From positions 1 through 62,077 of the forward strand of contig WGLT01000025.1 of the NCBI GenBank assembly GCA_016125425.1: a DNA stretch of 62,077 nt. The letters run 5' to 3'. The DNA is from Alphaproteobacteria bacterium. Its GTDB lineage: Bacteria; Pseudomonadota; Alphaproteobacteria; Caulobacterales; Parvularculaceae. Shown one piece after another: positions 1-62,077 of this stretch (the stretch's first letter is position 1; each line of letters starts with the position of its first letter). A program made the position numbers and the translations under genes. The notes below the pieces were generated by a model that was not told the DNA's origin, ran no database searches, and saw only the letters and a list, made by a program, of their open reading frames with translations.

Positions 1-744
1 AATGGATGCAGGCCAATGCGCTTGCGACACTGCGTCAGCGCCGGCGAGCCGTTAAATCCCGAAGTGATTGAGATTTGGCGAAACAAAATGGGAATGCAAA
101 TCTGCGAAGGTTACGGACAAACGGAGACAACAATTCTTTGTGGAAACTTCGAAGGCATGCCCGTCAAGCCGGGGTCCATGGGCTTGCCGGCGCCTGGCGT
201 CAATCTGCAGATTATCGATAGGGATGGCGAGATCGCTCCGCCCGGGCAGGAAGGGGATGTCGTCGTCGCAATTGAGCCCGATCGCCCCATGGGTCTTTTT
301 CTGGGCTACAAGAACGATCCGCAAAAGACCGCACAAAGTTTTGTGAATGGATGGTACCTTACAGGCGACCGCGCCTATAAAGACGAAGACGGATATTTCT
401 GGTTCGTCGGCCGGGGCGACGATGTCATCATTTCCGCCGGTTATCGCATCGGTCCCTTCGAGGTTGAGAGCGCGCTCATCGAGCATCCTGCCGTGGTCGA
501 ATCTGCGGTCGTGTCGAGTCCGGATGAGATTCGGGGCGAAGTGGTCAAGGCTTTCGTTGTCTTGGCGAAGAACCAAGCTCCTTCTGACGACTTGATTAGC
601 GAGCTGCAAGAGCATGTGAAGAGAACCACTGCGCCCTATAAGTATCCGCGTAAGATCGAATTCGTTACGAGTTTGCCGAAGACGATTAGCGGTAAAATTA
701 TCCGCAAAGAACTTCGGGAGAGAGAGTGGAAATCGCAGAAATAG
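1..744 (+). CDS. Acyl-CoA ligase (AMP-forming), 3' part
   Basis: This is the C-terminal part of an ANL-superfamily AMP-forming acyl-CoA ligase. The frame is open to the left edge, so the start lies outside the window. Visible motifs are EGYGQTETT (adenylate-binding A5-like), GWYLTGDR, GYRIGPFEVES (hinge) and the C-terminal lysine motif PKTISGKIIRKEL, so the C-terminal lid is intact. The fragment resembles the benzoate-CoA/medium-chain (ACSM-like) ligase branch. Its role would be ATP-dependent activation of a carboxylic acid to its CoA thioester in the cytoplasm. It lies 3 bp before a second, distinct ligase and is clearly in the same operon. The substrate cannot be told. GC and codon use are lower than in the right part of the window. 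Confidence 0.88.
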   Translation, partial: NGCRPMRLRHCVSAGEPLNPEVIEIWRNKMGMQICEGYGQTETTILCGNFEGMPVKPGSMGLPAPGVNLQIIDRDGEIAPPGQEGDVVVAIEPDRPMGLFLGYKNDPQKTAQSFVNGWYLTGDRAYKDEDGYFWFVGRGDDVIISAGYRIGPFEVESALIEHPAVVESAVVSSPDEIRGEVVKAFVVLAKNQAPSDDLISELQEHVKRTTAPYKYPRKIEFVTSLPKTISGKIIRKELREREWKSQK

Positions 745-747
745 CCA

Positions 748-2451
748 ATGAACTTGTCTCGACCAGCCGAAGCCTCGCGGGGCGCTCATACGCACGAAAC
801 CATACGATATCAACAAGGAACAATCGCAGCGTTATTTGAGGATAGCGCGACGAGGCATACGGATAGAGACTTTTTGTGCGCGCCTGCGGAAACCGCTGAG
901 ATCTACGGTCTGGAAGAGAAGGAGTATACGTACAGTCAGGCGTGGAGCCGGGTCGCCGAGCTGCATGCGGCGTACGTGCGTATCGGATGCCGGAGTGGCG
1001 TCAGAGTCGGCCTTGCGCTCGGAAACCGACTGGAATTTTTCCTGCACTTTCTAGCGATCAACGGGGCCGGGGCTAGCGTGGTCCCGCTGAGCGAGGCGCT
1101 TTCCGATGAAGAGCTCGCCTATCGAATTTTGCATAGCGAGTGCGCGCTGATTGTTTCATCATTAAAGGAAGAGAATCGATTCAAGGCAATTATTGATCGG
1201 CAAGGTCTGCAATTGTCTGTGGCGCTTTCTGACACGTTGGATACCGTGCCCGGAGAAATGATGACCGCGTACGGCGGCAATGATTTACGAGCGACGCCGT
1301 TGCAATCGGAAGCGGCGATTCTTTACACATCCGGCTCTACGGGTCATCCTAAGGGTTGCGTATTGACGAACGAATACTTCCTGGCTGTGGGCGAGCACTA
1401 CGCAACGATCGGCGGCTACTGCGCAATGGAGCGCGGACGCGACCGGATCATTACTCCGCTTCCCGTCACCCACATGAATGCTATGGCTGTGTCTTTCGTA
1501 GGGGCGATCCAATCGGGAGCATGTTTGATTCAGCTAGACCGGTTTCATCCCAATAGCTGGTGGCGAACCGTACGGGAATCGCGCGCGACGATCATGCATT
1601 ATCTCGGCGTTATGCCAGCGATTTTGCTTAAAGCGCCAGTCGCGGCGGATGAAGACTTTGGAGACCAAATAAAGTTTGGTTTTGGAGCGGGATGCGATCC
1701 GCGCCATCAATCCGCCTTTGAAGATCGCTTTGGATTCCCGCTAATTGAAGCGTGGGCGATGACGGAAACAGGCGCGGGCGCATGGATTACAGCCTCTCAC
1801 GAGCCTCGCCATGTCGGCTTGAGGTGTTTTGGCAAAGCGCCGGCGGGGTTGGATTGCAGGGTCGTCGATGATGCTGGTCGAGATGTTGCGATCGGCGAGC
1901 CTGGGGAGTTGCTCGTTCGGCGGGCTGGTCCCGATCCGCGACGCTATTTTTTTGACGGTTATCTGAAGGACGATGAGAGCACGAAAGAGGCTTGGCGCGG
2001 AGACTGGTTCCATACAGGAGATATCGTCAGCAAAGACACGGATGGCTCATTCTTCTTTGTCGATCGGCGGAAGAACATTATTCGCCGTAGCGGAGAAAAC
2101 ATAGCCGCCATGGAGGTGGAAGGCGTGCTGATGCAGCATCCAAAGGTGATGCAGTGCGTCGTAGCGCCTGTGCCGGACGAGATTCGCGGAGAAGAAGTCG
2201 CAGCCCTCATCGCGCAAGCGAGCGATTCAAACGAGACCCTGGCGGCCGAGATCTTTGAATTTTGTTGCAGCAAGTTGGTCTATTTTAAGGCGCCGGCTTA
2301 CATCGCATTTGTCGACAACATCCCCTTGACCGCAACGGGAAAGATAGAGCGGTCCGCCGCGAAAAGAATTGCGCGCGAGCTGGTGGCGACTAAGGCGTTT
2401 TATGATTTGACTGCTTTCAAAAGAACGAAGAGCCGTCAGAGGAGGAGATGA
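748..2451 (+). CDS. AMP-dependent acyl-CoA synthetase (CaiC-like)
   Basis: A full-length 567-residue ANL-family acyl-CoA ligase. The ATP-binding loop YTSGSTGHPKG lies near residues 193-203, AWAMTETGAG follows, then GDWFHTGD near 420 and the catalytic lysine motif PLTATGKIERS near 530. It resembles crotonobetaine/carnitine-CoA ligase and other ATP-dependent acyl-CoA ligases. It starts 3 bp after the preceding ligase and overlaps the next gene by ATGA, so translation is probably coupled. Two different ligases in one operon suggest two acid intermediates or an acid and its shortened product. The substrate is inferred to be an aromatic or polycyclic acid only from the neighbouring Rieske oxygenase. 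Confidence 0.88.
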   Translation: MNLSRPAEASRGAHTHETIRYQQGTIAALFEDSATRHTDRDFLCAPAETAEIYGLEEKEYTYSQAWSRVAELHAAYVRIGCRSGVRVGLALGNRLEFFLHFLAINGAGASVVPLSEALSDEELAYRILHSECALIVSSLKEENRFKAIIDRQGLQLSVALSDTLDTVPGEMMTAYGGNDLRATPLQSEAAILYTSGSTGHPKGCVLTNEYFLAVGEHYATIGGYCAMERGRDRIITPLPVTHMNAMAVSFVGAIQSGACLIQLDRFHPNSWWRTVRESRATIMHYLGVMPAILLKAPVAADEDFGDQIKFGFGAGCDPRHQSAFEDRFGFPLIEAWAMTETGAGAWITASHEPRHVGLRCFGKAPAGLDCRVVDDAGRDVAIGEPGELLVRRAGPDPRRYFFDGYLKDDESTKEAWRGDWFHTGDIVSKDTDGSFFFVDRRKNIIRRSGENIAAMEVEGVLMQHPKVMQCVVAPVPDEIRGEEVAALIAQASDSNETLAAEIFEFCCSKLVYFKAPAYIAFVDNIPLTATGKIERSAAKRIARELVATKAFYDLTAFKRTKSRQRRR

Positions 2452-3641
2452 GTTCATCCGGCGCGGGCAAGCGTGTCGATTACGGCGGCGTTGCAATCGC
2501 TGCGCCGACGACAATTGCCTATGAAAGGTTCTCGCGCCGGCCGGCGCAATGGTGGATCGGGCGCGCGCTTCGTGAAATGATCGAGTGCGCAGGCCTTGAA
2601 GTGCGTGCAGTGGATGGCCTGTCCGTTTCGTCTTTCACCCTTCTCCCGGACACGGTCGTTGGGTTGACGGAGCATTTTGGTCTGACGCCGCGTTGGGTCG
2701 ATCAAATTCCTATGGGCGGCGCGTCAGCCCTCGTCGCGCTGCGTCGCGCAGCAAGAGCAGTGCAAGCGCGCGATGCGGATATCATCGCTTGTATCGGCGG
2801 GGATACGAATGGCCCCGACTCATTCGGCGCGACTGTCGCGGGCTTCAGTAGGTTCTCACAAGACGCTATGTACCCCTACGGGGCGGCGGGGCCAAACGCC
2901 AATTTCGCCATGATCACGCGCGCTTACATGCAAAAATATGGCGCGAGGCGTGAGGATTTCGGCGCGATATGCGTCGCTCAGCGTGAAAATGCCCTGAAGA
3001 CGCCGCACGCGATGATGAAGAGACCGCTTAGCATGGAGGAGTATCTTTCCGCGCGTTTGATTGCTGATCCATTGCGGCTCTTTGACTGCGTGATGCCGTG
3101 CGCTGGCGCCGAAGGATTTTTGGTTTTGCGCGAAGAAACCGCGCTTTCTCTCGGGATACCTTATGTGCGATTGCTGTCCGCGATCGAACGGCATAACGCC
3201 TTTCCGGAAGACGATATTCAACTACGCGGCGGCTGGGCGGTTGATGTCGGAGACATGTGGTCAATGTCGGGCGTCAGACCGGATGATATAGATCTCTTTG
3301 AGAGCTACGACGACTATCCTGTCGTTTGTATGATGCAGATTGAGGATCTGGGATTTTGCCGGAAGGGCGAGGCGGCCGAGTTCATCAGATCGCACACGCT
3401 TACAGTCAACGGTTCGTTCCCGCACAACACTTCTGGAGGTCAATTGTCAGTGGGGCAGGCCGGCGCGGCTGGAGGATATTTGGGAACCGTTGAGGCAATC
3501 CGTCAATTAACGGGGCAAACTTTTGGTCCATCTGTACGAAACGCAAGATATGCGCTCGTGTCCGGCTTCGGCATGATCAATTTTGATCGAGGCGTCTGTT
3601 CAGCAGCGGCGATCCTTGGGTTGGGAAGAGCAGGTGGTTAG
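2448..3641 (+). CDS. Thiolase-fold protein, SCP2/Ltp2-like, lacking the nucleophilic Cys
   Basis: A 397-residue thiolase-superfamily protein of the SCPx/lipid-transfer type. The start ATG overlaps the upstream stop (ATGA) and follows a strong GGAGGA ribosome site. Where biosynthetic and degradative thiolases carry the acyl-accepting Cys, this protein reads IPMGGASALVAL (residues 87-98), with no Cys. The C-terminal glycine-rich motif reads NTSGGQLSVGQAGAAGG instead of a GHP.GATG type. Loss of the Cys is known in the steroid side-chain retro-aldolase Ltp2 family, whose members work with a DUF35 partner. The next gene encodes exactly such a DUF35 domain. I infer CoA-ester side-chain cleavage rather than classical thiolysis. 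The substrate is unknown. Confidence 0.82.
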   Translation: MSSSGAGKRVDYGGVAIAAPTTIAYERFSRRPAQWWIGRALREMIECAGLEVRAVDGLSVSSFTLLPDTVVGLTEHFGLTPRWVDQIPMGGASALVALRRAARAVQARDADIIACIGGDTNGPDSFGATVAGFSRFSQDAMYPYGAAGPNANFAMITRAYMQKYGARREDFGAICVAQRENALKTPHAMMKRPLSMEEYLSARLIADPLRLFDCVMPCAGAEGFLVLREETALSLGIPYVRLLSAIERHNAFPEDDIQLRGGWAVDVGDMWSMSGVRPDDIDLFESYDDYPVVCMMQIEDLGFCRKGEAAEFIRSHTLTVNGSFPHNTSGGQLSVGQAGAAGGYLGTVEAIRQLTGQTFGPSVRNARYALVSGFGMINFDRGVCSAAAILGLGRAGG

Positions 3642-4857
3642 AGATCGGAATTCGCGGCTGAAAGGTCCGGGCCCGTGCAGCGGGAGCGTTACGCCTGCGC
3701 CCCCAAGACCGAGTAGCCATGCGGCTTTTGTGTTGGCGGCGTACGCGGCGGAAGGATCATTGGTTCTGCAACATTGCGACGAATGCGGCGCAGTAATGTA
3801 TCCTCCAAGAGAGATATGTCCTGCGTGTCTTTCCGATGGTCTATCCTGGCGAGCGGAAAATGGCGATGGCGTTCTCATCGCGGAAACCACTTTGTATTCT
3901 AGCACGAGTGCTTACTTTCGAGAGCGCTTACCTTTGAGAGTGGGCGCAATAAGGCTCGATGTCGGACCGGTCATCGCAGCGCACCTTCGGATGAATGCGC
4001 ATGCCGGCGATAGAGTGAGAGTGACGGCGGTGACGGACCGGTCGGGAAACGCTGCATTTATTGCGAGTGCACAGCGGGAGCGCTGCGATATGGGAGAAGA
4101 AACGCTTATTGAAGAGTTTATCTGTCATCCAAGGAATCGAAACGTATTGATAACGAATGTATCGACGCCAACCGGATTGGCGATGGTCAAGTCGATGAGA
4201 GATCATGGTGCTCGGCAAATATACGCCGGATGCGCAGACCCCTCGATCGAATTCGCTGGAAAGAATGTTTTGACGGAGATGCAAGGTGTTTCCTTGGCGG
4301 CTCTCGATCTTCGTTCTTCCAGTTCCGTCGCTACGTTAGCGAGACAAATCGGGCATGAACTCGATATTTTGATCAACACGTCACATAGCCTCCGTCACGG
4401 GTCGATAACCTGCGCTGGTAGCTATGAGGCCGCGCGCAGTGACGCCGAGATTGAGATATTCGGCTTGATGCGGCTTTTCGAGGCGTTTGCGGAACCTATG
4501 CGCGTCAAGGCCTCAGGCGTCGGCCTAACGTCCGGAGCATGGGTGAATATCTTCTCAATATACGCCCTTGCAAACGCGCCGTCTTGCGGCGTGAGCGCAG
4601 CATTGCAGGCGGGAGCGTTCTCTCTGTCTCAAAGTATGCGCGCGGAATTCGCCGGATGCGGCGTTAAGCTCCTTAACGTCTTTCATGACAATGACGGTGC
4701 GGAAGATAGTCGATGGTCATCTGCGGTCGCCGCGGCCACTCTGGACGGGCTGTGCCGGGGACTTGAGACGGTCGTGGTCGGAGTCAGGGCGCGCGATATT
4801 TATAAGAGATGGCGGGAAGACCCGAGCGTTCTGGAGCGCGAGCTTGTGGAACAATAA
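3634..4857 (+). CDS. DUF35 OB-fold/zinc-ribbon protein fused to a degenerate SDR domain
   Basis: With GTG at 3634, which overlaps the thiolase stop, the product has 407 residues; an ATG at 3583 in the same frame would overlap far more. The N-terminal half is a DUF35 acyl-CoA-associated domain: a rubredoxin-like zinc ribbon with Cys48, 51, 62 and 65, then an OB fold. From about residue 165 a short-chain dehydrogenase fold follows, but its key positions are lost. The Rossmann motif reads TNVSTPTG rather than TGxxxGxG, and the catalytic Tyr-x3-Lys site aligns with Cys318 and Ala322. DUF35 proteins are obligate partners of Cys-less thiolase-fold aldolases, and this gene follows one directly. The SDR half is therefore probably structural or CoA/substrate-binding. 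I know of no named family with this architecture. Confidence 0.8.
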   Translation: MVRDRNSRLKGPGPCSGSVTPAPPRPSSHAAFVLAAYAAEGSLVLQHCDECGAVMYPPREICPACLSDGLSWRAENGDGVLIAETTLYSSTSAYFRERLPLRVGAIRLDVGPVIAAHLRMNAHAGDRVRVTAVTDRSGNAAFIASAQRERCDMGEETLIEEFICHPRNRNVLITNVSTPTGLAMVKSMRDHGARQIYAGCADPSIEFAGKNVLTEMQGVSLAALDLRSSSSVATLARQIGHELDILINTSHSLRHGSITCAGSYEAARSDAEIEIFGLMRLFEAFAEPMRVKASGVGLTSGAWVNIFSIYALANAPSCGVSAALQAGAFSLSQSMRAEFAGCGVKLLNVFHDNDGAEDSRWSSAVAAATLDGLCRGLETVVVGVRARDIYKRWREDPSVLERELVEQ

Positions 4858-4880
4858 ATCGGGGAGCGCCCACTTTGAAA

Positions 4881-5609
4881 ATGGATAAGGACTCAATAAC
4901 TATTGTCACTGGCGGCGCTGCCGGTATTGGGGCGGCTATCTGCCGGCGGCTCATGGATGACGGGCTGCGTGTTCTTATTATTGACTGCAAAAAGCCGGAA
5001 ATTGCGGACAGCCGCCTCGAATTTGTACGAGCGGATTTAGCTGACCGGATGGAAACTGCAGAAACCGCTCGAGAAATCGTCGAGCGGCGGCGGGTGTCGG
5101 GCATTGTGCATAATGCAGGAGTCATTCGGCCAGCCCCAGTAGAGGACTCATCGCTCGACGACCTTGACTACCTGACGGAACTGCATCTTGCGTCGATGTC
5201 GACGCTCGTGAAAGCAGCGCTTCCTGCTATGAAAAGCGCAAAGTTCGGGCGGATCGTCGGCATCTCATCCCGGGGCGCGCTTGGCTTGTCTATGCGAACA
5301 AATTACGCGGCGACCAAGGCTGGCATGATGGGCATGCTGAGGACATGGGCGCTGGAGTTGGGCCCTTTCGGGATTACTGCGAATTGCATAGCGCCAGGAC
5401 CAATAGAAACGCGCATGTTTCATGAGATTGTTCCGGAGGGAAGCGAACGAAAGAAGGCGCTTGCTGCGAGTATTCCGGTGAGGCGTGTCGGCGCGCCGGA
5501 GGACGTAGCGAACGCCGTTTCGTTCTTTATTTCCGCGGACGCGTCTTTCGTAACGGGGCAGACACTTTATGTATGCGGCGGCAGCAGTGTGGGGTCCGTC
5601 GTAATTTGA
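4881..5609 (+). CDS. Short-chain dehydrogenase/reductase (SDR)
   Basis: A classical SDR of about 242 residues with start ATG at 4881; a TTG at 4875 with better spacing to GGGGAG at 4861 is an alternative. The cofactor motif TGGAAGIG is at the N terminus, HNAG follows, and the catalytic NYAATKAG supplies Tyr and Lys. Unlike the SDR-like half of the gene before it, this one keeps every catalytic residue. It would oxidise or reduce a hydroxy/keto group with NAD(P), for example a beta-hydroxyacyl-CoA or the cis-diol made by the downstream oxygenase. It lies between the DUF35 gene (23 bp upstream) and the Rieske gene (18 bp downstream) in one operon. Confidence 0.85.
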   Translation: MDKDSITIVTGGAAGIGAAICRRLMDDGLRVLIIDCKKPEIADSRLEFVRADLADRMETAETAREIVERRRVSGIVHNAGVIRPAPVEDSSLDDLDYLTELHLASMSTLVKAALPAMKSAKFGRIVGISSRGALGLSMRTNYAATKAGMMGMLRTWALELGPFGITANCIAPGPIETRMFHEIVPEGSERKKALAASIPVRRVGAPEDVANAVSFFISADASFVTGQTLYVCGGSSVGSVVI

Positions 5610-5627
5610 TCTAAGGGAGGAAAGCGT

Positions 5628-6962
5628 ATGGGCGCGCTTGCTGGCGCCACAATGCGCCATATTGATCCGGGCGCACTTGTTGAAAATGACCGCGTTCACC
5701 GCTCGGTATACACGGATCCCGAAGTTTTCGAATTGGAAATGGAGCGGATCTGGGGAAAGGCGTGGATTTTCGTCGGCCATGAAAGCCAGGTACGGGAGCC
5801 CGGGCAATATTTCGCTACGAGCATCGCCCGGCAGCCTATCATTTTGGTGCGAGACAATAACGGCGCCCTGCAGGTTTTGTTCAATCGTTGCGCACACAAA
5901 GGCGCGATGCTGGTCGGTGATCAATGCGGCAAAGTCAAGGAATTGCGTTGTTGCTATCATGGTTGGCGTTTTGATCTGAGCGGGACTCTGATTTCGATAC
6001 CGCTAGAGAAGGGATATGACTGCACTGGATTTGGCCGGGGCGATCCGCAGGCGAACTTACAAAGAGCGCCGCGTTGGGCGAGCTATAGGGGATTCGTTTT
6101 CGCTAGTCTGAGCGAGGAGGGACCGGATCTCATCAGCTGGCTCGGCGGAGCGGCGTCTTCGATCGATAACATGGTTGATAGAGCGCCTGAAGGCGATCTT
6201 GAAGTAGCGGGAGGCGTTCTCCGTTTCGAACACGACAGCAATTGGAAATTCTTCGTTGAGAACTTGAATGATCTCATGCATCCGATGGTGGCGCATCAAT
6301 CTTCGAGCCTCACCGCGCGATCGTTAGCGAAGAAGATGCTCCCGCCGGATCGGCCGCCTCCTGCAGCTATTGAAATCCTTTCGCCGTTTACGGAGAGCTA
6401 TGGCTTTTTTGACGAGATGGGGTTGCACGCCTTTGATTACGGTCACGGATACTCTGGGGGGAAAACGAGCATCCACGCGCGTTATTCGGATATACCGGAA
6501 TATAATCGCCGGATGGAGGCGGCTTACGGAAAGGACAGGACAGCGGAAATATTGGCTGTCAATCGGCATAATACCGTCATTTATCCGAGCATGACGATTA
6601 AGGGCGCGATTCAGACGATGCGCGTCGTCAAACCGGTTGCCGTCAATAAGACCATAATCGAGTCTTGGACATTTCGTCTAAAAGGGGCGCCGGACGAGTT
6701 GTTGAGGCGATCCATTCTATACTGCAACTTGATCAACTCATCCGCAAATCTCGTCGGGCCGGATGATCAGGAGGCCTATTGGCGCCAACAATGCGGCCTG
6801 GAGAGCGTGGCTTCAGAATGGGTCAGCATGCATCGCGACGCGGGGCAAGACGAGGAGATTGCGCCAGGGCACTTTTATGCGAAGGGCTCGAGCGATCTCG
6901 CATTCAGAAATCAATACCGTGCTTGGCGCGGCTATATGGTCGATGAGGGATCTCCGCAGTGA
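5628..6962 (+). CDS. Rieske ring-hydroxylating oxygenase, alpha subunit
   Basis: A 444-residue large subunit of an aromatic ring-hydroxylating oxygenase. The Rieske [2Fe-2S] ligands are Cys88-x-His90 and Cys108-x2-His111. The mononuclear iron site is in NDLMHPMVAH, with Asp215 bridging and His218/His223 as ligands; a distal Asp ligand probably lies in GPDDQEAYW. The start ATG follows a strong AGGGAGG. The enzyme would hydroxylate an aromatic ring, or demethylate, with O2 and electrons from a ferredoxin and reductase that are not encoded in the visible part. The beta-subunit gene overlaps the stop by GTGA. The substrate is unknown; the context is CoA-ester catabolism. Confidence 0.9.
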   Translation: MGALAGATMRHIDPGALVENDRVHRSVYTDPEVFELEMERIWGKAWIFVGHESQVREPGQYFATSIARQPIILVRDNNGALQVLFNRCAHKGAMLVGDQCGKVKELRCCYHGWRFDLSGTLISIPLEKGYDCTGFGRGDPQANLQRAPRWASYRGFVFASLSEEGPDLISWLGGAASSIDNMVDRAPEGDLEVAGGVLRFEHDSNWKFFVENLNDLMHPMVAHQSSSLTARSLAKKMLPPDRPPPAAIEILSPFTESYGFFDEMGLHAFDYGHGYSGGKTSIHARYSDIPEYNRRMEAAYGKDRTAEILAVNRHNTVIYPSMTIKGAIQTMRVVKPVAVNKTIIESWTFRLKGAPDELLRRSILYCNLINSSANLVGPDDQEAYWRQQCGLESVASEWVSMHRDAGQDEEIAPGHFYAKGSSDLAFRNQYRAWRGYMVDEGSPQ

Positions 6963-7462
6963 ATTTTGTCTTCGATTCTGACAGGCTGGCGGTTCATTTC
7001 CGCATTTCGCAGTTCCTATATTACGAAGCAAGATTGCTTGACGAAAGGCGATGGAGCGAGTGGGACGGGTTGTTCACTGAGGATGGCGTGTATTGGGCGC
7101 CGGCGTCTCCGGAGCAACCAGATCCGGATAACCATGTCTCTCTCATTTATGATACGGATCTGCTCCGGAGAGTGCGGCTTGCGCGGTACGAGCACCCAAA
7201 CGCGTTTTCATTGCAACCATTTCCGAGAAGCGCGCATCTTGTCACGAATGTCATGATCGACGAGTACGATGAATCGACAGGGGAAATTCGAACAAATTCC
7301 CGATTTTTAATGTGTGAGTTTCGCCGCGGCGTTCAGCGTTTCTACGCTGGCGAATACGTTCATGATCTTATCGAAACCAATGGCGCGCTGAAGATAAGAT
7401 CAAAGAAAGCGACGCTGGTTAATTGCGAGGGTCCGCTAGAGAGTACGAGCCTGTATTTTTGA
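6959..7462 (+). CDS. Rieske oxygenase, beta subunit
   Basis: A 167-residue small subunit of an aromatic ring-hydroxylating dioxygenase with the NTF2-like cone fold. The N-terminal stretch around YYEARLLDERRWSEWDGLF and the following VYWAPAS are typical of this family. The GTG start overlaps the alpha-subunit stop by four bases, which indicates translational coupling for alpha3beta3 assembly. It is the last gene of the plus-strand operon; the next gene, paaK, faces it 16 bp away. No ferredoxin or reductase follows, so electron-transfer partners must be encoded elsewhere or to the left of the window. Confidence 0.88.
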   Translation: MNFVFDSDRLAVHFRISQFLYYEARLLDERRWSEWDGLFTEDGVYWAPASPEQPDPDNHVSLIYDTDLLRRVRLARYEHPNAFSLQPFPRSAHLVTNVMIDEYDESTGEIRTNSRFLMCEFRRGVQRFYAGEYVHDLIETNGALKIRSKKATLVNCEGPLESTSLYF

Positions 7463-7478
7463 GAACGGTTCGACCACG

Positions 7479-8786
7479 TTATTTTCTTAAATCACGAATG
7501 CGTTCAGCCTTTCCCATGGATCTCGGCACCATGCCGGGCGCGACTGTCTCCACCCGCACTGAAACGCCGATAAACTGTTTGATGCGATGAGCAAGTGCGC
7601 GTCCCGCAGGCGAATCCACATCACACGCGGCTGAATCTCGAGCTTCGACGATCACTTTGAGCTGATCGAGCCTATCCGGTCTGGAGACCTCGAGAATGTA
7701 ATGCGGAGCGAGCTCGGGAACGGCGAGAATATGCTCTTCGATTTGGCTCGGAAAAACATTAACGCCGCGAATGATCAGCATGTCGTCGGCGCGGCCCGTA
7801 ATACGCTCCATGCGGCGCATGGTGCGCGCCGTACCTGGAAGAAGACGCGTTAAGTCGCGCGTGCGGTAGCGTATGATGGGGGTTGCTTCTTTCGTGAGCG
7901 ATGTAAAGCACAGCTCTCCAAGCTCGCCGTCGGGAAGCGGCGCGCCTGTCTCCGGGTCCACAATCTCCGGAAAGAAGTGATCTTCCCAGATTGTCAGTCC
8001 GTCCTTGCTTTCTACGCATTCATTGGCGACGCCGGGTCCCATAACTTCGGACAAGCCATAGATATCGACTGCGTCAATGGCGAATGCTTCTTCGATTTCC
8101 GCGCGCATGGCGTCCGTCCAAGGCTCTGCGCCGAAAATGCCGATCTTCAACGAGCACTGGCGCGGATCATGTCCCTCGCGGCGGAATTCATCGAGGATCG
8201 CAAGCATATAGCTCGGCGTCACCATGATAATGTCGGGCTGGAAATCGCGGATGAGCTGCACCTGCTTTTCGGTTTGTCCGCCCGACATTGGGATGACCGT
8301 GCAGCCCAATGCCTCGGCGCCGTAATGGGCGCCGAGGCCGCCTGTGAATAGGCCATAACCGTATGCGACATGAACCTTCATGCCGGGTCTGCCGCCGGCG
8401 GCGCGGATAGAGCGCGCGACGACAGACGACCACGTCTCTAAGTCGCGTTTCGTATAGCCGACCACAGTCGCTTTTCCCGTGGTGCCAGAAGAAGCGTGGA
8501 CACGCACGACTTGCTCGCGCGGAACTGCGAAAAAGCCGAATGGATAAGCGCGCCGTAGGTCGTCTTTCGTTGTGAATGGAAATTTGGACAAGTCAGCCAG
8601 CGATTTGAAATCGTCCGGCGATATGCCAGCGGCGTCGAAAGCGCGACGGTAATGAGCCGAGTTTTGATAGGCGTGCCGAAGCGACCATTTGAGCCGCTGG
8701 GTCTGAAGGGCCGTCAGTTCGTCTCGGGATAGTTTTTCGCCGTCATCGAGGAGGGGGACGTATTCGCTCTGCGGCACGGGGCTCAT
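7479..8786 (-). CDS. paaK: Phenylacetate-CoA ligase
   Basis: A 435-residue PaaK-family ligase that converts phenylacetate, ATP and CoA to phenylacetyl-CoA. The length matches the family. The nucleotide loop SSGTTGK lies at residues 99-105, with YGLSEVMGPGVA and the C-terminal lid ending GMVPRSMGKAERIRDLR. It is transcribed toward the Rieske operon but is a separate unit. Its promoter carries a TetR-type palindrome (8850-8865). No other paa genes for phenylacetyl-CoA epoxidation are in the window, so the product may feed a pathway encoded elsewhere, or the ligase may serve another arylacetate. Confidence 0.93.
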   Translation of the reverse strand: MSPVPQSEYVPLLDDGEKLSRDELTALQTQRLKWSLRHAYQNSAHYRRAFDAAGISPDDFKSLADLSKFPFTTKDDLRRAYPFGFFAVPREQVVRVHASSGTTGKATVVGYTKRDLETWSSVVARSIRAAGGRPGMKVHVAYGYGLFTGGLGAHYGAEALGCTVIPMSGGQTEKQVQLIRDFQPDIIMVTPSYMLAILDEFRREGHDPRQCSLKIGIFGAEPWTDAMRAEIEEAFAIDAVDIYGLSEVMGPGVANECVESKDGLTIWEDHFFPEIVDPETGAPLPDGELGELCFTSLTKEATPIIRYRTRDLTRLLPGTARTMRRMERITGRADDMLIIRGVNVFPSQIEEHILAVPELAPHYILEVSRPDRLDQLKVIVEARDSAACDVDSPAGRALAHRIKQFIGVSVRVETVAPGMVPRSMGKAERIRDLRK

Positions 8787-8836
8787 TCCTGTGTGCTGGA
8801 AAGGTTGTAGAAATTATGAAAAGCAACGCAGCTTGG

Positions 8837-8865
8837 ATGGTATAATTGATCGACCGAACGGTCAA
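8837..8865 (-). promoter_or_regulatory. paaK promoter with TetR/PaaR-type operator
   Basis: A perfect palindrome GACCGAACGGTC occupies 8852-8863. On the minus strand, TTGACC (8865-8860) resembles a -35 box and lies partly inside it; TATACC (15-bp spacer) or TACCAT (17-bp spacer) could be the -10 box. Transcription would begin about 45 bases upstream of the paaK ATG. A GACCG-NN-CGGTC dyad is typical of TetR-family regulators and resembles the PaaR sites described for phenylacetate genes. No regulator gene is nearby. Repression relieved by phenylacetyl-CoA is an inference. Confidence 0.6.
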
Positions 8866-9021
8866 TTTTAGTGCGCTGCGCCGCCTGGCTACTGTAGCGG
8901 AGAGCTGGAACGGCCCACCGGTCCGATTGGAGGCGTTCTGGCGGCGAGCGCCGCATTCCGGCTTGCGAAACGGGAGGCGCCCGCGCCGGACGGCTATTTC
9001 TAGGCGTATCGAGGCGGGCGG

Positions 9022-12000
9022 CTATTCCGCGGCGGCGCGCAGCGGTTCGGCATGGTCCTTGGCGTGCTGCTTGATCCGAAGAATTTTCAAGGTGAAGCGC
9101 TCGATGCGGTCAACCCAAATCGCCGCCGCCGGCACGAAGAGCAGGCTGAGGAAAGTCGAAAATAGCAGGCCGCCAATAACCGCCACGCCCATGCCCTGGC
9201 GCAACGAGCCGTCCGCGCCGAATCCGGCGGCGACAGGCAGCATGCCGGCGCTCATGGCGAGGGTCGTCATGATGATCGGACGCGCACGCTTAAGGCCGGC
9301 GTCGTAGAGCGCCTCTTTAAGAGACATGCCTCGGTTGCGTTGCTCAACGGCGAAATCAACCAACAAAATCGAATTCTTCGTGACAATTCCAACAAGCATG
9401 ACAATGCCGATGAAGACGAAGAGCGAGATCGGCTGTCCTGTGACCGCAAGACCGATGGCGGCGCCGGCGAGGCACAACGGAAGACCGGTCATGATCGTCA
9501 ACGGCTGAAAGAAATCACGGAAAAGAAGCACGAGCACGAGATAGACGAGCAGAAGACCCCAGAACATTGTGCTGGCGAACGCCTCTGTGCTGTCTTGAAG
9601 CGCTTCGCTGTCTCCGCTGCGGCCGAGTGTGACGCCGGCGGGCAGATTTTTCGCTTCCGGTAAGTTTTCTATCGCCTGTAAGGCGTCGCCCGGCTGCCCG
9701 CTCAGTAGATTGGCCAAAACCGTGACGCTCCGTTGACGGTCGCGCCGTTCGATTGTCGAGACGCCGACGCCCGGAACAATATCTGCGACCGCGTCCAGTC
9801 GAACCGAGCCGCCTTGGGTGGTTGGCACGCGAAGACTGCGTATGACGTCAATATTCGTCCGCGCCTCGTCGGTCAGACGCACGCGGATCGGCACCTGCCG
9901 ATCCGATACGTCGAATTTGGCAAGATTGCGGTCGACGTCGCCGCTCGTTGCAATCCGAAGCGCGCTTGCAATGGAGGCGGCTGACACGCCAAGTCGCGCT
10001 GCTTCTTCCGGCTTTGGTCGAATCTCAAGTTCGGGACGTTTGAGGCTCGTTGAGGCCCGCACTTCAGTCAGCTGCGGCAGGTCCCGGCGCATCGCGGCGA
10101 CAAGCTTTTCAGCCGCACCCATCACCTTCGCCGGGTCGTCGCCCGTCAATTCGAGATCAATGTCTGCGCCGCGGCTTCCGCCCTGAAAGTTCTGGAACGA
10201 CAGCCGCACGTCTGGGATTGTCGCCAGGATCGGTCGCATGGCTTGCTGGACCTGGTAGTCGGAACGCTTGCGTTCTTCTCGCGGCGTTAGCTGATAGTTG
10301 ATCGACCCTTTCGAGACTTGGCCGTTGGCGCTGCTCGCCGAAGTGAAGATTGAGATGATTTCTGGAATCTTGCTGGTTTTCGTCGCTACATTTGACAGAA
10401 TTCTGTCAGCTTCTTCCAGCGTTGTGCCCGGAGGAAACTCCGCTTGCAGATTCAACGCGCCGTTATCCATGCGCGGGATAAACGTCATCGGCATTTGCGT
10501 CATGGCGAAAACGGCGGCAAAAAAGGAGACGACCCCTGCCGAAATTGGGGCGATCGGGTGACGCAGGGAGAATCGAAGCGCTTGTTCGTAGCGGCGCTGC
10601 AGGAAAGAAGGCTTCGGCGGCTTATGCGCGTGTTTCAAAAAATAGGCCGCCATCATCGGTGTGATTAGGCGGGCGACAAGCAGTGAGAAAAACACGGCGA
10701 TCGCAACAGTAATCCCAAATTCACGGAACCAGACTCCCGTCTGCCCGCCCATGAAAGATACAGGCAAGAACACAGCTATGATTGTTGCGGATGTCGCAAC
10801 GACCGCAAGGCCGATTTCGTCTGCGGCTTCGAGCGCCGCTTGATAAGGCTTTTTGCCCATCGACATGTGGCGGGAGATGTTTTCGATCTCGACGATCGCG
10901 TCATCGACTAGAACTCCTGCGACAAGCGCCAGCGCGATCAGCGTCATGATGTTAAGTGTGAAATTCAGCGGTAAGAGCGCTGCAAAGGTCGGAATTGTCG
11001 CAAGAGGAATCGCGACCGCTGCGATCACCGTCGCGCGCCAGTCGCGAAGGAATAGGAACACGACAAGGACAGCCAGAAATGCGCCTTCCCCGAGAGCCTC
11101 GATCGATCCTTGATGCAAGCCTTTGATGAAGTCGACTGGCGTGAAGATGAGCCTGAAATGCACGGGGCCTTTGGCGTCCAGCTCTTTCACCTTGGCGATA
11201 ACTCGGTCGGTGACATCGACTTCGCTCGTGCCCTTCGCGCGTTGGACTAATACGCCGATTGCGGGTTGGCCGTTAAAGCGCAACAATTGTGTCGGCTCGC
11301 TCGCTGTGTCGCTAACGGCGCCGAGATCACGCAGTCTTACCGAACGGCCGTCGGGAAGAGCGATCATGCGCGTTGCGAGAGCGTCCACCGTCTCAGCGCC
11401 GCCGAGCGTTCGAATAATCTGAGCCTGACCGCCGAGTTCGGCGCGTCCGCCGGGCAGGTCGACATTCGATTGGCGCAGCTGGCGGCTCACTTCATCGGCA
11501 GTGATGCCGAATGCTTCGAGACGGCCGGGATCCAGCGCGACACGAATTTCCCGGTCGACGCCCCCAAGCCGTTGAACGGCGGCTACTCCTTTGAGCCCGA
11601 GCAATTCCCGGGTCAGGGTACGGTCGACATAATAGGAAAGATCCTGCGCCGTCATCGCGGGATTCTCGACCGCGAAGTATGCGATCGGCTCGCCTGACGC
11701 GTCATAGCGGCTGACTTGCGGCTCATCGACTTCCTGCGGAAGGTTTGCACGAATGCGGGCGACGGCGTCGCGCGCATCCTCGACGGCGCGGCTGACGTCA
11801 GCGCCGATTTGCAGTTGGATGTCCGTCGAAGAGACCCCTTGGCTGACTGTCGAAATGATTTTGTCGACGCCAGTCACGCCCGTCAGCGCCGCTTCGACCT
11901 GCTGCGTGACCTGCGTTTCGAGATCGCTCGGAGAAGCGCCAGCTTCCGTAACTGTGACGTTGACGACGCCAAACTCGATATTGGGTATCTGATTAATCGG

Positions 12001-12105
12001 CAAACGGAAATAAGCAGTCAATCCTGCGACTGTCAGCGCAAGAAACAATACGACCGGCGGGATTGGGTTCTTGATCGCCCAAGCGGAAACGTTGCGAAGA
12101 TCCAT
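9022..12105 (-). CDS. RND efflux permease (HAE-1, AcrB-like)
   Basis: A 1027-residue inner-membrane resistance-nodulation-division transporter. Family features include an N-terminal membrane helix, two large periplasmic loops, GVLVDDAIVEIENISRH in TM4 (the proton-relay Asp pair) and GIVTKNSILLVDF in TM10 (relay Lys). Length and layout fit hydrophobic/amphiphilic exporter 1 proteins that expel drugs, dyes or solvents together with an adaptor and an outer-membrane channel. The adaptor gene lies immediately upstream, 4 bp away. No TolC-type channel gene is adjacent, so it would use one encoded elsewhere. Confidence 0.92.
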   Translation of the reverse strand: MDLRNVSAWAIKNPIPPVVLFLALTVAGLTAYFRLPINQIPNIEFGVVNVTVTEAGASPSDLETQVTQQVEAALTGVTGVDKIISTVSQGVSSTDIQLQIGADVSRAVEDARDAVARIRANLPQEVDEPQVSRYDASGEPIAYFAVENPAMTAQDLSYYVDRTLTRELLGLKGVAAVQRLGGVDREIRVALDPGRLEAFGITADEVSRQLRQSNVDLPGGRAELGGQAQIIRTLGGAETVDALATRMIALPDGRSVRLRDLGAVSDTASEPTQLLRFNGQPAIGVLVQRAKGTSEVDVTDRVIAKVKELDAKGPVHFRLIFTPVDFIKGLHQGSIEALGEGAFLAVLVVFLFLRDWRATVIAAVAIPLATIPTFAALLPLNFTLNIMTLIALALVAGVLVDDAIVEIENISRHMSMGKKPYQAALEAADEIGLAVVATSATIIAVFLPVSFMGGQTGVWFREFGITVAIAVFFSLLVARLITPMMAAYFLKHAHKPPKPSFLQRRYEQALRFSLRHPIAPISAGVVSFFAAVFAMTQMPMTFIPRMDNGALNLQAEFPPGTTLEEADRILSNVATKTSKIPEIISIFTSASSANGQVSKGSINYQLTPREERKRSDYQVQQAMRPILATIPDVRLSFQNFQGGSRGADIDLELTGDDPAKVMGAAEKLVAAMRRDLPQLTEVRASTSLKRPELEIRPKPEEAARLGVSAASIASALRIATSGDVDRNLAKFDVSDRQVPIRVRLTDEARTNIDVIRSLRVPTTQGGSVRLDAVADIVPGVGVSTIERRDRQRSVTVLANLLSGQPGDALQAIENLPEAKNLPAGVTLGRSGDSEALQDSTEAFASTMFWGLLLVYLVLVLLFRDFFQPLTIMTGLPLCLAGAAIGLAVTGQPISLFVFIGIVMLVGIVTKNSILLVDFAVEQRNRGMSLKEALYDAGLKRARPIIMTTLAMSAGMLPVAAGFGADGSLRQGMGVAVIGGLLFSTFLSLLFVPAAAIWVDRIERFTLKILRIKQHAKDHAEPLRAAAE

Positions 12106-12109
12106 GACT

Positions 12110-13384
12110 TTATCCCGCCTTACCGGCGTCGCCGCCGCGCGCAGTCGTCTCTGGGGGGCCGTCAGGGGCGACGGTGCGGACCGGATCGCCGTCGAGCAAA
12201 AATGCGCCGCCGGCGGCGGCGATGGTCTCGCCGCCTTTCAACCCCGACATCACAGCGACGAAGTCTCCATCGCGAACACCTAACGTCACCGGCGTGAGAT
12301 GCGCTCTCCCGCTTTCAATTACGAAAACGCTTGGCGAGCCAGTGGCGTAGCTGATCGCAGCCTGTGGTACGGCGAGGGCGGTCAACTTCTCGATGACGAC
12401 ATTTCCCCGCAGATACATCCCCGATCGGATATCTGCGTCTTTCGGCAAGTCAAAGAGTGCGACGCCGGTGCGTGTCTTCGAGTCGACGGCGACGGGCGGT
12501 ACGCGCAGGGTCGCCTTTACAAAAGCGCCGCCGCTCGTTTCGAACGTAGCGTCTTGTCCTGGCTTCAAGGACAATATGTCAGGTTCGGCGACTTCCGCAG
12601 CGACTTCAAGACGGTCATCGCCGACGATGCGAAACAATGATTGGTTGTCCGCCATTTCCCCGACTCGTGCGTTGCGTTCGATAACGAGCCCTGAGGCGGG
12701 AGCGCGTATGTAGCCGCCCTGCACACGCGCCTTCAGCTGTTCAAGGGCGGCCTTCTTTGCAGCGAGTTGCGCTTTGGCTGCCTCCGCCGCGGCGCGCCTC
12801 GTCGCGATTTCCTCTGTCGACAACGCTGCATCCTTGTCGGCGGGGCCGATGCGCGCATAATCCTCCGCAGCGCGCCTTTGTTCGATCTCTGCGGCGCGGA
12901 CTTCGGCCTCGGCCTGCTGTATCTGCGCTTCAACAAGGCCCGCGTCGAGACGCGCGAGCGGCTGGCCTTCCTTCACCTGATCGCCGATCTCGGCCATCAC
13001 TTCGGCGATGCGCACGCCGGTGGCCGGCGCGTAGACACGAACGTCATGGACAGGACGCGCTTCGCCTGAAACGGGGGCCGTTTTCTCGAATTCGCGCTTT
13101 GTGACAGAGATTGCGGTGACGAGTTGGATATTTGGCGCTGATTTCGTCTTTTCTTTTTTGTCGTTTCTTGTAGCCGGTTTAGCGGGCGCTGCGGCGGCGT
13201 CCTGCGTTTGGGGCCGGGCGCTCGCGACCTCGGAGCCGGGCGATCCTGTCATTTGCGTGACGACGAATCCGGCGAAGCCAAGCATGCCGACGACCAAAAA
13301 GGCCCCCACTGCGCCACGCCAAAAACGACGCCGGCTCGAGGCCGCGCCGGACTCACCCAAGGTCTCGACTGACTTCATTTTCAC
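12110..13384 (-). CDS. RND periplasmic adaptor (membrane fusion protein)
   Basis: A 424-residue HlyD/AcrA-type adaptor. A single N-terminal membrane helix (residues ~24-45) is followed by a Pro/Ala/Lys-rich linker (residues ~55-85), then the lipoyl/barrel half with MAEIGDQVKEGQPLARLD, a helical hairpin rich in Ala, Glu and Gln (~150-210), and the second lipoyl half GYIRAPASGLVIERNARVGE. It links the permease encoded downstream to an outer-membrane channel. The start ATG at 13384 is the first in the frame. A perfect 16-bp palindrome about 190 bp upstream may be the operator of the two-gene operon. Confidence 0.88.
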   Translation of the reverse strand: MKMKSVETLGESGAASSRRRFWRGAVGAFLVVGMLGFAGFVVTQMTGSPGSEVASARPQTQDAAAAPAKPATRNDKKEKTKSAPNIQLVTAISVTKREFEKTAPVSGEARPVHDVRVYAPATGVRIAEVMAEIGDQVKEGQPLARLDAGLVEAQIQQAEAEVRAAEIEQRRAAEDYARIGPADKDAALSTEEIATRRAAAEAAKAQLAAKKAALEQLKARVQGGYIRAPASGLVIERNARVGEMADNQSLFRIVGDDRLEVAAEVAEPDILSLKPGQDATFETSGGAFVKATLRVPPVAVDSKTRTGVALFDLPKDADIRSGMYLRGNVVIEKLTALAVPQAAISYATGSPSVFVIESGRAHLTPVTLGVRDGDFVAVMSGLKGGETIAAAGGAFLLDGDPVRTVAPDGPPETTARGGDAGKAG

Positions 13385-13574
13385 TCACCTCGGCGCGCGC
13401 CACGCCGCCCTCCACGCCGCCGGGAATCCTACGGCGCGGCGCTCAAATGGACGTGCGGCCCTTCGCCTGCAAGGCCAATGCGCTTTTGCGAGTGAAGCAT
13501 GCGACGACCTGAGGCCGATTGTCCCCGTTATTCTTTTTGAGCATTAACACCATAGTCTAAAATTTCATCTGCCT

Positions 13575-13590
13575 CGCTACATATGTAGCG
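13575..13590. promoter_or_regulatory. Perfect 16-bp palindrome upstream of the RND operon
   Basis: CGCTACATATGTAGCG is a perfect dyad with no spacer, about 190 bp before the adaptor start. Its size and AT-rich core are typical of TetR-family (AcrR-like) operators of efflux pumps. No regulator gene lies beside it. An ATG two bases after the dyad on the plus strand opens only 19 codons before a stop, which could be a truncated regulator start or chance. Confidence 0.45.
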
Positions 13591-14106
13591 TATGGCCATG
13601 ACGAAAAATGAAGGGAAAAGGCGGGTCTTACCGTTCTTGGCGGCCCTGTGAGCGCCCAAGGGCCGCCGTCTGGATATGCAGCCAAAGAACGGCTCCGCGG
13701 GCTTCCCAGCGCAAACGCGCTCCAGAACGACGATGACGGGTAGGAGAAGTCATATGATCCCGGAAAACCTCGTCCCGTTCCGGGCGGCTTGCGGGCTGAT
13801 GGAGAGTTTTTAGAGGACAGTCCAAGCCAAGACAGGAAATGGCGTCCGGCATTAAATCACGGGGGCCGGCCGAAGCCTCGAATCGAAGCATCAAGTCGCA
13901 ATGCGTCATACTCTTGGCGGTCTTTTGAATGCTGGCTTTGCGATCGGGCCTACGCCCCCAAGGAGCATCGCTGGTTCATTCCTTGATCATCGACTGAAGT
14001 TAAGAGGAACCGAACAGACAATCCGCTCTGCTTATGGCGGCTTCGTTGTCTTTCAAAACAAAAGCGGCGCCCCATTTGAACGCGCAAACCTTGTTGAAAA
14101 AATAAG
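13591..14106. other. Intergenic stretch without a supportable gene
   Basis: About 500 bp between the RND operon palindrome and the stop of the ClpP-class protease gene. Short open frames exist on both strands, but none shows a recognisable domain or consistent coding character. One 20-codon frame on the plus strand (13754-13816) has a well-placed AGGAGA before its ATG. No tRNA, terminator or repeat could be identified. It could hold the decayed regulator gene expected for the pump. Confidence 0.5.
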
Positions 14107-14943
14107 CTAACCAGGTTGTTGACGCGTTTCTCTTTGTCGAGGCTCCGGCAGATACTCCACGCCGCCGCCTTGCCGTCGGACGGGCTGCGGATACAGTATC
14201 ATGAGCTCCAAGATTTCCTTCGGCATGTCGGTCCTGACCGTAAGCCCCATATCTCGCGCTTCGTCCGCAGAGATGGGATAATCATGAGTCCAGGTCCCGG
14301 TCGCCAGCTTCGCCGCCAGAGAGCTGGCATGCTCTTCGTCCATATGTTTGGCTAAGAGTCGCGTCGCGATGGTTTCGACTTGGGCGATCGCCTTGCGACC
14401 GACATCAGCCATTACCAACGTCTGGTCGTCGACCTCGGCGACGGGCTTTTCCTCCGCGACCTTGATGATCGAGGCCGCTGGCATGCCGCCGACCTGCGGG
14501 TCGATCGGACCGAGCACGGAATGCCGGCACATGACGATTTCGTCGGCGGCCAGAGCGATCAGGGTGCCCCCAGACATAGCGTAATGCGGCACAAATACCG
14601 TAACCTTGCCCTTGTGCTCCTGGATGGCGCGGGCGATCTGGGTGGCCGCTAGCACAAGACCGCCCGGGGTGTGCAGCACAATGTCGAGCGGCACCTCGTC
14701 GTCCGTCATTTGGATCGCGCGCAGAACTTCCTCTGAGTCATTGACGTCAATGTACCGCATCAGAGGAAAGCCCAAGAGGTTCATGGTCTCCTGCCGATGA
14801 ATCAGCAGAATGACGCGGCTGCCGCGCCTCTTTTCGATCTGAGCGATCTTTCGTGTGCGCATCGCCTCCAGATATCTGCGCTGCAGAACCGGTTGCAGCG
14901 CTGATATGATGAAGAACAGCCAGAATGCCTGCATTATGTCCAT
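14107..14943 (-). CDS. Membrane-anchored ClpP-class serine protease (SppA/SDH-like)
   Basis: A 278-residue protein starting at ATG 14943, behind GAGGGAGGA. It has one N-terminal membrane helix (FWLFFIISALQPVL) and then a ClpP/crotonase-fold protease domain of the serine dehydrogenase proteinase (PF01972-like) type. HTPGGLVLAA and AMSGGTLIALAADEI contain the oxyanion region and the probable nucleophilic Ser, and SVLGPIDPQVGG follows. Such enzymes act on membrane or signal-peptide substrates. The start overlaps the end of the rhomboid protease gene by 10 bp, so two intramembrane or membrane-facing proteases are translationally coupled. A much longer upstream extension of the frame lies inside the rhomboid gene and is rejected. 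Confidence 0.85.
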   Translation of the reverse strand: MDIMQAFWLFFIISALQPVLQRRYLEAMRTRKIAQIEKRRGSRVILLIHRQETMNLLGFPLMRYIDVNDSEEVLRAIQMTDDEVPLDIVLHTPGGLVLAATQIARAIQEHKGKVTVFVPHYAMSGGTLIALAADEIVMCRHSVLGPIDPQVGGMPAASIIKVAEEKPVAEVDDQTLVMADVGRKAIAQVETIATRLLAKHMDEEHASSLAAKLATGTWTHDYPISADEARDMGLTVRTDMPKEILELMILYPQPVRRQGGGVEYLPEPRQRETRQQPG

Positions 14944-15683
14944 GGTCCTTGTCCTCCCTCTCGACAGCCATCCGGCAAGAAGCCGTAGGCGCCTTCGTCG
15001 CGGTAATAGGGGCGATAAGCGGCGGCGGACCTTCGCAGCAGCGGAGTGATCAACCAACCGGCGACAAACCCGCCGATATGCGCCCACCAGGCGATCCCGC
15101 CCGAGGACGGATCGCCGAGCGACAGAAACCCGGGGATGATCTGCATGAAGAACCAAAGTATGGCGAAAACAAATGCCCGGAGTTCGAAAAATAGCGGGAT
15201 GAACAGGATGGGGATGATAACGACAAGTCGCGCCGCCGGAAACATCCGAGCATAACATCCTATCACGCCTGCGATGGCTCCCGAAGCGCCGAGCGCAGGC
15301 ACAACCGAGTTTGGGTTCGCCAGCGCATGCGCCAACCCCGCCGCGATACCGCAGAAGAAGTAAAAAGCGAGGAAACGCACCGGCCCTAGCCGGTCCTCGA
15401 CGGCCGGGCCGAAGATCCATAGGGTCCACATGTTCAAGATGAGGTGCAGCCAGCCGCCATGAAGAAAGATATTAGTCAGGAATGGGGTCAAATCGGAGGG
15501 AGAAACGAGACTGAGTCGCCCGAAAAAGCGTGACGGCACCAGGGCGAACTCAAACAGGAACCGATCCAGCGCGTGCGGCGGGAGACTGATTTGATAGAGA
15601 AAAGCGAGTACGTTCGCCCCGATTATCATCCAGACGATTACGGGCGGGTATCTGCGCGCGACCGTGTCAAGATAGGGGAACAA
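14934..15683 (-). CDS. Rhomboid-family intramembrane serine protease
   Basis: A 249-residue polytopic membrane protein. The rhomboid signature is complete: HGGWLHLILNMWTLWIFG in TM2, the catalytic Ser in GASGAIAGVIG, and the catalytic His in WWAHIGGFVAG. About six membrane helices can be traced. Rhomboids cut transmembrane helices of client proteins within the bilayer. The downstream gene encodes a membrane-anchored ClpP-class protease and overlaps this one, suggesting sequential proteolysis of the same client. The client is unknown. Confidence 0.9.
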   Translation of the reverse strand: MFPYLDTVARRYPPVIVWMIIGANVLAFLYQISLPPHALDRFLFEFALVPSRFFGRLSLVSPSDLTPFLTNIFLHGGWLHLILNMWTLWIFGPAVEDRLGPVRFLAFYFFCGIAAGLAHALANPNSVVPALGASGAIAGVIGCYARMFPAARLVVIIPILFIPLFFELRAFVFAILWFFMQIIPGFLSLGDPSSGGIAWWAHIGGFVAGWLITPLLRRSAAAYRPYYRDEGAYGFLPDGCREGGQGPWT

Positions 15684-15892
15684 TGCGTCAGGCCTCGCGC
15701 CGCCAGTTTCTCATTTGGCCATCTCCATCATTTGCACCCTTTCCCGTTATTGTCACGTACGTTCAGATCGAAATATTGGATGCTTTAAAAGACTCAAGAT
15801 TGACTTCATATTCAAGTCCGGCTGCGGGCCGCACTGATGATATTAAATCGGCGGATCTTCGCATCAACATCAGAAAAGAGCTTGATTACTAA

Positions 15893-15908
15893 TTTAGAAG
15901 ACTCTAAA
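15893..15908. promoter_or_regulatory. Inverted repeat at the start of the ArsR-type regulator gene
   Basis: TTTAGA and TCTAAA form a perfect 6-bp inverted repeat with a 4-bp spacer (AGAC), 33 bp before the preferred regulator start at 15942. Its AT-rich nature stands out against its surroundings. Position and form suit an autoregulatory operator for the winged-helix repressor. It also argues against the longer start at 15837, which would place the dyad in coding sequence. Confidence 0.5.
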
Positions 15909-15941
15909 CTGATGCGCCTTATGGCGTTCGGCGGGAAGGCT

Positions 15942-16289
15942 ATGGCTCGAAAAAAATCAATTTACCGCGCAAGGCGCGCTGTCATAGCGCTCGAGCCGCG
16001 CGCAAAAGAGGCGGCGCAGCTTTTGAAGCTATTGTCCAACGAACAGCGTCTTGCGATTTTATGCCGCCTGAGCGGCGGCGAAATGTCAGTGGGCGAGCTT
16101 GGCAGGCACATTAATTTAAGTCAGTCCGCGCTTTCGCAACATCTCGCAAAACTACGCGCGGAACACATCGTAGCGACCCGGCGTGAAGCACAGACGATCT
16201 TCTATCGGCTATCCGATTCCAACGCGGAAAAGCTTGTGAGTTTTTTGTGCGATCTATACGGAGGAAAAACCTTTCGCCAAAACGCGTGA
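15942..16289 (+). CDS. bigR: ArsR-family repressor, BigR/SqrR-like persulfide sensor
   Basis: With ATG at 15942, behind GGGAAGG, the product is 115 residues with an ArsR winged helix. The recognition helix region is LSQSALSQHLAKLR. Two cysteines stand at residue 41 (LAILCRL) and residue 103 (SFLCDLY). This pair corresponds to the persulfide-sensing cysteines of BigR/SqrR, which form a tetrasulfide bridge and leave the DNA when sulfide rises. The adjoining genes on the other strand encode sulfide:quinone oxidoreductase, a thioredoxin and a DUF2892 protein, the usual BigR-type targets. Alternative in-frame starts lie at 15912 and 15921. Confidence 0.8.
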   Translation: MARKKSIYRARRAVIALEPRAKEAAQLLKLLSNEQRLAILCRLSGGEMSVGELGRHINLSQSALSQHLAKLRAEHIVATRREAQTIFYRLSDSNAEKLVSFLCDLYGGKTFRQNA

Positions 16290-16313
16290 TGAGCGTTCCG
16301 TCTCAAGACGTTT

Positions 16314-16517
16314 CTAATTGAATGCTATGCCGGGCTTGACGCCAAGCCGCTTGAATACGAGCGCCGCCGGGCAAAATCCGGTGAAAGACGCCTGTATCAT
16401 ATTGGCGCCGGCGAACACCGTGAGCCAGATCCAAGCGGGGTGAACAAATTCTGCAAGTGCGACGCTCGTTAGAACGATTACGCCAGCAAACAGCAGGACG
16501 CTGCGGTCTAATGTCAT
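16314..16517 (-). CDS. DUF2892 (YgaP-like) small membrane protein
   Basis: A 67-residue protein with two membrane helices, matching the DUF2892 domain found alone or as the C-terminal part of YgaP rhodaneses. The conserved FTGFCPAALVFKRLG segment with its Cys is present. Such proteins often accompany sulfide-oxidation genes and may take part in sulfur export or membrane anchoring of sulfurtransferases. Its start overlaps the thioredoxin gene stop by four bases, so it belongs to the sqr-trx operon. No rhodanese domain is fused here. Confidence 0.82.
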   Translation of the reverse strand: MTLDRSVLLFAGVIVLTSVALAEFVHPAWIWLTVFAGANMIQASFTGFCPAALVFKRLGVKPGIAFN

Positions 16518-16972
16518 CGAGTAGCTCCTTGTGCAGTTGACGGGACGCCAGCTTCACGCCGTAACCAGGATACAATTTCCGCTTGCGGCGCAAGTCCTGA
16601 GCGCCGCGCGATTTCCTCGCCGCGGTTGAAGAGAATGAGGGTAGGGATCCCTCTGACGCCAAGACGGGAAGCCGCCTGGTTCGTATCGGCGTCAAGTTTT
16701 AGAAACCTGGCCTGGCCTTGCAGCGCTTTCGCAGCGGCCTCGAATTCCGGGGCCATCATGCGGCAAGGCCCGCACCAGGCCGCCCATACGTCGAGCAGCA
16801 CAGGGCCATCGGTGGCCGCCAGATGCTTAAACAAAGAATTGTCATCGGCTTCGACAGGCCGGCCGAGACCAAGCGGCGCGCCGCAGCGACCGCATTTCGC
16901 CGACTGCGGCGGTCTTCCGGCGGCGATCCGGTTCGCAGTCCCGCAGGCCGGACATGCCACTTTGCTGAGCAT
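16514..16972 (-). CDS. trxC: Thioredoxin 2-type protein with N-terminal zinc ribbon
   Basis: A 152-residue TrxC-like thioredoxin. The N-terminal zinc ribbon has two Cys pairs (CPAC and CGRC), and the active site WCGPC lies near residue 67 with the conserved cis-Pro in GIPTLILF. It reduces disulfides or persulfides in the cytoplasm. Placed between sqr (15 bp upstream) and a DUF2892 gene, it probably reduces polysulfide or protein persulfides formed during sulfide oxidation. The C-terminal tail past the thioredoxin fold is slightly longer than in E. coli TrxC. Confidence 0.87.
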   Translation of the reverse strand: MLSKVACPACGTANRIAAGRPPQSAKCGRCGAPLGLGRPVEADDNSLFKHLAATDGPVLLDVWAAWCGPCRMMAPEFEAAAKALQGQARFLKLDADTNQAASRLGVRGIPTLILFNRGEEIARRSGLAPQAEIVSWLRREAGVPSTAQGATR

Positions 16973-16987
16973 GTTCTGTAACTCCGT

Positions 16988-18271
16988 TCAGGAAGCCGAT
17001 TCTTCCTTCAGCTTTTCTATGCCGAGCGTCTCCATTACGAGCTTTTCGTAGAACGGCTCGCTTCGTCCCTTTCGAATCTTCCCAAGGAAGTACTTCTCAA
17101 AACCGACTTTAGCCAGATGCACCCATTTTCCGGATGCGGACCAGTTCACATTGCGCGGAGGAATTTGCGGTTGTGCAACAAAGGCGACGCCGCCATCGCC
17201 GAAATCAGCGAGACATACCGCATTCCAGGTCGCCTCAGCGGTGGCTTCTTTTCCGTCGATAAGAGCGCGCATATTCTTTGCGATTGCGGCCACCATGGAT
17301 TCAATCATGAAACCAGTCTTCGGTACCCCTACAGGCACGGGTGTTTTACCGGTTGGTGCGATTGCGACCGCGACACCGAGACCAAACACATTTGGAAATG
17401 CGGGATTACGCTGATATTTGTCGATGATGACAAAGCCTTTCGGGTTAACCAGCCCCTCAATTCCGAAAATCGCTTTTACTCCTCGGAACGGCGGCATCAG
17501 CATCGCAAACTTGAAGGGCAATGTCTGCTGCCGGGTCGCCGATCCGTCTTCGGCGATTTCTTCGATTGTAAGTTCGCCGGGCGTCGCTTTGACGACGCGC
17601 GAATTGGTGATCCACTTAATATGACGATCGCGAAATTCGCTCTCAAGCAGACCTTTGGTGTCGCCGACTCCATCCAGGCCAAGATGGCCGATGTAAGGTT
17701 CCGGCGTGACAAACATCATCGGCGTTTTGTCGCGTAGTTTGCGTTTACGAAGTTCCGTGTCGAGTATCATGGCGAATTCGTATGCGGGACCAAAGCATGA
17801 CGCACCCTGCGCAGCGCCGACGATGATCGGCCCCGGCGCCTTGCAGAATTCCTCAAAAGCGGCGCTTGCTTTCTCCGCATCCGCGGTCGTGCAAATCGAT
17901 TGGGTGTGACCGACAGGACCCAGCCCTTCGATATCATCGAAGGCGAGCTCGGGCCCGGTTGAGATGACTAGATAGTCATAAGTGACATTACGGCCGTCGG
18001 CGAGCAGGATCCTGTTTTCTTCCGGATGAACGCGCTCGGCCCCGACAGGAATGAAATCGATTCCTTTTTTGCGACTGACTTCGGTTAAATTGACTTCGAT
18101 ATCCTTGCGTTTTCGCCAGCCGACAGCGAGCCAGGGATTTGAGGGGACAAAAGTGTAGCGTTCGCCGTCATTTACCAGTGTGACCTGGTCTTCTTTCCGC
18201 AAGCGCTTCTTGAGTTCAAAGGCGGCGATCACCCCGCCGAGGCCGCCTCCGAGAACCACAGCATGAGCCAT
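16988..18271 (-). CDS. sqr: Sulfide:quinone oxidoreductase
   Basis: A 427-residue FAD-dependent disulfide-reductase-fold enzyme of the SQR family. The N-terminal GGGLGGVIAAFELKKR binds FAD. Three conserved Cys are visible, in SICTTADAEK (~131), GASCFGPAYEF (~160) and NAVCLADFGDGG (~347), as in the Acidithiobacillus-type SQR; the last two form the polysulfide bridge. The C terminus has amphipathic segments suited to peripheral membrane binding. It oxidises sulfide to polysulfide or S0 and reduces quinone. It leads a minus-strand operon with trxC-like and DUF2892 genes, behind a strong promoter overlapped by an inverted repeat. The start follows GGAGGAGAAGG. Confidence 0.9.
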   Translation of the reverse strand: MAHAVVLGGGLGGVIAAFELKKRLRKEDQVTLVNDGERYTFVPSNPWLAVGWRKRKDIEVNLTEVSRKKGIDFIPVGAERVHPEENRILLADGRNVTYDYLVISTGPELAFDDIEGLGPVGHTQSICTTADAEKASAAFEEFCKAPGPIIVGAAQGASCFGPAYEFAMILDTELRKRKLRDKTPMMFVTPEPYIGHLGLDGVGDTKGLLESEFRDRHIKWITNSRVVKATPGELTIEEIAEDGSATRQQTLPFKFAMLMPPFRGVKAIFGIEGLVNPKGFVIIDKYQRNPAFPNVFGLGVAVAIAPTGKTPVPVGVPKTGFMIESMVAAIAKNMRALIDGKEATAEATWNAVCLADFGDGGVAFVAQPQIPPRNVNWSASGKWVHLAKVGFEKYFLGKIRKGRSEPFYEKLVMETLGIEKLKEESAS

Positions 18272-18317
18272 TGCGCCTTCTCCTCCGTTTCATCGCCCGG
18301 CGGAAGCCGACATTGAC

Positions 18318-18346
18318 AATATATTCGTACCGACGCATATAAGCAA
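18318..18346 (-). promoter_or_regulatory. sqr promoter with overlapping imperfect operator
   Basis: On the minus strand TTGCTT (18346-18341) and TATATT (18323-18318) are separated by exactly 17 bp, a good sigma70-type promoter about 40 bases before the sqr ATG. An imperfect inverted repeat TATATTCG / CGCATATA (18320-18341) fills the spacer and -10 region, ideally placed for a repressor such as the BigR/SqrR-like protein encoded at 15942. The repeat differs from the one before that gene, so binding by the same protein is an inference. Confidence 0.55.
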
Positions 18347-18433
18347 GAGAAAAAGTAGAAAAAACTAATGTACAGCCGATCCGGACGGTCGATCAGCGTT
18401 AGCGAAGGGAGTATAGGCTCCGGCCAAGGCGTC

Positions 18434-18453
18434 GCCTTGACTCGCGTCAAGGC
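18434..18453. promoter_or_regulatory. 8-bp perfect inverted repeat before the second RND operon
   Basis: GCCTTGAC and GTCAAGGC form a perfect inverted repeat around TCGC, 78 bp before the adaptor start at 18532. The left arm includes TTGACT, which could be a -35 box; CAAAAT at 18465-18470 is a weak -10 candidate at a long 21-bp spacing. A dyad between widely spaced -35 and -10 boxes recalls MerR-family activator sites, but a repressor site or RNA hairpin is also possible. No MerR gene is in the window. Confidence 0.4.
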
Positions 18454-18531
18454 TTCGGGAAGCGCAAAATGGCTAGGGAAGGAGCGCCTCCCAATTGTCC
18501 GCGCGAACGACGGATTGGGGGGAAGACAGGC

Positions 18532-19611
18532 ATGAACAAACGGCGCGTTTACATTCTTTTAGCCCTTGCAGCGGCTCTGGTTCTCGGCGCGTGCTCAAAG
18601 GAGCGTAGCGCGGAGGCCTCTGCAAACGCGTCTATTGCGCCGGATGCAGAAGCCTTCACGGTCGAAGAGCGGGAGGTTCCCGATTACAAGCCGCTCGCTG
18701 CGGTGCTTACTAATCGCGATGCGGGTGCGGCGCGCGCACGGATTAGCGGCACTCTGAGCAAGCTCACCGTGCGTGAGGGCGACGTGGTGAAGAGGGGCGA
18801 AATCATAGCAGTCGTCTCTGACCAACGACGCGTGCTGGAGGAAAAAGCGGCAGGCGATGATGTCGCCGCTGCTGAGGCCAGGGCGAGCAAGGCTAATGCA
18901 GACCTCAAGCGGGTGCAGGAACTGTTTGACAGCGGCGTTTACGCCGAGGCGCGACTCGACGATGCAAAAGCCGCGGCGCGCAGCGCTAACGCGCAGCTCA
19001 ATGCGGCGCGTTCTCGCCGAGACGCGATGAAAGAGGCGACCGATCAGGGCGATGTGCTTGCGCTGGCCGACGGACGCATCACCGACGCGCCCATTCCGGA
19101 AGGCGCTGTCGTCATGGCCGGCGACATTATCGCACGCATAGCCACTGGGCAGCGCGTCCTTCGCGTTGAACTGCCTGAAGCAGAGGCACGCGACATCCAT
19201 GAAGGCACTGAAATAAAGTTGACCTCGGCTGGACACGGCGACATAGCAAAAGTCGTTCAAGTCTATCCGGCGATCGAAAACGGCCAGATCGTCATCGATA
19301 TCGATGCGAGCAAGTTCAGCGATGAATTCGTCGGCATTAGGACCCCGGTTCTTGCGCCGATTGGCGCAAGACGCGCGATCATTATCCCGGCCGATTTCGT
19401 CACCACCCGCTATGGGGTCGACTACGTGCGGCTTGTGCGGCCCGACGGGGCAGTAATAGACGCGCCGGTTCAGCTTGGCGCGCGACTTCCGACCCTAGAC
19501 GGCGAAGACGGCGTTGAAATTCTTTCCGGGCTCGCGCCTGGAGACAAAATCTTGCCTACCGAAAAGCCGGCGGAACGTCTTTCAGCCAAAGCGATGAAAG
19601 GCGGATCATGA
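18532..19611 (+). CDS. RND periplasmic adaptor lipoprotein
   Basis: With ATG at 18532, behind GGGGGAAG, the product is 359 residues. It begins with a lipoprotein signal peptide ending in the lipobox VLGAC, so it is anchored in the inner membrane by lipid. The lipoyl half TVREGDVVKRGEIIAVVSD, a short coiled-coil hairpin rich in Ala and Asp, and a beta-barrel follow. It overlaps the permease gene by four bases (ATGA). It is divergent from sqr across a 260-bp shared regulatory region, which suggests a link to sulfide stress. The longer frame starting at 18469 lacks a signal sequence and is rejected. Confidence 0.86.
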   Translation: MNKRRVYILLALAAALVLGACSKERSAEASANASIAPDAEAFTVEEREVPDYKPLAAVLTNRDAGAARARISGTLSKLTVREGDVVKRGEIIAVVSDQRRVLEEKAAGDDVAAAEARASKANADLKRVQELFDSGVYAEARLDDAKAAARSANAQLNAARSRRDAMKEATDQGDVLALADGRITDAPIPEGAVVMAGDIIARIATGQRVLRVELPEAEARDIHEGTEIKLTSAGHGDIAKVVQVYPAIENGQIVIDIDASKFSDEFVGIRTPVLAPIGARRAIIIPADFVTTRYGVDYVRLVRPDGAVIDAPVQLGARLPTLDGEDGVEILSGLAPGDKILPTEKPAERLSAKAMKGGS

Positions 19612-22600
19612 AACTCGGCCTCTCGGGGCGGTTGACAAAGGCGACTATCGGTTCGCCGCTTACGCCTCTATTTCTGCTTGCGGCAATCGCGGTCGGCGTT
19701 CTCGCCGTCCTTACTATACCGCGCGAAGAAGAGCCGCAGATCAGCGTTCCGCTCGTCGATATTTCGGTTCGAGCCGACGGTCTGAAGGCGATGGATGCGG
19801 TCGAGCTGATAACGAAGCCGCTCGAAGCTATTGTTAAAGGAGTCGACGGCGTCGAGCATGTTTACAGCCAAACCGAAGACGATCAAGTGCTTGTTACGGC
19901 GCGGTTTTACGTCGGCACAGATCCCGACGACGCGATTACGCGCATTCAATCCAAAATCCGGGCGAATTATGATCGCATACCGATTGGGATTCCGGAGCCT
20001 CATATCGTTGCGCGCGGCATCAACGACGTGCCGATCGTTGTCGTCACTCTAACTCCGACCCGGCAGGCTGCGGATCGGTGGAACGACCAATCGCTGTATG
20101 AGGTGGCGGACGAACTGCAGGCTGAGTTGATGAAGGTGAAAGATGTTGGTCTCACCTTTATCGCAGGCGGGCGACCGAAAGAAATCCGCGTTGAACCGGA
20201 TCCGGCGAAGCTCGCTTTATTTGGCGTGCCCCTCGGTTCTCTAATCGATGTCGTGAAAAGCGCCAACGCCACCTTCTCGGCGGGAACAATTCTCGACAGG
20301 GACAAGACAGAGACTGTAAAAGTGGGGCGCACTCTGGACGATCCTTCTGAGATCGGCCTCTTGACAGTGCCGACAGGCGACGGGCGCAGCGTCTATCTGC
20401 GGGATGTTGCGAAAGTCACCTTGGGACCGCGCGAGGATCGCGAGCGTGCATGGCGTTTCGACCGAGGCCCCGACGGCGTAGAGATGGCGCCGGCGGTTAG
20501 CGTGGCGATCGCAAAAAGAGCCGGCGCAAACGCTGTTGTTGTCTCAAAAGCGATCGAGCAACGGTTGCATGAGCTCGAAGGCGCTTTGATTCCCGATGGA
20601 ATCAAAGCGGATGTCACACGCGACTATGGCGAGACAGCGAATGAAAAGGCGAATGAGCTTCTCCTTCATCTTGGGCTCGCGACAATTTCGATTGTTGTTT
20701 TGATCGCCTTTACGATCGGCCGACGCGAGGCTGGCGTCACTTTTGTTGTTATCCCGACAACCATCCTGCTGACTTTGTTTGCTTCCAATTTGATGGGCTA
20801 CACAATCAACCGCGTCAGTCTTTTCGCGCTCATTTTCTCGATTGGCATCCTGGTTGACGATGCAATTGTCATCATTGAGAACATCGCACGTCATTGGGCG
20901 ATGAAGGATGGTCGCAGTCGAACCGAGGCGGCGATAGAGGCCGTCGCCGAGGTCGGAAATCCGACGATCATTGCCACATTGACCGTTATCGCCGCGCTTT
21001 TGCCGATGATGTTCGTCTCCGGACTGATGGGACCCTACATGGCCCCGATTCCGGCAAACGCGTCGGCGGCGATGCTGTTTTCATTTTTGGTTGCGGTCAT
21101 CATCGCGCCCTGGTTGATGTCAAAGCTTTCTCCGCGGGGGGCTGACGCCGCTATCCGCATGGATGAAACCAAAACGGGCGAATTTGCAACGAGCGCGGTC
21201 ATTTCGACAGGCGCGCATGGGGCGGGCGGTCTTGGCAAATTCTACCGTCGAATCGCGTCGCCGGTGATCCGCACGAGAAGGTCCGCATGGCGGTTCTTGA
21301 TCGTCGTTGGGTTGGCGACGCTTGCAGCTTGCGCGCTCTTTGCGACGAAGACGGTGCGCGTGAAGCTCTTGCCGTTCGATAACAAATCGGAGTTGCAAGT
21401 TGTCGTCGACCTTCCTGAGGGCTCGACGCTTGAAGCCACGCAGCGCGTTTTGATTGACGCGGCGCGCATAGCGGCTGAGACGCCCGAAGCGCTATCGGTC
21501 GACGCTTATGCGGGCACGGCGTCTCCGTTCAATTTCAATGGCTTGGTGCGGCATTATTATCTAAGGTCGAAGCCGGAGCTCGGGGATCTTCAGGTAACTT
21601 TGAAGCCGAAGGGCGAACGCCGCCGAGCCAGCCATGCGATCGCGCTCGATCTACGCAAAAGGCTTGCGGCTCTCGAGACGCCCGCAGGAACAGTCGTTCG
21701 GGTCGTTGAGGTGCCCCCCGGTCCGCCCGTCATCGCGACCTTGTTGGCGGAAGTATACGGGCCGGACGCGGCGACGCGGCGCGCGGTTGCGACGAAAGTG
21801 CGCCAGATCTTTTCAAGCATTCCGTATATCGTGGACGTCGATGACAGCTTCGGAGAGCCGCGCCCGCGCCTTCGTCTGACGATTGATCGTCCCCAGTTGG
21901 AATATTTCGGACTGTCCGAGAGTGATGTCGACAGCTCGATCGCGGCGTTGTTTGGCGGCGACGCTGTCGGTTATTCGCATCGCGGCGAAGGTCGCAATCC
22001 AATAGAGATTTCGATCCGATTGCCACAGTCGGGGCGATCTTGGTCGCAAGTGCTTGCCGCAACGCCGGTCGGACGTTCAAAAGATGGCCGTTTGGTCGAG
22101 CTTGGCGAAGTGGTAAAACCCGTGGAAGAGAAAGGGTCCTATCCGATCTTTCGCCGCGACGCGCGTTATGCCGAAATGGTGACGGGCGAACTCGCGGGCG
22201 CCTTTGAGGCGCCGATCTACGGCATGCTCGATGTCGATGCGGCAATCAAGAAATCAGATTGGGCGCCGTTCGCCACGCCTGAAATACGTTTGCACGGGCA
22301 GCCAGAGGATGAGTCAAAGCCTTCGGTGCTCTGGGATGGCGAGTGGGAGATCACCTATGTCACATTCCGTGATATGGGCGCGGCGTTCGCTGTGGCGATC
22401 CTTGGCATCTACATTCTGGTCGTCGCGCAATTCAAAAGCTTCAAATTGCCGCTATTGATACTGACGCCCATCCCACTCACTCTTGTCGGCATCGTTTTCG
22501 GGCACATTCTCTTCAATGCGCCATTCACGGCGACGTCTATGATCGGCTTCATAGCGCTTGCGGGAATTATCGTCAGAAATTCTATCCTGCTTGTAGATTT

Positions 22601-22898
22601 TATAAGCCATGCAAAGAGCTCGAACCGTTCTATGCGCGAGGTTCTGCTTGAAGCGGGGGCGATTCGGTTCAAACCAATCTTGCTCACTGCGCTTGCGGCG
22701 ATGATCGGCGCCAGCGTCATTCTCTTCGATCCGATTTTCCAGGGGCTGGCGATCTCGCTTTTGTTCGGACTCGCTTCATCGACGATCCTGACGGTTCTCG
22801 TTATTCCGGCCGTCTATATCGCGCTCAGAGATGACGGACGGCCGCTGGCTGATGAGTCGCACGAGCCTGATGGCGTCGAGCCCGCACCGGCGCATTAG
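19608..22898 (+). CDS. RND efflux permease (AcrB/AcrD/AcrF superfamily)
   Basis: A 1096-residue RND transporter, longer than the pump at 9022-12105. N-terminal TIPREEEPQISVPLVDI marks a subgroup found in many proteobacteria. GILVDDAIVIIENIARH supplies the relay Asp pair of TM4, and IIVRNSILLVDF lies in TM10, where Arg replaces the relay Lys seen in the other pump. The C terminus is hydrophilic and acidic. It forms a coupled operon with the lipoprotein adaptor. Its substrate is unknown. The shared intergenic region with sqr suggests export of a sulfur-related or sulfide-induced compound. Confidence 0.88.
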   Translation: MKLGLSGRLTKATIGSPLTPLFLLAAIAVGVLAVLTIPREEEPQISVPLVDISVRADGLKAMDAVELITKPLEAIVKGVDGVEHVYSQTEDDQVLVTARFYVGTDPDDAITRIQSKIRANYDRIPIGIPEPHIVARGINDVPIVVVTLTPTRQAADRWNDQSLYEVADELQAELMKVKDVGLTFIAGGRPKEIRVEPDPAKLALFGVPLGSLIDVVKSANATFSAGTILDRDKTETVKVGRTLDDPSEIGLLTVPTGDGRSVYLRDVAKVTLGPREDRERAWRFDRGPDGVEMAPAVSVAIAKRAGANAVVVSKAIEQRLHELEGALIPDGIKADVTRDYGETANEKANELLLHLGLATISIVVLIAFTIGRREAGVTFVVIPTTILLTLFASNLMGYTINRVSLFALIFSIGILVDDAIVIIENIARHWAMKDGRSRTEAAIEAVAEVGNPTIIATLTVIAALLPMMFVSGLMGPYMAPIPANASAAMLFSFLVAVIIAPWLMSKLSPRGADAAIRMDETKTGEFATSAVISTGAHGAGGLGKFYRRIASPVIRTRRSAWRFLIVVGLATLAACALFATKTVRVKLLPFDNKSELQVVVDLPEGSTLEATQRVLIDAARIAAETPEALSVDAYAGTASPFNFNGLVRHYYLRSKPELGDLQVTLKPKGERRRASHAIALDLRKRLAALETPAGTVVRVVEVPPGPPVIATLLAEVYGPDAATRRAVATKVRQIFSSIPYIVDVDDSFGEPRPRLRLTIDRPQLEYFGLSESDVDSSIAALFGGDAVGYSHRGEGRNPIEISIRLPQSGRSWSQVLAATPVGRSKDGRLVELGEVVKPVEEKGSYPIFRRDARYAEMVTGELAGAFEAPIYGMLDVDAAIKKSDWAPFATPEIRLHGQPEDESKPSVLWDGEWEITYVTFRDMGAAFAVAILGIYILVVAQFKSFKLPLLILTPIPLTLVGIVFGHILFNAPFTATSMIGFIALAGIIVRNSILLVDFISHAKSSNRSMREVLLEAGAIRFKPILLTALAAMIGASVILFDPIFQGLAISLLFGLASSTILTVLVIPAVYIALRDDGRPLADESHEPDGVEPAPAH

Positions 22899-22933
22899 GG
22901 GCCCTCGACAGGCCTGCCGGATCGACGAACTTG

Positions 22934-23431
22934 TCAATTGAACAAGGTGAACTGTCTAACCGCCGCAGCAGCGTTCCGCTCGTCTGTCGACCTCGGCTCG
23001 AGTACGATATTCTTCGCGCCGCCGCCGATGAGCGATCCCTCGCGGAGGCTGAACTGCTCGGCGATGTCGGACGATGCGCGTGAATAGCCGCCCAAAATCT
23101 TCGCGTCTGACGGAGAGCGGTATTGGTGCGAATTCTTGAGATGAAGCACGGTCCATGTCGCGACATTGCCCCCCGCGGCGGCGTTGCCTGGCTCCATCGC
23201 AATGACGGCGCCGAAATAGCGACGAATAAGCCCTGGCTTGTCGCCCGACGCCGTAAAAGCGCATCTGAGGCGATGGTCGGTTCCGAGCTGCGTACGGAAA
23301 TCAGCGTTCGATTCGCATCTGAGCTGGCCGAGAACCTCGACGCCCTCATAGAGCTGCGCTGTGGCGCGCGGCGCCGCGGCGAAGGGGAGCGTTGCGGCGG
23401 CGACTAAAGCCAGGAAAGCCTTTGAAGTCAT
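22934..23431 (-). CDS. DUF992 family secreted protein
   Basis: A 165-residue protein with a clear Sec signal peptide (cleavage probably after ATAQ). The mature part has the pattern of DUF992, a family of small periplasmic proteins of Hyphomicrobiales: GQLRCESNADFRTQLGTDHRLRC, then CAFTASG, and a repeated beta-strand pattern of about 130 residues. Two Cys (in LRCES and LRCAF) could form a disulfide. The function of the family is unknown. It is convergent with the RND permease gene and appears to be monocistronic. Confidence 0.78.
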   Translation of the reverse strand: MTSKAFLALVAAATLPFAAAPRATAQLYEGVEVLGQLRCESNADFRTQLGTDHRLRCAFTASGDKPGLIRRYFGAVIAMEPGNAAAGGNVATWTVLHLKNSHQYRSPSDAKILGGYSRASSDIAEQFSLREGSLIGGGAKNIVLEPRSTDERNAAAAVRQFTLFN

Positions 23432-23656
23432 GGACGATTCTCCTCAATCTTCATCGGGCTTATAAGGGGAGCGCCGGCCCGGCGCGGCCTAAGTGAGCAG
23501 ACGTTCGCCCCGAAAGGGCTGGTGCGCAAGCCTCGGGACGCATGGCTGGCGTCGCTGCTTGATCTGGATCAGCACAGCGGGTGTTGTGATCGCCATAAGA
23601 AAAGGCGCGGTAGGACTGGTAGCGAGGACTCGGGGGTGCGCCGAGAGCGAGGCGGA

Positions 23657-25171
23657 ATGCTGAAAGTCAAGAAGGTCGCGATCGATACCGATCCTGAAAA
23701 CACCGTATTCCTCTCCCGCCAGTGCGCACTTTATCGCGCCGAAGAATTTCGCGCACTGAAGCGCGTCGAAGTCTCGAGCGATTCCCAGCGTATTCTAGCG
23801 ACGTTGCAGATTGTCGACGATCCGGAAATTGTGGGAACCGACGAACTCGGTCTAGGCCAACAGGCGTTTCGACGCCTTAAGGTCGCCGAAGGGTCGCCAG
23901 TGAAAATCGCTCAGGCCACACGGCCGCGCAGCCTAGACGCCGTCCGGCGCAAAATCGGCGGCGAAGTGATGACGCCAGCAGAAATTGAGGAGATCATCGC
24001 CGACATTTCCGTGCACCGCTATTCGCCGATGGAGATCGCAGCGTTCCTCGTCGCCTCTGCAGGGTTCACTACGACCGAAGAAACTCTTGCAACGACGCGC
24101 GCTATGGCGAAGACCGGCGCCGAGCTGAAATGGGATGCGCCGATTGTCGTCGATAAACACTGTATCGGCGGCATTCCCGGCAACAGGACTTCAATGATTG
24201 TTGCTCCGATCGTCGCCGCGCACGGCTTGCTCATGCCGAAAACGTCGTCGCGTGCAATCACTTCGCCGAGCGGCACAGCGGATACGATGGAGGTCCTCGC
24301 CAAGGTATCCTTATCGATCGAGGAGATGCGTAGGGTCGTCGAGAAGGAGAACGTCTGCCTTGTATGGGGCGGGCATGTCAACTTATCCCCGGCAGACGAT
24401 GTTCTTATTTCCGTCGAAAGGCCGCTTGCAATTGACACGCGCGAGCAAATGGTCGCTTCGATACTGTCCAAGAAACTCGCCGCAGGCTCCACGCACGTCG
24501 TTATAGACATTCCAGTGGGGCCGACAGCCAAGGTCCGTTCTCAAAGTGATGCGGTGCGCCTTCGGAAGTTGATGGAATATGTCGCTGACGAACTCGGACT
24601 AGTCATCGACGTGGTCTTCACCGACGGCGCCCAACCGGTGGGGCGTGGCATCGGTCCCGTGCTTGAAGCGCGCGATGTCATGGCGGTGCTGCACAATGCG
24701 CCGGAGGCGCCGGCGGATCTAAGGGCGCGCGCCTTGCTTCTGGCAGGCCGCGTACTTGATTTTGATCCTGCGCTTCGCGGAGGCGCGGGACGCGCGTGCG
24801 CGCAGGAAATTCTCGATTCGGGCAAGGCGCTCGCTGCGATGGAGCGAATTATTGACGCGCAAGGACGGGCGGCGCCGGCGTCGTCGCCGGGCGGGCTCAC
24901 AGCAGACGTCGTCGCGCCGAAAAACGGGCACGTGACGGCGATGGATTGTTTTCGTCTCGCGCGCATTGCAAGGCGCGCAGGCGCTCCGATGGACAAGGGC
25001 GCGGGCATCGATCTTTTCCGGAAAATCGGCGATCCCGTGAAAAAGGGAGAGACTCTTTACCGTATTCATTCCTGCTTTTCTTCGGATTTCGAATTTGCGA
25101 AGGCGATGGCTGACGAGGATGCGGGCGTCACCGTTGATGCGACGCATGCTGCCGGGAGTGTTGAGGCTTGA
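23657..25171 (+). CDS. AMP phosphorylase / type 2 thymidine phosphorylase-like
   Basis: With ATG at 23657 the protein has 504 residues, the usual length for type 2 (archaeal-like) phosphorylases, which carry an extra ~85-residue N-terminal domain. The central part reads KHCIGGIPGNRTSM, and the nucleoside-phosphorylase motif is SSRAITSPSGTADTMEVL, close to AMP phosphorylases and unlike the SGRGLGHTGGT form of E. coli DeoA. AMP phosphorylase splits nucleoside monophosphates with phosphate to base plus ribose-1,5-bisphosphate. The TTG of the next gene overlaps the stop. The longer frame from 23522 has no coding character at its front. Database labels often say thymidine phosphorylase; I prefer AMP phosphorylase on the motif. 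Confidence 0.82.
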   Translation: MLKVKKVAIDTDPENTVFLSRQCALYRAEEFRALKRVEVSSDSQRILATLQIVDDPEIVGTDELGLGQQAFRRLKVAEGSPVKIAQATRPRSLDAVRRKIGGEVMTPAEIEEIIADISVHRYSPMEIAAFLVASAGFTTTEETLATTRAMAKTGAELKWDAPIVVDKHCIGGIPGNRTSMIVAPIVAAHGLLMPKTSSRAITSPSGTADTMEVLAKVSLSIEEMRRVVEKENVCLVWGGHVNLSPADDVLISVERPLAIDTREQMVASILSKKLAAGSTHVVIDIPVGPTAKVRSQSDAVRLRKLMEYVADELGLVIDVVFTDGAQPVGRGIGPVLEARDVMAVLHNAPEAPADLRARALLLAGRVLDFDPALRGGAGRACAQEILDSGKALAAMERIIDAQGRAAPASSPGGLTADVVAPKNGHVTAMDCFRLARIARRAGAPMDKGAGIDLFRKIGDPVKKGETLYRIHSCFSSDFEFAKAMADEDAGVTVDATHAAGSVEA

Positions 25172-26058
25172 GCGCGCTCGTCATCTCGGCTCTCGATCAG
25201 GCTGCGCCTGCGCGTCGGCTTGCCGATAAACTTGGCGCGCCTTTCGCTGAACTGGAGATTCACCGCTTTCCGGACGGGGAGAGCCTGGTGCGGGCTTCGC
25301 AGGCATCGGCGACCACAATCATTTATGACTCTCTCGACCGGCCGAATGGCAAACTGATCGAACTTATGTTGGCGGCGTCCGCCTTGCGCGATCTCGGCGC
25401 TGCGCGCCTTGTTCTCGTCGCGCCTTATCTTTGCTATATGCGCCAGGACAAAGCCTTCGAACCGGGGCAAGCTATCTCGCAGCGCGTAATTGGTCGTCTT
25501 CTGGCCGAACGTTTCGACCGGATCGTGTCGATATCCCCTCATCTTCACCGGGTGAGCAGTCTGGACACAGTATTTCCTGGCGCAGAAACGACGAGTCTTT
25601 CAGCCGCGCCGCTCCTCGCAAAGCTTATACAAGCTGACGGCGATCCAGCCGACGTCTTGATAGTCGGACCCGATAGCGAGTCCAGGCCCAGCGCGGAAGC
25701 GGTTGCAAGGGAACTGAGCGCGCCGTTCGTCGTTCTTTCGAAAGTGCGAGAGAGTGACCGAAATGTATCGTCGAAACTGGACGAAAAATGGCTCGCCCCC
25801 GGGCGCGCGGCGTACATCGTCGACGACGTCGCGTCGACAGGCAATACGATTGCGGCTGCAGCTTCCGTGTTGAAGGCTGCAGGTGCCTCGCGCATCGAAG
25901 CCGCAGTCGCCCACGCTCTCTTGAGCGGGAAAGATCTTCGCCGCTTGAGGGCGGCAGGCGTTGAACGGCTTAGATCGACAGACAGCGTTTTGCATCCAAC
26001 CAATGCGATCGAGTCGGCTCCGCTCTTGGCAGGCGCCCTTCGCGGGGAGATCGAGTGA
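25168..26058 (+). CDS. Ribose-phosphate pyrophosphokinase homologue
   Basis: A 296-residue PRPP-synthetase-family protein using TTG as start, overlapping the upstream stop by TTGA. RFPDGE near residue 33, SPHLHRVSS near 126 and the PRPP/ribose-phosphate loop VDDVASTGNTI near 218 are present. The sequence is shorter than the classical ~315-residue Prs, and its loop departs from VDDIIDTAGT, resembling archaeal or class III forms. Together with the preceding phosphorylase it may interconvert ribose-5-phosphate, PRPP or ribose-1,5-bisphosphate. It is unlikely to be the only housekeeping Prs of the cell. The next gene overlaps its stop (GTGA). Confidence 0.83.
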   Translation: MSALVISALDQAAPARRLADKLGAPFAELEIHRFPDGESLVRASQASATTIIYDSLDRPNGKLIELMLAASALRDLGAARLVLVAPYLCYMRQDKAFEPGQAISQRVIGRLLAERFDRIVSISPHLHRVSSLDTVFPGAETTSLSAAPLLAKLIQADGDPADVLIVGPDSESRPSAEAVARELSAPFVVLSKVRESDRNVSSKLDEKWLAPGRAAYIVDDVASTGNTIAAAASVLKAAGASRIEAAVAHALLSGKDLRRLRAAGVERLRSTDSVLHPTNAIESAPLLAGALRGEIE

Positions 26059-27647
26059 GCATGATCCTGAAATTTTGCGGAGCCGCGGGAACAGTCACAG
26101 GTTCGTGCTATTGGGTCCGGCACGCCAAAGGTTCGTTTCTTGTCGATTGCGGCATGTTTCAGGGATCGAAGACGTTAAAGGCGCTCAACTATGGAGATTT
26201 TCCATTCGACCCGAAGGAGCTTGATTTTGTACTTCTGACCCACGCCCATATCGATCACAGCGGTCTGTTTCCAAAACTCCTGCGCAGGGGTTTTCGTGGC
26301 AGAGCATTCGCAACGAGTGGAACGAAAGATTTGCTCGCCTACATGCTGCCGGACAGCGGCTATATCCAGGAAACGGAGGTCGCATTTCTGAATAGGCGCA
26401 ATGCGCAAAAAGGAATTGCGCCGGTTGAGCCGATTTATACGCGCTCCGACGGAGAAGAAGCGGCCGCACGCATCGACGCTATCGACTATGAGACCTGGTT
26501 TGAACCTGGCGCCGGGGTCACCGCAAGGCTATGGAATGCGGGTCACATTCTCGGTTCGGCGTCAATTGAACTGGAGGTCGATTCAAACCGTAGAAGCGCG
26601 CGAAAGATGCGCATGCTTTTTTCAGGTGATATCGGCCCCAAACACAAATTGTTCCTGCCGGATCCGAGCGCGCCGAGTGGCTTCGACTATGTCTTCAGCG
26701 AATCCACCTATGGCGCGCGGCGCCGGAAGAATCCTGCGCCCGAGGAAAGACGTGAGCGTCTTGGCGAAGTTCTTTCGACCGCGCTCGGGCGCGGGGGAGT
26801 CGTGGTCATTCCGGCGTTCAGCGTCGAGAGAACTCAGGAATTGCTCGCTGACATCGCTGTTCTCCTCAATCGCCGAATGATTAATCAAGCGCTTGTTTTT
26901 TTGGATTCGCCGCTCGCCATCAAAGCGACGGAAGTCTTCGCCCGACACTCGGAGGAGCTCGAGGATGTCGGCCCCGATGACGCGCTTTTTCAACACCCGT
27001 CATTCCATTTCACTTCGAGCGTTGAAGAGAGCAAAGCGATCAATCGATATGAGAACGGCGTTATTATCATTGCCGCCAGCGGCATGTGCGATGCGGGAAG
27101 AATTCGCCATCATCTCAAAGTTCGACTCCCGAGTCCGAAAAACACCGTGTTGCTTACCGGTTACCAGGCGCAGGGCACGCTTGGCGCGTTGCTTGAGAGC
27201 GGAAAGAAAGCTGTGCGTATCCAGGGCGAAGATGTGCGTGTCAATGCGCCGATTGAAAAGGTTGATTTCTATTCGGGGCATGTCGATGGAGAGGGGCTGT
27301 GCAAGTGGGTTTGCGCTCGCCGACCGATCAAGCGTGCGACTTTTCTGGTGCACGGAGAAGAAGAAGGTTTGACGATGCTTCGCGAACGTCTTCTGGGCGT
27401 CGGCTTCGATGCCGATCGCGTTATCATTCCGCGCCTGGACGACGAAGTCGATCTTTTGGGCGAAGGGGGAATTGCGGCGCGGGCAGGTCCGAAGCGATTG
27501 TCGCCAGAGGCTGTCGCGGCGCCCGACTGGCACAATGATTTAGCTCAGTTGTCTCTCGATATCCGCGACCAGCTCGACAGGGCGGCGGATGAGCGATCGC
27601 GCAAAATCATCCTGCGGCGCTTACGGCGCGCGCTCGAAGAAGAATGA
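26055..27647 (+). CDS. Beta-CASP metallo-beta-lactamase RNA nuclease
   Basis: A 530-residue MBL-fold protein with the zinc motif HAHIDHSG (residues 63-70), further ligands in GHILGSASIEL and FSGDIG, and the beta-CASP motifs A (SESTYGAR), B (ASGMCDAGRIRHHL) and C (VHGEEEG). The last ~70 residues form an RMMBL-like tail. Homologues are CPSF73-like ribonucleases that cleave and trim RNA. The GTG start overlaps the preceding gene; ATG at 26061 is an alternative. Coupling to AMP phosphorylase and a PRPP-synthetase homologue suggests recovery of ribose phosphate from RNA-derived nucleotides. Confidence 0.87.
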   Translation: MSMILKFCGAAGTVTGSCYWVRHAKGSFLVDCGMFQGSKTLKALNYGDFPFDPKELDFVLLTHAHIDHSGLFPKLLRRGFRGRAFATSGTKDLLAYMLPDSGYIQETEVAFLNRRNAQKGIAPVEPIYTRSDGEEAAARIDAIDYETWFEPGAGVTARLWNAGHILGSASIELEVDSNRRSARKMRMLFSGDIGPKHKLFLPDPSAPSGFDYVFSESTYGARRRKNPAPEERRERLGEVLSTALGRGGVVVIPAFSVERTQELLADIAVLLNRRMINQALVFLDSPLAIKATEVFARHSEELEDVGPDDALFQHPSFHFTSSVEESKAINRYENGVIIIAASGMCDAGRIRHHLKVRLPSPKNTVLLTGYQAQGTLGALLESGKKAVRIQGEDVRVNAPIEKVDFYSGHVDGEGLCKWVCARRPIKRATFLVHGEEEGLTMLRERLLGVGFDADRVIIPRLDDEVDLLGEGGIAARAGPKRLSPEAVAAPDWHNDLAQLSLDIRDQLDRAADERSRKIILRRLRRALEEE

Positions 27648-27655
27648 TAAAATCG

Positions 27656-29578
27656 CTAAATCTGCACCTGAATTCCAAGTTCGACGACTCGATCCGGCGG
27701 CAAGTTATAAAAAGAGGTTGCGCGCATAGCGTTGCGCGATAGGAACGCGAACAGCTTTTCGCGCCAAAGCATCATACCAGGCACCTCTTCGGTTGGAATG
27801 ATGGTTTCACGGCCCACATAATATGTTGTCCTTTCGAGATCGATCTCGAGGCCGAGCTTTTCGGCCAGCCGCAATGCGACGGGCACGTTCGGCTCCTGCA
27901 TAAAGCCATAATGCACGATCATCCGGGAAAAGCCCTGACCGAGGTCTTCGACAGTGAGGCGATCCGCGGCGCCGACACGGGGCACATCCTCGGTCACAAT
28001 GGTGAGAATGATCACCTGCTGGTGCAGCACCTGATTGTGCGCGAGATGATGCGGCAGGATGGGCGGCACGCGTGGGGTCGGCGCGCTCAGAAAGACGGCT
28101 GCGCCCGGCACGCGTACCGGCGGATTCGCTTTTAACTCCGCGAGAAAGTCCTTCAGCGCACGCTTGTCCTTTTCGAGTTGCGCGCTCAGAAGCGCCCGTC
28201 CTCGCGACCATGTGCGCATCAACAGAAAGACGACGCCGCCAATGAGCAAAGGAAACCATCCTCCCTCAAAGAACTTCAGGCTGTTTGCGCTGAAGAATGT
28301 GAGGTCCGCCGCCAAGAGCGCGCCAGTCACCGGGACAGCGAAGGCGAGGCGCCAACGCCAGCGCTCGCGCATCACAAAGAAGGTGAGTATGGTCGTGATG
28401 ACCATTGTTGTGCTGACAGCGACGCCATAGGCGGCGGCGAGATTTCCGGACGTCTTGAAACTGAGGACAAGGCCGATCGCCGCCACGGCAAGTCCGATGT
28501 TCACAAAGGGAATATAAACTTGGCCAGTCTCCTCCGAGGAAGTCTGCACGATCCGCATTCGCGGGCATTGCCCCAATTGTACGGCTTGCCGGGTAAGAGA
28601 AAACGCTCCGGAAATCACGGCCTGAGACGCGATCACCGTCGCTGCGGTGGCGAGCGCGATCAAAGGGTAGCGCGCCCAAAGCGGGGCGAGATGATAGAAG
28701 GGATGGAGGGCTTCATCAGGACGCGCGAGAACGAGAGCGCCCTGTCCGAAATAGTTGAGCAGAAGCGAGGGAAAGACGCAGGCGAACCAAGCGAGCCGAA
28801 TGGGCGCGACCCCGAAATGGCCCATATCAGCGTAAAGGGCTTCGCCGCCGGTCACCGCAAGAAATACCGCGCCGAGAACGATCACTGACGCGCCGCCGGC
28901 ATGAGCGCAAAATTCGATTGCGTACCATGGGTTCAGCGCCCTCAAGACCTCCGGATGCTGGAAAATCTGCGCGGCTCCGAGCGCGCCGATGCTCACAAAC
29001 CAAATGAGGGTGATGGGTCCGAATAAGGCGCCGACGCGGGCTGTTCCGTGAGACTGGAACGAAAATAGCAGAATGAGGATGATGATCGTCACGGGAATGA
29101 CGAAAGGCGCGAGGTCGTGCGCAGCGGTCTCGAGGCCCTCGACGGCGCTCAACACTGATATCGCAGGAGTGATCATCCCGTCGCCATATAAGAGGGCGGC
29201 GCCGAAAATACCGATGGCGATCAGGCGGCCCTTGCGTTTCCCCGCATCCGGGCGCCAGGGATTGAGGAGCGCCAACAGGGCGAGTATCCCGCCTTCGCCG
29301 CGGTTGTCTGCGCGCATCACCAGCGTCAAATATTTGAGCGTGACGACGATAATCAGCGACCAGAAAATCAGAGAAAGAACGCCGAGAACATTTTGGGAGG
29401 AAGGCTCCAGCGACGACAGCGCTTGCCTGAAAGCGTAAAGCGGGCTTGTCCCGATGTCGCCGTAGACGATCCCGAGGGCGATAAGGGCGAGCCCTGCGAC
29501 CTTGCGGCGCTCGGCGGGCGCAAAGCCCGCATGGGATGAGGCGCTCGTCGGCGCGGAGGAGGGAGAATCGACGGTCAT
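27656..29578 (-). CDS. kup: Low-affinity K+ uptake permease Kup
   Basis: A 640-residue KUP/HAK-family K+/H+ symporter. The family signature ALGIVYGDIGTSPLYAF opens the first helix, about twelve membrane helices follow, and a cytoplasmic C-terminal domain of ~140 residues closes the protein. Length and order match Kup of rhizobia. It takes up potassium at the inner membrane, particularly in acid. It is convergent with the beta-CASP gene (8 bp apart) and divergent from the DUF2334 gene. Confidence 0.94.
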   Translation of the reverse strand: MTVDSPSSAPTSASSHAGFAPAERRKVAGLALIALGIVYGDIGTSPLYAFRQALSSLEPSSQNVLGVLSLIFWSLIIVVTLKYLTLVMRADNRGEGGILALLALLNPWRPDAGKRKGRLIAIGIFGAALLYGDGMITPAISVLSAVEGLETAAHDLAPFVIPVTIIILILLFSFQSHGTARVGALFGPITLIWFVSIGALGAAQIFQHPEVLRALNPWYAIEFCAHAGGASVIVLGAVFLAVTGGEALYADMGHFGVAPIRLAWFACVFPSLLLNYFGQGALVLARPDEALHPFYHLAPLWARYPLIALATAATVIASQAVISGAFSLTRQAVQLGQCPRMRIVQTSSEETGQVYIPFVNIGLAVAAIGLVLSFKTSGNLAAAYGVAVSTTMVITTILTFFVMRERWRWRLAFAVPVTGALLAADLTFFSANSLKFFEGGWFPLLIGGVVFLLMRTWSRGRALLSAQLEKDKRALKDFLAELKANPPVRVPGAAVFLSAPTPRVPPILPHHLAHNQVLHQQVIILTIVTEDVPRVGAADRLTVEDLGQGFSRMIVHYGFMQEPNVPVALRLAEKLGLEIDLERTTYYVGRETIIPTEEVPGMMLWREKLFAFLSRNAMRATSFYNLPPDRVVELGIQVQI

Positions 29579-29738
29579 GGAACGCCGTTTTTTACCGATC
29601 GCGCTTCAAAAACAAGCCGTTTCGGCCGGCTGGCGCGGCCTGCGAAGCGAAGGCTATCGCGCAGGCGGCAAAAGGGCTATCGAAGCGGGTTCGAAAGGGA
29701 GGCGCCGCGGGCGCGCGCCGGGTTTGGTGAACGAAGCG

Positions 29739-30497
29739 ATGACGGCTCCACGCAAAAGGCTCATTCTCTGTCTCCATGACGTGTCGCCCCGCGATTTTCC
29801 GCGGATCGTTGAAATCGACCGATTCTATGAATCGATGGGAGTCGGCGCTCGGTATGCGATGCTGCTCGTTCCTAATCTTTGGCGGAAATGGCCGCTGAGG
29901 GAGCATTCCGAATTCGTCTCATGGATTCGCGAAAGAGCGGCGGCCGGAGTCGAAATGTTTCTGCACGGCTATTACCATTACGATACGACGCCGAAAAACG
30001 AGCGCCCGCTGAGAGTGCGGATTGCGCACGCCGTCGCGGGCGAAGGGGAATTCGCCGCGATCGAGGAGGATGAAGCGGAACGCCGCCTCAGAGACGGAAA
30101 GGCGCTGTTGGAGGATCTTCTGGAGAGGCCAGTCGACTCCTTCGTCGCTCCGGCCTGGCAATACAGTCAGGGCGCCAAAGCCGCGCTTGCAAAACTCGGA
30201 TTCAAGCTTGCCGAAAATCGAATGAGCGTCTGGTCCCCGGCGAACGGCGCCGTGCTCACCAAGTCTCCCGTTATCGCCTATGCGAGCCGTTCGCCGGCGC
30301 GGCGCGCTTCCTCGCTCATTTGGTCGCGGCTCTCGACAATCACTATGAAGGGCTGCGACGTAGTGCGTCACGCATTGCACCCCAATGATTTCAATGCGGA
30401 CAGCTTGAAAATCGAAATTGAGCGATCGCTCCGCGACCTGATGCGTGACCGGCAACTCTCAACATATCGCAGGCTTTTGGAGACGCCGGCGCAGTGA
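29739..30497 (+). CDS. DUF2334 polysaccharide-deacetylase-like protein
   Basis: A NodB-like (carbohydrate esterase 4-related) protein of the DUF2334 family. I choose ATG 29739 (252 residues) because the fold begins at once with LILCLHDVSPRD, in which Asp is the first metal ligand; GTG 29727 is an alternative, and the frame also extends into kup. The metal pair is in MFLHGYYHYDT (His-x3-His). APAWQYS supplies the usual later catalytic motif. It would deacylate a sugar, perhaps in cell envelope or exopolysaccharide. It has no signal peptide, so it may act in the cytoplasm. It is convergent with the sulfotransferase gene. Confidence 0.78.
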   Translation: MTAPRKRLILCLHDVSPRDFPRIVEIDRFYESMGVGARYAMLLVPNLWRKWPLREHSEFVSWIRERAAAGVEMFLHGYYHYDTTPKNERPLRVRIAHAVAGEGEFAAIEEDEAERRLRDGKALLEDLLERPVDSFVAPAWQYSQGAKAALAKLGFKLAENRMSVWSPANGAVLTKSPVIAYASRSPARRASSLIWSRLSTITMKGCDVVRHALHPNDFNADSLKIEIERSLRDLMRDRQLSTYRRLLETPAQ

Positions 30498-30515
30498 CGG
30501 AGACTGCGTCGGATG

Positions 30516-31580
30516 TCAGGCTGCAGTCTCCGGAATGCGGGCCTCGCCGATGTGGTAACCGAGAGCCGTCAACCCCGGCTCGCATGCGCGCGTCAATGCG
30601 TCCAATTCCGGGCCGTCAAGCGCGCGTTTTCGTCCTTTGCCGGGCTGGAATGCATTACAGGCGTCTTCAAGCCATTCGGCTGTTCCGTCGAGAGGACCGA
30701 CGAAATCAATCAACTGGCGCAGAGATTGGCGGGGCGTGCGAACAAGACCTTCGTAGCTGACGGATAATTTCTGTTCGTCAGGAATTTTGTCGAGATGTCT
30801 GAGGCCGAGGAGCGTCATCGCTGACCAAAACTCTCCGATCTCAGCAGCGGTTGAAGTTCGACGAAGTTTATCGCCGGCGCCGTAAATCGGCGACAGGAAG
30901 CGCTCCGCCACGGAGATAATGCGGCTTTCCCCGATACGAAACGGCGGTTCGAGCAGGTCCACTCCAAAGCGCTTTGCGGACCGCCAGGACTGCGCAAGCA
31001 GCCGCAGCGGCGGGTATGATTGCATCGACAGCGCGACATCGCGGCCGTCGCGAAAGAGATGGATGAATTTTGCATTTGGATAGAGCCGAGCCAATGCCGG
31101 AACAAACAAGAGAGAAGCGCCGGAACGTTCGATCCAAATCTTTTTGCCGAGACGCTGGCATAACCAGGAGAACATGAATTCGTATTGTTCCGAAAGCGGC
31201 GCTTTCGGGCGGCTTGTGATCGCCGCTTCCAGTTCGAAAAACAGAACATCAGGCTCCGGCGAAAGGGGCGGCAGCATCATGTAAAGGATTGGCGGGAGCG
31301 TCTTTTGCGTGAACAAACGCGAACGCGAGAAATCATACACGAATTCATGCGGGCAGGTCGTCGGAGTCAGCGTTTCGCTCATCGCGCGCCGCGGCGTTGA
31401 CAGCAGCCGCCAAAACGCTTCGCCGTCGAGTCTGTTATAAACGAAAGCGTGTGTGTTGACCGCCATGAAGACTTCGGAAAGGCTCAGAATGTCCGGATGA
31501 CGCGAGAGAAGATTTGACAATAGCGTCGAACCGCAACGGCCGGCCGTAACGATAAAAACAGGCGTCTGACGTTCAACCAT
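30516..31580 (-). CDS. Sulfotransferase family protein
   Basis: A 354-residue PAPS-dependent sulfotransferase. The N-terminal FIVTAGRCGSTLLSNLL is the 5'-phosphosulfate loop, and HLFRDGRDVALSM is the 3'-phosphate site. It transfers sulfate from PAPS to a hydroxyl or amino group of an unknown acceptor. Its start shares one base with the hpnA stop (TAATG), so the two are translated from one mRNA. That links it to hopanoid or glycolipid modification. No TPR domain is present, unlike the three sulfotransferases at 35843-39964. Confidence 0.85.
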   Translation of the reverse strand: MVERQTPVFIVTAGRCGSTLLSNLLSRHPDILSLSEVFMAVNTHAFVYNRLDGEAFWRLLSTPRRAMSETLTPTTCPHEFVYDFSRSRLFTQKTLPPILYMMLPPLSPEPDVLFFELEAAITSRPKAPLSEQYEFMFSWLCQRLGKKIWIERSGASLLFVPALARLYPNAKFIHLFRDGRDVALSMQSYPPLRLLAQSWRSAKRFGVDLLEPPFRIGESRIISVAERFLSPIYGAGDKLRRTSTAAEIGEFWSAMTLLGLRHLDKIPDEQKLSVSYEGLVRTPRQSLRQLIDFVGPLDGTAEWLEDACNAFQPGKGRKRALDGPELDALTRACEPGLTALGYHIGEARIPETAA

Positions 31581-32608
31581 TACGCGGGGCTTTCAGTCGG
31601 ATTTGCGATCAATTCGCCACGCCCCATGCCAACAGGCTCGACGCCGAACCAGATGAGAGCGTCTGCAATCGCCCGCCGTAGCGGTCCGGTTTTGTAGCCG
31701 AGTTCGCGTTGCGCTTTGTTTGAAGAAAAATACATCATTTTCTTGGCGAGACGCAGACCGTTCACCGTGACGAGAGGCTCGCGGTTCGTGACGTGGGCGA
31801 TCGTTTCAGCGACAAACGCAACCGGATAGATTGCACGACGCGCGAGTTCGATCTTCGGCGGCTTTCTGTCCGTCATATCGGCGATGAGCCATAGCAAGGA
31901 ACGGAGCGAAAGATTATAACCGCCGAGAATGTATTTCTCTCCGATCCGACCTTTGTCGTGTGCGAGAAGGTGGCCTTCCGCAACGTCGTCGACATGCACA
32001 AAATTGAGGCCGGTATTCACGAAAGCGGGGATGCGCCCAAGGCCGGCCTCGAGAATCATTCGGCCCGTCGGGGTCGGTTTGATGTCGCGAGGTCCGATCG
32101 GCGTTGACGGATTGACGATGACGATCGGCGCGCCTTTTCGCGCCCAGTCGCAGGCCAGCTTTTCGGCGATGAATTTGGATTTCTTGTAAGCGCCGATCAG
32201 ATCGGACTTGGTCGCGGATGAGGTTTCGTCAGCGGGCGCGCCGTCATGGCTCGCGCCGAGCGTGCACACGCTGCTTGTATAGACGATACGCGCAACATCG
32301 CGCTTCATCGCTGCGCGGATGAGATTATCCGTTCCGACCACGTTGGATTCGAAAATCTCGCGGTCATTGCGCGCCCACAACCTGTAGTCGGCGGCGACAT
32401 GATAGACCGAATCTACGCCCTGCATCGCCGCGTCGAGCGAGACCGGATCGCGCAAATCGCCAACAACGCGTTCGACATCGAGGTCGGCGAGATTGGGACA
32501 TTCTCCGGCGCCGCGGGTCAGCGCCCGAACTTTTTCGCCCCTTCTGAGGAGCTTGCGGGCGACTGCTGACCCGACAAAACCGGTTGCGCCGGTTACCAAT
32601 ATGACCAA
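31580..32608 (-). CDS. hpnA: Hopanoid-associated sugar epimerase HpnA
   Basis: A 342-residue extended-SDR protein of the NAD-dependent epimerase family, matching hopanoid-associated HpnA. It has the cofactor motif TGATGFVGSAVARKLL, YHVAADYRLWARND, YTSSVCTLG and the catalytic YKKSK. HpnA belongs to the hopanoid gene set and is thought to act on a sugar attached to or destined for hopanoids. The other hpn genes (squalene-hopene cyclase, hpnCDE, hpnH) are not in the window, so hpnA is displaced here and forms a pair with a sulfotransferase gene. Confidence 0.88.
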   Translation of the reverse strand: MVILVTGATGFVGSAVARKLLRRGEKVRALTRGAGECPNLADLDVERVVGDLRDPVSLDAAMQGVDSVYHVAADYRLWARNDREIFESNVVGTDNLIRAAMKRDVARIVYTSSVCTLGASHDGAPADETSSATKSDLIGAYKKSKFIAEKLACDWARKGAPIVIVNPSTPIGPRDIKPTPTGRMILEAGLGRIPAFVNTGLNFVHVDDVAEGHLLAHDKGRIGEKYILGGYNLSLRSLLWLIADMTDRKPPKIELARRAIYPVAFVAETIAHVTNREPLVTVNGLRLAKKMMYFSSNKAQRELGYKTGPLRRAIADALIWFGVEPVGMGRGELIANPTESPA

Positions 32609-32988
32609 GAATCAAACCTCCTTGCGACCGTCCCGCCCCTTCGCCGCCCAGACGGCGCAGGCGTCTCTTCAAAGCGCGCATCTTGCGCGCCCGTTTGTCG
32701 TGACCGTCGAATTCCCCCCGCTTCGTCCGCCCCGGCCCACAATGGGGGAGGACGTCCGCCAGCGAAAGAAAAATCGTGCGCGCTCGGCGCCTGGTCTGAA
32801 ATCTCAGACGGAACCGAGGCGGGCGAGCCGCCATGCCGGAGGCCCGATTTCGTGTCTCTAGAGAAACGGCCGGCGGCGATTCGCCGTGCGGGGCGGGCCG
32901 GCGGCGGCCCCGCGGCCTGGCGGGCCGGCGGCGCGAAGAGCGCGAGAGGACGCTTTGCGACTCGCGAAATCGTCTGGTATAGCGCGCC
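32609..32988. other. Divergent intergenic region hpnA / rlmE
   Basis: About 380 bp of very GC-rich sequence between divergent hpnA and rlmE. Open frames on both strands here are artefacts of GC richness. The only clear structure is a perfect inverted repeat GTCTGA-AATC-TCAGAC at 32794-32809, which could be an operator or small hairpin. GC-rich repeats GGCCGGCGGC near 32899-32935 could fold strongly. No gene is recognised. Confidence 0.5.
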
Positions 32989-33828
32989 ATGGAACGGCGG
33001 AAATCCAGCTCCCGGCAGGGGCCGCGGCCCAAAAAGCGACCCAAAGTCGATATTTCGAAGACGGCGCTCGGCGCCGAGCCGGAAAAGCGCGGCCTGAAAC
33101 GCGCCGGGCCCGCCGCCAAATCCCCCGCAGACAAACGCCCGCCCGCCAAGGCGTCGGTCACGCCTTCGGGGGGCGGCCAGCGCGAGCTCGCCGTCAATGT
33201 GAAGACGGCGCGAAAGCGCAAGCTTTCTTCGACTCTGTGGCTGCAGCGCCAGCTCAATGATCCCTTCGTCGCGCGCGCCAAGGCGGAAGGCTACCGCTCG
33301 CGCGCGGCCTACAAGCTGATCGAGCTCGACGAGAAATTCGGTCTTTTGAAGAAGGGCGCGCGCGTCGTCGATCTGGGCGCGGCGCCGGGCGGGTGGACGC
33401 AGGTCGCCGTCAAAAAAGGCGCGCGCGTGATCGGCATCGACTATCTCGGCGTGCCGCCGATTCCGGGCGCTGAAATACTCGAACTGGATTTTCTCGATGA
33501 GACAGCGCCTGCAAAGCTCAAAGCGTTGCTCGGCGGCAAGGCGGACGTCGTCCTGTCCGATATGGCGGCGCCGACGACCGGTCATAAGACGACGGACCAC
33601 TTGCGTATAATCGCGCTCGCCGAGGCCGCGCTTGATTTCGCCGAGGACGTCCTGGCGCCGGGCGGCGCGTTTGTCTCGAAAGTATTCCAGGGCGGCGCCG
33701 AAGGCGAATTGTTGTCTCGCCTCAAACAGGACTTCGAAACGGTGAAGCACGCCAAGCCGAAGGCGAGCCGGTCGGATTCCGCCGAGATGTATGTGGTCGC
33801 AGCCGGCTTCAGGGGGAGGGGAAAGTGA
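32989..33828 (+). CDS. rlmE: 23S rRNA 2'-O-methyltransferase RlmE (FtsJ)
   Basis: A 279-residue RrmJ/FtsJ-type methyltransferase that 2'-O-methylates U2552 of 23S rRNA. The catalytic K-D-K-E tetrad is at Lys109, Asp191, Lys231 and Glu266, and the SAM loop is [11 protein letters not shown] (127-137). A basic, disordered N-terminal extension of about 70 residues precedes the domain, as in several alphaproteobacteria. Downstream, a phosphatase-like gene overlaps by GTGA. The exopolyphosphatase gene often found upstream of rlmE in this group is absent. Confidence 0.93.
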
Positions 33829-34382
33829 AAATCTGGGTCTCCTCCCTCGACAAGGTGCATGTCATCGCGGCGAGAACGCGCCCCGAGCGCGTCGTCAGCC
33901 TGCTCGGCGCGACGCCTTTCCCCGATATTCCTGGCTATGACGAAGGCCGTCATCACAGGCTCGAAGTCGACGATATCAGGCAGCCCGAAGACGGGCGGGC
34001 GACGCCGAATGCGGCGCGCATCGAGCCGATGATCGAATTCCTCAAGCGGTGGCGGCGCGAAGAACCGTTGCTTGTTCATTGCTGGGCGGGCATTTCCCGA
34101 TCGACAGCGACCGCCTTTGTCGCAGCGTGCCTGCATAATCCCGAAGCGGATGAATCCGACATTGCGGCCGCGATCGCCCACGCCTCGCCGACCGCCTATC
34201 CGAATACGCTCATCGTTTCGATCGCCGACGATATTCTCGGCAGACGCGGGCGCATGGCGGACGCCGCCGCCGCCCTTTGCGCGGACGAGGCGCGCAAGAC
34301 GCGCGCTATCGCCGCAGAAACGGGAGAGCCGTTTTTCATTCCGGCGCATTTCGATGCGCGAAAAATCGAAGACAGAGGCTGA
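33825..34382 (+). CDS. Dual-specificity/tyrosine phosphatase-like protein
   Basis: A 185-residue protein with the phosphatase signature [10 protein letters not shown] (Cys-x5-Arg) near residue 84, preceded by an Asp-containing segment typical of cysteine phosphatases. A GTG start overlaps the rlmE stop by four bases. Related alphaproteobacterial proteins are annotated tyrosine phosphatase family. The substrate may be a phosphoprotein or a small phospho-compound. It lies 3 bp before guaB, so rlmE, this gene and guaB may be co-transcribed. Confidence 0.82.
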
Positions 34383-37210
<2,828 letters not shown>

Positions 37211-37261
37211 AAATTGAAACCATTCTCTAACGAACGCTTCATAACGCAGCGGCGATGGCGC

Positions 37262-38584
37262 CTAGCCTGCAAGTTCTCCGAGCGCGTCCAATAAAGGACC
37301 GAGATGTTTTTCATAGCGCCGCCAGCGTCCGACCGATGATTCGTAAACCGGCTGGCGCGCTTGCCATGCGCTCGATGTGTGGATCGGGCCGGACTGGCCT
37401 GAGGTCTTCTTTCGAGGGGCGTCGCCAAGACCCAAGAGATCAAACAGCATGTATTCGCCATTATCTGATTGGTTGACGAGCGTCTCGTAATCCACATGCG
37501 CGCATATGTTCGGGGCGACTTCATCCCAATAGCGCATCAGGTCATGGTATAGCCGGTAATAGGCGCCGAGATCGGCGAGGTCAAAACTATAAGGAAAGGC
37601 ATGAGGCGAAAGCGTTTGGAAGAAACAGGACAGGCAAACATCGACGGCGTTTCGCCGGGTGTGAATGACGCGCGCATTCGGCAGTATCATCCGTAATAGG
37701 CCGACGCGGCGGAAGTTCAGAGTGTTCTTGTCGATGGTGCGACTGGCGTCCTGCGCCAGCGCGCATACGCCTTCGAGGTAGCGTGCGCCATAATAGGCAA
37801 GAGGCTGGCGGGGCTCGCCTTTCTGATCCGAAGCGATGATATCGTCCTCGACATAGGTGAGATCCGGGCGCTCGCCGAGTGCGGCTACGCCTTCAAACTG
37901 CGCGAGCATCGCTTCTGCGAGGGTCGTGCCGCTGCGTGGCATACCGACGATGAAGACAGGCTTGTCGCTCGGCTCGCCCAGGTCCTTCGCAGCGGCGATC
38001 TCATCGCGTGAGTAGCGAAGTTTGATCTGCTGAAAATCGCTGAGCGCAGCGGCGTGATCATAGACGACGGGCACGCGGGAGTTAGCGCTTTTCAGGTTTT
38101 CAAAAGCGCGGTCCCATTCGCCGATATCGTCGTAGAACTTCGCAAGCGCGAATTCGATGTAGCCAAGGTCGGCGATCGTGCGGCCGGGGGACTGTTTGAA
38201 CTTTTCGAGCCGGTCAATCAAGGGATCGCCCGGCGTCGCGACGTGAATGTGGGACAGGAGCAGATAGCTGACGAACGCTTCCGGTTCGAGCCGAAGCGAG
38301 GCGTTAAATTCTTCTTCCGCCTTTTCGAATCGTCCAAGGGTGGCGAGCGTGCGAGCGAGCGCCAGGCGCCAATGGGCGCTGTTTGGATCGCGCGCGACTG
38401 CTTCCTCGAAAGCGTGTTGCGCAAGCGCAAAGTCTGACGACTGGTGGGCAAGCTCGCCCAACATGGCATGCGGCCTCGGATCGTTCGGCGTCTGCGCGCC
38501 CATCTCCTCGAACATTCGGAGGGCTTCGGTCTTTCGGCCATTTCGCCAGAGGGCGGCGGCTTCAACGGCGGAAGGTCTTTGCAT
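37262..38584 (-). CDS. TPR-sulfotransferase (second of three)
   Basis: A 440-residue paralogue of the genes on both sides. TPR-like helices occupy about residues 5-165. The PAPS loop is FIVGMPRSGTTLAEAML, and the 3'-phosphate site is RRNAVDVCLSCFFQ. The C terminus SVGRWRRYEKHLGPLLDAL is shared with its neighbours. It is separated by 51 bp from the downstream paralogue and 15 bp from the upstream one, so the three probably form an operon. Divergence between the copies suggests different acceptors rather than a recent duplication. Confidence 0.85.
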   Translation of the reverse strand: MQRPSAVEAAALWRNGRKTEALRMFEEMGAQTPNDPRPHAMLGELAHQSSDFALAQHAFEEAVARDPNSAHWRLALARTLATLGRFEKAEEEFNASLRLEPEAFVSYLLLSHIHVATPGDPLIDRLEKFKQSPGRTIADLGYIEFALAKFYDDIGEWDRAFENLKSANSRVPVVYDHAAALSDFQQIKLRYSRDEIAAAKDLGEPSDKPVFIVGMPRSGTTLAEAMLAQFEGVAALGERPDLTYVEDDIIASDQKGEPRQPLAYYGARYLEGVCALAQDASRTIDKNTLNFRRVGLLRMILPNARVIHTRRNAVDVCLSCFFQTLSPHAFPYSFDLADLGAYYRLYHDLMRYWDEVAPNICAHVDYETLVNQSDNGEYMLFDLLGLGDAPRKKTSGQSGPIHTSSAWQARQPVYESSVGRWRRYEKHLGPLLDALGELAG

Positions 38585-38599
38585 GACTTATGTTCTCTT

Positions 38600-39964
38600 T
38601 CATTCGCGTGAGGGCGCGAGGTCGCCGAGCGCCTCGAGCAATGGCGTGAGGTGTTTCTCGTAGTTTTTCCAGCGACCGACGGAATCTCCATAAACCGGTT
38701 TGCGAACTTGAACGGCGCTCCACGATTCGACCGGCCGCGGCGCGCGGACGTCATTCGCGCCTGCAGGCTTGTCGAGGCGGGACGCGCCGAGCAATCGGTC
38801 TATATGCTCGTCCGGCGCGGCGACAAAGTCTTCATAATTGACAGACGCGATATCGAAGAGCTCGCGCCAATGCGCCATTAGATCGGAATAGAGCCGGTAA
38901 ACTCGCCCAAGGTCGCTAAGGCTGCGGCTATATGGATGCTGCGTCAGATCCTGAAAATAGCAGGACAGGCAAGTGTCGACCGGATTGCGCCGACAATCGA
39001 TCGCCAGCGCGTTGGGCAGCATCGTTTTTATCATGCCAAGATAAGCGAAATTCGGCAGATTCTTGTCGACGAATTTTTGCGCGCCGGCGTGTTCGGCTTC
39101 GAATCTTTCGACGTAGAGCCTGCCAAATCCTTCCCACGCGGCCGCAGGAAGGTCCGGGCACCAATCGGGATAGGCCGCATGGCGCGGGTGGTTGCGCGCG
39201 ATCGCGTCGGACATTTGAAGGATTTCGGGACGCTCGCCGAGGCTTGCGACGCCATGACGATCCGCCATTTTTTGTTCGAGCAGCGTTGATCCGCATCTCG
39301 GCATGCCGACGATGAAAATCGGTTTGTCGCTTGGAAAACCTATTTCTCGGCGCTGCTCGGCGAACTTCTTCGTCCACACGCTTTTGATGGCGTCAAAGAA
39401 GGATTGAACGCCGCGCCAGTCGAAATTCGAAGACGGACGATTGTTTGCATCGCGATAGTGTTGGAAAGCAAGATCGTACTCGCCAATGTCATCATAACAT
39501 TTCCCGAGCGCGTAGCTGCATTTCGCATAGTCCGCATCCTTCGCGCCGGCGGCTCGCTTGGCGTCTTCAAGCTGACCGATGATCGGATCATTCGGGCCGA
39601 CTTTTCTGATCCAGGCGAGCGCGTGCAGCGCGGCGGCTGAACGGGGATCAAGATCGAGGGCTGCGCGCAGAGCCGCTTCGGCCGCCTCCAGGTCGCCAGC
39701 GATGATCAGCGATTGCGCAAGGTCAATGCGGTACTTGCTGCTGGAAGGGTCAGCGTCGACGGCGGCGGCGAGCGCCTCTTTCGCCTCCTCGTGGCGGCGC
39801 TCGGCGGTTAGGGCGAGGCCGAGCGCATTGAGCGCTCGCGGCTCGTGCGCCGAGAGAGTAAGGGCCCGCCGGGCTAAATTCGCCGCCTCGGCGAACGCGC
39901 CCGCGCCTTGCGCCTTCTTTCCGGCCGCCAGCAGCTTTTCGAGGTTCTCGACGGTATCAGTCAT
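38600..39964 (-). CDS. TPR-sulfotransferase (third of three, promoter-proximal)
   Basis: A 454-residue protein starting at ATG 39964; the frame runs on upstream, but that part is antisense to the rRNA methyltransferase gene and is rejected. TPR repeats fill residues ~5-170 (for example NALGLALTAERRHEEAKEAL). FIVGMPRCGSTLLEQKM and CRRNPVDTCLSCYFQ are the PAPS elements, and SVGRWKNYEKHLTPLLEAL ends the fold. It heads the three-gene minus-strand run, 114 bp from the divergent methyltransferase gene. Confidence 0.86.
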   Translation of the reverse strand: MTDTVENLEKLLAAGKKAQGAGAFAEAANLARRALTLSAHEPRALNALGLALTAERRHEEAKEALAAAVDADPSSSKYRIDLAQSLIIAGDLEAAEAALRAALDLDPRSAAALHALAWIRKVGPNDPIIGQLEDAKRAAGAKDADYAKCSYALGKCYDDIGEYDLAFQHYRDANNRPSSNFDWRGVQSFFDAIKSVWTKKFAEQRREIGFPSDKPIFIVGMPRCGSTLLEQKMADRHGVASLGERPEILQMSDAIARNHPRHAAYPDWCPDLPAAAWEGFGRLYVERFEAEHAGAQKFVDKNLPNFAYLGMIKTMLPNALAIDCRRNPVDTCLSCYFQDLTQHPYSRSLSDLGRVYRLYSDLMAHWRELFDIASVNYEDFVAAPDEHIDRLLGASRLDKPAGANDVRAPRPVESWSAVQVRKPVYGDSVGRWKNYEKHLTPLLEALGDLAPSRE

Positions 39965-40078
39965 GTCGCCCGCCTTGATAGAGGCTCCCGACGCTTCGAC
40001 CAACCAGCGAAGTCGCATTTGCAATGGGGGCGGTCCCTGCCTAATCAGGCGCGCCTGAGACGCACTGCGCGAGGACCC

Positions 40079-41401
40079 ATGCAAACCGCCGGCCGCCTTT
40101 CCGCGGCGATCGCCATTCTCGAGGATTTCGACCGCCGTTCGACGCCGATCAAGACGGCGATCGCCGACTGGTCGCGCGGGGCGCGCTTTGCTGGCGCGAA
40201 GGACCGCGCCTGGATTTCCGGGCTGTGCCTTGACGTTTTGCGCCGGCGAAACTCGCTCGCGGCGGCGATGGGGGACAAGAGCCCGCGGGCCGGCGCGCTC
40301 GCCGCCCTGCGCTTTCTCTGGAAAACGCCGCTCGAAGAGCTCGCGGCGATCGCGGCCGAAACGCCTTACGGGCCCGGCCCCTTGAACGAGGACGAACGCG
40401 AAAAGCTCGGCGGCGACTCGCTTGCGGCGATAGCGGCCGAGGCGGCGCCGGTCGCCGGCGATTTTCCGGAATGGCTTGCGCCCCTTATGGCCCGCGCTTT
40501 CGGGGCGGAGACGGCCCGGGAGGCCCAGGCGCTCGCGGCGCGGGCCGATATCGACCTCAGGATCAACACGCTGAAAACCGAGCCGGAAAAGGCGCTCGCG
40601 GCGCTGCGGCCGGTCCATGGCGAGGCCGCCGGCCTGCTGACGACGGCCGCGCGCATTCCGGCGCCCGACCCGTCGATGCGCGCCCCGGCTGTGACCGTGA
40701 TCCCGGCTTTCTCCAAAGGCTGGGTCGAGGTGCAGGATCTCGGCAGCCAGATCGCCGCGGCGGCGGCGGGCGACGTCAAGGGCGCGCAGGCGCTCGATCT
40801 CTGCGCGGGCGGGGGCGGCAAGACCCTCGCCCTCGCGGCGCTGATGGCGAATACCGGGCAGATCTACGCCTATGATCATGACGCGCGCCGCCTGCGGCCC
40901 CTGTATGACCGCGCCAAGCGCGCCGGCGTGCGCAATCTCCAGATCCGCAATCCGGTCGCAGGCGAAACGCTCGAAGACCTCAAGGCGCGGATGGATCTCG
41001 TTTTCATCGACGCGCCCTGCACGGGTTCGGGCACCTGGCGGCGCCATCCGGATTCGAAATGGCGGCTGAAGCCGGCGCAGCTCGAGCGCCGCATCGGCGA
41101 GCAGGATGCGGTGCTCGCCGAAGGGGCGGAGTATGTGAAAGCCGGCGGGCGGCTCATCTACGTCACCTGTTCGGTCTTCAAGGAGGAGAACGAAGACCGA
41201 CTTGACGCTTTTCTGGCCGCCCGTCCCGAATTCGGCCGCGCCTGCGCGCTCGAAGCGGTCGCCGCATCGGGACTTTTGACCGAAGCGGGCCGGGCGGTTC
41301 TGGAACGATGCCGCACGCCGGAAGGCGCGCTGCGCCTGACGCCCTTGCGCGCCCATTGCGACGGCTTTTTCATCGCCGTTCTGAAGCGCCAGCAGGGATA
41401 A
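40079..41401 (+). CDS. RsmB-like rRNA (cytosine-C5) methyltransferase
   Basis: A 440-residue NOL1/NOP2/Sun-family methyltransferase starting at ATG 40079, behind GAGGACCC. An N-terminal NusB-like helical domain (~1-140) precedes the Rossmann domain with SAM motif LDLCAGGGGKTLALA, VFIDAPCTGSGTWRRHP (motif IV with the releasing Cys) and YVTCSVFKEEN (motif VI catalytic Cys). It methylates cytosine in 16S rRNA, as RsmB does at C967. It runs into selD 5 bp later, so the two may be co-transcribed. Confidence 0.88.
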   Translation: MQTAGRLSAAIAILEDFDRRSTPIKTAIADWSRGARFAGAKDRAWISGLCLDVLRRRNSLAAAMGDKSPRAGALAALRFLWKTPLEELAAIAAETPYGPGPLNEDEREKLGGDSLAAIAAEAAPVAGDFPEWLAPLMARAFGAETAREAQALAARADIDLRINTLKTEPEKALAALRPVHGEAAGLLTTAARIPAPDPSMRAPAVTVIPAFSKGWVEVQDLGSQIAAAAAGDVKGAQALDLCAGGGGKTLALAALMANTGQIYAYDHDARRLRPLYDRAKRAGVRNLQIRNPVAGETLEDLKARMDLVFIDAPCTGSGTWRRHPDSKWRLKPAQLERRIGEQDAVLAEGAEYVKAGGRLIYVTCSVFKEENEDRLDAFLAARPEFGRACALEAVAASGLLTEAGRAVLERCRTPEGALRLTPLRAHCDGFFIAVLKRQQG

Positions 41402-41406
41402 GCTCC

Positions 41407-42468
41407 ATGACCGAATCCGAAGACCCGCGCCTTACCTCGCTCGCCCATGGCGGCGGATGCGGCTGCAAGATCGCGCCGAATGTTCTGAGCGAAATCCTGA
41501 GCGAGGCCGCGCCCGCTTTCGCGCCCGCCCGGCTTCTCGTCGACGCGTCGACAAGCGACGACGCCGCCGTTTATCAGCTTACGGATGAGGTGGCGCTGGT
41601 CGCGACGACGGATTTCTTCATGCCGATCGTCGACGATCCGTTCGACTTCGGGCGCATCGCCGCGACCAACGCGCTTTCCGACATATATGCGATGGGCGGG
41701 CGGCCGATTTTCACGCTCGCGCTTGTCGGCATGCCGATCGGCAAGCTCTCGCCCGCGACGATCCGCAAGATCCTTGCGGGCGGGCGAGCGGTTTGCGATG
41801 CGGCGAAAGCGCCCGTTGCGGGCGGACATTCGATCGATTCCGCCGAACCGATTTACGGCCTCGCCGCGCTCGGGCTTGTTCATCCGCAGAAGATCCTGAC
41901 GAATGCGCAGGCGCGCGAAGGCGACGTGTTGATACTCGGCAAGCCGCTCGGCGTCGGCGTTTTCAGCGCCGCGCTGAAGCGCGAAATGCTCTCGCCCGCG
42001 GATTATCAGACGATGATCGCATCGACGACGCGTCTCAACACGCCGGGCGCCGAACTCGCCGCGATTGAGGGCGTTCACGCGGCGACGGATGTGACGGGCT
42101 TCGGCCTCTTGGGGCATCTCGCCAGCATGGCGCGGGCGAGCCGCGTCGCCGCGCTTCTCGAGGATGAACGCATTCCGGTGTTCGAGGGCGCCGGCCGCCT
42201 CGCGCGCGAGGGCGTCAAAACCGGCGCGTCGGGGCGCAACTGGGCGAGCGTCAGCGCCATGATTGAAACGCCTGCGGATTATCCGGACTGGCGCCGGGAC
42301 ATTCTCACCGACCCGCAGACTTCCGGCGGCCTGCTCGTTTCCTGCGCGCCCGAGGCGGCGGACGCCGTGCTCGGCGTTTTCGCAGGCTGCGGCCATGAAG
42401 GCGCGGCCGTCATCGGCCGGATCGAAGCGGGCGCGCCGCGAGTAGCCATTCGCCGAGCCGCGCGCTAG
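41407..42468 (+). CDS. selD: Selenide, water dikinase
   Basis: A 353-residue SelD that makes selenophosphate from selenide and ATP for selenocysteine and selenouridine synthesis. The N-terminal active site is HGGGCGCKIAP with Cys18, Cys20 and Lys21, encoded by TGC, so this is the Cys form and not the Sec form. Asp-rich ATP/Mg motifs (TSDDAAVY, TTDFFMP) and GGHSIDSAEP follow. Its presence implies selenoproteins such as formate dehydrogenase, or selenium-modified tRNA. No selA, selB, selU or tRNA-Sec is visible in the window. Confidence 0.93.
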   Translation: MTESEDPRLTSLAHGGGCGCKIAPNVLSEILSEAAPAFAPARLLVDASTSDDAAVYQLTDEVALVATTDFFMPIVDDPFDFGRIAATNALSDIYAMGGRPIFTLALVGMPIGKLSPATIRKILAGGRAVCDAAKAPVAGGHSIDSAEPIYGLAALGLVHPQKILTNAQAREGDVLILGKPLGVGVFSAALKREMLSPADYQTMIASTTRLNTPGAELAAIEGVHAATDVTGFGLLGHLASMARASRVAALLEDERIPVFEGAGRLAREGVKTGASGRNWASVSAMIETPADYPDWRRDILTDPQTSGGLLVSCAPEAADAVLGVFAGCGHEGAAVIGRIEAGAPRVAIRRAAR

Positions 42469-42541
42469 GGTCTTTTCCGGCGGCGCCGGTCGTCGCCGCG
42501 TATTGCGGCGCCGCAAAGCCTGACAGTCCCGGGAGAGAGCC

Positions 42542-43021
42542 ATGCTGAGTTCACGCCTCATCGCGCTCGCTATCCTGTTTGCGTCCGTCTGCGCGCCGGC
42601 GCTCGCCGGCGATACGCTCGCCATCGCGCCGCCGGCGGACGGGGAGGCTCCGTCCGCCCCGGGCGAGACAGCCGCGCCTGAAACCGCCTGGCCGGAACGG
42701 GTCGACGTCGCCGATCTGCGCTTCGAAGCCGCGGACCGGGACGGCGCGCCGGGCCGGGTCCGGCTCACCGTCGACAACGCCGCCTACGCCGCCGAACTGG
42801 CGCGATGGAAGCGCGACGAGACGGCCATTCCCGCGCTCATCTTGCGCTCGAGCGCCAGCGGAAAACCGGTCCGCTACGACTTGTCGGACTGCAAGGTCGT
42901 GTCGGTGCGTTCCGCGCGCGGGGGCGGCGGGCATGAAACGCGCGAACATGTCGCCTTCGCCTGCCGGACGATGACGCAAAGCGTCGAGGACGCCGCGGAA
43001 AAGACGCCGGCGCAGGAATAA
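42542..43021 (+). CDS. Secreted hypothetical protein
   Basis: A 159-residue protein with a Sec signal peptide ending at about APALAG, then a Pro/Ala-rich linker and a compact domain (~residues 55-150). The pattern RVRLTVDNAAYAAELARWKR, then GKPVRYDLSDC, faintly recalls tail-tube-like or barrel proteins. The similarity is too weak to name a family. Two Cys in the domain (SDCKV and FACRTM) could form a disulfide. It stands alone after selD with a GGGAGAG ribosome site. I do not recognise it. Confidence 0.65.
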   Translation: MLSSRLIALAILFASVCAPALAGDTLAIAPPADGEAPSAPGETAAPETAWPERVDVADLRFEAADRDGAPGRVRLTVDNAAYAAELARWKRDETAIPALILRSSASGKPVRYDLSDCKVVSVRSARGGGGHETREHVAFACRTMTQSVEDAAEKTPAQE

Positions 43022-43355
43022 AGGCCCAAACGCGAATTGCGCAGTTCGCAAAAGGCCGAATCTGATCGACCCGCATTTTTCCTGCGGTTGCGGGCGATAT
43101 TGCGCAATACGCGCTTGCGGGAATTGCGCTATCTCGCACGCGACGGGCGCGCCGCCCGCGCATTTTGCGCCTCGCGCGTGTCGGGATTGCAGAACCGCCA
43201 TTCCTCCGTTCACGGATGCTCCTCCTTTCCGGGTCGGGGGAGATGGGCGCCCGCGCGCCTCGATGGAAGAGTCGAAAAGATGTATTTTCGCGGCGGCGCG
43301 CCCGCTATTGGCGCGCGCCGATTCTGCTATGCTCCCGCAGGAAGGAGGCTCCCTC
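43022..43355. other. Intergenic region with AATTGCGC-type motifs
   Basis: About 330 bp without a supportable gene. It contains a near-perfect dyad GCGAATTGC/GCAGTTCGC at 43032-43049, a perfect 12-bp palindrome TATTGCGCAATA at 43098-43109, and a third related AATTGCGC at 43122-43129. These could be regulator sites. A strong AAGGAGG lies before the SRAP start at 43356. No LexA-type box was found. Confidence 0.4.
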
Positions 43356-44034
43356 ATGTGCGGACGCGGCACGCAGAATTACAGCTGGGACGAGGTGCGC
43401 CATTTCCTCAATCTCATACCGACGCGCGCGCCCAATCTCGAACCGCGCGACAACATCGCGCCGACGACGATGATTGATGTCGCGCGCGAGGGCGCGACGG
43501 GCCGCGCGCTTGTCAAAATGCGGTGGGACTTCATTCCCGGCTGGTGGAAAAAACCGCTGAAGGAAAAGAAGTTCACGAGCTTTAACGCGCGGGTCGAAAC
43601 CCTGCGCGAGGCGCCCGTCTTCCGCACCGCCTGGCGCAGGGGCCAGCGCCAGCGCTGCATCGTTCCGATGAATTTCTTCGAATGGCGCCGGTCGAAGAAA
43701 AAGGGCCAGGCCCCCGTCTATATCTATCCGAAAGGCGGCGCCCTTTTTTCTGATGGCGGGAATTTGGGATGAGTGGACCGATGTCGACACCGGCGAAGTC
43801 ATTCTCAGCTGCGCGATCATCACCACGGGCCCCAATGAATTCATGAAGCCGCTGCACGACCGCATGCCCGCGATTCTCGGCCGCGATCAGGCGGACGCCT
43901 GGTTCTCCGCCCCGCCGGAGGAGGCCTATGAGATGCTGAAGCCGCGCCCGTCCAACTGGATGGCCTTCCGTCCCGTCAGCGCCTATGTCAACAGCGTCAA
44001 AAATCAGGGTCCGGACTGTATCGCCGCCGCGTGA
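43356..44034 (+). pseudogene. SOS response-associated peptidase (SRAP/YedK) gene with frameshift
   Basis: The N-terminal part (43356-43772 frame) begins MCGR with the catalytic Cys2 and contains FNARVETLRE and CIVPMNFFEWRR, typical of YedK/HMCES, which crosslinks to abasic sites in single-stranded DNA. The C-terminal part (AGIWDEW, IITTGPNEFMKPLHDRMPAIL) continues in the +1 frame from about 43750. The break falls in the run CCCTTTTTT at 43741-43749; removing one T would rejoin the frames. The gene is either a pseudogene, a sequencing error at the homopolymer, or read by slippage. The second half has its own ATG at 43753 but lacks the catalytic Cys. Confidence 0.8.
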
Positions 44035-44127
44035 GGGGCGGACTCTTCCAAAGGCTTCGCCGAGCGAAGTTTCGAATCCCCGGGGGCGATCTGACGCGCA
44101 TTGGCCCCTCGCCATCGAATCGTTGCC

Positions 44128-46200
44128 TCACCCCCCGTGGAAAAAATCATAAATCCTTTGCGCGAGGGCCTCTGAGACGCCTTCGACGGCGGTGAGGTCG
44201 GCGGGCTTGGCGCGCGCGACCGCTTTGGCGGAGCCGAAATGGTGGAGCAGGGCCTTTTTGCGCGCCGCGCCGACGCCCTCGATATCGTCCAAGGGATTGG
44301 CCGCGAGCGCTTTCTTGCGCTTCGCGCGGTGAACGCCGATGGCGTAACGGTGCGCCTCGTCGCGCAGGCGCTGGATGAGGAAAAGCGCCGGGTCGCGCGG
44401 CGGCAAGAGGAAGGCCGGCTTGCCCGGCATGACGATCTGTTCGCCCGTCGCGCCCATGGTGCGATCCGCCGCCCGGCGCCCGCGCTCATCCTCGCGCCGC
44501 GGTTTTGCGACGGCGATCACCGCCGGGCCTTGCCGTTCCGGATCGAATCCCGCCTCGCGCATGACGTCGAGAACGACATTCAAATGCGCCGCGCCGCCGT
44601 CGATGATGAGAAGGTCCGGAAAATCGCCGTCGCGGGCATTCCCTTCTCCCGCTGGCGGGAGAAGGGTTCGGGGTGAGGATGGCGGCGCATCGGCGTCACT
44701 CGGATTTCGTTCGGTTTGGCTGACTTCATCTCCCTCACCCCCGGCTCCTCTCCCGTTCACGGGAGAGGGGGGCGCGATGCGCTGCGATTTTTGCAGCCTT
44801 GTAAGCCGGCGCGTCAGCACTTCGCGCATCATCGCGTAGTCGTCGCCGGGCGTTAAATCCGCGGTCTTGATGTTGAACTTGCGGTACTGGTTTTTGACGA
44901 AGCCTTCGGGCCCCGCGACGATCATCGCGCCGGTCGCGTTGGCGCCGGAGATGTGGGAGTTGTCATAGACCTCGATGCGCTCGGGCGGGCCGTCCAGCCC
45001 CAGGACCTCCGCAAGACGTTCGAGCGCCTTCGCCTGGCTCGCGCTTTCGGCCATGCGCCGGCCGAGCGCCTCGCGCGCATTGAGCGCGGCGGCGTCGACC
45101 ACATCGCGTTTTTGCCCGCGCTGCGGGCGGTGGATTTCAACCTTGCGGTTGGCGCGGAGCGACAGCGCTTCGCCAAGAAGATCAGCCTGAGGCGGAGTTT
45201 CGTTGACGAGAATGAGGCCGGGCGGCGTGCGCGCGTCATAGAATTGCGCGATGAACGCTTCGAGGATCGCGGCGGGCTCGTCTTCCCGGTCATGTTTCGG
45301 AAAGAAGGCGTGATTGCCCCAGTTCTGCCCGGCGCGGAAGAAAAAGACCTGCACGCAGGCCTGGCCGCCGTCGCAATGGATGGCGAAGACATCGGCCGCG
45401 CCCACGCCGTCCGCATTGATGTCCTGCGCTCCCTGCACGTAGGAGAGCGCGCGGATGCGGTCGCGGAGCTGCGCGGCGCGTTCGAAGTCGAGGCGCTCGG
45501 CGGCTTCCTCCATCTCCTTCGAAAGCGCGCGCTGGACGGCGGAATTGTCGCCCGACAGAAACGCCTTCGCTTCGGCGACGAGCGCGGCGTAATCCGCCGG
45601 CGAGATAAGGCCGACGCACGGCGCCGCACAGCGCTTGATCTGGTGGAGAAGACAGGGACGGGTGCGTCCCTCGTAAACGCTGTCATTGCAGCTTCGCAGC
45701 AGAAACGCCTTTTGCAGCGCGGTCAGCGTGCGGTTGACCGCGCCGGCCGAGGCGAAGGGGCCGTAATAGGCGCCCTTCCGCTTTTGCGCGCCGCGATGCT
45801 TCAGGATCTGCGGGGCGGGATGGTCCTCGGCGATGAGAATATAGGGAAAGGATTTGTCGTCGCGGAAGATGACGTTGTAGCGGGGCTTGAGCTGCTTGAT
45901 CAGGTTGGCTTCGAGCAGCAGGGCCTCCGTCTCCGTTGCGGTGACGACGAACTCCATCGCGCGCGTTTCGGAAATCATGCGCGTGATGCGGTTGGAATGG
46001 CCGCGCCCCTGCGCGTAGGATCCGACGCGCGCTTTCAGGCTGCGCGCCTTGCCGACATAGAGGACATCGCCCTTTTCGCCGATCATCCGGTAGACGCCGG
46101 GCTTGGCGGGCAGGCGGGCGACCTCGTCCGCGATCAGCGCCGCGCCCTTGAGGGCGCGCGCAGGCGCGGGCGTGTCCGAATTGTCGCGCTCCTGCGTCAT
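44128..46200 (-). CDS. uvrC: Excinuclease ABC subunit C
   Basis: A 690-residue UvrC, longer than usual, that makes both incisions in nucleotide excision repair. The GIY-YIG domain is at the N terminus ([20 protein letters not shown]), the Cys-rich and UVR segments lie near 150-250, the RNase H-like domain contains YDNSHISG and [13 protein letters not shown], and helix-hairpin-helix motifs end the protein ([13 protein letters not shown]). Residues ~478-520, in the linker before [10 protein letters not shown], are encoded by a palindromic repeat element translated as Pro/Gly-rich sequence. The frame is intact, so the protein is probably functional. Confidence 0.92.
44641..44768. repeat. REP/BIME-like palindromic element inserted in uvrC
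   Basis: Two hairpins flank a 128-bp unit. The first has perfect 12-bp arms CCCTTCTCCCGC / GCGGGAGAAGGG (44641-44666, 2-bp loop). The second has perfect 10-bp arms CCTCTCCCGT / ACGGGAGAGG (44747-44768). Between them GGGGTGAGG (from 44670) is matched by CCTCACCCC near 44732, so the whole is a large imperfect inverted repeat. Such CCTCTCCC-rich palindromes are common intergenic repeats in proteobacteria. This copy lies in frame inside uvrC, without a stop. Confidence 0.8.
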
Positions 46201-46278
46201 GAAGCCTTGGTTAACCTTGCGTTAGAATAGCGCGCCTAGCCTTTCATCGGAGCTAGTGCCGCCCCGGGTTTTCGTCAA

Positions 46279-46770
46279 ATGCCGGAAGACGCCGTCACCA
46301 AAGTCGAGCTTACGGTCGCGCTCGCTTTCTTTATCCTTCTCACCGTCGCGGGGCTTGCGCTCGGCGGCGTCGCGGTGCGCGATTTCGGCGAGGCGCGGGC
46401 GAGCGTCTCCTGGCCGCGGACGGAAGGGGTTGTCTTGAGCCCCGGCGAGGACGGACGCTTCCGCTACGCCTATGTCGCCGACGGGCGCAGCTATGAATCG
46501 AGCCGCATCGCGTTCCTGACGTCGAATTTCCTCGCGCCGGCCTATCAAAAGCCCGCGCCGGGCGGGGCGATCGCCGTGCGCTACGATCCTGAGGACGGCG
46601 CGAGGGCGGTGCTGCGCCCCGGCGGATCGGGCGGGGTCTTCGCCATCCTGCTCGGGCTTGCGGCGCTTCTCGCCTTTGTCGGTCTCGGCGGGCTCATCCG
46701 CACGCTGATCCTCGGCCAGCAAATCGAGGAAGAGAACGGCGACACGCCGATGTTCGGCCGGGCGCTTTAA
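46279..46770 (+). CDS. DUF3592 membrane protein
   Basis: A 163-residue protein with a membrane helix at residues ~10-32 and another near 120-145. Between them lies a small beta domain with WPRTEGVVLS, RFRYAYVADGRSYES and the conserved AVRYDPEDGARAVLRPG, matching DUF3592. The function of the family is unknown. It is divergent from uvrC and convergent with folB, overlapping its stop by 4 bp. Confidence 0.75.
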   Translation: MPEDAVTKVELTVALAFFILLTVAGLALGGVAVRDFGEARASVSWPRTEGVVLSPGEDGRFRYAYVADGRSYESSRIAFLTSNFLAPAYQKPAPGGAIAVRYDPEDGARAVLRPGGSGGVFAILLGLAALLAFVGLGGLIRTLILGQQIEEENGDTPMFGRAL

Positions 46771-47174
46771 ATCTTCGAGCGGAAAATCTCGACGCCGGCG
46801 GCCTGCGCCTCCGCGATCGCCTTCGGCTTTTCGATCCGTACCGAGACCGACAGGACCATCGGGTGGGCGATCGCAAGATCGGCGATGCGTTCGGCGAGCG
46901 TTTCGAGCAGCCTGATATGCCCTTCGGCGAGGATCGCTTTGATCCCTTGCGTAAGCTTGTTGTAGCAGACGACGTCTTCGAGCCTGTCGCCGGCGGGATC
47001 GGCGGGCTCGATCACTTCGGCCTCAAAGTCGATACGGATCGGCTGCGTCGCGCCGTGCTCATGGTCATAGGCGCCGATATTGGCCTCAAGGACGAGGCCC
47101 CGGATGAAAATCTTCCGCCGCGGCGCGTTCGCAGGCCGGGGAAGGGGCGTGACGTCAGTTTTTTCCCGCGCCAT
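46767..47174 (-). CDS. folB: Dihydroneopterin aldolase
   Basis: A 135-residue FolB-family enzyme that splits dihydroneopterin to 6-hydroxymethyl-dihydropterin in folate synthesis. IFIRGLVLEANIGAYDHEHG, the catalytic region DVVCYNKL and the C-terminal SVRIEKPKAI are typical. The preceding gene, 3 bp away, encodes a pteridine-reductase-like SDR, so the pair is a small pterin operon. The first ~18 residues are a charged extension beyond the fold. Confidence 0.9.
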   Translation of the reverse strand: MAREKTDVTPLPRPANAPRRKIFIRGLVLEANIGAYDHEHGATQPIRIDFEAEVIEPADPAGDRLEDVVCYNKLTQGIKAILAEGHIRLLETLAERIADLAIAHPMVLSVSVRIEKPKAIAEAQAAGVEIFRSKI

Positions 47175-47177
47175 TGG

Positions 47178-47951
47178 CTACTCCTTGACGAGAACGTCGG
47201 CCGTCTTCCACGCGAGGTGCTGGCCGCCGTCGACGGCGATCATCTGTCCGGTCACCGCGCGCGCGTCGATGAGATATAGGAGCGCGGCCGTGATGTCGGA
47301 AGGGGCCGCGCCCCGGCCGAGGACGGTCGCCGCGTTCTGGCGCCTCCAGTCTTCCTCCGACTGGCGCGGATTGCGCAAGGTGGGTCCCGGCCCGATCGCG
47401 TTGACGCGGATTCCCTTCGGTCCGAGCCCCTGCGCCAGCGCGCGCGTCGCGTCGTAGAGCGCCGCCTTTGAGATCGTGTAGGAAAGAAACTGCGGCGTCA
47501 GCTTCAGGACCCGCTGGTCGAGGATGTTGACGATCAGGTTGTCGCGGGCGGGATCGGCCTGCGCGGCGAAGTCCTGCGCGAGTTTGATTGGCGCACGGAG
47601 GTTCGTCTCGATATGCGCGTCCCAGCTTTCGCGAGTCATCGTCTCGATATCGTCTTCCTCGAAGCGCGACGCCGAATTGACGAGCAGGCTCAGCGGCCCC
47701 AGCGCCTTGCGCGCTTCGCCGACAAGCCGGGCGGTTTCGGCCTCGCGGGACAGGTCGGCCGAAAGGATCGCCGCGCGGGCGCCGGCCGCGCCGATTTCGG
47801 CGGCGAGCGTTTCGGCCTCGCCCTTCGAGCCGCGATAATGGACGGCGATGTCATAGCCGGCGCCGGCCAGAGCGAGGGCCATCGCGCGGCCGAGGCGGCG
47901 CGCCGCCCCAGTCACCAGCGCCGCGCCGCGGGAATGCGCCGGCGCCGTCAT
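47178..47951 (-). CDS. SDR oxidoreductase, pteridine reductase (PTR1/FolM)-like
   Basis: A 257-residue SDR. The cofactor motif is TGAARRLGRAMALAL, that is TGx3RxG, the variant typical of pteridine reductases such as PTR1 and FolM. The catalytic segment SYTISKAALYD supplies Tyr-x3-Lys. With folB directly downstream this supports reduction of dihydromonapterin or dihydrofolate. The start overlaps the stop of the exchanger gene by four bases. The usual generic name would be SDR family oxidoreductase; FolM-like activity is an inference from motif and context. Confidence 0.82.
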   Translation of the reverse strand: MTAPAHSRGAALVTGAARRLGRAMALALAGAGYDIAVHYRGSKGEAETLAAEIGAAGARAAILSADLSREAETARLVGEARKALGPLSLLVNSASRFEEDDIETMTRESWDAHIETNLRAPIKLAQDFAAQADPARDNLIVNILDQRVLKLTPQFLSYTISKAALYDATRALAQGLGPKGIRVNAIGPGPTLRNPRQSEEDWRRQNAATVLGRGAAPSDITAALLYLIDARAVTGQMIAVDGGQHLAWKTADVLVKE

Positions 47952-48910
47952 TGGCCGATTTTAAGCGCGATGCAGACGATGAAGGCCGCATAGAGCAGGC
48001 ACATCAACACGCCCGCCAGACGGGATATGTCGCGCTTCAGGAAAATGAACCAGGAAACGACCAGCGCGGCGAAAATCATCGCCGGAATGTCGAAGCGCAG
48101 CGAGGCCGGATCAAATTGCGGCTGGCCGGCGACCCCGGCCGCGCCGCCCACGGCGAAGATATTGAAAATGTTCGAACCGACGACGCCGCCGAGCGCGACA
48201 TCCGACTTCTTGTGCAGCGCCGCCGCCGCCACGGTCGCCAGTTCCGGCAGCGACGTGCCGAAGGCGATCAGGGTGAGGCCGATCACCTCTTCGCGCACGC
48301 CAAGATCGGCGGCGAGCGCGGCGCCGTTGGTGACGAGAAGATGCGCCCCGACCGGCAGGCCGACGAGTCCGGCGATGAGAAAGATCGCCGCGCGTCCGCT
48401 CCGGCTCGCATATTCGGCGACGTCTTCGACCACCGGCTCGCCGCTGCCGCGCGCCGCGCGCCAGCCGGTGTACGAAATGTAGAGCACGATGCCGGCGAGA
48501 AGGCCTGCGCCCGCGCGCATATCGATGACGCCGCGCGTATAGGCGAGGATCGCAAAGGCGGCGGTCGCGACCAGCATGATCGCGCCATGTCGCGCAAGGC
48601 CCGGCACATGCGCCGATATCGGATAGATCACCGCCGGCAGACCCAGAATGAGCAGAACATTGGCGACGTTCGAGCCCATGATATTGCCGAGCGCGAGCCC
48701 GGCATTGCCCGAAAGCACGGCCTGGACGGTGACGAAAAGCTCCGGCGCGGACGTGCCGAACGCGACGATTGTCAGGCTGACGAGGAGAATGGGGACCCGC
48801 AGCGCGATCGCGAGACCGGCCGCGCCGCGCACGAGCAGGTCGCCTGCGACGAGCAGGAGGGCGATCCCGATGACGATAAGCCCGATCTCGAGCGCCATGC
48901 GCTCTCCCAA
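47948..48910 (-). CDS. Calcium/sodium antiporter (CaCA family, YrbG-like)
   Basis: A 320-residue inner-membrane exchanger with ten to eleven helices in two inverted repeats. The alpha-repeat motifs are TIVAFGTSAPELFVT and TLIAFGTSLPELATVAAAAL, each followed by the second half GNIMGSNVANVL and GGVVGSNIFNIF. It exports Ca2+ or imports Na+/K+ at the membrane. It is the first of three minus-strand genes (exchanger, SDR, folB), and a tiny membrane-peptide frame lies 51 bp upstream. Confidence 0.9.
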   Translation of the reverse strand: MGERMALEIGLIVIGIALLLVAGDLLVRGAAGLAIALRVPILLVSLTIVAFGTSAPELFVTVQAVLSGNAGLALGNIMGSNVANVLLILGLPAVIYPISAHVPGLARHGAIMLVATAAFAILAYTRGVIDMRAGAGLLAGIVLYISYTGWRAARGSGEPVVEDVAEYASRSGRAAIFLIAGLVGLPVGAHLLVTNGAALAADLGVREEVIGLTLIAFGTSLPELATVAAAALHKKSDVALGGVVGSNIFNIFAVGGAAGVAGQPQFDPASLRFDIPAMIFAALVVSWFIFLKRDISRLAGVLMCLLYAAFIVCIALKIGQ

Positions 48911-48961
48911 ATCCAGGCGGCGGAGAACCGGCCGCGCTTCAGTCCCGCGCGGCCATTGCGG

Positions 48962-49042
48962 TCAGTCGATCCGGCCTTTCTCAAAGATATTCAAGGCGGC
49001 CAGGAAGAGGACGAAGGCGAGGATCAAGAAAATTGCGTTCAT
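48962..49042 (-). CDS. 26-residue membrane peptide (small ORF)
   Basis: An ATG at 49042 opens 26 codons ending TGA at 48962. The peptide is one hydrophobic helix (MNAIFLILAFVLFLAALNIF) followed by a short charged tail EKGRID. AGGGG sits 6 bases before the ATG, a good ribosome site. The base composition is less GC-rich than the surrounding non-coding sequence, fitting coding of hydrophobic residues. It lies 51 bp upstream of the exchanger gene on the same strand. I know no named family; similar tiny membrane proteins occur near transporters. Confidence 0.55.
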   Translation of the reverse strand: MNAIFLILAFVLFLAALNIFEKGRID

Positions 49043-49261
49043 TTTTGCCCCTGTTTCCGTGCGGCCCGGCGCGTCGTGGGCGTCGGGCTCCTCCTCTATG
49101 GTCCCGCCCCTTATAGAACGCGTCGGCGGCGCGCCGCCAGCCCCAAGTCAGGATCCCTGTGAGGCGAAATCCTTCAAATGCCGACAATCGGGGAAAGAAT
49201 AATGTGATCGGCCTTCGCTAGGATCGCGGCGGGCAGAGGGACAGTTAAAGGGGGGCCGGCC

Positions 49262-49735
49262 GTGCTGAGTGATATTGCGACGCTTTTCGACACGCCGCTC
49301 GCGGTCGCGCCGCCGGCCGACCGTCGCGCCACGCGGCGTTTCGTCGATCTGTGGATGATGTGCGCGCGCGGCGGTTTTCCGAGCTGGTCGCAGATCCAGG
49401 CGGCGCAGCTCGGCCCCGATCGCGACTGGCTGTTCGCTGTCGATCTCGAGAAAAGCGCGGGCTTTCCCTATTTTATCTTTCTCGGCGACAAGCTCGCCAA
49501 ATTGTCGGACGTCTATCTGTCCGATCACACCGACTGGACGCTGTCGCTTCTCGACAAGGCGGTGGGCGACATCGAAGCCTGCGTCGCGGCGGGCGCGCCG
49601 CGGCTGCGCGAAGACGAACTGAAGCTGTGCGACGGGCGGCGCATTCTGTTCCGCGCGGTGGCCGCCCCTCTCGCCGATGACGGCGAACGCTTCACCCACG
49701 CCGCCGGCGTCGTCTCCGGCCGGCTCGCAGGATAA
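49262..49735 (+). CDS. PAS-like domain protein
   Basis: A 157-residue protein with a GTG start behind AAGGGGGG. Helical N-terminal residues (RRFVDLWMMCARGGFPSWSQI) precede a PAS-like core (FPYFIFLGDKLAKL, then GRRILFRAVAAPLADDG). The pattern resembles the PAS_5/rhizobial single-domain PAS proteins often annotated hypothetical. No output domain is present, so it may be a sensory or scaffolding subunit. The ligand is unknown. Confidence 0.65.
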   Translation: MLSDIATLFDTPLAVAPPADRRATRRFVDLWMMCARGGFPSWSQIQAAQLGPDRDWLFAVDLEKSAGFPYFIFLGDKLAKLSDVYLSDHTDWTLSLLDKAVGDIEACVAAGAPRLREDELKLCDGRRILFRAVAAPLADDGERFTHAAGVVSGRLAG

Positions 49736-49912
49736 GCGCGCGGGCGGATCGCCGGACTCTTTGCGAAAACCGAACGCGTTTCCGCGCCTCCCGCCGGACG
49801 GGACGTCGCGTGCCGGTTGACGTCGCTTCGAAGTCGGCCGAGCTTGCTCTTGCGCATATTTTGGCGCGTATCGGCGCAGCACGAACTTGACGCGCGAGGG
49901 AGCGGTTCGGCG

Positions 49913-50188
49913 ATGAAGGTCATTGTATCACTTCTTCTTTTTCTCGCCGGCGCCGGCTGCGTCGTTTATTCCTATGTCGGGTCGCTGATCGCTTTCGCCG
50001 GCGATGTCAGGCGCGCCGCCGATCAGGGCGACGGATTCGGGGCCTTTGCGAAGGTCGCGGACTTCCTTCTCGCCGGAGAAGTTCCGCGGCTGACAAGCTT
50101 CCTTTATGTCGGCGTCCTCCTGATTGCGATTGCGGTCGTTAACCTCATCGTGAGAAGCAAGCCGAATGACCGAAGAGATCCTCTTTGA
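49913..50188 (+). CDS. Small two-helix membrane protein
   Basis: A 91-residue protein from ATG 49913. One helix is at residues 4-27 (VSLLLFLAGAGCVVYSYVGS) and a second at 65-82 (FLYVGVLLIAIAVVNLIV), with a short hydrophilic loop between. It overlaps the start of the next gene by 23 bp, suggesting co-expression. I do not recognise a family. An upstream extension of the frame to 49817 lacks a good ribosome site. Confidence 0.6.
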   Translation: MKVIVSLLLFLAGAGCVVYSYVGSLIAFAGDVRRAADQGDGFGAFAKVADFLLAGEVPRLTSFLYVGVLLIAIAVVNLIVRSKPNDRRDPL

Positions 50189-51224
50189 ACGACGCGGAGA
50201 ATGGGGCTTTATCACGCTGAACCGGCCGCAGGCGCTGAACGCGCTGACGCCGGGGATGGTGAAAAGCTTTCGCGAGCATCTCGTGCGGTGGGACGCCGAT
50301 CCCGCCATTCGGGCGATCCTCGTCAAGGGCGCGGGCGACCGCGCCTTCTGCGCGGGCGCGGACATTCGCTGGCTCTATAACAATGCGCGCAGCCGCCCGG
50401 CGGACGCTCTTGCGTTCTTCCATGAGGAATACCGCAATAACGCGCAGATTCACCGGCTTACAAAACCCTATGTCGCGCTCATCGACGGCGTCGTGATGGG
50501 GGGCGGCGTCGGCGTCTCCGTGCACGGAGATTTTCGCGTCGCCGGCGACCGCACGCTTTTCGCCATGCCGGAGACGGCGATCGGCCTCTTCCCCGATGTC
50601 GGGGGCGGCTATTTCATGCCGCGCCTGCATGGCGGCGTCGGGCTCTATTATGCGCTGACCGGCGCGCGGGGGACCGCGGCCGACTGCATGGCCGCCGGCC
50701 TTGCGACGCATTACGTTCCGAGCGGGAAGATTCCCGCGCTCGAACGCCGGCTGACGGAGCTTTCTTTCGGCGGCCACGCGCATGCCGATATCGAGGCTGT
50801 GCTCGATTCGGCCTCGGAGGACCCGGGTCATGCGTCCCTCAACGATATCCGCCCGCGCATAGCCGAGCTTTTTCAGGGCCATGAGCGCCTGGAAGATCTG
50901 ATCGCGGGGCTTGAAAAGGATGGCGGCCAGTTCGCGAAAGAGACGCTCGCGACGCTCGTGAGGATGTCGCCGACTTCGCTGAAGCTCACCTTCGAGCAGA
51001 TGAAGCGCGGCCATGGCGAGGATTTCGACGCGGTCATGCGCATGGAATACCGCATGGTCTGCCGCGTGATGGAGGGGTGCGATTTCTTCGAAGGCGTGCG
51101 CGCGCAAATCATCGACAAGGATCGCTGCCCGAAATGGCGCCCGGCGAGCCTCGCCGAGGTGTCCGACGCCGAGATCGACAAATATTTCGCCCCGCTCGGC
51201 GCGGGCGAACTGACGCTGCCGTGA
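50166..51224 (+). CDS. Enoyl-CoA hydratase-family protein (3-hydroxyisobutyryl-CoA hydrolase-like)
   Basis: A 352-residue crotonase-fold protein of the HIBCH type, which is longer than ordinary enoyl-CoA hydratases. FCAGADIRWLYN and the oxyanion hole DGVVMGGGVGVSVHGDFRVA, followed by PETAIGLFPDVGGGYF, match this subgroup and carry the catalytic Glu. In valine breakdown it releases 3-hydroxyisobutyrate from its CoA ester. Other short acyl-CoA hydrolase roles are possible. A small membrane protein gene overlaps its start. Confidence 0.85.
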   Translation: MTEEILFERRGEWGFITLNRPQALNALTPGMVKSFREHLVRWDADPAIRAILVKGAGDRAFCAGADIRWLYNNARSRPADALAFFHEEYRNNAQIHRLTKPYVALIDGVVMGGGVGVSVHGDFRVAGDRTLFAMPETAIGLFPDVGGGYFMPRLHGGVGLYYALTGARGTAADCMAAGLATHYVPSGKIPALERRLTELSFGGHAHADIEAVLDSASEDPGHASLNDIRPRIAELFQGHERLEDLIAGLEKDGGQFAKETLATLVRMSPTSLKLTFEQMKRGHGEDFDAVMRMEYRMVCRVMEGCDFFEGVRAQIIDKDRCPKWRPASLAEVSDAEIDKYFAPLGAGELTLP

Positions 51225-51244
51225 CCCTTGGGCGGGCCGGGCCT

Positions 51245-51589
51245 CTAGACCGGCCCGCGATCGAAGGCGAGGCCGGCTTCCAGCTCCTTCTGCCAGACCA
51301 CGGCGGCGCGAAAGGTCTGGCCGGTCTGGTCGACCTTGAGATTGACCCGCGAAGGCAAGGGGTGCGCGCCCTCAAGCACGATCTTCACCCCGCCCGAAGA
51401 GACGTCCTTGATGATGCACTTGACTTCGGACCGGTCGGCGAGAATCACCCGCGCAAAGCGATAGGAGGGCTTGCGGTCTTCGCCCCGGCGCGGCCTCTCT
51501 TTCGCCGGCGGCGGCGTCCAATCCACCGGCTTCGCGGTCTTGATCGCAGCCAGCCGTTTGGAAAGCTGGTCTTTATTATTCTTGGCCAT
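51245..51589 (-). CDS. PilZ domain protein
   Basis: A 114-residue protein from ATG 51589. A basic N-terminal ~45 residues (KERPRRGEDRKPSYRFARV) lead into a small beta-barrel with DVSSGGVKIVLEG, the PilZ motif [DN]xSxxG. The arginines before the barrel fit the RxxxR c-di-GMP-binding element only loosely. It may be a c-di-GMP receptor or a structural PilZ. It is convergent with the crotonase gene and divergent from the ABC exporter. Confidence 0.78.
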   Translation of the reverse strand: MAKNNKDQLSKRLAAIKTAKPVDWTPPPAKERPRRGEDRKPSYRFARVILADRSEVKCIIKDVSSGGVKIVLEGAHPLPSRVNLKVDQTGQTFRAAVVWQKELEAGLAFDRGPV

Positions 51590-51791
51590 GGCGGTTCGTT
51601 TTACCGAGGCGCTAGCATGGATATATGGTGCGCACGCTTGAACGCCGCTATGGCTCGACCATGAAAGCGGGACAATGTAACGCATTCATCAGATGTATAG
51701 GCCCGTTCGCGCTCAATTCTCCAGCCCCCGGGCGGCGCCTTTGGCGAAATAGACTGGAAACGCCCGGGGCGTCAGCCCATTTAGGCGCGAC

Positions 51792-53627
51792 ATGACGACA
51801 CCGCAGTTTGATGAAATTAGCGTGAAGCCGCAGAGCTTTACGAGGGCCCTCGCCCGGATGACGGGCGTCCTCTGGCGTCCCGAAATGAAACGCTGGCGGG
51901 GCCGGATGGCGCTGGCGCTCGCCCTGACGGTCGCCTCGAAGGTCTTTTCGGTGCTGTCGCCGGTCTGGATGGGGGCGGGGATCAACAGGGCGGCGGCGGG
52001 CGAGGGCGCGGGCGCGGCGCTGCCGGCCTTCGCGCTGTTCTTCCTCTTCTTCGCCGCGGCGCGCTTCCTCGCGAACGGGCTGCCGCAGATCCGCGACGCC
52101 TTTTTCACGCGCGTGACGCAGGATGCGAATCGGCTTGTCGCGGTCGAGGCCTTCGCCCACGCGCAGTCGCAATCGCTGCAATTCCATCTGACGCGGCGCG
52201 CCGGCGCCCTGAACCGCATCATCGAGCGCGGCGCCGGGGCGATGGAATTCATGCTGCGCTTTCTCGCTTTCAATATCGGGCCGACCATTGTCGAACTCCT
52301 GCTCGCCGCGTCCGTGATGGCGGGGCTCTATTCGTGGAAGCTCGCCGTCGCCGCGGTCGCCACGATCGGCGTCTATTCGGTCTTCACCGTCGTCGTTACG
52401 GAATGGCGCAACGCGCTCCGCCGTCAGATGAATGAAGCCGACACCGAGCTTCGGGCGATCGCGGTCGACACGCTGACGAATTTCGAGACCGTGAAGGCGT
52501 TCGGGGCCGAGCGCCGCGAAGCCGATCGCTATGACAGGGCGATGCAGGCCTACAATGACCGCTATGTCAAAACGATGCAGTCGCTCGCGCTGCTGAATGC
52601 GGGGCAGGAATTCGTCATGACGGCCGGGCTTCTCGCGGCCGCGCTCATCGCGGGTTACGCCGTTGTGAGCGGCGCGATGAAGCCGGGCGACATCACCGCC
52701 GTCATCTTGATGCTGACGAATATATACCGGCCGCTCAACATATTGGGATTCGCGTGGCGCGAGATCAAACAGGGCGCCGTCGACATCGAAAAGCTGTTCG
52801 ACCTGCTCGATCTCAAGGCCGATATTGAAGACGCGCCGCACGCCAGGCCTCTCGCAGCGACGCGCGGGGAGATCCGTTTCGAGCATGTGACGTTCGCGCA
52901 TGAAGGCCGCCAGAGCGGCCTCGATGACGTCAGTTTCCGGATTCCGGGCGGGGCTTTCGTCGGGCTCGCGGGTCCGAGCGGGGCGGGAAAGTCGACGATC
53001 CTGCGGCTTCTCTATCGCTTTTACGATCCGGCTTCGGGACGCATACTGATCGACGGACAGGACCTGCGCGATGTGACCCAGGAATCGCTGCGCCGCACGC
53101 TCGGCCTCGTGCCGCAGGAAGTCGTTCTGTTCAACGACACCTTGCGGTTCAACCTGTCCTACGCCCGCCCCGAAGCGAGCGAGGAGGAAATCATGGCGGC
53201 GGCGCGGCGCGCCCAGCTTGGCTCCTTCATCGAGAGCCTGCCGAAGGGGCTCGACACCCGGGTCGGCGAGCGCGGCCTGAAGCTTTCGGGCGGCGAGAAG
53301 CAGCGCGTGGGCGTCGCGCGCGCCATCCTGCTTGACCCGCCCATCCTCATTCTCGACGAGGCGACTTCTTCGCTCGATTCCGAGACGGAGCGGGAGGTGC
53401 AGGGCGCGCTTTCGGAAGCTGCGAAAGGCCGCACGACCATCGCGGTGGCGCACCGGCTCTCAACCATCGCCGGCGCCGATCTCATCCTCGTGCTGGACAA
53501 TGGGCGCATCGTCGAACAGGGCCGGCACGGCGAACTTCTCGCCCGAAACGGCCTCTATGCGGCGCTCTGGCGTCGCCAGACGGAAGGCGAAGGCGCTGAA
53601 GCGCGCGAGCGCGCGCCGGCGGAATAG
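51792..53627 (+). CDS. ABC exporter of the Atm1/heavy-metal (HMT) type
   Basis: A 611-residue half transporter with an N-terminal six-helix domain fused to an ATPase. DTLTNFETVKAFGAE in the membrane domain is the hallmark of Atm1-like exporters. Walker A is GPSGAGKST, the signature is LSGGEKQR and Walker B is ILILDEATS. Homologues move glutathione-metal complexes or glutathione persulfide out of the cytoplasm and confer metal tolerance. It works as a homodimer. The ATG lies 17 bp downstream of the 51-52 kb intergenic segment and no partner gene is adjacent. Confidence 0.9.
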   Translation: MTTPQFDEISVKPQSFTRALARMTGVLWRPEMKRWRGRMALALALTVASKVFSVLSPVWMGAGINRAAAGEGAGAALPAFALFFLFFAAARFLANGLPQIRDAFFTRVTQDANRLVAVEAFAHAQSQSLQFHLTRRAGALNRIIERGAGAMEFMLRFLAFNIGPTIVELLLAASVMAGLYSWKLAVAAVATIGVYSVFTVVVTEWRNALRRQMNEADTELRAIAVDTLTNFETVKAFGAERREADRYDRAMQAYNDRYVKTMQSLALLNAGQEFVMTAGLLAAALIAGYAVVSGAMKPGDITAVILMLTNIYRPLNILGFAWREIKQGAVDIEKLFDLLDLKADIEDAPHARPLAATRGEIRFEHVTFAHEGRQSGLDDVSFRIPGGAFVGLAGPSGAGKSTILRLLYRFYDPASGRILIDGQDLRDVTQESLRRTLGLVPQEVVLFNDTLRFNLSYARPEASEEEIMAAARRAQLGSFIESLPKGLDTRVGERGLKLSGGEKQRVGVARAILLDPPILILDEATSSLDSETEREVQGALSEAAKGRTTIAVAHRLSTIAGADLILVLDNGRIVEQGRHGELLARNGLYAALWRRQTEGEGAEARERAPAE

Positions 53628-53647
53628 GCCGGCCGCTGCGCGCCCGT

Positions 53648-54607
53648 CTATAGCTTCAGGCGCGCGCGCGCGGCGGCGTATTCTTCGGTCAGGCGATCGA
53701 CGAAACGGCCGGCCGGTACGACGTTCTTGACCGCGCCGATGCCCTGGCCGGAGCCCCAGATGTCGCGCCAGGCCTTTTTCGCCGACTCTCCGCCGCCGAA
53801 ATTCATTTTCGAGGGGTCGCTCTGCGGCAGATTATCAGGGTCGAGCCCCGCCGCGACGATGGAGGGCTTCAGGTAATTGCCGTGCACGCCGGTGAAAAGG
53901 TTCGTGTACACAATATCATCGGCGGCGCCCTCGACGATCGCCTGCTTATACGCCTGAACGGCGTTCGCTTCCTCTGTCGCGATGAAGGCGGAGCCGATAT
54001 AGGCGAAATCGGCGCCCATCGCCTCGGCCGCGAGCACGCCGGCCCCGGTCGCGATTGCGCCGGAAAGCGCGACGGGCCCAGAGAACCATTCGCGCACCTC
54101 CGCGACGAGGGCGAAAGGCGAAAGCGTGCCGGCGTGTCCGCCCGCGCCTGCGGCGACGAGAATCAGCCCGTCCGCGCCTTTGGCGATCGCCTTCTTTGCG
54201 AACATATTGTTGATAACGTCATGCAGGACGACCCCGCCATAGGAGTGGACGGCCTCATAGACCTCCTCGCGCGCTCCGAGCGAACAGATGACGATCGGAA
54301 CCTCATGCTTCACGCAAGTCTCCAGATCTTTCATCAGCCGGTCGTTTGAACGGTGAACAATCTGGTTGACGGCGAAGGGCGCGGCCGGTCGGTCCGGATT
54401 TTCGTCGTTATGGCGGGCGAGCGCCTCCTTGATCTCGGTCAGCCATTCGTCAAGCTTTTCCTGCGGACGCGCGTTGAGCGCCGGAAATGATCCTATGACG
54501 CCGGCGCGGCACTGCGCGACCACGAGCTTCGGATTGGAGACGATGAAGAGCGGCGCCCCGATCACGGGAATGCGCATTTGTTTTTTTATTTCATCGAAAG
54601 TCGTCAT
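53648..54607 (-). CDS. Nitronate monooxygenase (2-nitropropane dioxygenase family)
   Basis: A 319-residue FMN-binding TIM-barrel protein. APLFIVSNPKLV at the N terminus, LILVAAGAGGHAGTL and FAYIGSAFIATEEA are the FMN and phosphate-binding motifs of the class. It oxidises alkyl nitronates or detoxifies propionate-3-nitronate; some relatives act on other CoA or keto substrates. It is transcribed convergently to the ABC exporter. Nothing in the context fixes a substrate. Confidence 0.86.
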   Translation of the reverse strand: MTTFDEIKKQMRIPVIGAPLFIVSNPKLVVAQCRAGVIGSFPALNARPQEKLDEWLTEIKEALARHNDENPDRPAAPFAVNQIVHRSNDRLMKDLETCVKHEVPIVICSLGAREEVYEAVHSYGGVVLHDVINNMFAKKAIAKGADGLILVAAGAGGHAGTLSPFALVAEVREWFSGPVALSGAIATGAGVLAAEAMGADFAYIGSAFIATEEANAVQAYKQAIVEGAADDIVYTNLFTGVHGNYLKPSIVAAGLDPDNLPQSDPSKMNFGGGESAKKAWRDIWGSGQGIGAVKNVVPAGRFVDRLTEEYAAARARLKL

Positions 54608-54743
54608 GACCGCTCCCTCGCCGATGCAAACCGAACGCTAGCGGGTTGATGCGTCGGCGCGCAATGGCGGGGCGCAGCGCATTCGTGGATAGGGCGTCAG
54701 GGGGAATTGAAAAGCGCCGGCGTCCGGTCCCTTTATTCCCCGG

Positions 54744-55898
54744 TCAGGCCGGGCGCTGCGTCTTCTGCGCGATCGCGTCCGGCGCGCCCGGCTCCAGCCG
54801 GATGCGGCGGCGTTCGCCGGCGCGAAAGGCGAGCAGAAACAGGCCGCACATCAAGATGAGGCCTGCGATCGCCGCGAGGAGCGCCAGACCCGAGACCTGC
54901 TCTTTGATCAGCACCCAGAAAAACTGTCCGATGCAGAGGGTCGAAACGATGATCAGCGTCGAAGCGCGCGGCAGGCGATTGACGATAATGGCGCCGAAGG
55001 GCGCGCCGAGCGCGACGACAGGCGCGGCCGCGAGCCAGTTATAGAATACTTCCGGCGATACGCTGTAGAGATCGGGATCGATCCTCGACAGGGCGAGATT
55101 GGACGAAATGCCGATCAGGGATGTGAAGGCCATCAGAATGACCGAGGTCGGAATCGCAATCTTGATGTCTCCGCGGAAGAAAAGAACCAGCGCGGCGTAG
55201 ATCATCATGTCGATGCCGACGCCGGTCAGCGCTGCGACGACGCCGCCGAGCAGGCCGATCGTCCATCCGATCGGCCTGTCGAACGCGCCATGCGGGGGGC
55301 GGTGGCCTTCGGGCGCGACGATCGCCTTGATCTTCAGATAGTGAATGACGCCGAAGCTCGCCCAGACAACGGCGAAAAGCAGTTTCACGCCGAGATCGGA
55401 AACAAAGGGCGCGACGAAGGCGGCGCCAAAAGGCGTTCCGACGGCCGAGCCCAGAAGCGCCGGTTTCAAAAGGCCCCAGTCGATCGGCCGCCGCGCCGAC
55501 AGGATGTAGATGCTCGCCGAAACCATGCCGACCGATTGCACGGCGAGGCCGAAATTGCGTCCGAGCGTGGCGGGCAGGTCGAACAGCAGGACCAGGATCG
55601 GAAAGCCGACCGTGCCGCCGCCCATCGGGGTCGAGCCGGCGACGTAGGAGCCTGCGGCCATGGCGAGGGAGATCGGCCAATGGGCTTTGACGACCGGCCA
55701 GAGCCCGGTCGTCAGCACGACGCCCGCCCAGGACGAATAGAAAATGCAAAGCCAGAGAAAGAAAGGCCGCAGTCGGCGCGACAGCGCCGCCCTTTCATCG
55801 CGCCAAGGCGTGTCCGACGCCGTAACGATCGAAAGCCCCCGCCCGCAAATCAACGCCGCGATGATACACGGCGCGCGGAAAGCCGCAATCGCCCGCAA
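54744..55898 (-). CDS. TauE/SafE-family membrane permease
   Basis: A 384-residue polytopic protein of the sulfite exporter TauE/SafE (TSUP) family, with about nine helices and the two homologous halves typical of the fold (TPMGGGTVGFPILVLLF and ALTGVGIDMMIYAALVLF). It may move sulfite, sulfoacetate or related anions. It lies 28 bp downstream of cobS on the same strand, in the place where cobT is found in many relatives. A sulfur role would match the sqr region, but nothing else ties the two together. Confidence 0.82.
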   Translation of the reverse strand: MRAIAAFRAPCIIAALICGRGLSIVTASDTPWRDERAALSRRLRPFFLWLCIFYSSWAGVVLTTGLWPVVKAHWPISLAMAAGSYVAGSTPMGGGTVGFPILVLLFDLPATLGRNFGLAVQSVGMVSASIYILSARRPIDWGLLKPALLGSAVGTPFGAAFVAPFVSDLGVKLLFAVVWASFGVIHYLKIKAIVAPEGHRPPHGAFDRPIGWTIGLLGGVVAALTGVGIDMMIYAALVLFFRGDIKIAIPTSVILMAFTSLIGISSNLALSRIDPDLYSVSPEVFYNWLAAAPVVALGAPFGAIIVNRLPRASTLIIVSTLCIGQFFWVLIKEQVSGLALLAAIAGLILMCGLFLLAFRAGERRRIRLEPGAPDAIAQKTQRPA

Positions 55899-55926
55899 TG
55901 CCGAGGGCAGGCCGTCCGGCCGCCGG

Positions 55927-56916
55927 TCAGGCCACTTCCACCTGCGGCGCGGCTTCGGGAAGGTCTTCGCCGAAGGCGCGCTGATAGAATTCGGCGACCG
56001 TCGGACGTTCGAGTTCGTCGCATTTGTTGAGGAATGTGACGCGGAAGGCGTAGCCGATATCCTGGAAAATCTCTGCGTTCTGCGCCCAGGTGATGACAGT
56101 GCGCGGGCTCATCACAGTCGAGATGTCGCCATTAATGAACGCGTTGCGAGTCATATCGGCGACGCGGACCATGGCGTCGATGGCGGCGCGGCCCTCTTTC
56201 GAATTGTAAAGCGGCGCTTTGGCGATGACGATCTCCATCTCCTCGTCATGCGGCAGATAGTTCAGCGTGGTGACGATCGACCAGCGGTCCATCTGGCCCT
56301 GATTGATCTGCTGCGTGCCGTGATACAGCCCAGTCGTGTCGCCGAGACCGATGGTGTTCGTTGTCGAGAAAAGGCGGAACCAGGGATTCGGCGTCAAAAC
56401 GCGGTTCTGGTCCAGCAAGGTCAGCCGGCCTTCCGCCTCAAGCACGCGCTGGATGACAAACATCACATCCGGACGGCCCGCATCATATTCGTCGAAGACG
56501 AGGGCAACGGGCCGTTGAAACGCCCATGGCAGAATGCCTTCCTTGAAAGCGGTCACCTGCACGCCGTTTTCTACGACGATCGCATCCTTGCCGATGAGAT
56601 CGATGCGGCTGACATGGCTGTCGAGGTTGACGCGAACGCAAGGCCAGTTGAGGCGCGCCGCGACCTGTTCGATATGCGTCGACTTTCCGGTGCCGTGATA
56701 TCCCTGGATCATCACGCGCCGATTATGCGCAAAGCCGGCGAGGATCGCACGCGTCGTCTGCGGATCGAAACGATAGGCCGGATCGGTCGTCGGCACATAT
56801 TCGTTCGGCTCGGCGAAAGCCGGAACGGACATGTCGAAATCGACGCCGAAGACTTCCCGCGCGCTGACGGTCTTCTCGGGTTTTTCGAGGAATTTGTGGT
56901 CGGTGATCTCAGCCAT
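55927..56916 (-). CDS. cobS: Cobaltochelatase subunit CobS
   Basis: A 329-residue AAA+ ATPase of the aerobic cobaltochelatase, which inserts cobalt into hydrogenobyrinate a,c-diamide with CobN and CobT. The Walker A motif is [10 protein letters not shown] near residue 72, Walker B is [10 protein letters not shown], and the arginine-finger region follows. Length and sequence match CobS of rhizobia. cobT, often next to it, is absent here; a TauE-type gene follows. Upstream lies a ModC-like remnant and the J-domain gene that commonly neighbours cobS. Confidence 0.93.
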
Positions 56917-57030
56917 GGCTTTGGGCGGCGTCTTTCAACGTTCTGGTTTCCAACAAGCGGGCGGACCCTCGCCTGAACGAGGCCCGGATTCAAGGCCGCC
57001 CGGCAGGCCGAACGGGTCTTTCATCGGGAT

Positions 57031-57240
57031 TTGGCAGGCCGGCGGGGCGAACGCAAGGCTGTGCCGTCCGTCGCGATCGGCGCGGCGGGCGCCGGTCATG
57101 TGGACGCGCCGTTTTTTTGCGGCGATGTGCGGCTCGTCGCGGAGATCACGACCTTCTCGAAAGACCGCCTCGGGCTTCAAACCGGCATGCGGGCCTATGC
57201 GATGATCAAGTCGGTGATGATCGATCGCGCGGCGGGCTAA
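57031..57240 (+). pseudogene. TOBE-domain remnant, ModC-like C terminus
   Basis: A 69-codon frame without a good start. Its last ~45 residues, GDVRLVAEITTFSKDRLGLQ then MRAYAMIKSVMID, match the C-terminal TOBE (molybdate-binding) domain of ModC ATPases. No ATPase domain precedes it; a stop lies 50 bp upstream in frame and the rest of the 56917-57030 stretch shows no coding character. I read it as the 3' stub of a deleted modC, or a stand-alone TOBE protein with an unusual start. It is antisense to nothing known. Confidence 0.4.
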
Positions 57241-57250
57241 GGGCGCCTTC

Positions 57251-57886
57251 TCAGCAAATCCCGGCCTTTTTCAGGATCTGATGGGCTTTGACGACGGCGG
57301 TGAGTTGCGTTTCGGCGCTGCGGTCGCCGCCATTCGTATCCGGGTGATAGCGGCGGACAAGTTCGGCGTAACGCTGGCGGATCTGCGTCGCGCTCGCCGT
57401 GACGCGCAGGCCGAGCGTCTCGAACGCCTGCACTTGCAGTTTCGGCAGCACCCGGCCGTCGCGCATGCGCCCGTCATGCGACGCCTGGCGACGGGCCGCC
57501 TCTCCGAACAAGCCGAACGCGTCATGGAAGTCGGCGGCCCCCCGCGCCCGGGCGGCCGCGCGCGCGCGGTCGTTCTTGCCCATGGTCCAGGTCGGCCGGT
57601 CGCCATAAAGGCCCGCGAGACGCGCGGCCTCGGCTTCCGCATCGGAAAGACCGTCGAAGAAATTCCAGTTGCGGTTGTGCTCGGCCGCATGCGCCGCGCA
57701 GAGCCAGATCTTCTGCTGCGGCTGGCGCGGGCTCGCCGCGAGTTTCAGCGCGGCCTTGCGCAAGCATCCGGGCGCCTGGCAAAGGCGGGTATGCGCCGCC
57801 GCCCAGACGGGCGGTTCGTCCTCGCCCCGGGGCGGCTTCACGCGAATGTCATAGCCGAAGCGCGGCTTGTAGGCGTAGTCGCTCAT
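57251..57886 (-). CDS. J-domain protein (DnaJ-like)
   Basis: A 211-residue protein from ATG 57886. The N-terminal part has a conserved Cys/His-containing segment (CQAPGCLRKAALKL and CAAHAAEHNRNWNFFDG), and the C-terminal ~60 residues form a J domain with the HPD motif in YHPDTNGGD. Placing the J domain last is typical of this alphaproteobacterial family, which lies beside cobS and bolA in many genomes. It would recruit an Hsp70 partner to an unknown client. The longer frame from 58402 overlaps bolA and is rejected. Confidence 0.85.
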   Translation of the reverse strand: MSDYAYKPRFGYDIRVKPPRGEDEPPVWAAAHTRLCQAPGCLRKAALKLAASPRQPQQKIWLCAAHAAEHNRNWNFFDGLSDAEAEAARLAGLYGDRPTWTMGKNDRARAAARARGAADFHDAFGLFGEAARRQASHDGRMRDGRVLPKLQVQAFETLGLRVTASATQIRQRYAELVRRYHPDTNGGDRSAETQLTAVVKAHQILKKAGIC

Positions 57887-57961
57887 AGCGTCATTATGGT
57901 GGCGGCCGCAGGTTGATACAATCTTGACAAGACGGGCGAGCGCTCCTGCATTCGCCGGATT

Positions 57962-58243
57962 ATGTCCGTTGCAGAAATTATCCGCCGAAAGCTTGAGGCC
58001 GCCTTCGGGCCGGCCCGGATCGAAGTGCGCGACGAATCGCACCTCCACAAGGGACACGCCGGCGCGCGCGAAGGCGGCGAATCGCATTTTCGCGTGACGA
58101 TCGTATCGACGGCGTTTGAAGGCATGTCCCGCATTGCGCGCCAGCGCGCGGTGAACACGGCGCTGAAAGACGAGTTGGCGGGGCCGGTTCACGCGCTCGC
58201 GATGACAGCCTTGACGCCCTGCGAAGACGGCGCGCAGCGGTGA
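57962..58243 (+). CDS. bolA: BolA family protein
   Basis: A 93-residue BolA/YrbA-like protein. The class II KH-like fold is marked by DESHLHKGHAG, SHFRVTIVS and the helix RIARQRAVNTAL, with the conserved His residues that bind a [2Fe-2S] cluster with a monothiol glutaredoxin. It is thought to link iron-sulfur status to regulation and envelope shape. It is divergent from the J-domain gene across 75 bp. Confidence 0.92.
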   Translation: MSVAEIIRRKLEAAFGPARIEVRDESHLHKGHAGAREGGESHFRVTIVSTAFEGMSRIARQRAVNTALKDELAGPVHALAMTALTPCEDGAQR

Positions 58244-58265
58244 GGCGCGCCGGCGTCTGCCTATT

Positions 58266-58570
58266 ATGAGGGCGCGGATCGCGCTGTTCCCGGGCGTGAA
58301 TGTCGGCGGCCGAACCATTCGCCGAGGAAGGCGCGCGCCAATCGGTTTCGCGCGGCCGAGCGCGAGGCGAGAACGCTGTATCTCATTTTTTCCGAGGCTC
58401 ACCCTTCGAAAGAGGCGCTGGCGGAGATCGCGCCGCTTGTCGCCGCGCGTAAGGATTTTGCATTTGAAGACGGCGCCCTCTATCTCCTGACGCGGGAGGG
58501 GCTCAGTGCGTTCAGGCTCGCCGGAAACGCCGGCCGCATGCTGGGGCCCGACGCGACGGCGAGAAACTGA
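58266..58570 (+). pseudogene. DUF1697 pseudogene (internally deleted)
   Basis: The first ~16 codons (ALFPGVNVGGR) match the N terminus of DUF1697 proteins. From about 58322 in a different frame the sequence matches the family's C-terminal part (NRFRAAEREARTLYLIFSEA, PSKEALAEIAP, ending DATARN and a stop at 58568). The central ~70 residues, including the conserved SGNVVF region, are missing. A deletion joined the ends out of frame. Intact members have about 175 residues. No functional product is expected. Confidence 0.65.
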
Positions 58571-58616
58571 ATGAGGGCGGCAGCCGCGCCGACGGGCGGC
58601 GACAGGGAGGTTCGAC

Positions 58617-59213
58617 TTGCAGATCGCCGATGCGCCAGCGACCTACGCATTGATTCTAGCGAACATCATCGCGACGCTCTACGCGTTCTATATCGACCGC
58701 GGATTCATCAATCATTTCGCGTTCAATGTCGGCGCCGTCGTCAAGAAGGAGCAGCATTACCGGATCGTGACGTCGGGATTCCTGCACGCCGACTTCATCC
58801 ATATCTTCTTCAACATGTTCACGCTGTTCTATTTCGGCCCGCCGGTGGAGGAAATTCTCGGGAAGCTCGGTTTTCTCGTCGTCTATTTCGGATCGATGAT
58901 CGCGGGCGGGATTGCGATGGCGGCGGTCCATCGCAAGAATCCGTCCTACAGCGCGGTCGGCGCATCGGGCGCTGTTTCGGGCGTGCTGCTCTCAGCATGC
59001 CTGTTCTATCCGTTTTCAAAAATCTACATCATGTTCATCCCTATAGGGATCCCTGCGATCCTCTATGGCGCGTTCTTCATCTTCTTTTCGGCGCGGATGT
59101 CCGGCGCCGAACGCTCCGGCGTCGCGCATGAGGGCCATCTCGGCGGAGCGATCGCGGGCCTTGTTTTGACTATTTTGATGAAACCGGAAGCGGTGACCCG
59201 TTTTTTCAGCTAA
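58617..59213 (+). CDS. Rhomboid-family intramembrane protease (second copy)
   Basis: A 198-residue protein starting at TTG 58617, behind AGGGAGG. Six helices can be traced; FIHIFFNMFTLFYFGP, the catalytic Ser in GASGAVSGVL and the His in AHEGHLGGAIAG define a minimal rhomboid. It differs from the larger rhomboid at 14934-15683, so the cell has at least two. Its 3' end overlaps the next, convergent gene by 8 bp. Confidence 0.87.
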   Translation: MQIADAPATYALILANIIATLYAFYIDRGFINHFAFNVGAVVKKEQHYRIVTSGFLHADFIHIFFNMFTLFYFGPPVEEILGKLGFLVVYFGSMIAGGIAMAAVHRKNPSYSAVGASGAVSGVLLSACLFYPFSKIYIMFIPIGIPAILYGAFFIFFSARMSGAERSGVAHEGHLGGAIAGLVLTILMKPEAVTRFFS

Positions 59214-60339
59214 TCCGCATACGCACAAACCGGCCGGCGTCGCCTTCGCGCAAGATTGAGCCGCGCCTCCTGAAATAGATCCATTGCGCCAAAGCGAGCA
59301 TGGGCGGCGTGAACAAGGTCGCATTCAAAATCGCGTTGGGCGGGGCGGCGGACCAGATTCGCCGCAGCCAGGTCTTTACGGGAAAGCGCGGGTATTCCTT
59401 CGCCATCACGAGGCCGGGATCGGCGCCGCCGTCCTGCAGGTGGTTGGCGATCGCCGCGCCCGCGCGCCGGCCATATTGGAAGGCGAGCCGAATGCCGCCC
59501 GCGGTCAGAGGCGAGACAAGTCCGGCGGCGTCGCCCGTCAGCAAAACGCGATGTGCTGCGATCGGGGAGACGAGGCCGCCGCAGGGAATAGGCCCGGACC
59601 GCTTGTGTTTGATCTCGCAGTTCCACAGCTGAAAGCGCGAATCGATCCGGTCGCGAAAACGCGCATAGTCCGGCTTGCGGGCGCCGAAGGGGCCGGGAGA
59701 GACCGCGAGACCGACCTGCGTCATCCCGGCGCCGGGAACGACCCAGCCGAGATAGCCGGGCGCCAGCGTCGAATCGATGAAGCAGTGTATGAAATCGGGA
59801 TCGACCGTCGGCGTTTCTTCATATTCGGTTTCGAGGCCGAGAAGGAATTCCGAATTGCGTCCGAGTTTGAACACTTCGGCGACGCGCGACTTTGCGCCGT
59901 CCGCGCCCAGAAGATAACGCGCGGAAAGTCCGAGCCCGCCGATGCGCACGAAGCTGTCTTCTATTCCGGCGTGCGTGAAGCGCGCGCCGAAAAAAAGATC
60001 GGCGCCGGCGCGCGCGGCCTCGCGGGCGAGCCAGCGCATGATCGCCGCCGTATCGGTAGCGAGGAAATAATAGCCGGGCGCCGTCAGGTCGACATGACGT
60101 CCGTTCGGCGCGTAAAGGCGCGCGCCGGTAATCTTGCGCGTCAGCGCTGAAGGAATTTCGGTGTCGTCGACGGCTTCCTTCACGAGAATGCCCGTCGTCC
60201 GCACGCGCGCGCCGGGTTCGGTCTTGGCGTCTATGACGGCGACCTTGAGGCCGCGATGGGCGGCTGTGCGGGCTGCGACAAGTCCGGCGAAACTCGCCCC
60301 GACAATGACAAGATCGTAAAGCCCGTTCGCGGATGTCAT
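59206..60339 (-). CDS. Geranylgeranyl reductase-family flavoprotein
   Basis: A 377-residue FAD-dependent oxidoreductase from ATG 60339, behind AGGGGAG; the frame continues upstream without coding character. DLVIVGASFAGLVAA binds FAD and VLLTGDAAGLVSPLTAGG is the second dinucleotide motif of the geranylgeranyl reductase/digeranylgeranylglycerophospholipid reductase family. In bacteria without chlorophyll such proteins saturate isoprenoid chains or act as unspecified monooxygenases. No photosynthesis genes are in the window. Confidence 0.83.
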   Translation of the reverse strand: MTSANGLYDLVIVGASFAGLVAARTAAHRGLKVAVIDAKTEPGARVRTTGILVKEAVDDTEIPSALTRKITGARLYAPNGRHVDLTAPGYYFLATDTAAIMRWLAREAARAGADLFFGARFTHAGIEDSFVRIGGLGLSARYLLGADGAKSRVAEVFKLGRNSEFLLGLETEYEETPTVDPDFIHCFIDSTLAPGYLGWVVPGAGMTQVGLAVSPGPFGARKPDYARFRDRIDSRFQLWNCEIKHKRSGPIPCGGLVSPIAAHRVLLTGDAAGLVSPLTAGGIRLAFQYGRRAGAAIANHLQDGGADPGLVMAKEYPRFPVKTWLRRIWSAAPPNAILNATLFTPPMLALAQWIYFRRRGSILREGDAGRFVRMRIS

Positions 60340-60466
60340 GGCGCTCCCCTTTGTCGGAAGGCCAGTCATACGCAGGAATGCGGCGGACCGTGGGCGCGCG
60401 CAAGGCGCTTTTGCGAGCGGCCTTGCAATGCTAGGCTTTCTAGCGAGTTCGGATGGAGAGAATTTG

Positions 60467-60973
60467 ATGCGAATGCTGACGGCGGGCGCCCTTGCGCTTC
60501 TCCTTGCCGCCTGCGCGACGGCTGTCGGAACCCCGTACGGTCCGGCAAGCGCGAACAAGGGCTTTGGCTATACCGAGCAAGAGATAGAAAGCGGCCGCTA
60601 CCGGATCGCTTTTGCGGGCGACGGCGCGACTCCGCAAAATGTCGTCGAGGATTTCGCGCTGCTGCGAGCGGCGCAACTGACGGTCGCGAACGGATATGAA
60701 TGGTTCCGCGTCATCGCGCGCGGCACCGAGGCGCAGGACAAGGGCGGCGTCAATCTCGGTCTCGGATTCGGAACGAGCTCTTACGGACGCGGCGGCGGCG
60801 TCGGCGTCGGCGTCGGCGGCGACGCCGGAACGATCGGCGCGCGCCGGTTTTTCACGGCGCGTCTCGAAGTGCTGATGGGCAAAGGCGCAAAACCCGAAGG
60901 CCCGGATGTTTATGACGCGCAATCGGTGATCGATACGATCGGACAGCGGACGAAAAAGCCGGGCGCGGCGTGA
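60467..60973 (+). CDS. CC0125/CC1285-type lipoprotein
   Basis: A 168-residue lipoprotein from ATG 60467 with the lipobox LLAAC. The mature part begins ATAVGTPYGPASANKGFGY and contains YRIAFAGD, LLRAAQLTVANGYEWFRV and a Gly-rich stretch (GRGGGVGVGVGGDAG), as in the family named after Caulobacter CC0125/CC1285. Function is unknown; envelope placement is certain from the signal. The next gene overlaps its stop. Confidence 0.82.
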   Translation: MRMLTAGALALLLAACATAVGTPYGPASANKGFGYTEQEIESGRYRIAFAGDGATPQNVVEDFALLRAAQLTVANGYEWFRVIARGTEAQDKGGVNLGLGFGTSSYGRGGGVGVGVGGDAGTIGARRFFTARLEVLMGKGAKPEGPDVYDAQSVIDTIGQRTKKPGAA

Positions 60974-61515
60974 TGGATTGGAAAGCGCTCCGCCGAATCG
61001 TCACGGGAGACGATGAAAAGGGCCGCTCGCATGTCGTTATCGACGGCGGAGCGGCGAAGTTGATCGCCGTCGACGAGACGGGACTGGCGGAAATCTGGAC
61101 GGCGGCGCTGACGAAAGACAATCTTCTCGATGGTCGCGACGCGCTCGCGGAAGAGGATGTCTGTCTTGAGCCGGACAAGGGCTGCGTAAAGGTTCGCTGG
61201 TTCACGGTCGCGCCGGAAGAACCTGGCGCGGCCATCGACGCGCTCGACGCGGCCGCGGCCGCGACCTTCGCGGCGGTCGGCGCGACGCATGCGCGCGTCG
61301 ACACGACGCGTCACCCGATGATGCACAAGACCGACACGCTCGATGTCATCGTGCTTGTCAAAGGCGAGGTTGATCTCTTGCTGGACGACGGCGAAGCGAA
61401 ATCGCTGAAGCCGGGCGACGTCGTCATTCAGCGCGGCGCCAATCACGCCTGGGTCAATCGCGGCAAGGAGACGGCGCTGCTCGTTGCGACATTGATCAAT
61501 GCAGACGGAAAATGA
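60973..61515 (+). CDS. Cupin-domain protein
   Basis: A 180-residue protein; ATG at 60973 shares a base with the upstream stop, and GTG at 60970 is an alternative. The first ~100 residues are not recognised as a named fold. The C-terminal part is a single cupin barrel: LDVIVLVKGEVDLLLDDGEA, KPGDVVIQRGANHAWVNRG. The metal ligand pattern is incomplete (His in GANHAW). It is coupled to the lipoprotein gene and to the thioesterase gene that overlaps its stop. Confidence 0.75.
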   Translation: MDWKALRRIVTGDDEKGRSHVVIDGGAAKLIAVDETGLAEIWTAALTKDNLLDGRDALAEEDVCLEPDKGCVKVRWFTVAPEEPGAAIDALDAAAAATFAAVGATHARVDTTRHPMMHKTDTLDVIVLVKGEVDLLLDDGEAKSLKPGDVVIQRGANHAWVNRGKETALLVATLINADGK

Positions 61516-61940
61516 CGGATCAAGATCTCGCTGACGCCTTCAACCGGAACAACGCGCCCTTCGCAAGGATGATCGGCGTGCGTTTCGTTTCGGTGAGCAA
61601 GGATCGCATCGAAGCCGAGCTCGACGTGACGCCCGAGCATTGCACGATCCCGGCGACGCTGCATGGCGGCGCGATTATGGCGTTCGCCGACAATCTCGGC
61701 GGCGTCGGCGCATTTTTGAACATGCCGGAAGGCTCGCTGACGACGACGATCGAATCGAAAACGAATTTCCTGCGCCCCATTCCGGTCGGCCAGACGGCCA
61801 AGGCGGTGACGGCGCCGATTAAGCTCGGCCGCACGGTGCAGGTCTGGAAGACGGAGGTTTTCGACGGCGCCGGCAAGCTCGCGGCCATCGTTACGCAGAC
61901 GCAGCTCATCATGGCGGGACGGGACCAGGCTGGCGCCTAG
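61512..61940 (+). CDS. PaaI-like hotdog thioesterase
   Basis: A 142-residue hotdog-fold thioesterase of the PaaI/YbgC-type 4HBT family. TLHGGAIMAFADNLGGVGAF carries the catalytic HGG motif, and SKTNFLRPIPVG is the typical second strand. It hydrolyses aryl- or acyl-CoA esters. It overlaps the cupin gene by ATGA. Although it resembles PaaI of phenylacetate breakdown, it lies far from paaK and may serve general CoA rescue. Confidence 0.86.
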   Translation: MTDQDLADAFNRNNAPFARMIGVRFVSVSKDRIEAELDVTPEHCTIPATLHGGAIMAFADNLGGVGAFLNMPEGSLTTTIESKTNFLRPIPVGQTAKAVTAPIKLGRTVQVWKTEVFDGAGKLAAIVTQTQLIMAGRDQAGA

Positions 61941-62077
61941 CCCTGTTTTTCCCATCGTCCGGATTCGGATTGTTTCCAGTATGTCGCCTCATGGCCGGCG
62001 CCGGCGGCGCTTTTCCAGAAGCGACGCGCCTTCATGACGGCTTCTTCATCCGCGCCGTCAAAGATCATCACGCAACG
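61937..62077 (-). CDS. holC: DNA polymerase III subunit chi, C-terminal part
   Basis: A frame open to the right edge on the minus strand encodes the last 46 residues of HolC: CVMIFDGADEEAVMKARRFW, then GHEATYWKQS and GRWEKQG before the stop. This matches the C terminus of alphaproteobacterial chi subunits, which link the clamp loader to SSB. The start lies outside the window. It overlaps the end of the thioesterase gene by four bases, tail to tail. Confidence 0.8.
   Translation of the reverse strand, partial: RCVMIFDGADEEAVMKARRFWKSAAGAGHEATYWKQSESGRWEKQG

Follow-up and report, generated by a model that had tools for sequence, protein, structure and literature searches.

Organization of the gene run

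The first 7,462 nucleotides of the window (the whole 62,077-nucleotide stretch that was analysed) hold a compact, same-strand run of genes from the families named in the initial annotation. We observe the following features, together with a ligase gene on the opposite strand behind them:

1..744, + strand: acyl-CoA ligase 1 (AMP-binding), C-terminal 247 codons, cut at the contig end; part of an amine-dehydrogenase module
748..2451, + strand: IadF homologue, AMP-binding acyl-CoA ligase (ligase 2); 48-50% identity to the Labrenzia and Sulfitobacter iad-operon ligases
2448..3641, + strand: IadG homologue (Thiolase_C_1), thiolase fold without the thiolase catalytic residues, YDDY motif; 62-63% identity to Labrenzia and Sulfitobacter
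3583..4857, + strand: IadH homologue, DUF35 (zf-ChsH2/OB_ChsH2_C, Pfam) plus a degenerate SDR domain; 38-39% identity to Labrenzia and Sulfitobacter
4809..5609 (probable start ATG 4881), + strand: IadJ homologue, SDR dehydrogenase with YxxxK; 50-58% identity
5628..6962, + strand: IadD homologue, Rieske oxygenase alpha subunit; 7yls/8h2t match, E 2e-142
6959..7462, + strand: IadE homologue, Rieske oxygenase beta subunit (Ring_hydroxyl_B); 33-46% identity to the beta subunits of loci L004-L008
7479..8786, - strand: PaaK phenylacetate-CoA ligase; TIGR02155 713.5 bits, cut-off 646.3

The stop codon of ligase 1 lies 3 bp from the iadF start within a single contig, and 4-bp overlaps join ligase 2 to the thiolase gene and the Rieske alpha gene to the beta gene. 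The IadH ORF spans 424 codons, with an uncertain true start possibly downstream of 3583. The operon is real, but its description as seven coupled genes misread it in two ways: the run does not start here, being cut by the contig end, and the DUF35 partner forms a single gene with a second, degenerate SDR.

Position 1 of the window is an end of contig C2, and exactly 141 bp there are identical to the end of contig C1. Leftward extension, as had been suggested, carries the run across this overlap for ~11 kb onto contig C1. Joined in this way, ligase 1 becomes a 548-aa protein with its start on contig C1, collinear with three relatives (535-541 residues aligned, 59-70% identity). The contig C1 part contains a TetR-type regulator, TTQ amine dehydrogenase genes, two cytochrome c-like proteins, a TonB receptor, a third ligase, and an aldehyde dehydrogenase.

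Correspondence to the iad locus

By sequence comparison, positions 748-7462 encode six iad (indole-3-acetic acid degradation) homologues in the order F-G-H-J-D-E, forming a divergent iad locus. The gene set and adjacency are those of the annotated operons of Labrenzia sp. THAF35 (L006) and Sulfitobacter faviae (L007), both plasmid records. These operons encode the same protein set but differ in their order (MarR-C-D-E-F-G-H-I-J), in carrying the MarR gene and a TRAP transporter, and in having no amine dehydrogenase annotated within the fetched stretch. The literature compared consisted of excerpts of PMC10374108, PMC12633357, PMC9613470, PMC11630574, PMC12329534, and PMC6117287. As described in the excerpts of PMC9613470, PMC10374108, and PMC12633357, the iad locus of Variovorax paradoxus CL14/CL014 is alike in its adjacent D, E, F, G, H, and J homologues, its conserved indole-3-acetic acid (IAA) pocket, and an iadI homologue somewhere in the genome. 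The present locus differs from it in gene order, in that no iadC was found, in the position of iadI elsewhere, and in the attached amine-dehydrogenase operon. Among the Variovorax proteins, the PDB chain alone was compared directly; Labrenzia and Sulfitobacter proteins served as stand-ins for the others.

Homologues of these genes were found to co-occur in other genomes, a search that the initial annotation had proposed. Of the best 80 IadG loci, 68 had an H homologue and 68 an I homologue within 10 kb, and 48 had a ligase with at least 40% identity to IadF; a further 22 had a ligase match of only 30-40%. Because H, I, and F-type ligases recur around these loci, the gene combination is not due to chance. 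In two relatives, IadF and IadG form one ORF.

The IadI (isatin hydrolase) homologue is located on contig C25, outside the operon. It matches isatin hydrolase with E 5e-107 and no NCBIfam model at 1e-20, and it resembles the solved isatin hydrolases (5nmp, 5nna, 5nnb, 4j0n; excerpt of PMC6117287), here set apart from the other iad genes. No dedicated IadC reductase was found in the genome, the one match being the PaaE-like reductase of the paa cluster (E 1e-11), nor in four fetched stretches from the same family (L114, L119, L120, L121); iadC is dispensable in some strains (excerpt of PMC10374108). No MarR regulator (IadR) was seen among those ORFs of the joined region whose proteins were scanned. 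A MarR protein is encoded near iadI on contig C25, and the upstream module is headed by the TetR-type gene. Altogether, the initial annotation had recognised no named pathway and suggested a new catabolic route; the core genes instead match a described operon with a known substrate, the finding it had itself named as counting against that suggestion.

Substrate pocket of the Rieske oxygenase

IadD shares 49.8% identity with the 7yls protein over 420 aligned residues. Rieske matches of similar identity occur on pCAR1 and on a Variovorax megaplasmid, but neither has an F-G-H match. Alpha-subunit identity alone was thus judged insufficient for a diagnosis, which was based instead on the pocket residues. 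The record of the Variovorax match H1 has no annotation in the matching stretch. All 10 checked IAA-pocket and iron positions of Variovorax IadD are identical here. In our alignment, F251 and K322 are kept in 49/49 sequences of the iad-like groups, which include two duplicate records and one locus (L005) without a G or H match; in three paralogues, of which two come from loci without an F-G-H match, the pair is replaced by N/H. In the tree, the present IadD belongs to a different clade than IadD from loci with the C-D-E-F-G-H-I-J order, and non-iad paralogues are not placed clearly outside both iad clades.

IadG and IadH as a candidate retro-aldolase

The initial annotation had read a thiolase fold lacking the Cys, together with a DUF35 partner, from the sequence, and this reading held. 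In all 81 IadG sequences the thiolase nucleophile Cys position is Gly (Gly91), and both catalytic His residues are replaced, by Tyr287 and Gln337, the latter at the GHP-His position. The G90-G91 pair and the YDDY motif starting at Y287 are likewise invariant (81/81). The predicted fold is closest to the Sal-DUF35 (9myr) and Ltp2-DUF35 (6ok1) aldolases, with Y287 aligned to Sal Y302 and Ltp2 Y294. The second catalytic residue of these two enzymes is absent from IadG: Cys304 of Sal is Asp289, and Tyr344 of Ltp2 is Gln337, a Gln as in Sal. Of the marks of a DUF35-dependent retro-aldolase, the fold, a Tyr base in a YDxx motif, and an adjacent DUF35 partner are present. According to the excerpt of PMC12329534, the steroid retro-aldolases Sal-Shy(DUF35) and Ltp2-ChsH2(DUF35) have in common with this pair the thiolase fold, the absent nucleophile, the Tyr base, the DUF35 partner, and the beta-hydroxyacyl-CoA type of substrate. 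They differ in having YDCY/YDHF where IadG has YDDY, with Asp in place of the essential Cys304 of Sal, and in a DUF35 fused to a hydratase, whereas DUF35 in iad loci is either a separate protein or joined to a degenerate SDR.

The zinc Cys residues of IadH are invariant (68/68). Its SDR domain here has Ser...Gln where YxxxK is expected; across the 68 sequences the catalytic Tyr is kept in 24 and the Lys in 3, with 64 substitutions and one gap at the Lys position in the other 65. As a control, IadJ keeps YxxxK in 35/36 sequences, including the one here. Judged by these residues, the SDR domain of IadH has lost its catalytic Tyr/Lys. DUF35 without any SDR domain follows IadG in 9 distinct loci.

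We infer that IadG/IadH is a retro-aldolase whose products would be isatin and acetyl-CoA. A different assignment, IadG as a ketothiolase and IadH as an alcohol dehydrogenase, is given in the excerpt of an October 2025 preprint (PMC12633357), in which annotation was the basis for inferring the steps beyond dioxindole-3-acetic acid: C2H2O2 is removed by an acyl-CoA synthase, a ketothiolase, and an alcohol dehydrogenase to yield C8H7NO2, which accumulates without IadI. We consider that assignment improbable given the uniform loss of the thiolase Cys and His residues from IadG and the missing SDR Lys, or entire SDR domain, of IadH. On chemical grounds, the tertiary alcohol at C3 cannot become a beta-keto thioester, and isatin and isatinic acid are reported from Variovorax cultures in the literature excerpts. 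The residue losses in IadG, its fold match to Sal/Ltp2, the stand-alone DUF35, and the isatin hydrolase together offer a chemically simple and testable alternative to the preprint scheme.

Linkage to an amine-dehydrogenase module

The iad block is co-directional with, and at the 3′ end of, a module encoding a probable aromatic amine dehydrogenase (AADH) and an aldehyde dehydrogenase. The heavy chain is nearer to aromatic amine dehydrogenase (3e-34) than to methylamine dehydrogenase (2e-22); the light chain does not tell them apart. A methylamine dehydrogenase was rejected, as both NCBI models fall below their cut-offs (TIGR02658, 106 bits against 454; TIGR02659, 169 against 197). The module resembles aromatic amine dehydrogenase (aralkylamine dehydrogenase, TTQ) systems in its heavy and light chains, MauD, MauE, and cytochrome c-like genes, and differs in that no AADH-specific model matched in our scans and in its location upstream of iad.

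AADH genes also adjoin iad in one further genome (G120, L113) and in two Allopusillimonas genomes (L057, L084), representing two other lineages. A search for the two together across the class lent the linkage no support, the co-occurrence of AauA and IadG being not significant (just 1/384 genomes besides its own; p 0.25). In the three same-genus genomes that carry both modules, these lie apart, by 418 kb in G007 and on different contigs in G001 and G008. PaaK is the last gene of the AADH module in G001 and G007, which points to phenylethylamine as the older substrate of the module. In two relatives of the same genus and one of the same family, ligase 1 is followed by PaaK on its own strand; at the present locus, PaaK lies in inverted orientation behind the iad block. 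Among titles and abstract beginnings from an open-access literature collection, we recognised no report linking an amine dehydrogenase to iad and none naming IadG an aldolase.

Proposed tryptamine-to-isatin route

The TTQ amine dehydrogenase would convert tryptamine to indole-3-acetaldehyde in the periplasm, and the aldehyde dehydrogenase would yield IAA. IadD/E with a reductase, followed by IadJ, would then form dioxindole-3-acetic acid, which IadF could convert to its CoA thioester. With the DUF35 domain of IadH holding it in place, IadG would cleave this tertiary beta-hydroxyacyl-CoA in a retro-aldol step that releases isatin and acetyl-CoA, and IadI would hydrolyse isatin to isatinate. Onward flow may proceed via 2-aminobenzoyl-CoA, as suggested by the genes beside iadI. 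The reaction logic of the initial annotation (CoA activation, retro-aldol loss of the side chain, and attack on an aromatic acid by a Rieske oxygenase) is retained here. For a divergent iad auxin-degradation block that adjoins an aromatic-amine-dehydrogenase operon at its 3′ end and carries out a tryptamine to IAA to isatin route, we estimate a probability of about three in four. The data themselves consist of the genes present and their homology, the conservation of their neighbourhoods, the active-site residues, and the predicted IadG fold. Tryptamine as the substrate, the retro-aldol step, and the operation of all these reactions in this bacterium are inferred.

The phenylpropanoid, steroid, or diterpenoid acids first proposed as substrates of a new route could draw on the proximity of the thiolase fold to the steroid aldolases Sal and Ltp2. 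We rejected them on the IadD pocket, IadI, and the operon match, and regard such a route as highly improbable: the nearest solved Rieske alpha subunit is an IadD-type protein rather than a steroid oxygenase, the partner genes are iad genes, and the genome encodes an isatin hydrolase homologue. Iad-like chemistry on another arylacetic or indolic acid, for example one derived from phenylethylamine or tyramine, with a different oxygenase substrate, would suit the PaaK at the end of AADH modules in two same-genus genomes and one same-family genome, the paa cluster in the bacterium's own genome, and the 49.8% identity and separate clade of IadD. The identical pocket, including the two residues that differ in three paralogues, and the isatin hydrolase homologue make this unlikely; isatin from a retro-aldol step also requires an indole-derived acid. 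It is slightly less unlikely that the join of iad to the amine dehydrogenase is an assembly artefact or without functional meaning. The 141-bp overlap at the break in ligase 1 can mark a branch caused by strain variation, PaaK comes after ligase 1 in relatives, and class-wide co-occurrence was not significant. Against this, ligase 1 and iadF are spaced as in an operon on one contig, ligase 1 is collinear with its relatives across the join, and further linkages occur in G120 and Allopusillimonas.

Beside the iad genes of 26 of the best 80 IadG loci we found a 2-oxoacid:ferredoxin oxidoreductase. A fuller reading of the tryptamine-to-isatin operon in Parvularculaceae, which we offer tentatively and at slightly less than even odds, is that an amine dehydrogenase operon captured the iad block, that IadG adds a third type to the DUF35-dependent retro-aldolases of thiolase fold (YDDY, with Asp for the Sal Cys) and is partnered by an IadH with a dead SDR, and that the oxidoreductase may convert isatinate directly to 2-aminobenzoyl-CoA for a neighbouring monooxygenase/reductase. 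The iad pathway itself is known; the linkage to amine oxidation, the retro-aldolase reading of IadG/IadH, and the loss in the IadH SDR domain are new. The locus shows that a coupling of iad genes to amine oxidation is possible. A cut-off of 50% identity was applied in a published survey of auxin degraders, and the present IadD lies just below it, suggesting that such degraders may be undercounted.

Extent and gene content of the run

The window starts at the end of contig C2 in a genome of 2.87 Mb, and 141 bases are shared exactly between this start and the end of contig C1. Joining C1 and C2 yields an open ligase 1 of 548 aa, which aligns over 535-541 residues with homologues in three relatives at 59-70% identity. 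Because the overlap completes ligase 1, the same-strand run is longer than that seen in the window: the seven-gene run of the initial annotation is present, but it is only a part of a run that goes on leftwards onto C1.

Genes of the joined run, in order and on the same strand except the last
C1: TetR-type regulator
C1: amine dehydrogenase heavy chain (AauB)
C1: MauE
C1: MauD
C1: amine dehydrogenase light chain (AauA)
C1: small cytochrome c-like protein (cyc1)
C1: small cytochrome c-like protein (cyc2)
C1: TonB-dependent receptor
C1: ligase 0
C1: aldehyde dehydrogenase
C1, completed by the join: ligase 1
748-2451: ligase 2 (IadF)
2448-3641: thiolase-fold protein (IadG)
3583-4857: DUF35-SDR fusion (IadH)
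4809-5609: SDR (IadJ)
5628-6962: Rieske alpha (IadD)
6959-7462: Rieske beta (IadE)
Next after Rieske beta, opposite strand: PaaK

One of the two small cytochrome c-like proteins is without a Pfam match. Genes for a metallo-beta-lactamase-fold protein and an FAD monooxygenase (L003:11786-15911) are divergent from the TetR-type gene, with a P450 further out. To the right of the locus, 9022-13384 and 19608-22898 hold RND efflux pump genes (ACR_tran twice, HlyD-type fusion protein once). In 3-kb steps, the G+C content lies at about 55.5-63% over the first 39 kb and at about 63-67% from there on, with 55% for 1-7462.

Correspondence to the indole-3-acetic acid pathway

The locus is the core of the known indole-3-acetic acid (IAA) degradation pathway, iad, here in a divergent lineage and unusually joined to amine oxidation. 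The Rieske alpha subunit matches the PDB chains 9o71 and 7yls/8h2t (E about 1e-142), the latter of which we take, from residue numbering, to be probably Variovorax IadD; neither code occurs in the text of the paper on that enzyme. Fourteen residues were compared, four of them Rieske ligands and the other ten pocket or iron residues, and each has the same number in 7yls as in the Variovorax IadD paper. The initial annotation recognised no named pathway; the genes nevertheless correspond to annotated operons of Labrenzia and Sulfitobacter ordered MarR-C-D-E-F-G-H-I-J, with letters assigned here from protein families and the preprint PMC12633357. Identities to these proteins are 48-50% for F, 62-63% for G, 38-39% for H, 50% for J, 45-46% for D and 33-36% for E. 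The isatin hydrolase-like iadI lies outside the run on contig C25 (55% identity; isatin hydrolases matched at E 5e-107), and for the reductase iadC the genome gave a PaaE-like match only.

The neighbourhood search proposed in the initial annotation found the families together in other genomes. Among the best 80 of at least 553 loci from an IadG-alignment scan, homologues of H and of I are each present in 68, D in 39, E in 41, J in 38 and C in 17. Absence means little here, since the stretch is short or D/E lie elsewhere in many of the loci. A ligase ≥40% identical to F occurs in 48/80 loci; 22 more have only a 30-40% match, possibly another ligase. Since the order F-G-H-I-J-D-E without C is found in L016, L038, L055 and, within the same family, L120, the window order looks like a lineage type minus I, with IadI split off from the operon. 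In two related genomes (G001, L119; G003, L122), IadF and IadG are fused, and their joint ORF is about 940 codons long.

PMC10374108 names the IadD residues N210, L211, H216, H221, F251, H311, K322, R329, Y362 and D377, and all ten are identical in the window protein. In a 53-sequence alignment, F251 and K322 are kept in 11/11 of the window group (two duplicate records included), 3/3 intermediate sequences and 35/35 of a large group (L005 included, which gave no G or H match); these positions are Asn/His in three paralogues and Leu/Leu in the anthranilate-dioxygenase outgroup. The other eight are less discriminating: L211 is Gln in 28/35 of the large group, and the three paralogues share the remaining seven. 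The fetched stretches of paralogues L004 and L008 gave no match to F, G or H, and the third paralogue, L042_2, is a second copy adjoining an iad locus. A quick tree of 51 rows assigns the window to a nine-member group (SH-aLRT 100) with sequences from its own family and from one Lysobacterales and one Thiotrichales genome, separate from the large group with Alcaligenes, Achromobacter and Labrenzia; the paralogue position relative to both groups is unsure, and the program flagged long branches.

Proposed side-chain removal by IadG and IadH

The thiolase positions were set by alignment to 7yvy and read in 81 IadG sequences (80 loci and the window). In all 81, the nucleophile Cys position is Gly91, the first catalytic His position is Tyr287 of a YDDY motif and the His of GHP is Gln337. 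The top PDB matches of the predicted IadG model (pLDDT 82) are the steroid aldolases Sal-Shy(DUF35) and Ltp2-ChsH2(DUF35). Y287 aligns with Sal Y302 and Ltp2 Y294, and D289 with Sal C304 and Ltp2 H296; Q337 equals Sal Q352 and falls at about Ltp2 Y344.

The DUF35 zinc motif lies behind IadG in 83/88 loci (80 of the scan and eight of relatives); of the other five, four stop short of it and one has N at this place. A long C-terminal part follows in 68 of the 83 (L016 and L121 being duplicate records), DUF35 stands alone in 10 (9 distinct, as L013 equals L114), and 5 are cut. Searching the ten stand-alone loci for the SDR part gave just three weak matches at E 2e-6 to 8e-6, of which two lie where IadJ is placed and the third is some 8 kb away from IadG. 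An alignment of 68 long IadH sequences (67 loci and the window; shorter or less alike ones dropped) has four invariant zinc Cys, with the SDR Tyr in 24 and the SDR Lys in 3; in IadJ, used as control, both are kept in 35/36. The predicted IadH model (pLDDT 85.5) retains the SDR fold, nearest 5u4s.

In PMC12633357, these steps are ascribed by inference to a ketothiolase and an alcohol dehydrogenase. Thiolysis is chemically blocked, because the beta carbon of dioxindole-3-acetyl-CoA bears a tertiary alcohol. Retro-aldol cleavage of this compound would give isatin and acetyl-CoA directly, a product that fits the presence of an isatin hydrolase. We consider the case for reassigning two iad enzymes away from ketothiolase and alcohol dehydrogenase strong and testable. 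The formula C8H7NO2 is that of dioxindole. Under the retro-aldol reading, the C8H7NO2 of PMC12633357 would be a reduced side product.

Linkage to amine dehydrogenase genes

The module in the same-genus genome G007 reads TetR-AauB-MauE-MauD-AauA-cyc1-cyc2-TonB receptor-ligase 0-aldehyde dehydrogenase-ligase 1-PaaK, and that of G001, also of this genus, is the same from MauD onward, where its contig starts. Module and iad are apart in both; in the genome studied here, the iad block sits between ligase 1 and an inverted PaaK. Homologues of the metallo-beta-lactamase-fold protein and FAD monooxygenase adjoin the G007 module as well. In G120, of the same order and another family, AauB-MauE-MauD-AauA-cyc1-cyc2-aldehyde dehydrogenase is followed by a divergent MarR gene and then C-D-E-F-G-H-J on the strand of the amine dehydrogenase genes, with no IadI match in the stretch. 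Allopusillimonas soli and A. ginsengisoli (2/80 loci) carry an amine dehydrogenase just behind iad on the opposite strand, and their stretches gave no aldehyde dehydrogenase match. Statistical support for co-occurrence is mixed: among 148 relatives (own genome excluded), 9 have AauA, 8 IadG and 4 both (Fisher p 4e-4), three of the four being one genus, and among 384 genomes of the class the counts are 11, 10 and 1 (unlinked; p 0.25).

We infer that the dehydrogenase would act on tryptamine, because the homologous oxygenase uses IAA and in view of the substrates of aromatic amine dehydrogenase. Phenylethylamine is likely a substrate as well, given PaaK and a paa cluster in the genome. Contig C17 (L012) carries paa phenylacetyl-CoA epoxidase genes, with the PaaA_PaaC family twice, which fits phenylethylamine breakdown via PaaK.

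Genes beside IadI on contig C25

Both subunits of an indolepyruvate-type (2-oxoacid) ferredoxin oxidoreductase (L093:19293-19701; L011:51-3451 and 7110-9407) lie near the isatin hydrolase on C25, together with a MarR protein, enoyl-CoA hydratase and acyl-CoA dehydrogenase genes, and a protein of the salicylyl-CoA 5-hydroxylase/oxidoreductase family (1268 bits against a cut-off of 1078) that we take to be a putative 2-aminobenzoyl-CoA monooxygenase/reductase. The ferredoxin oxidoreductase may act on indolepyruvate to form IAA-CoA, or on isatinate to form 2-aminobenzoyl-CoA. A homologue of its alpha subunit is found near IadG in 26/80 loci.
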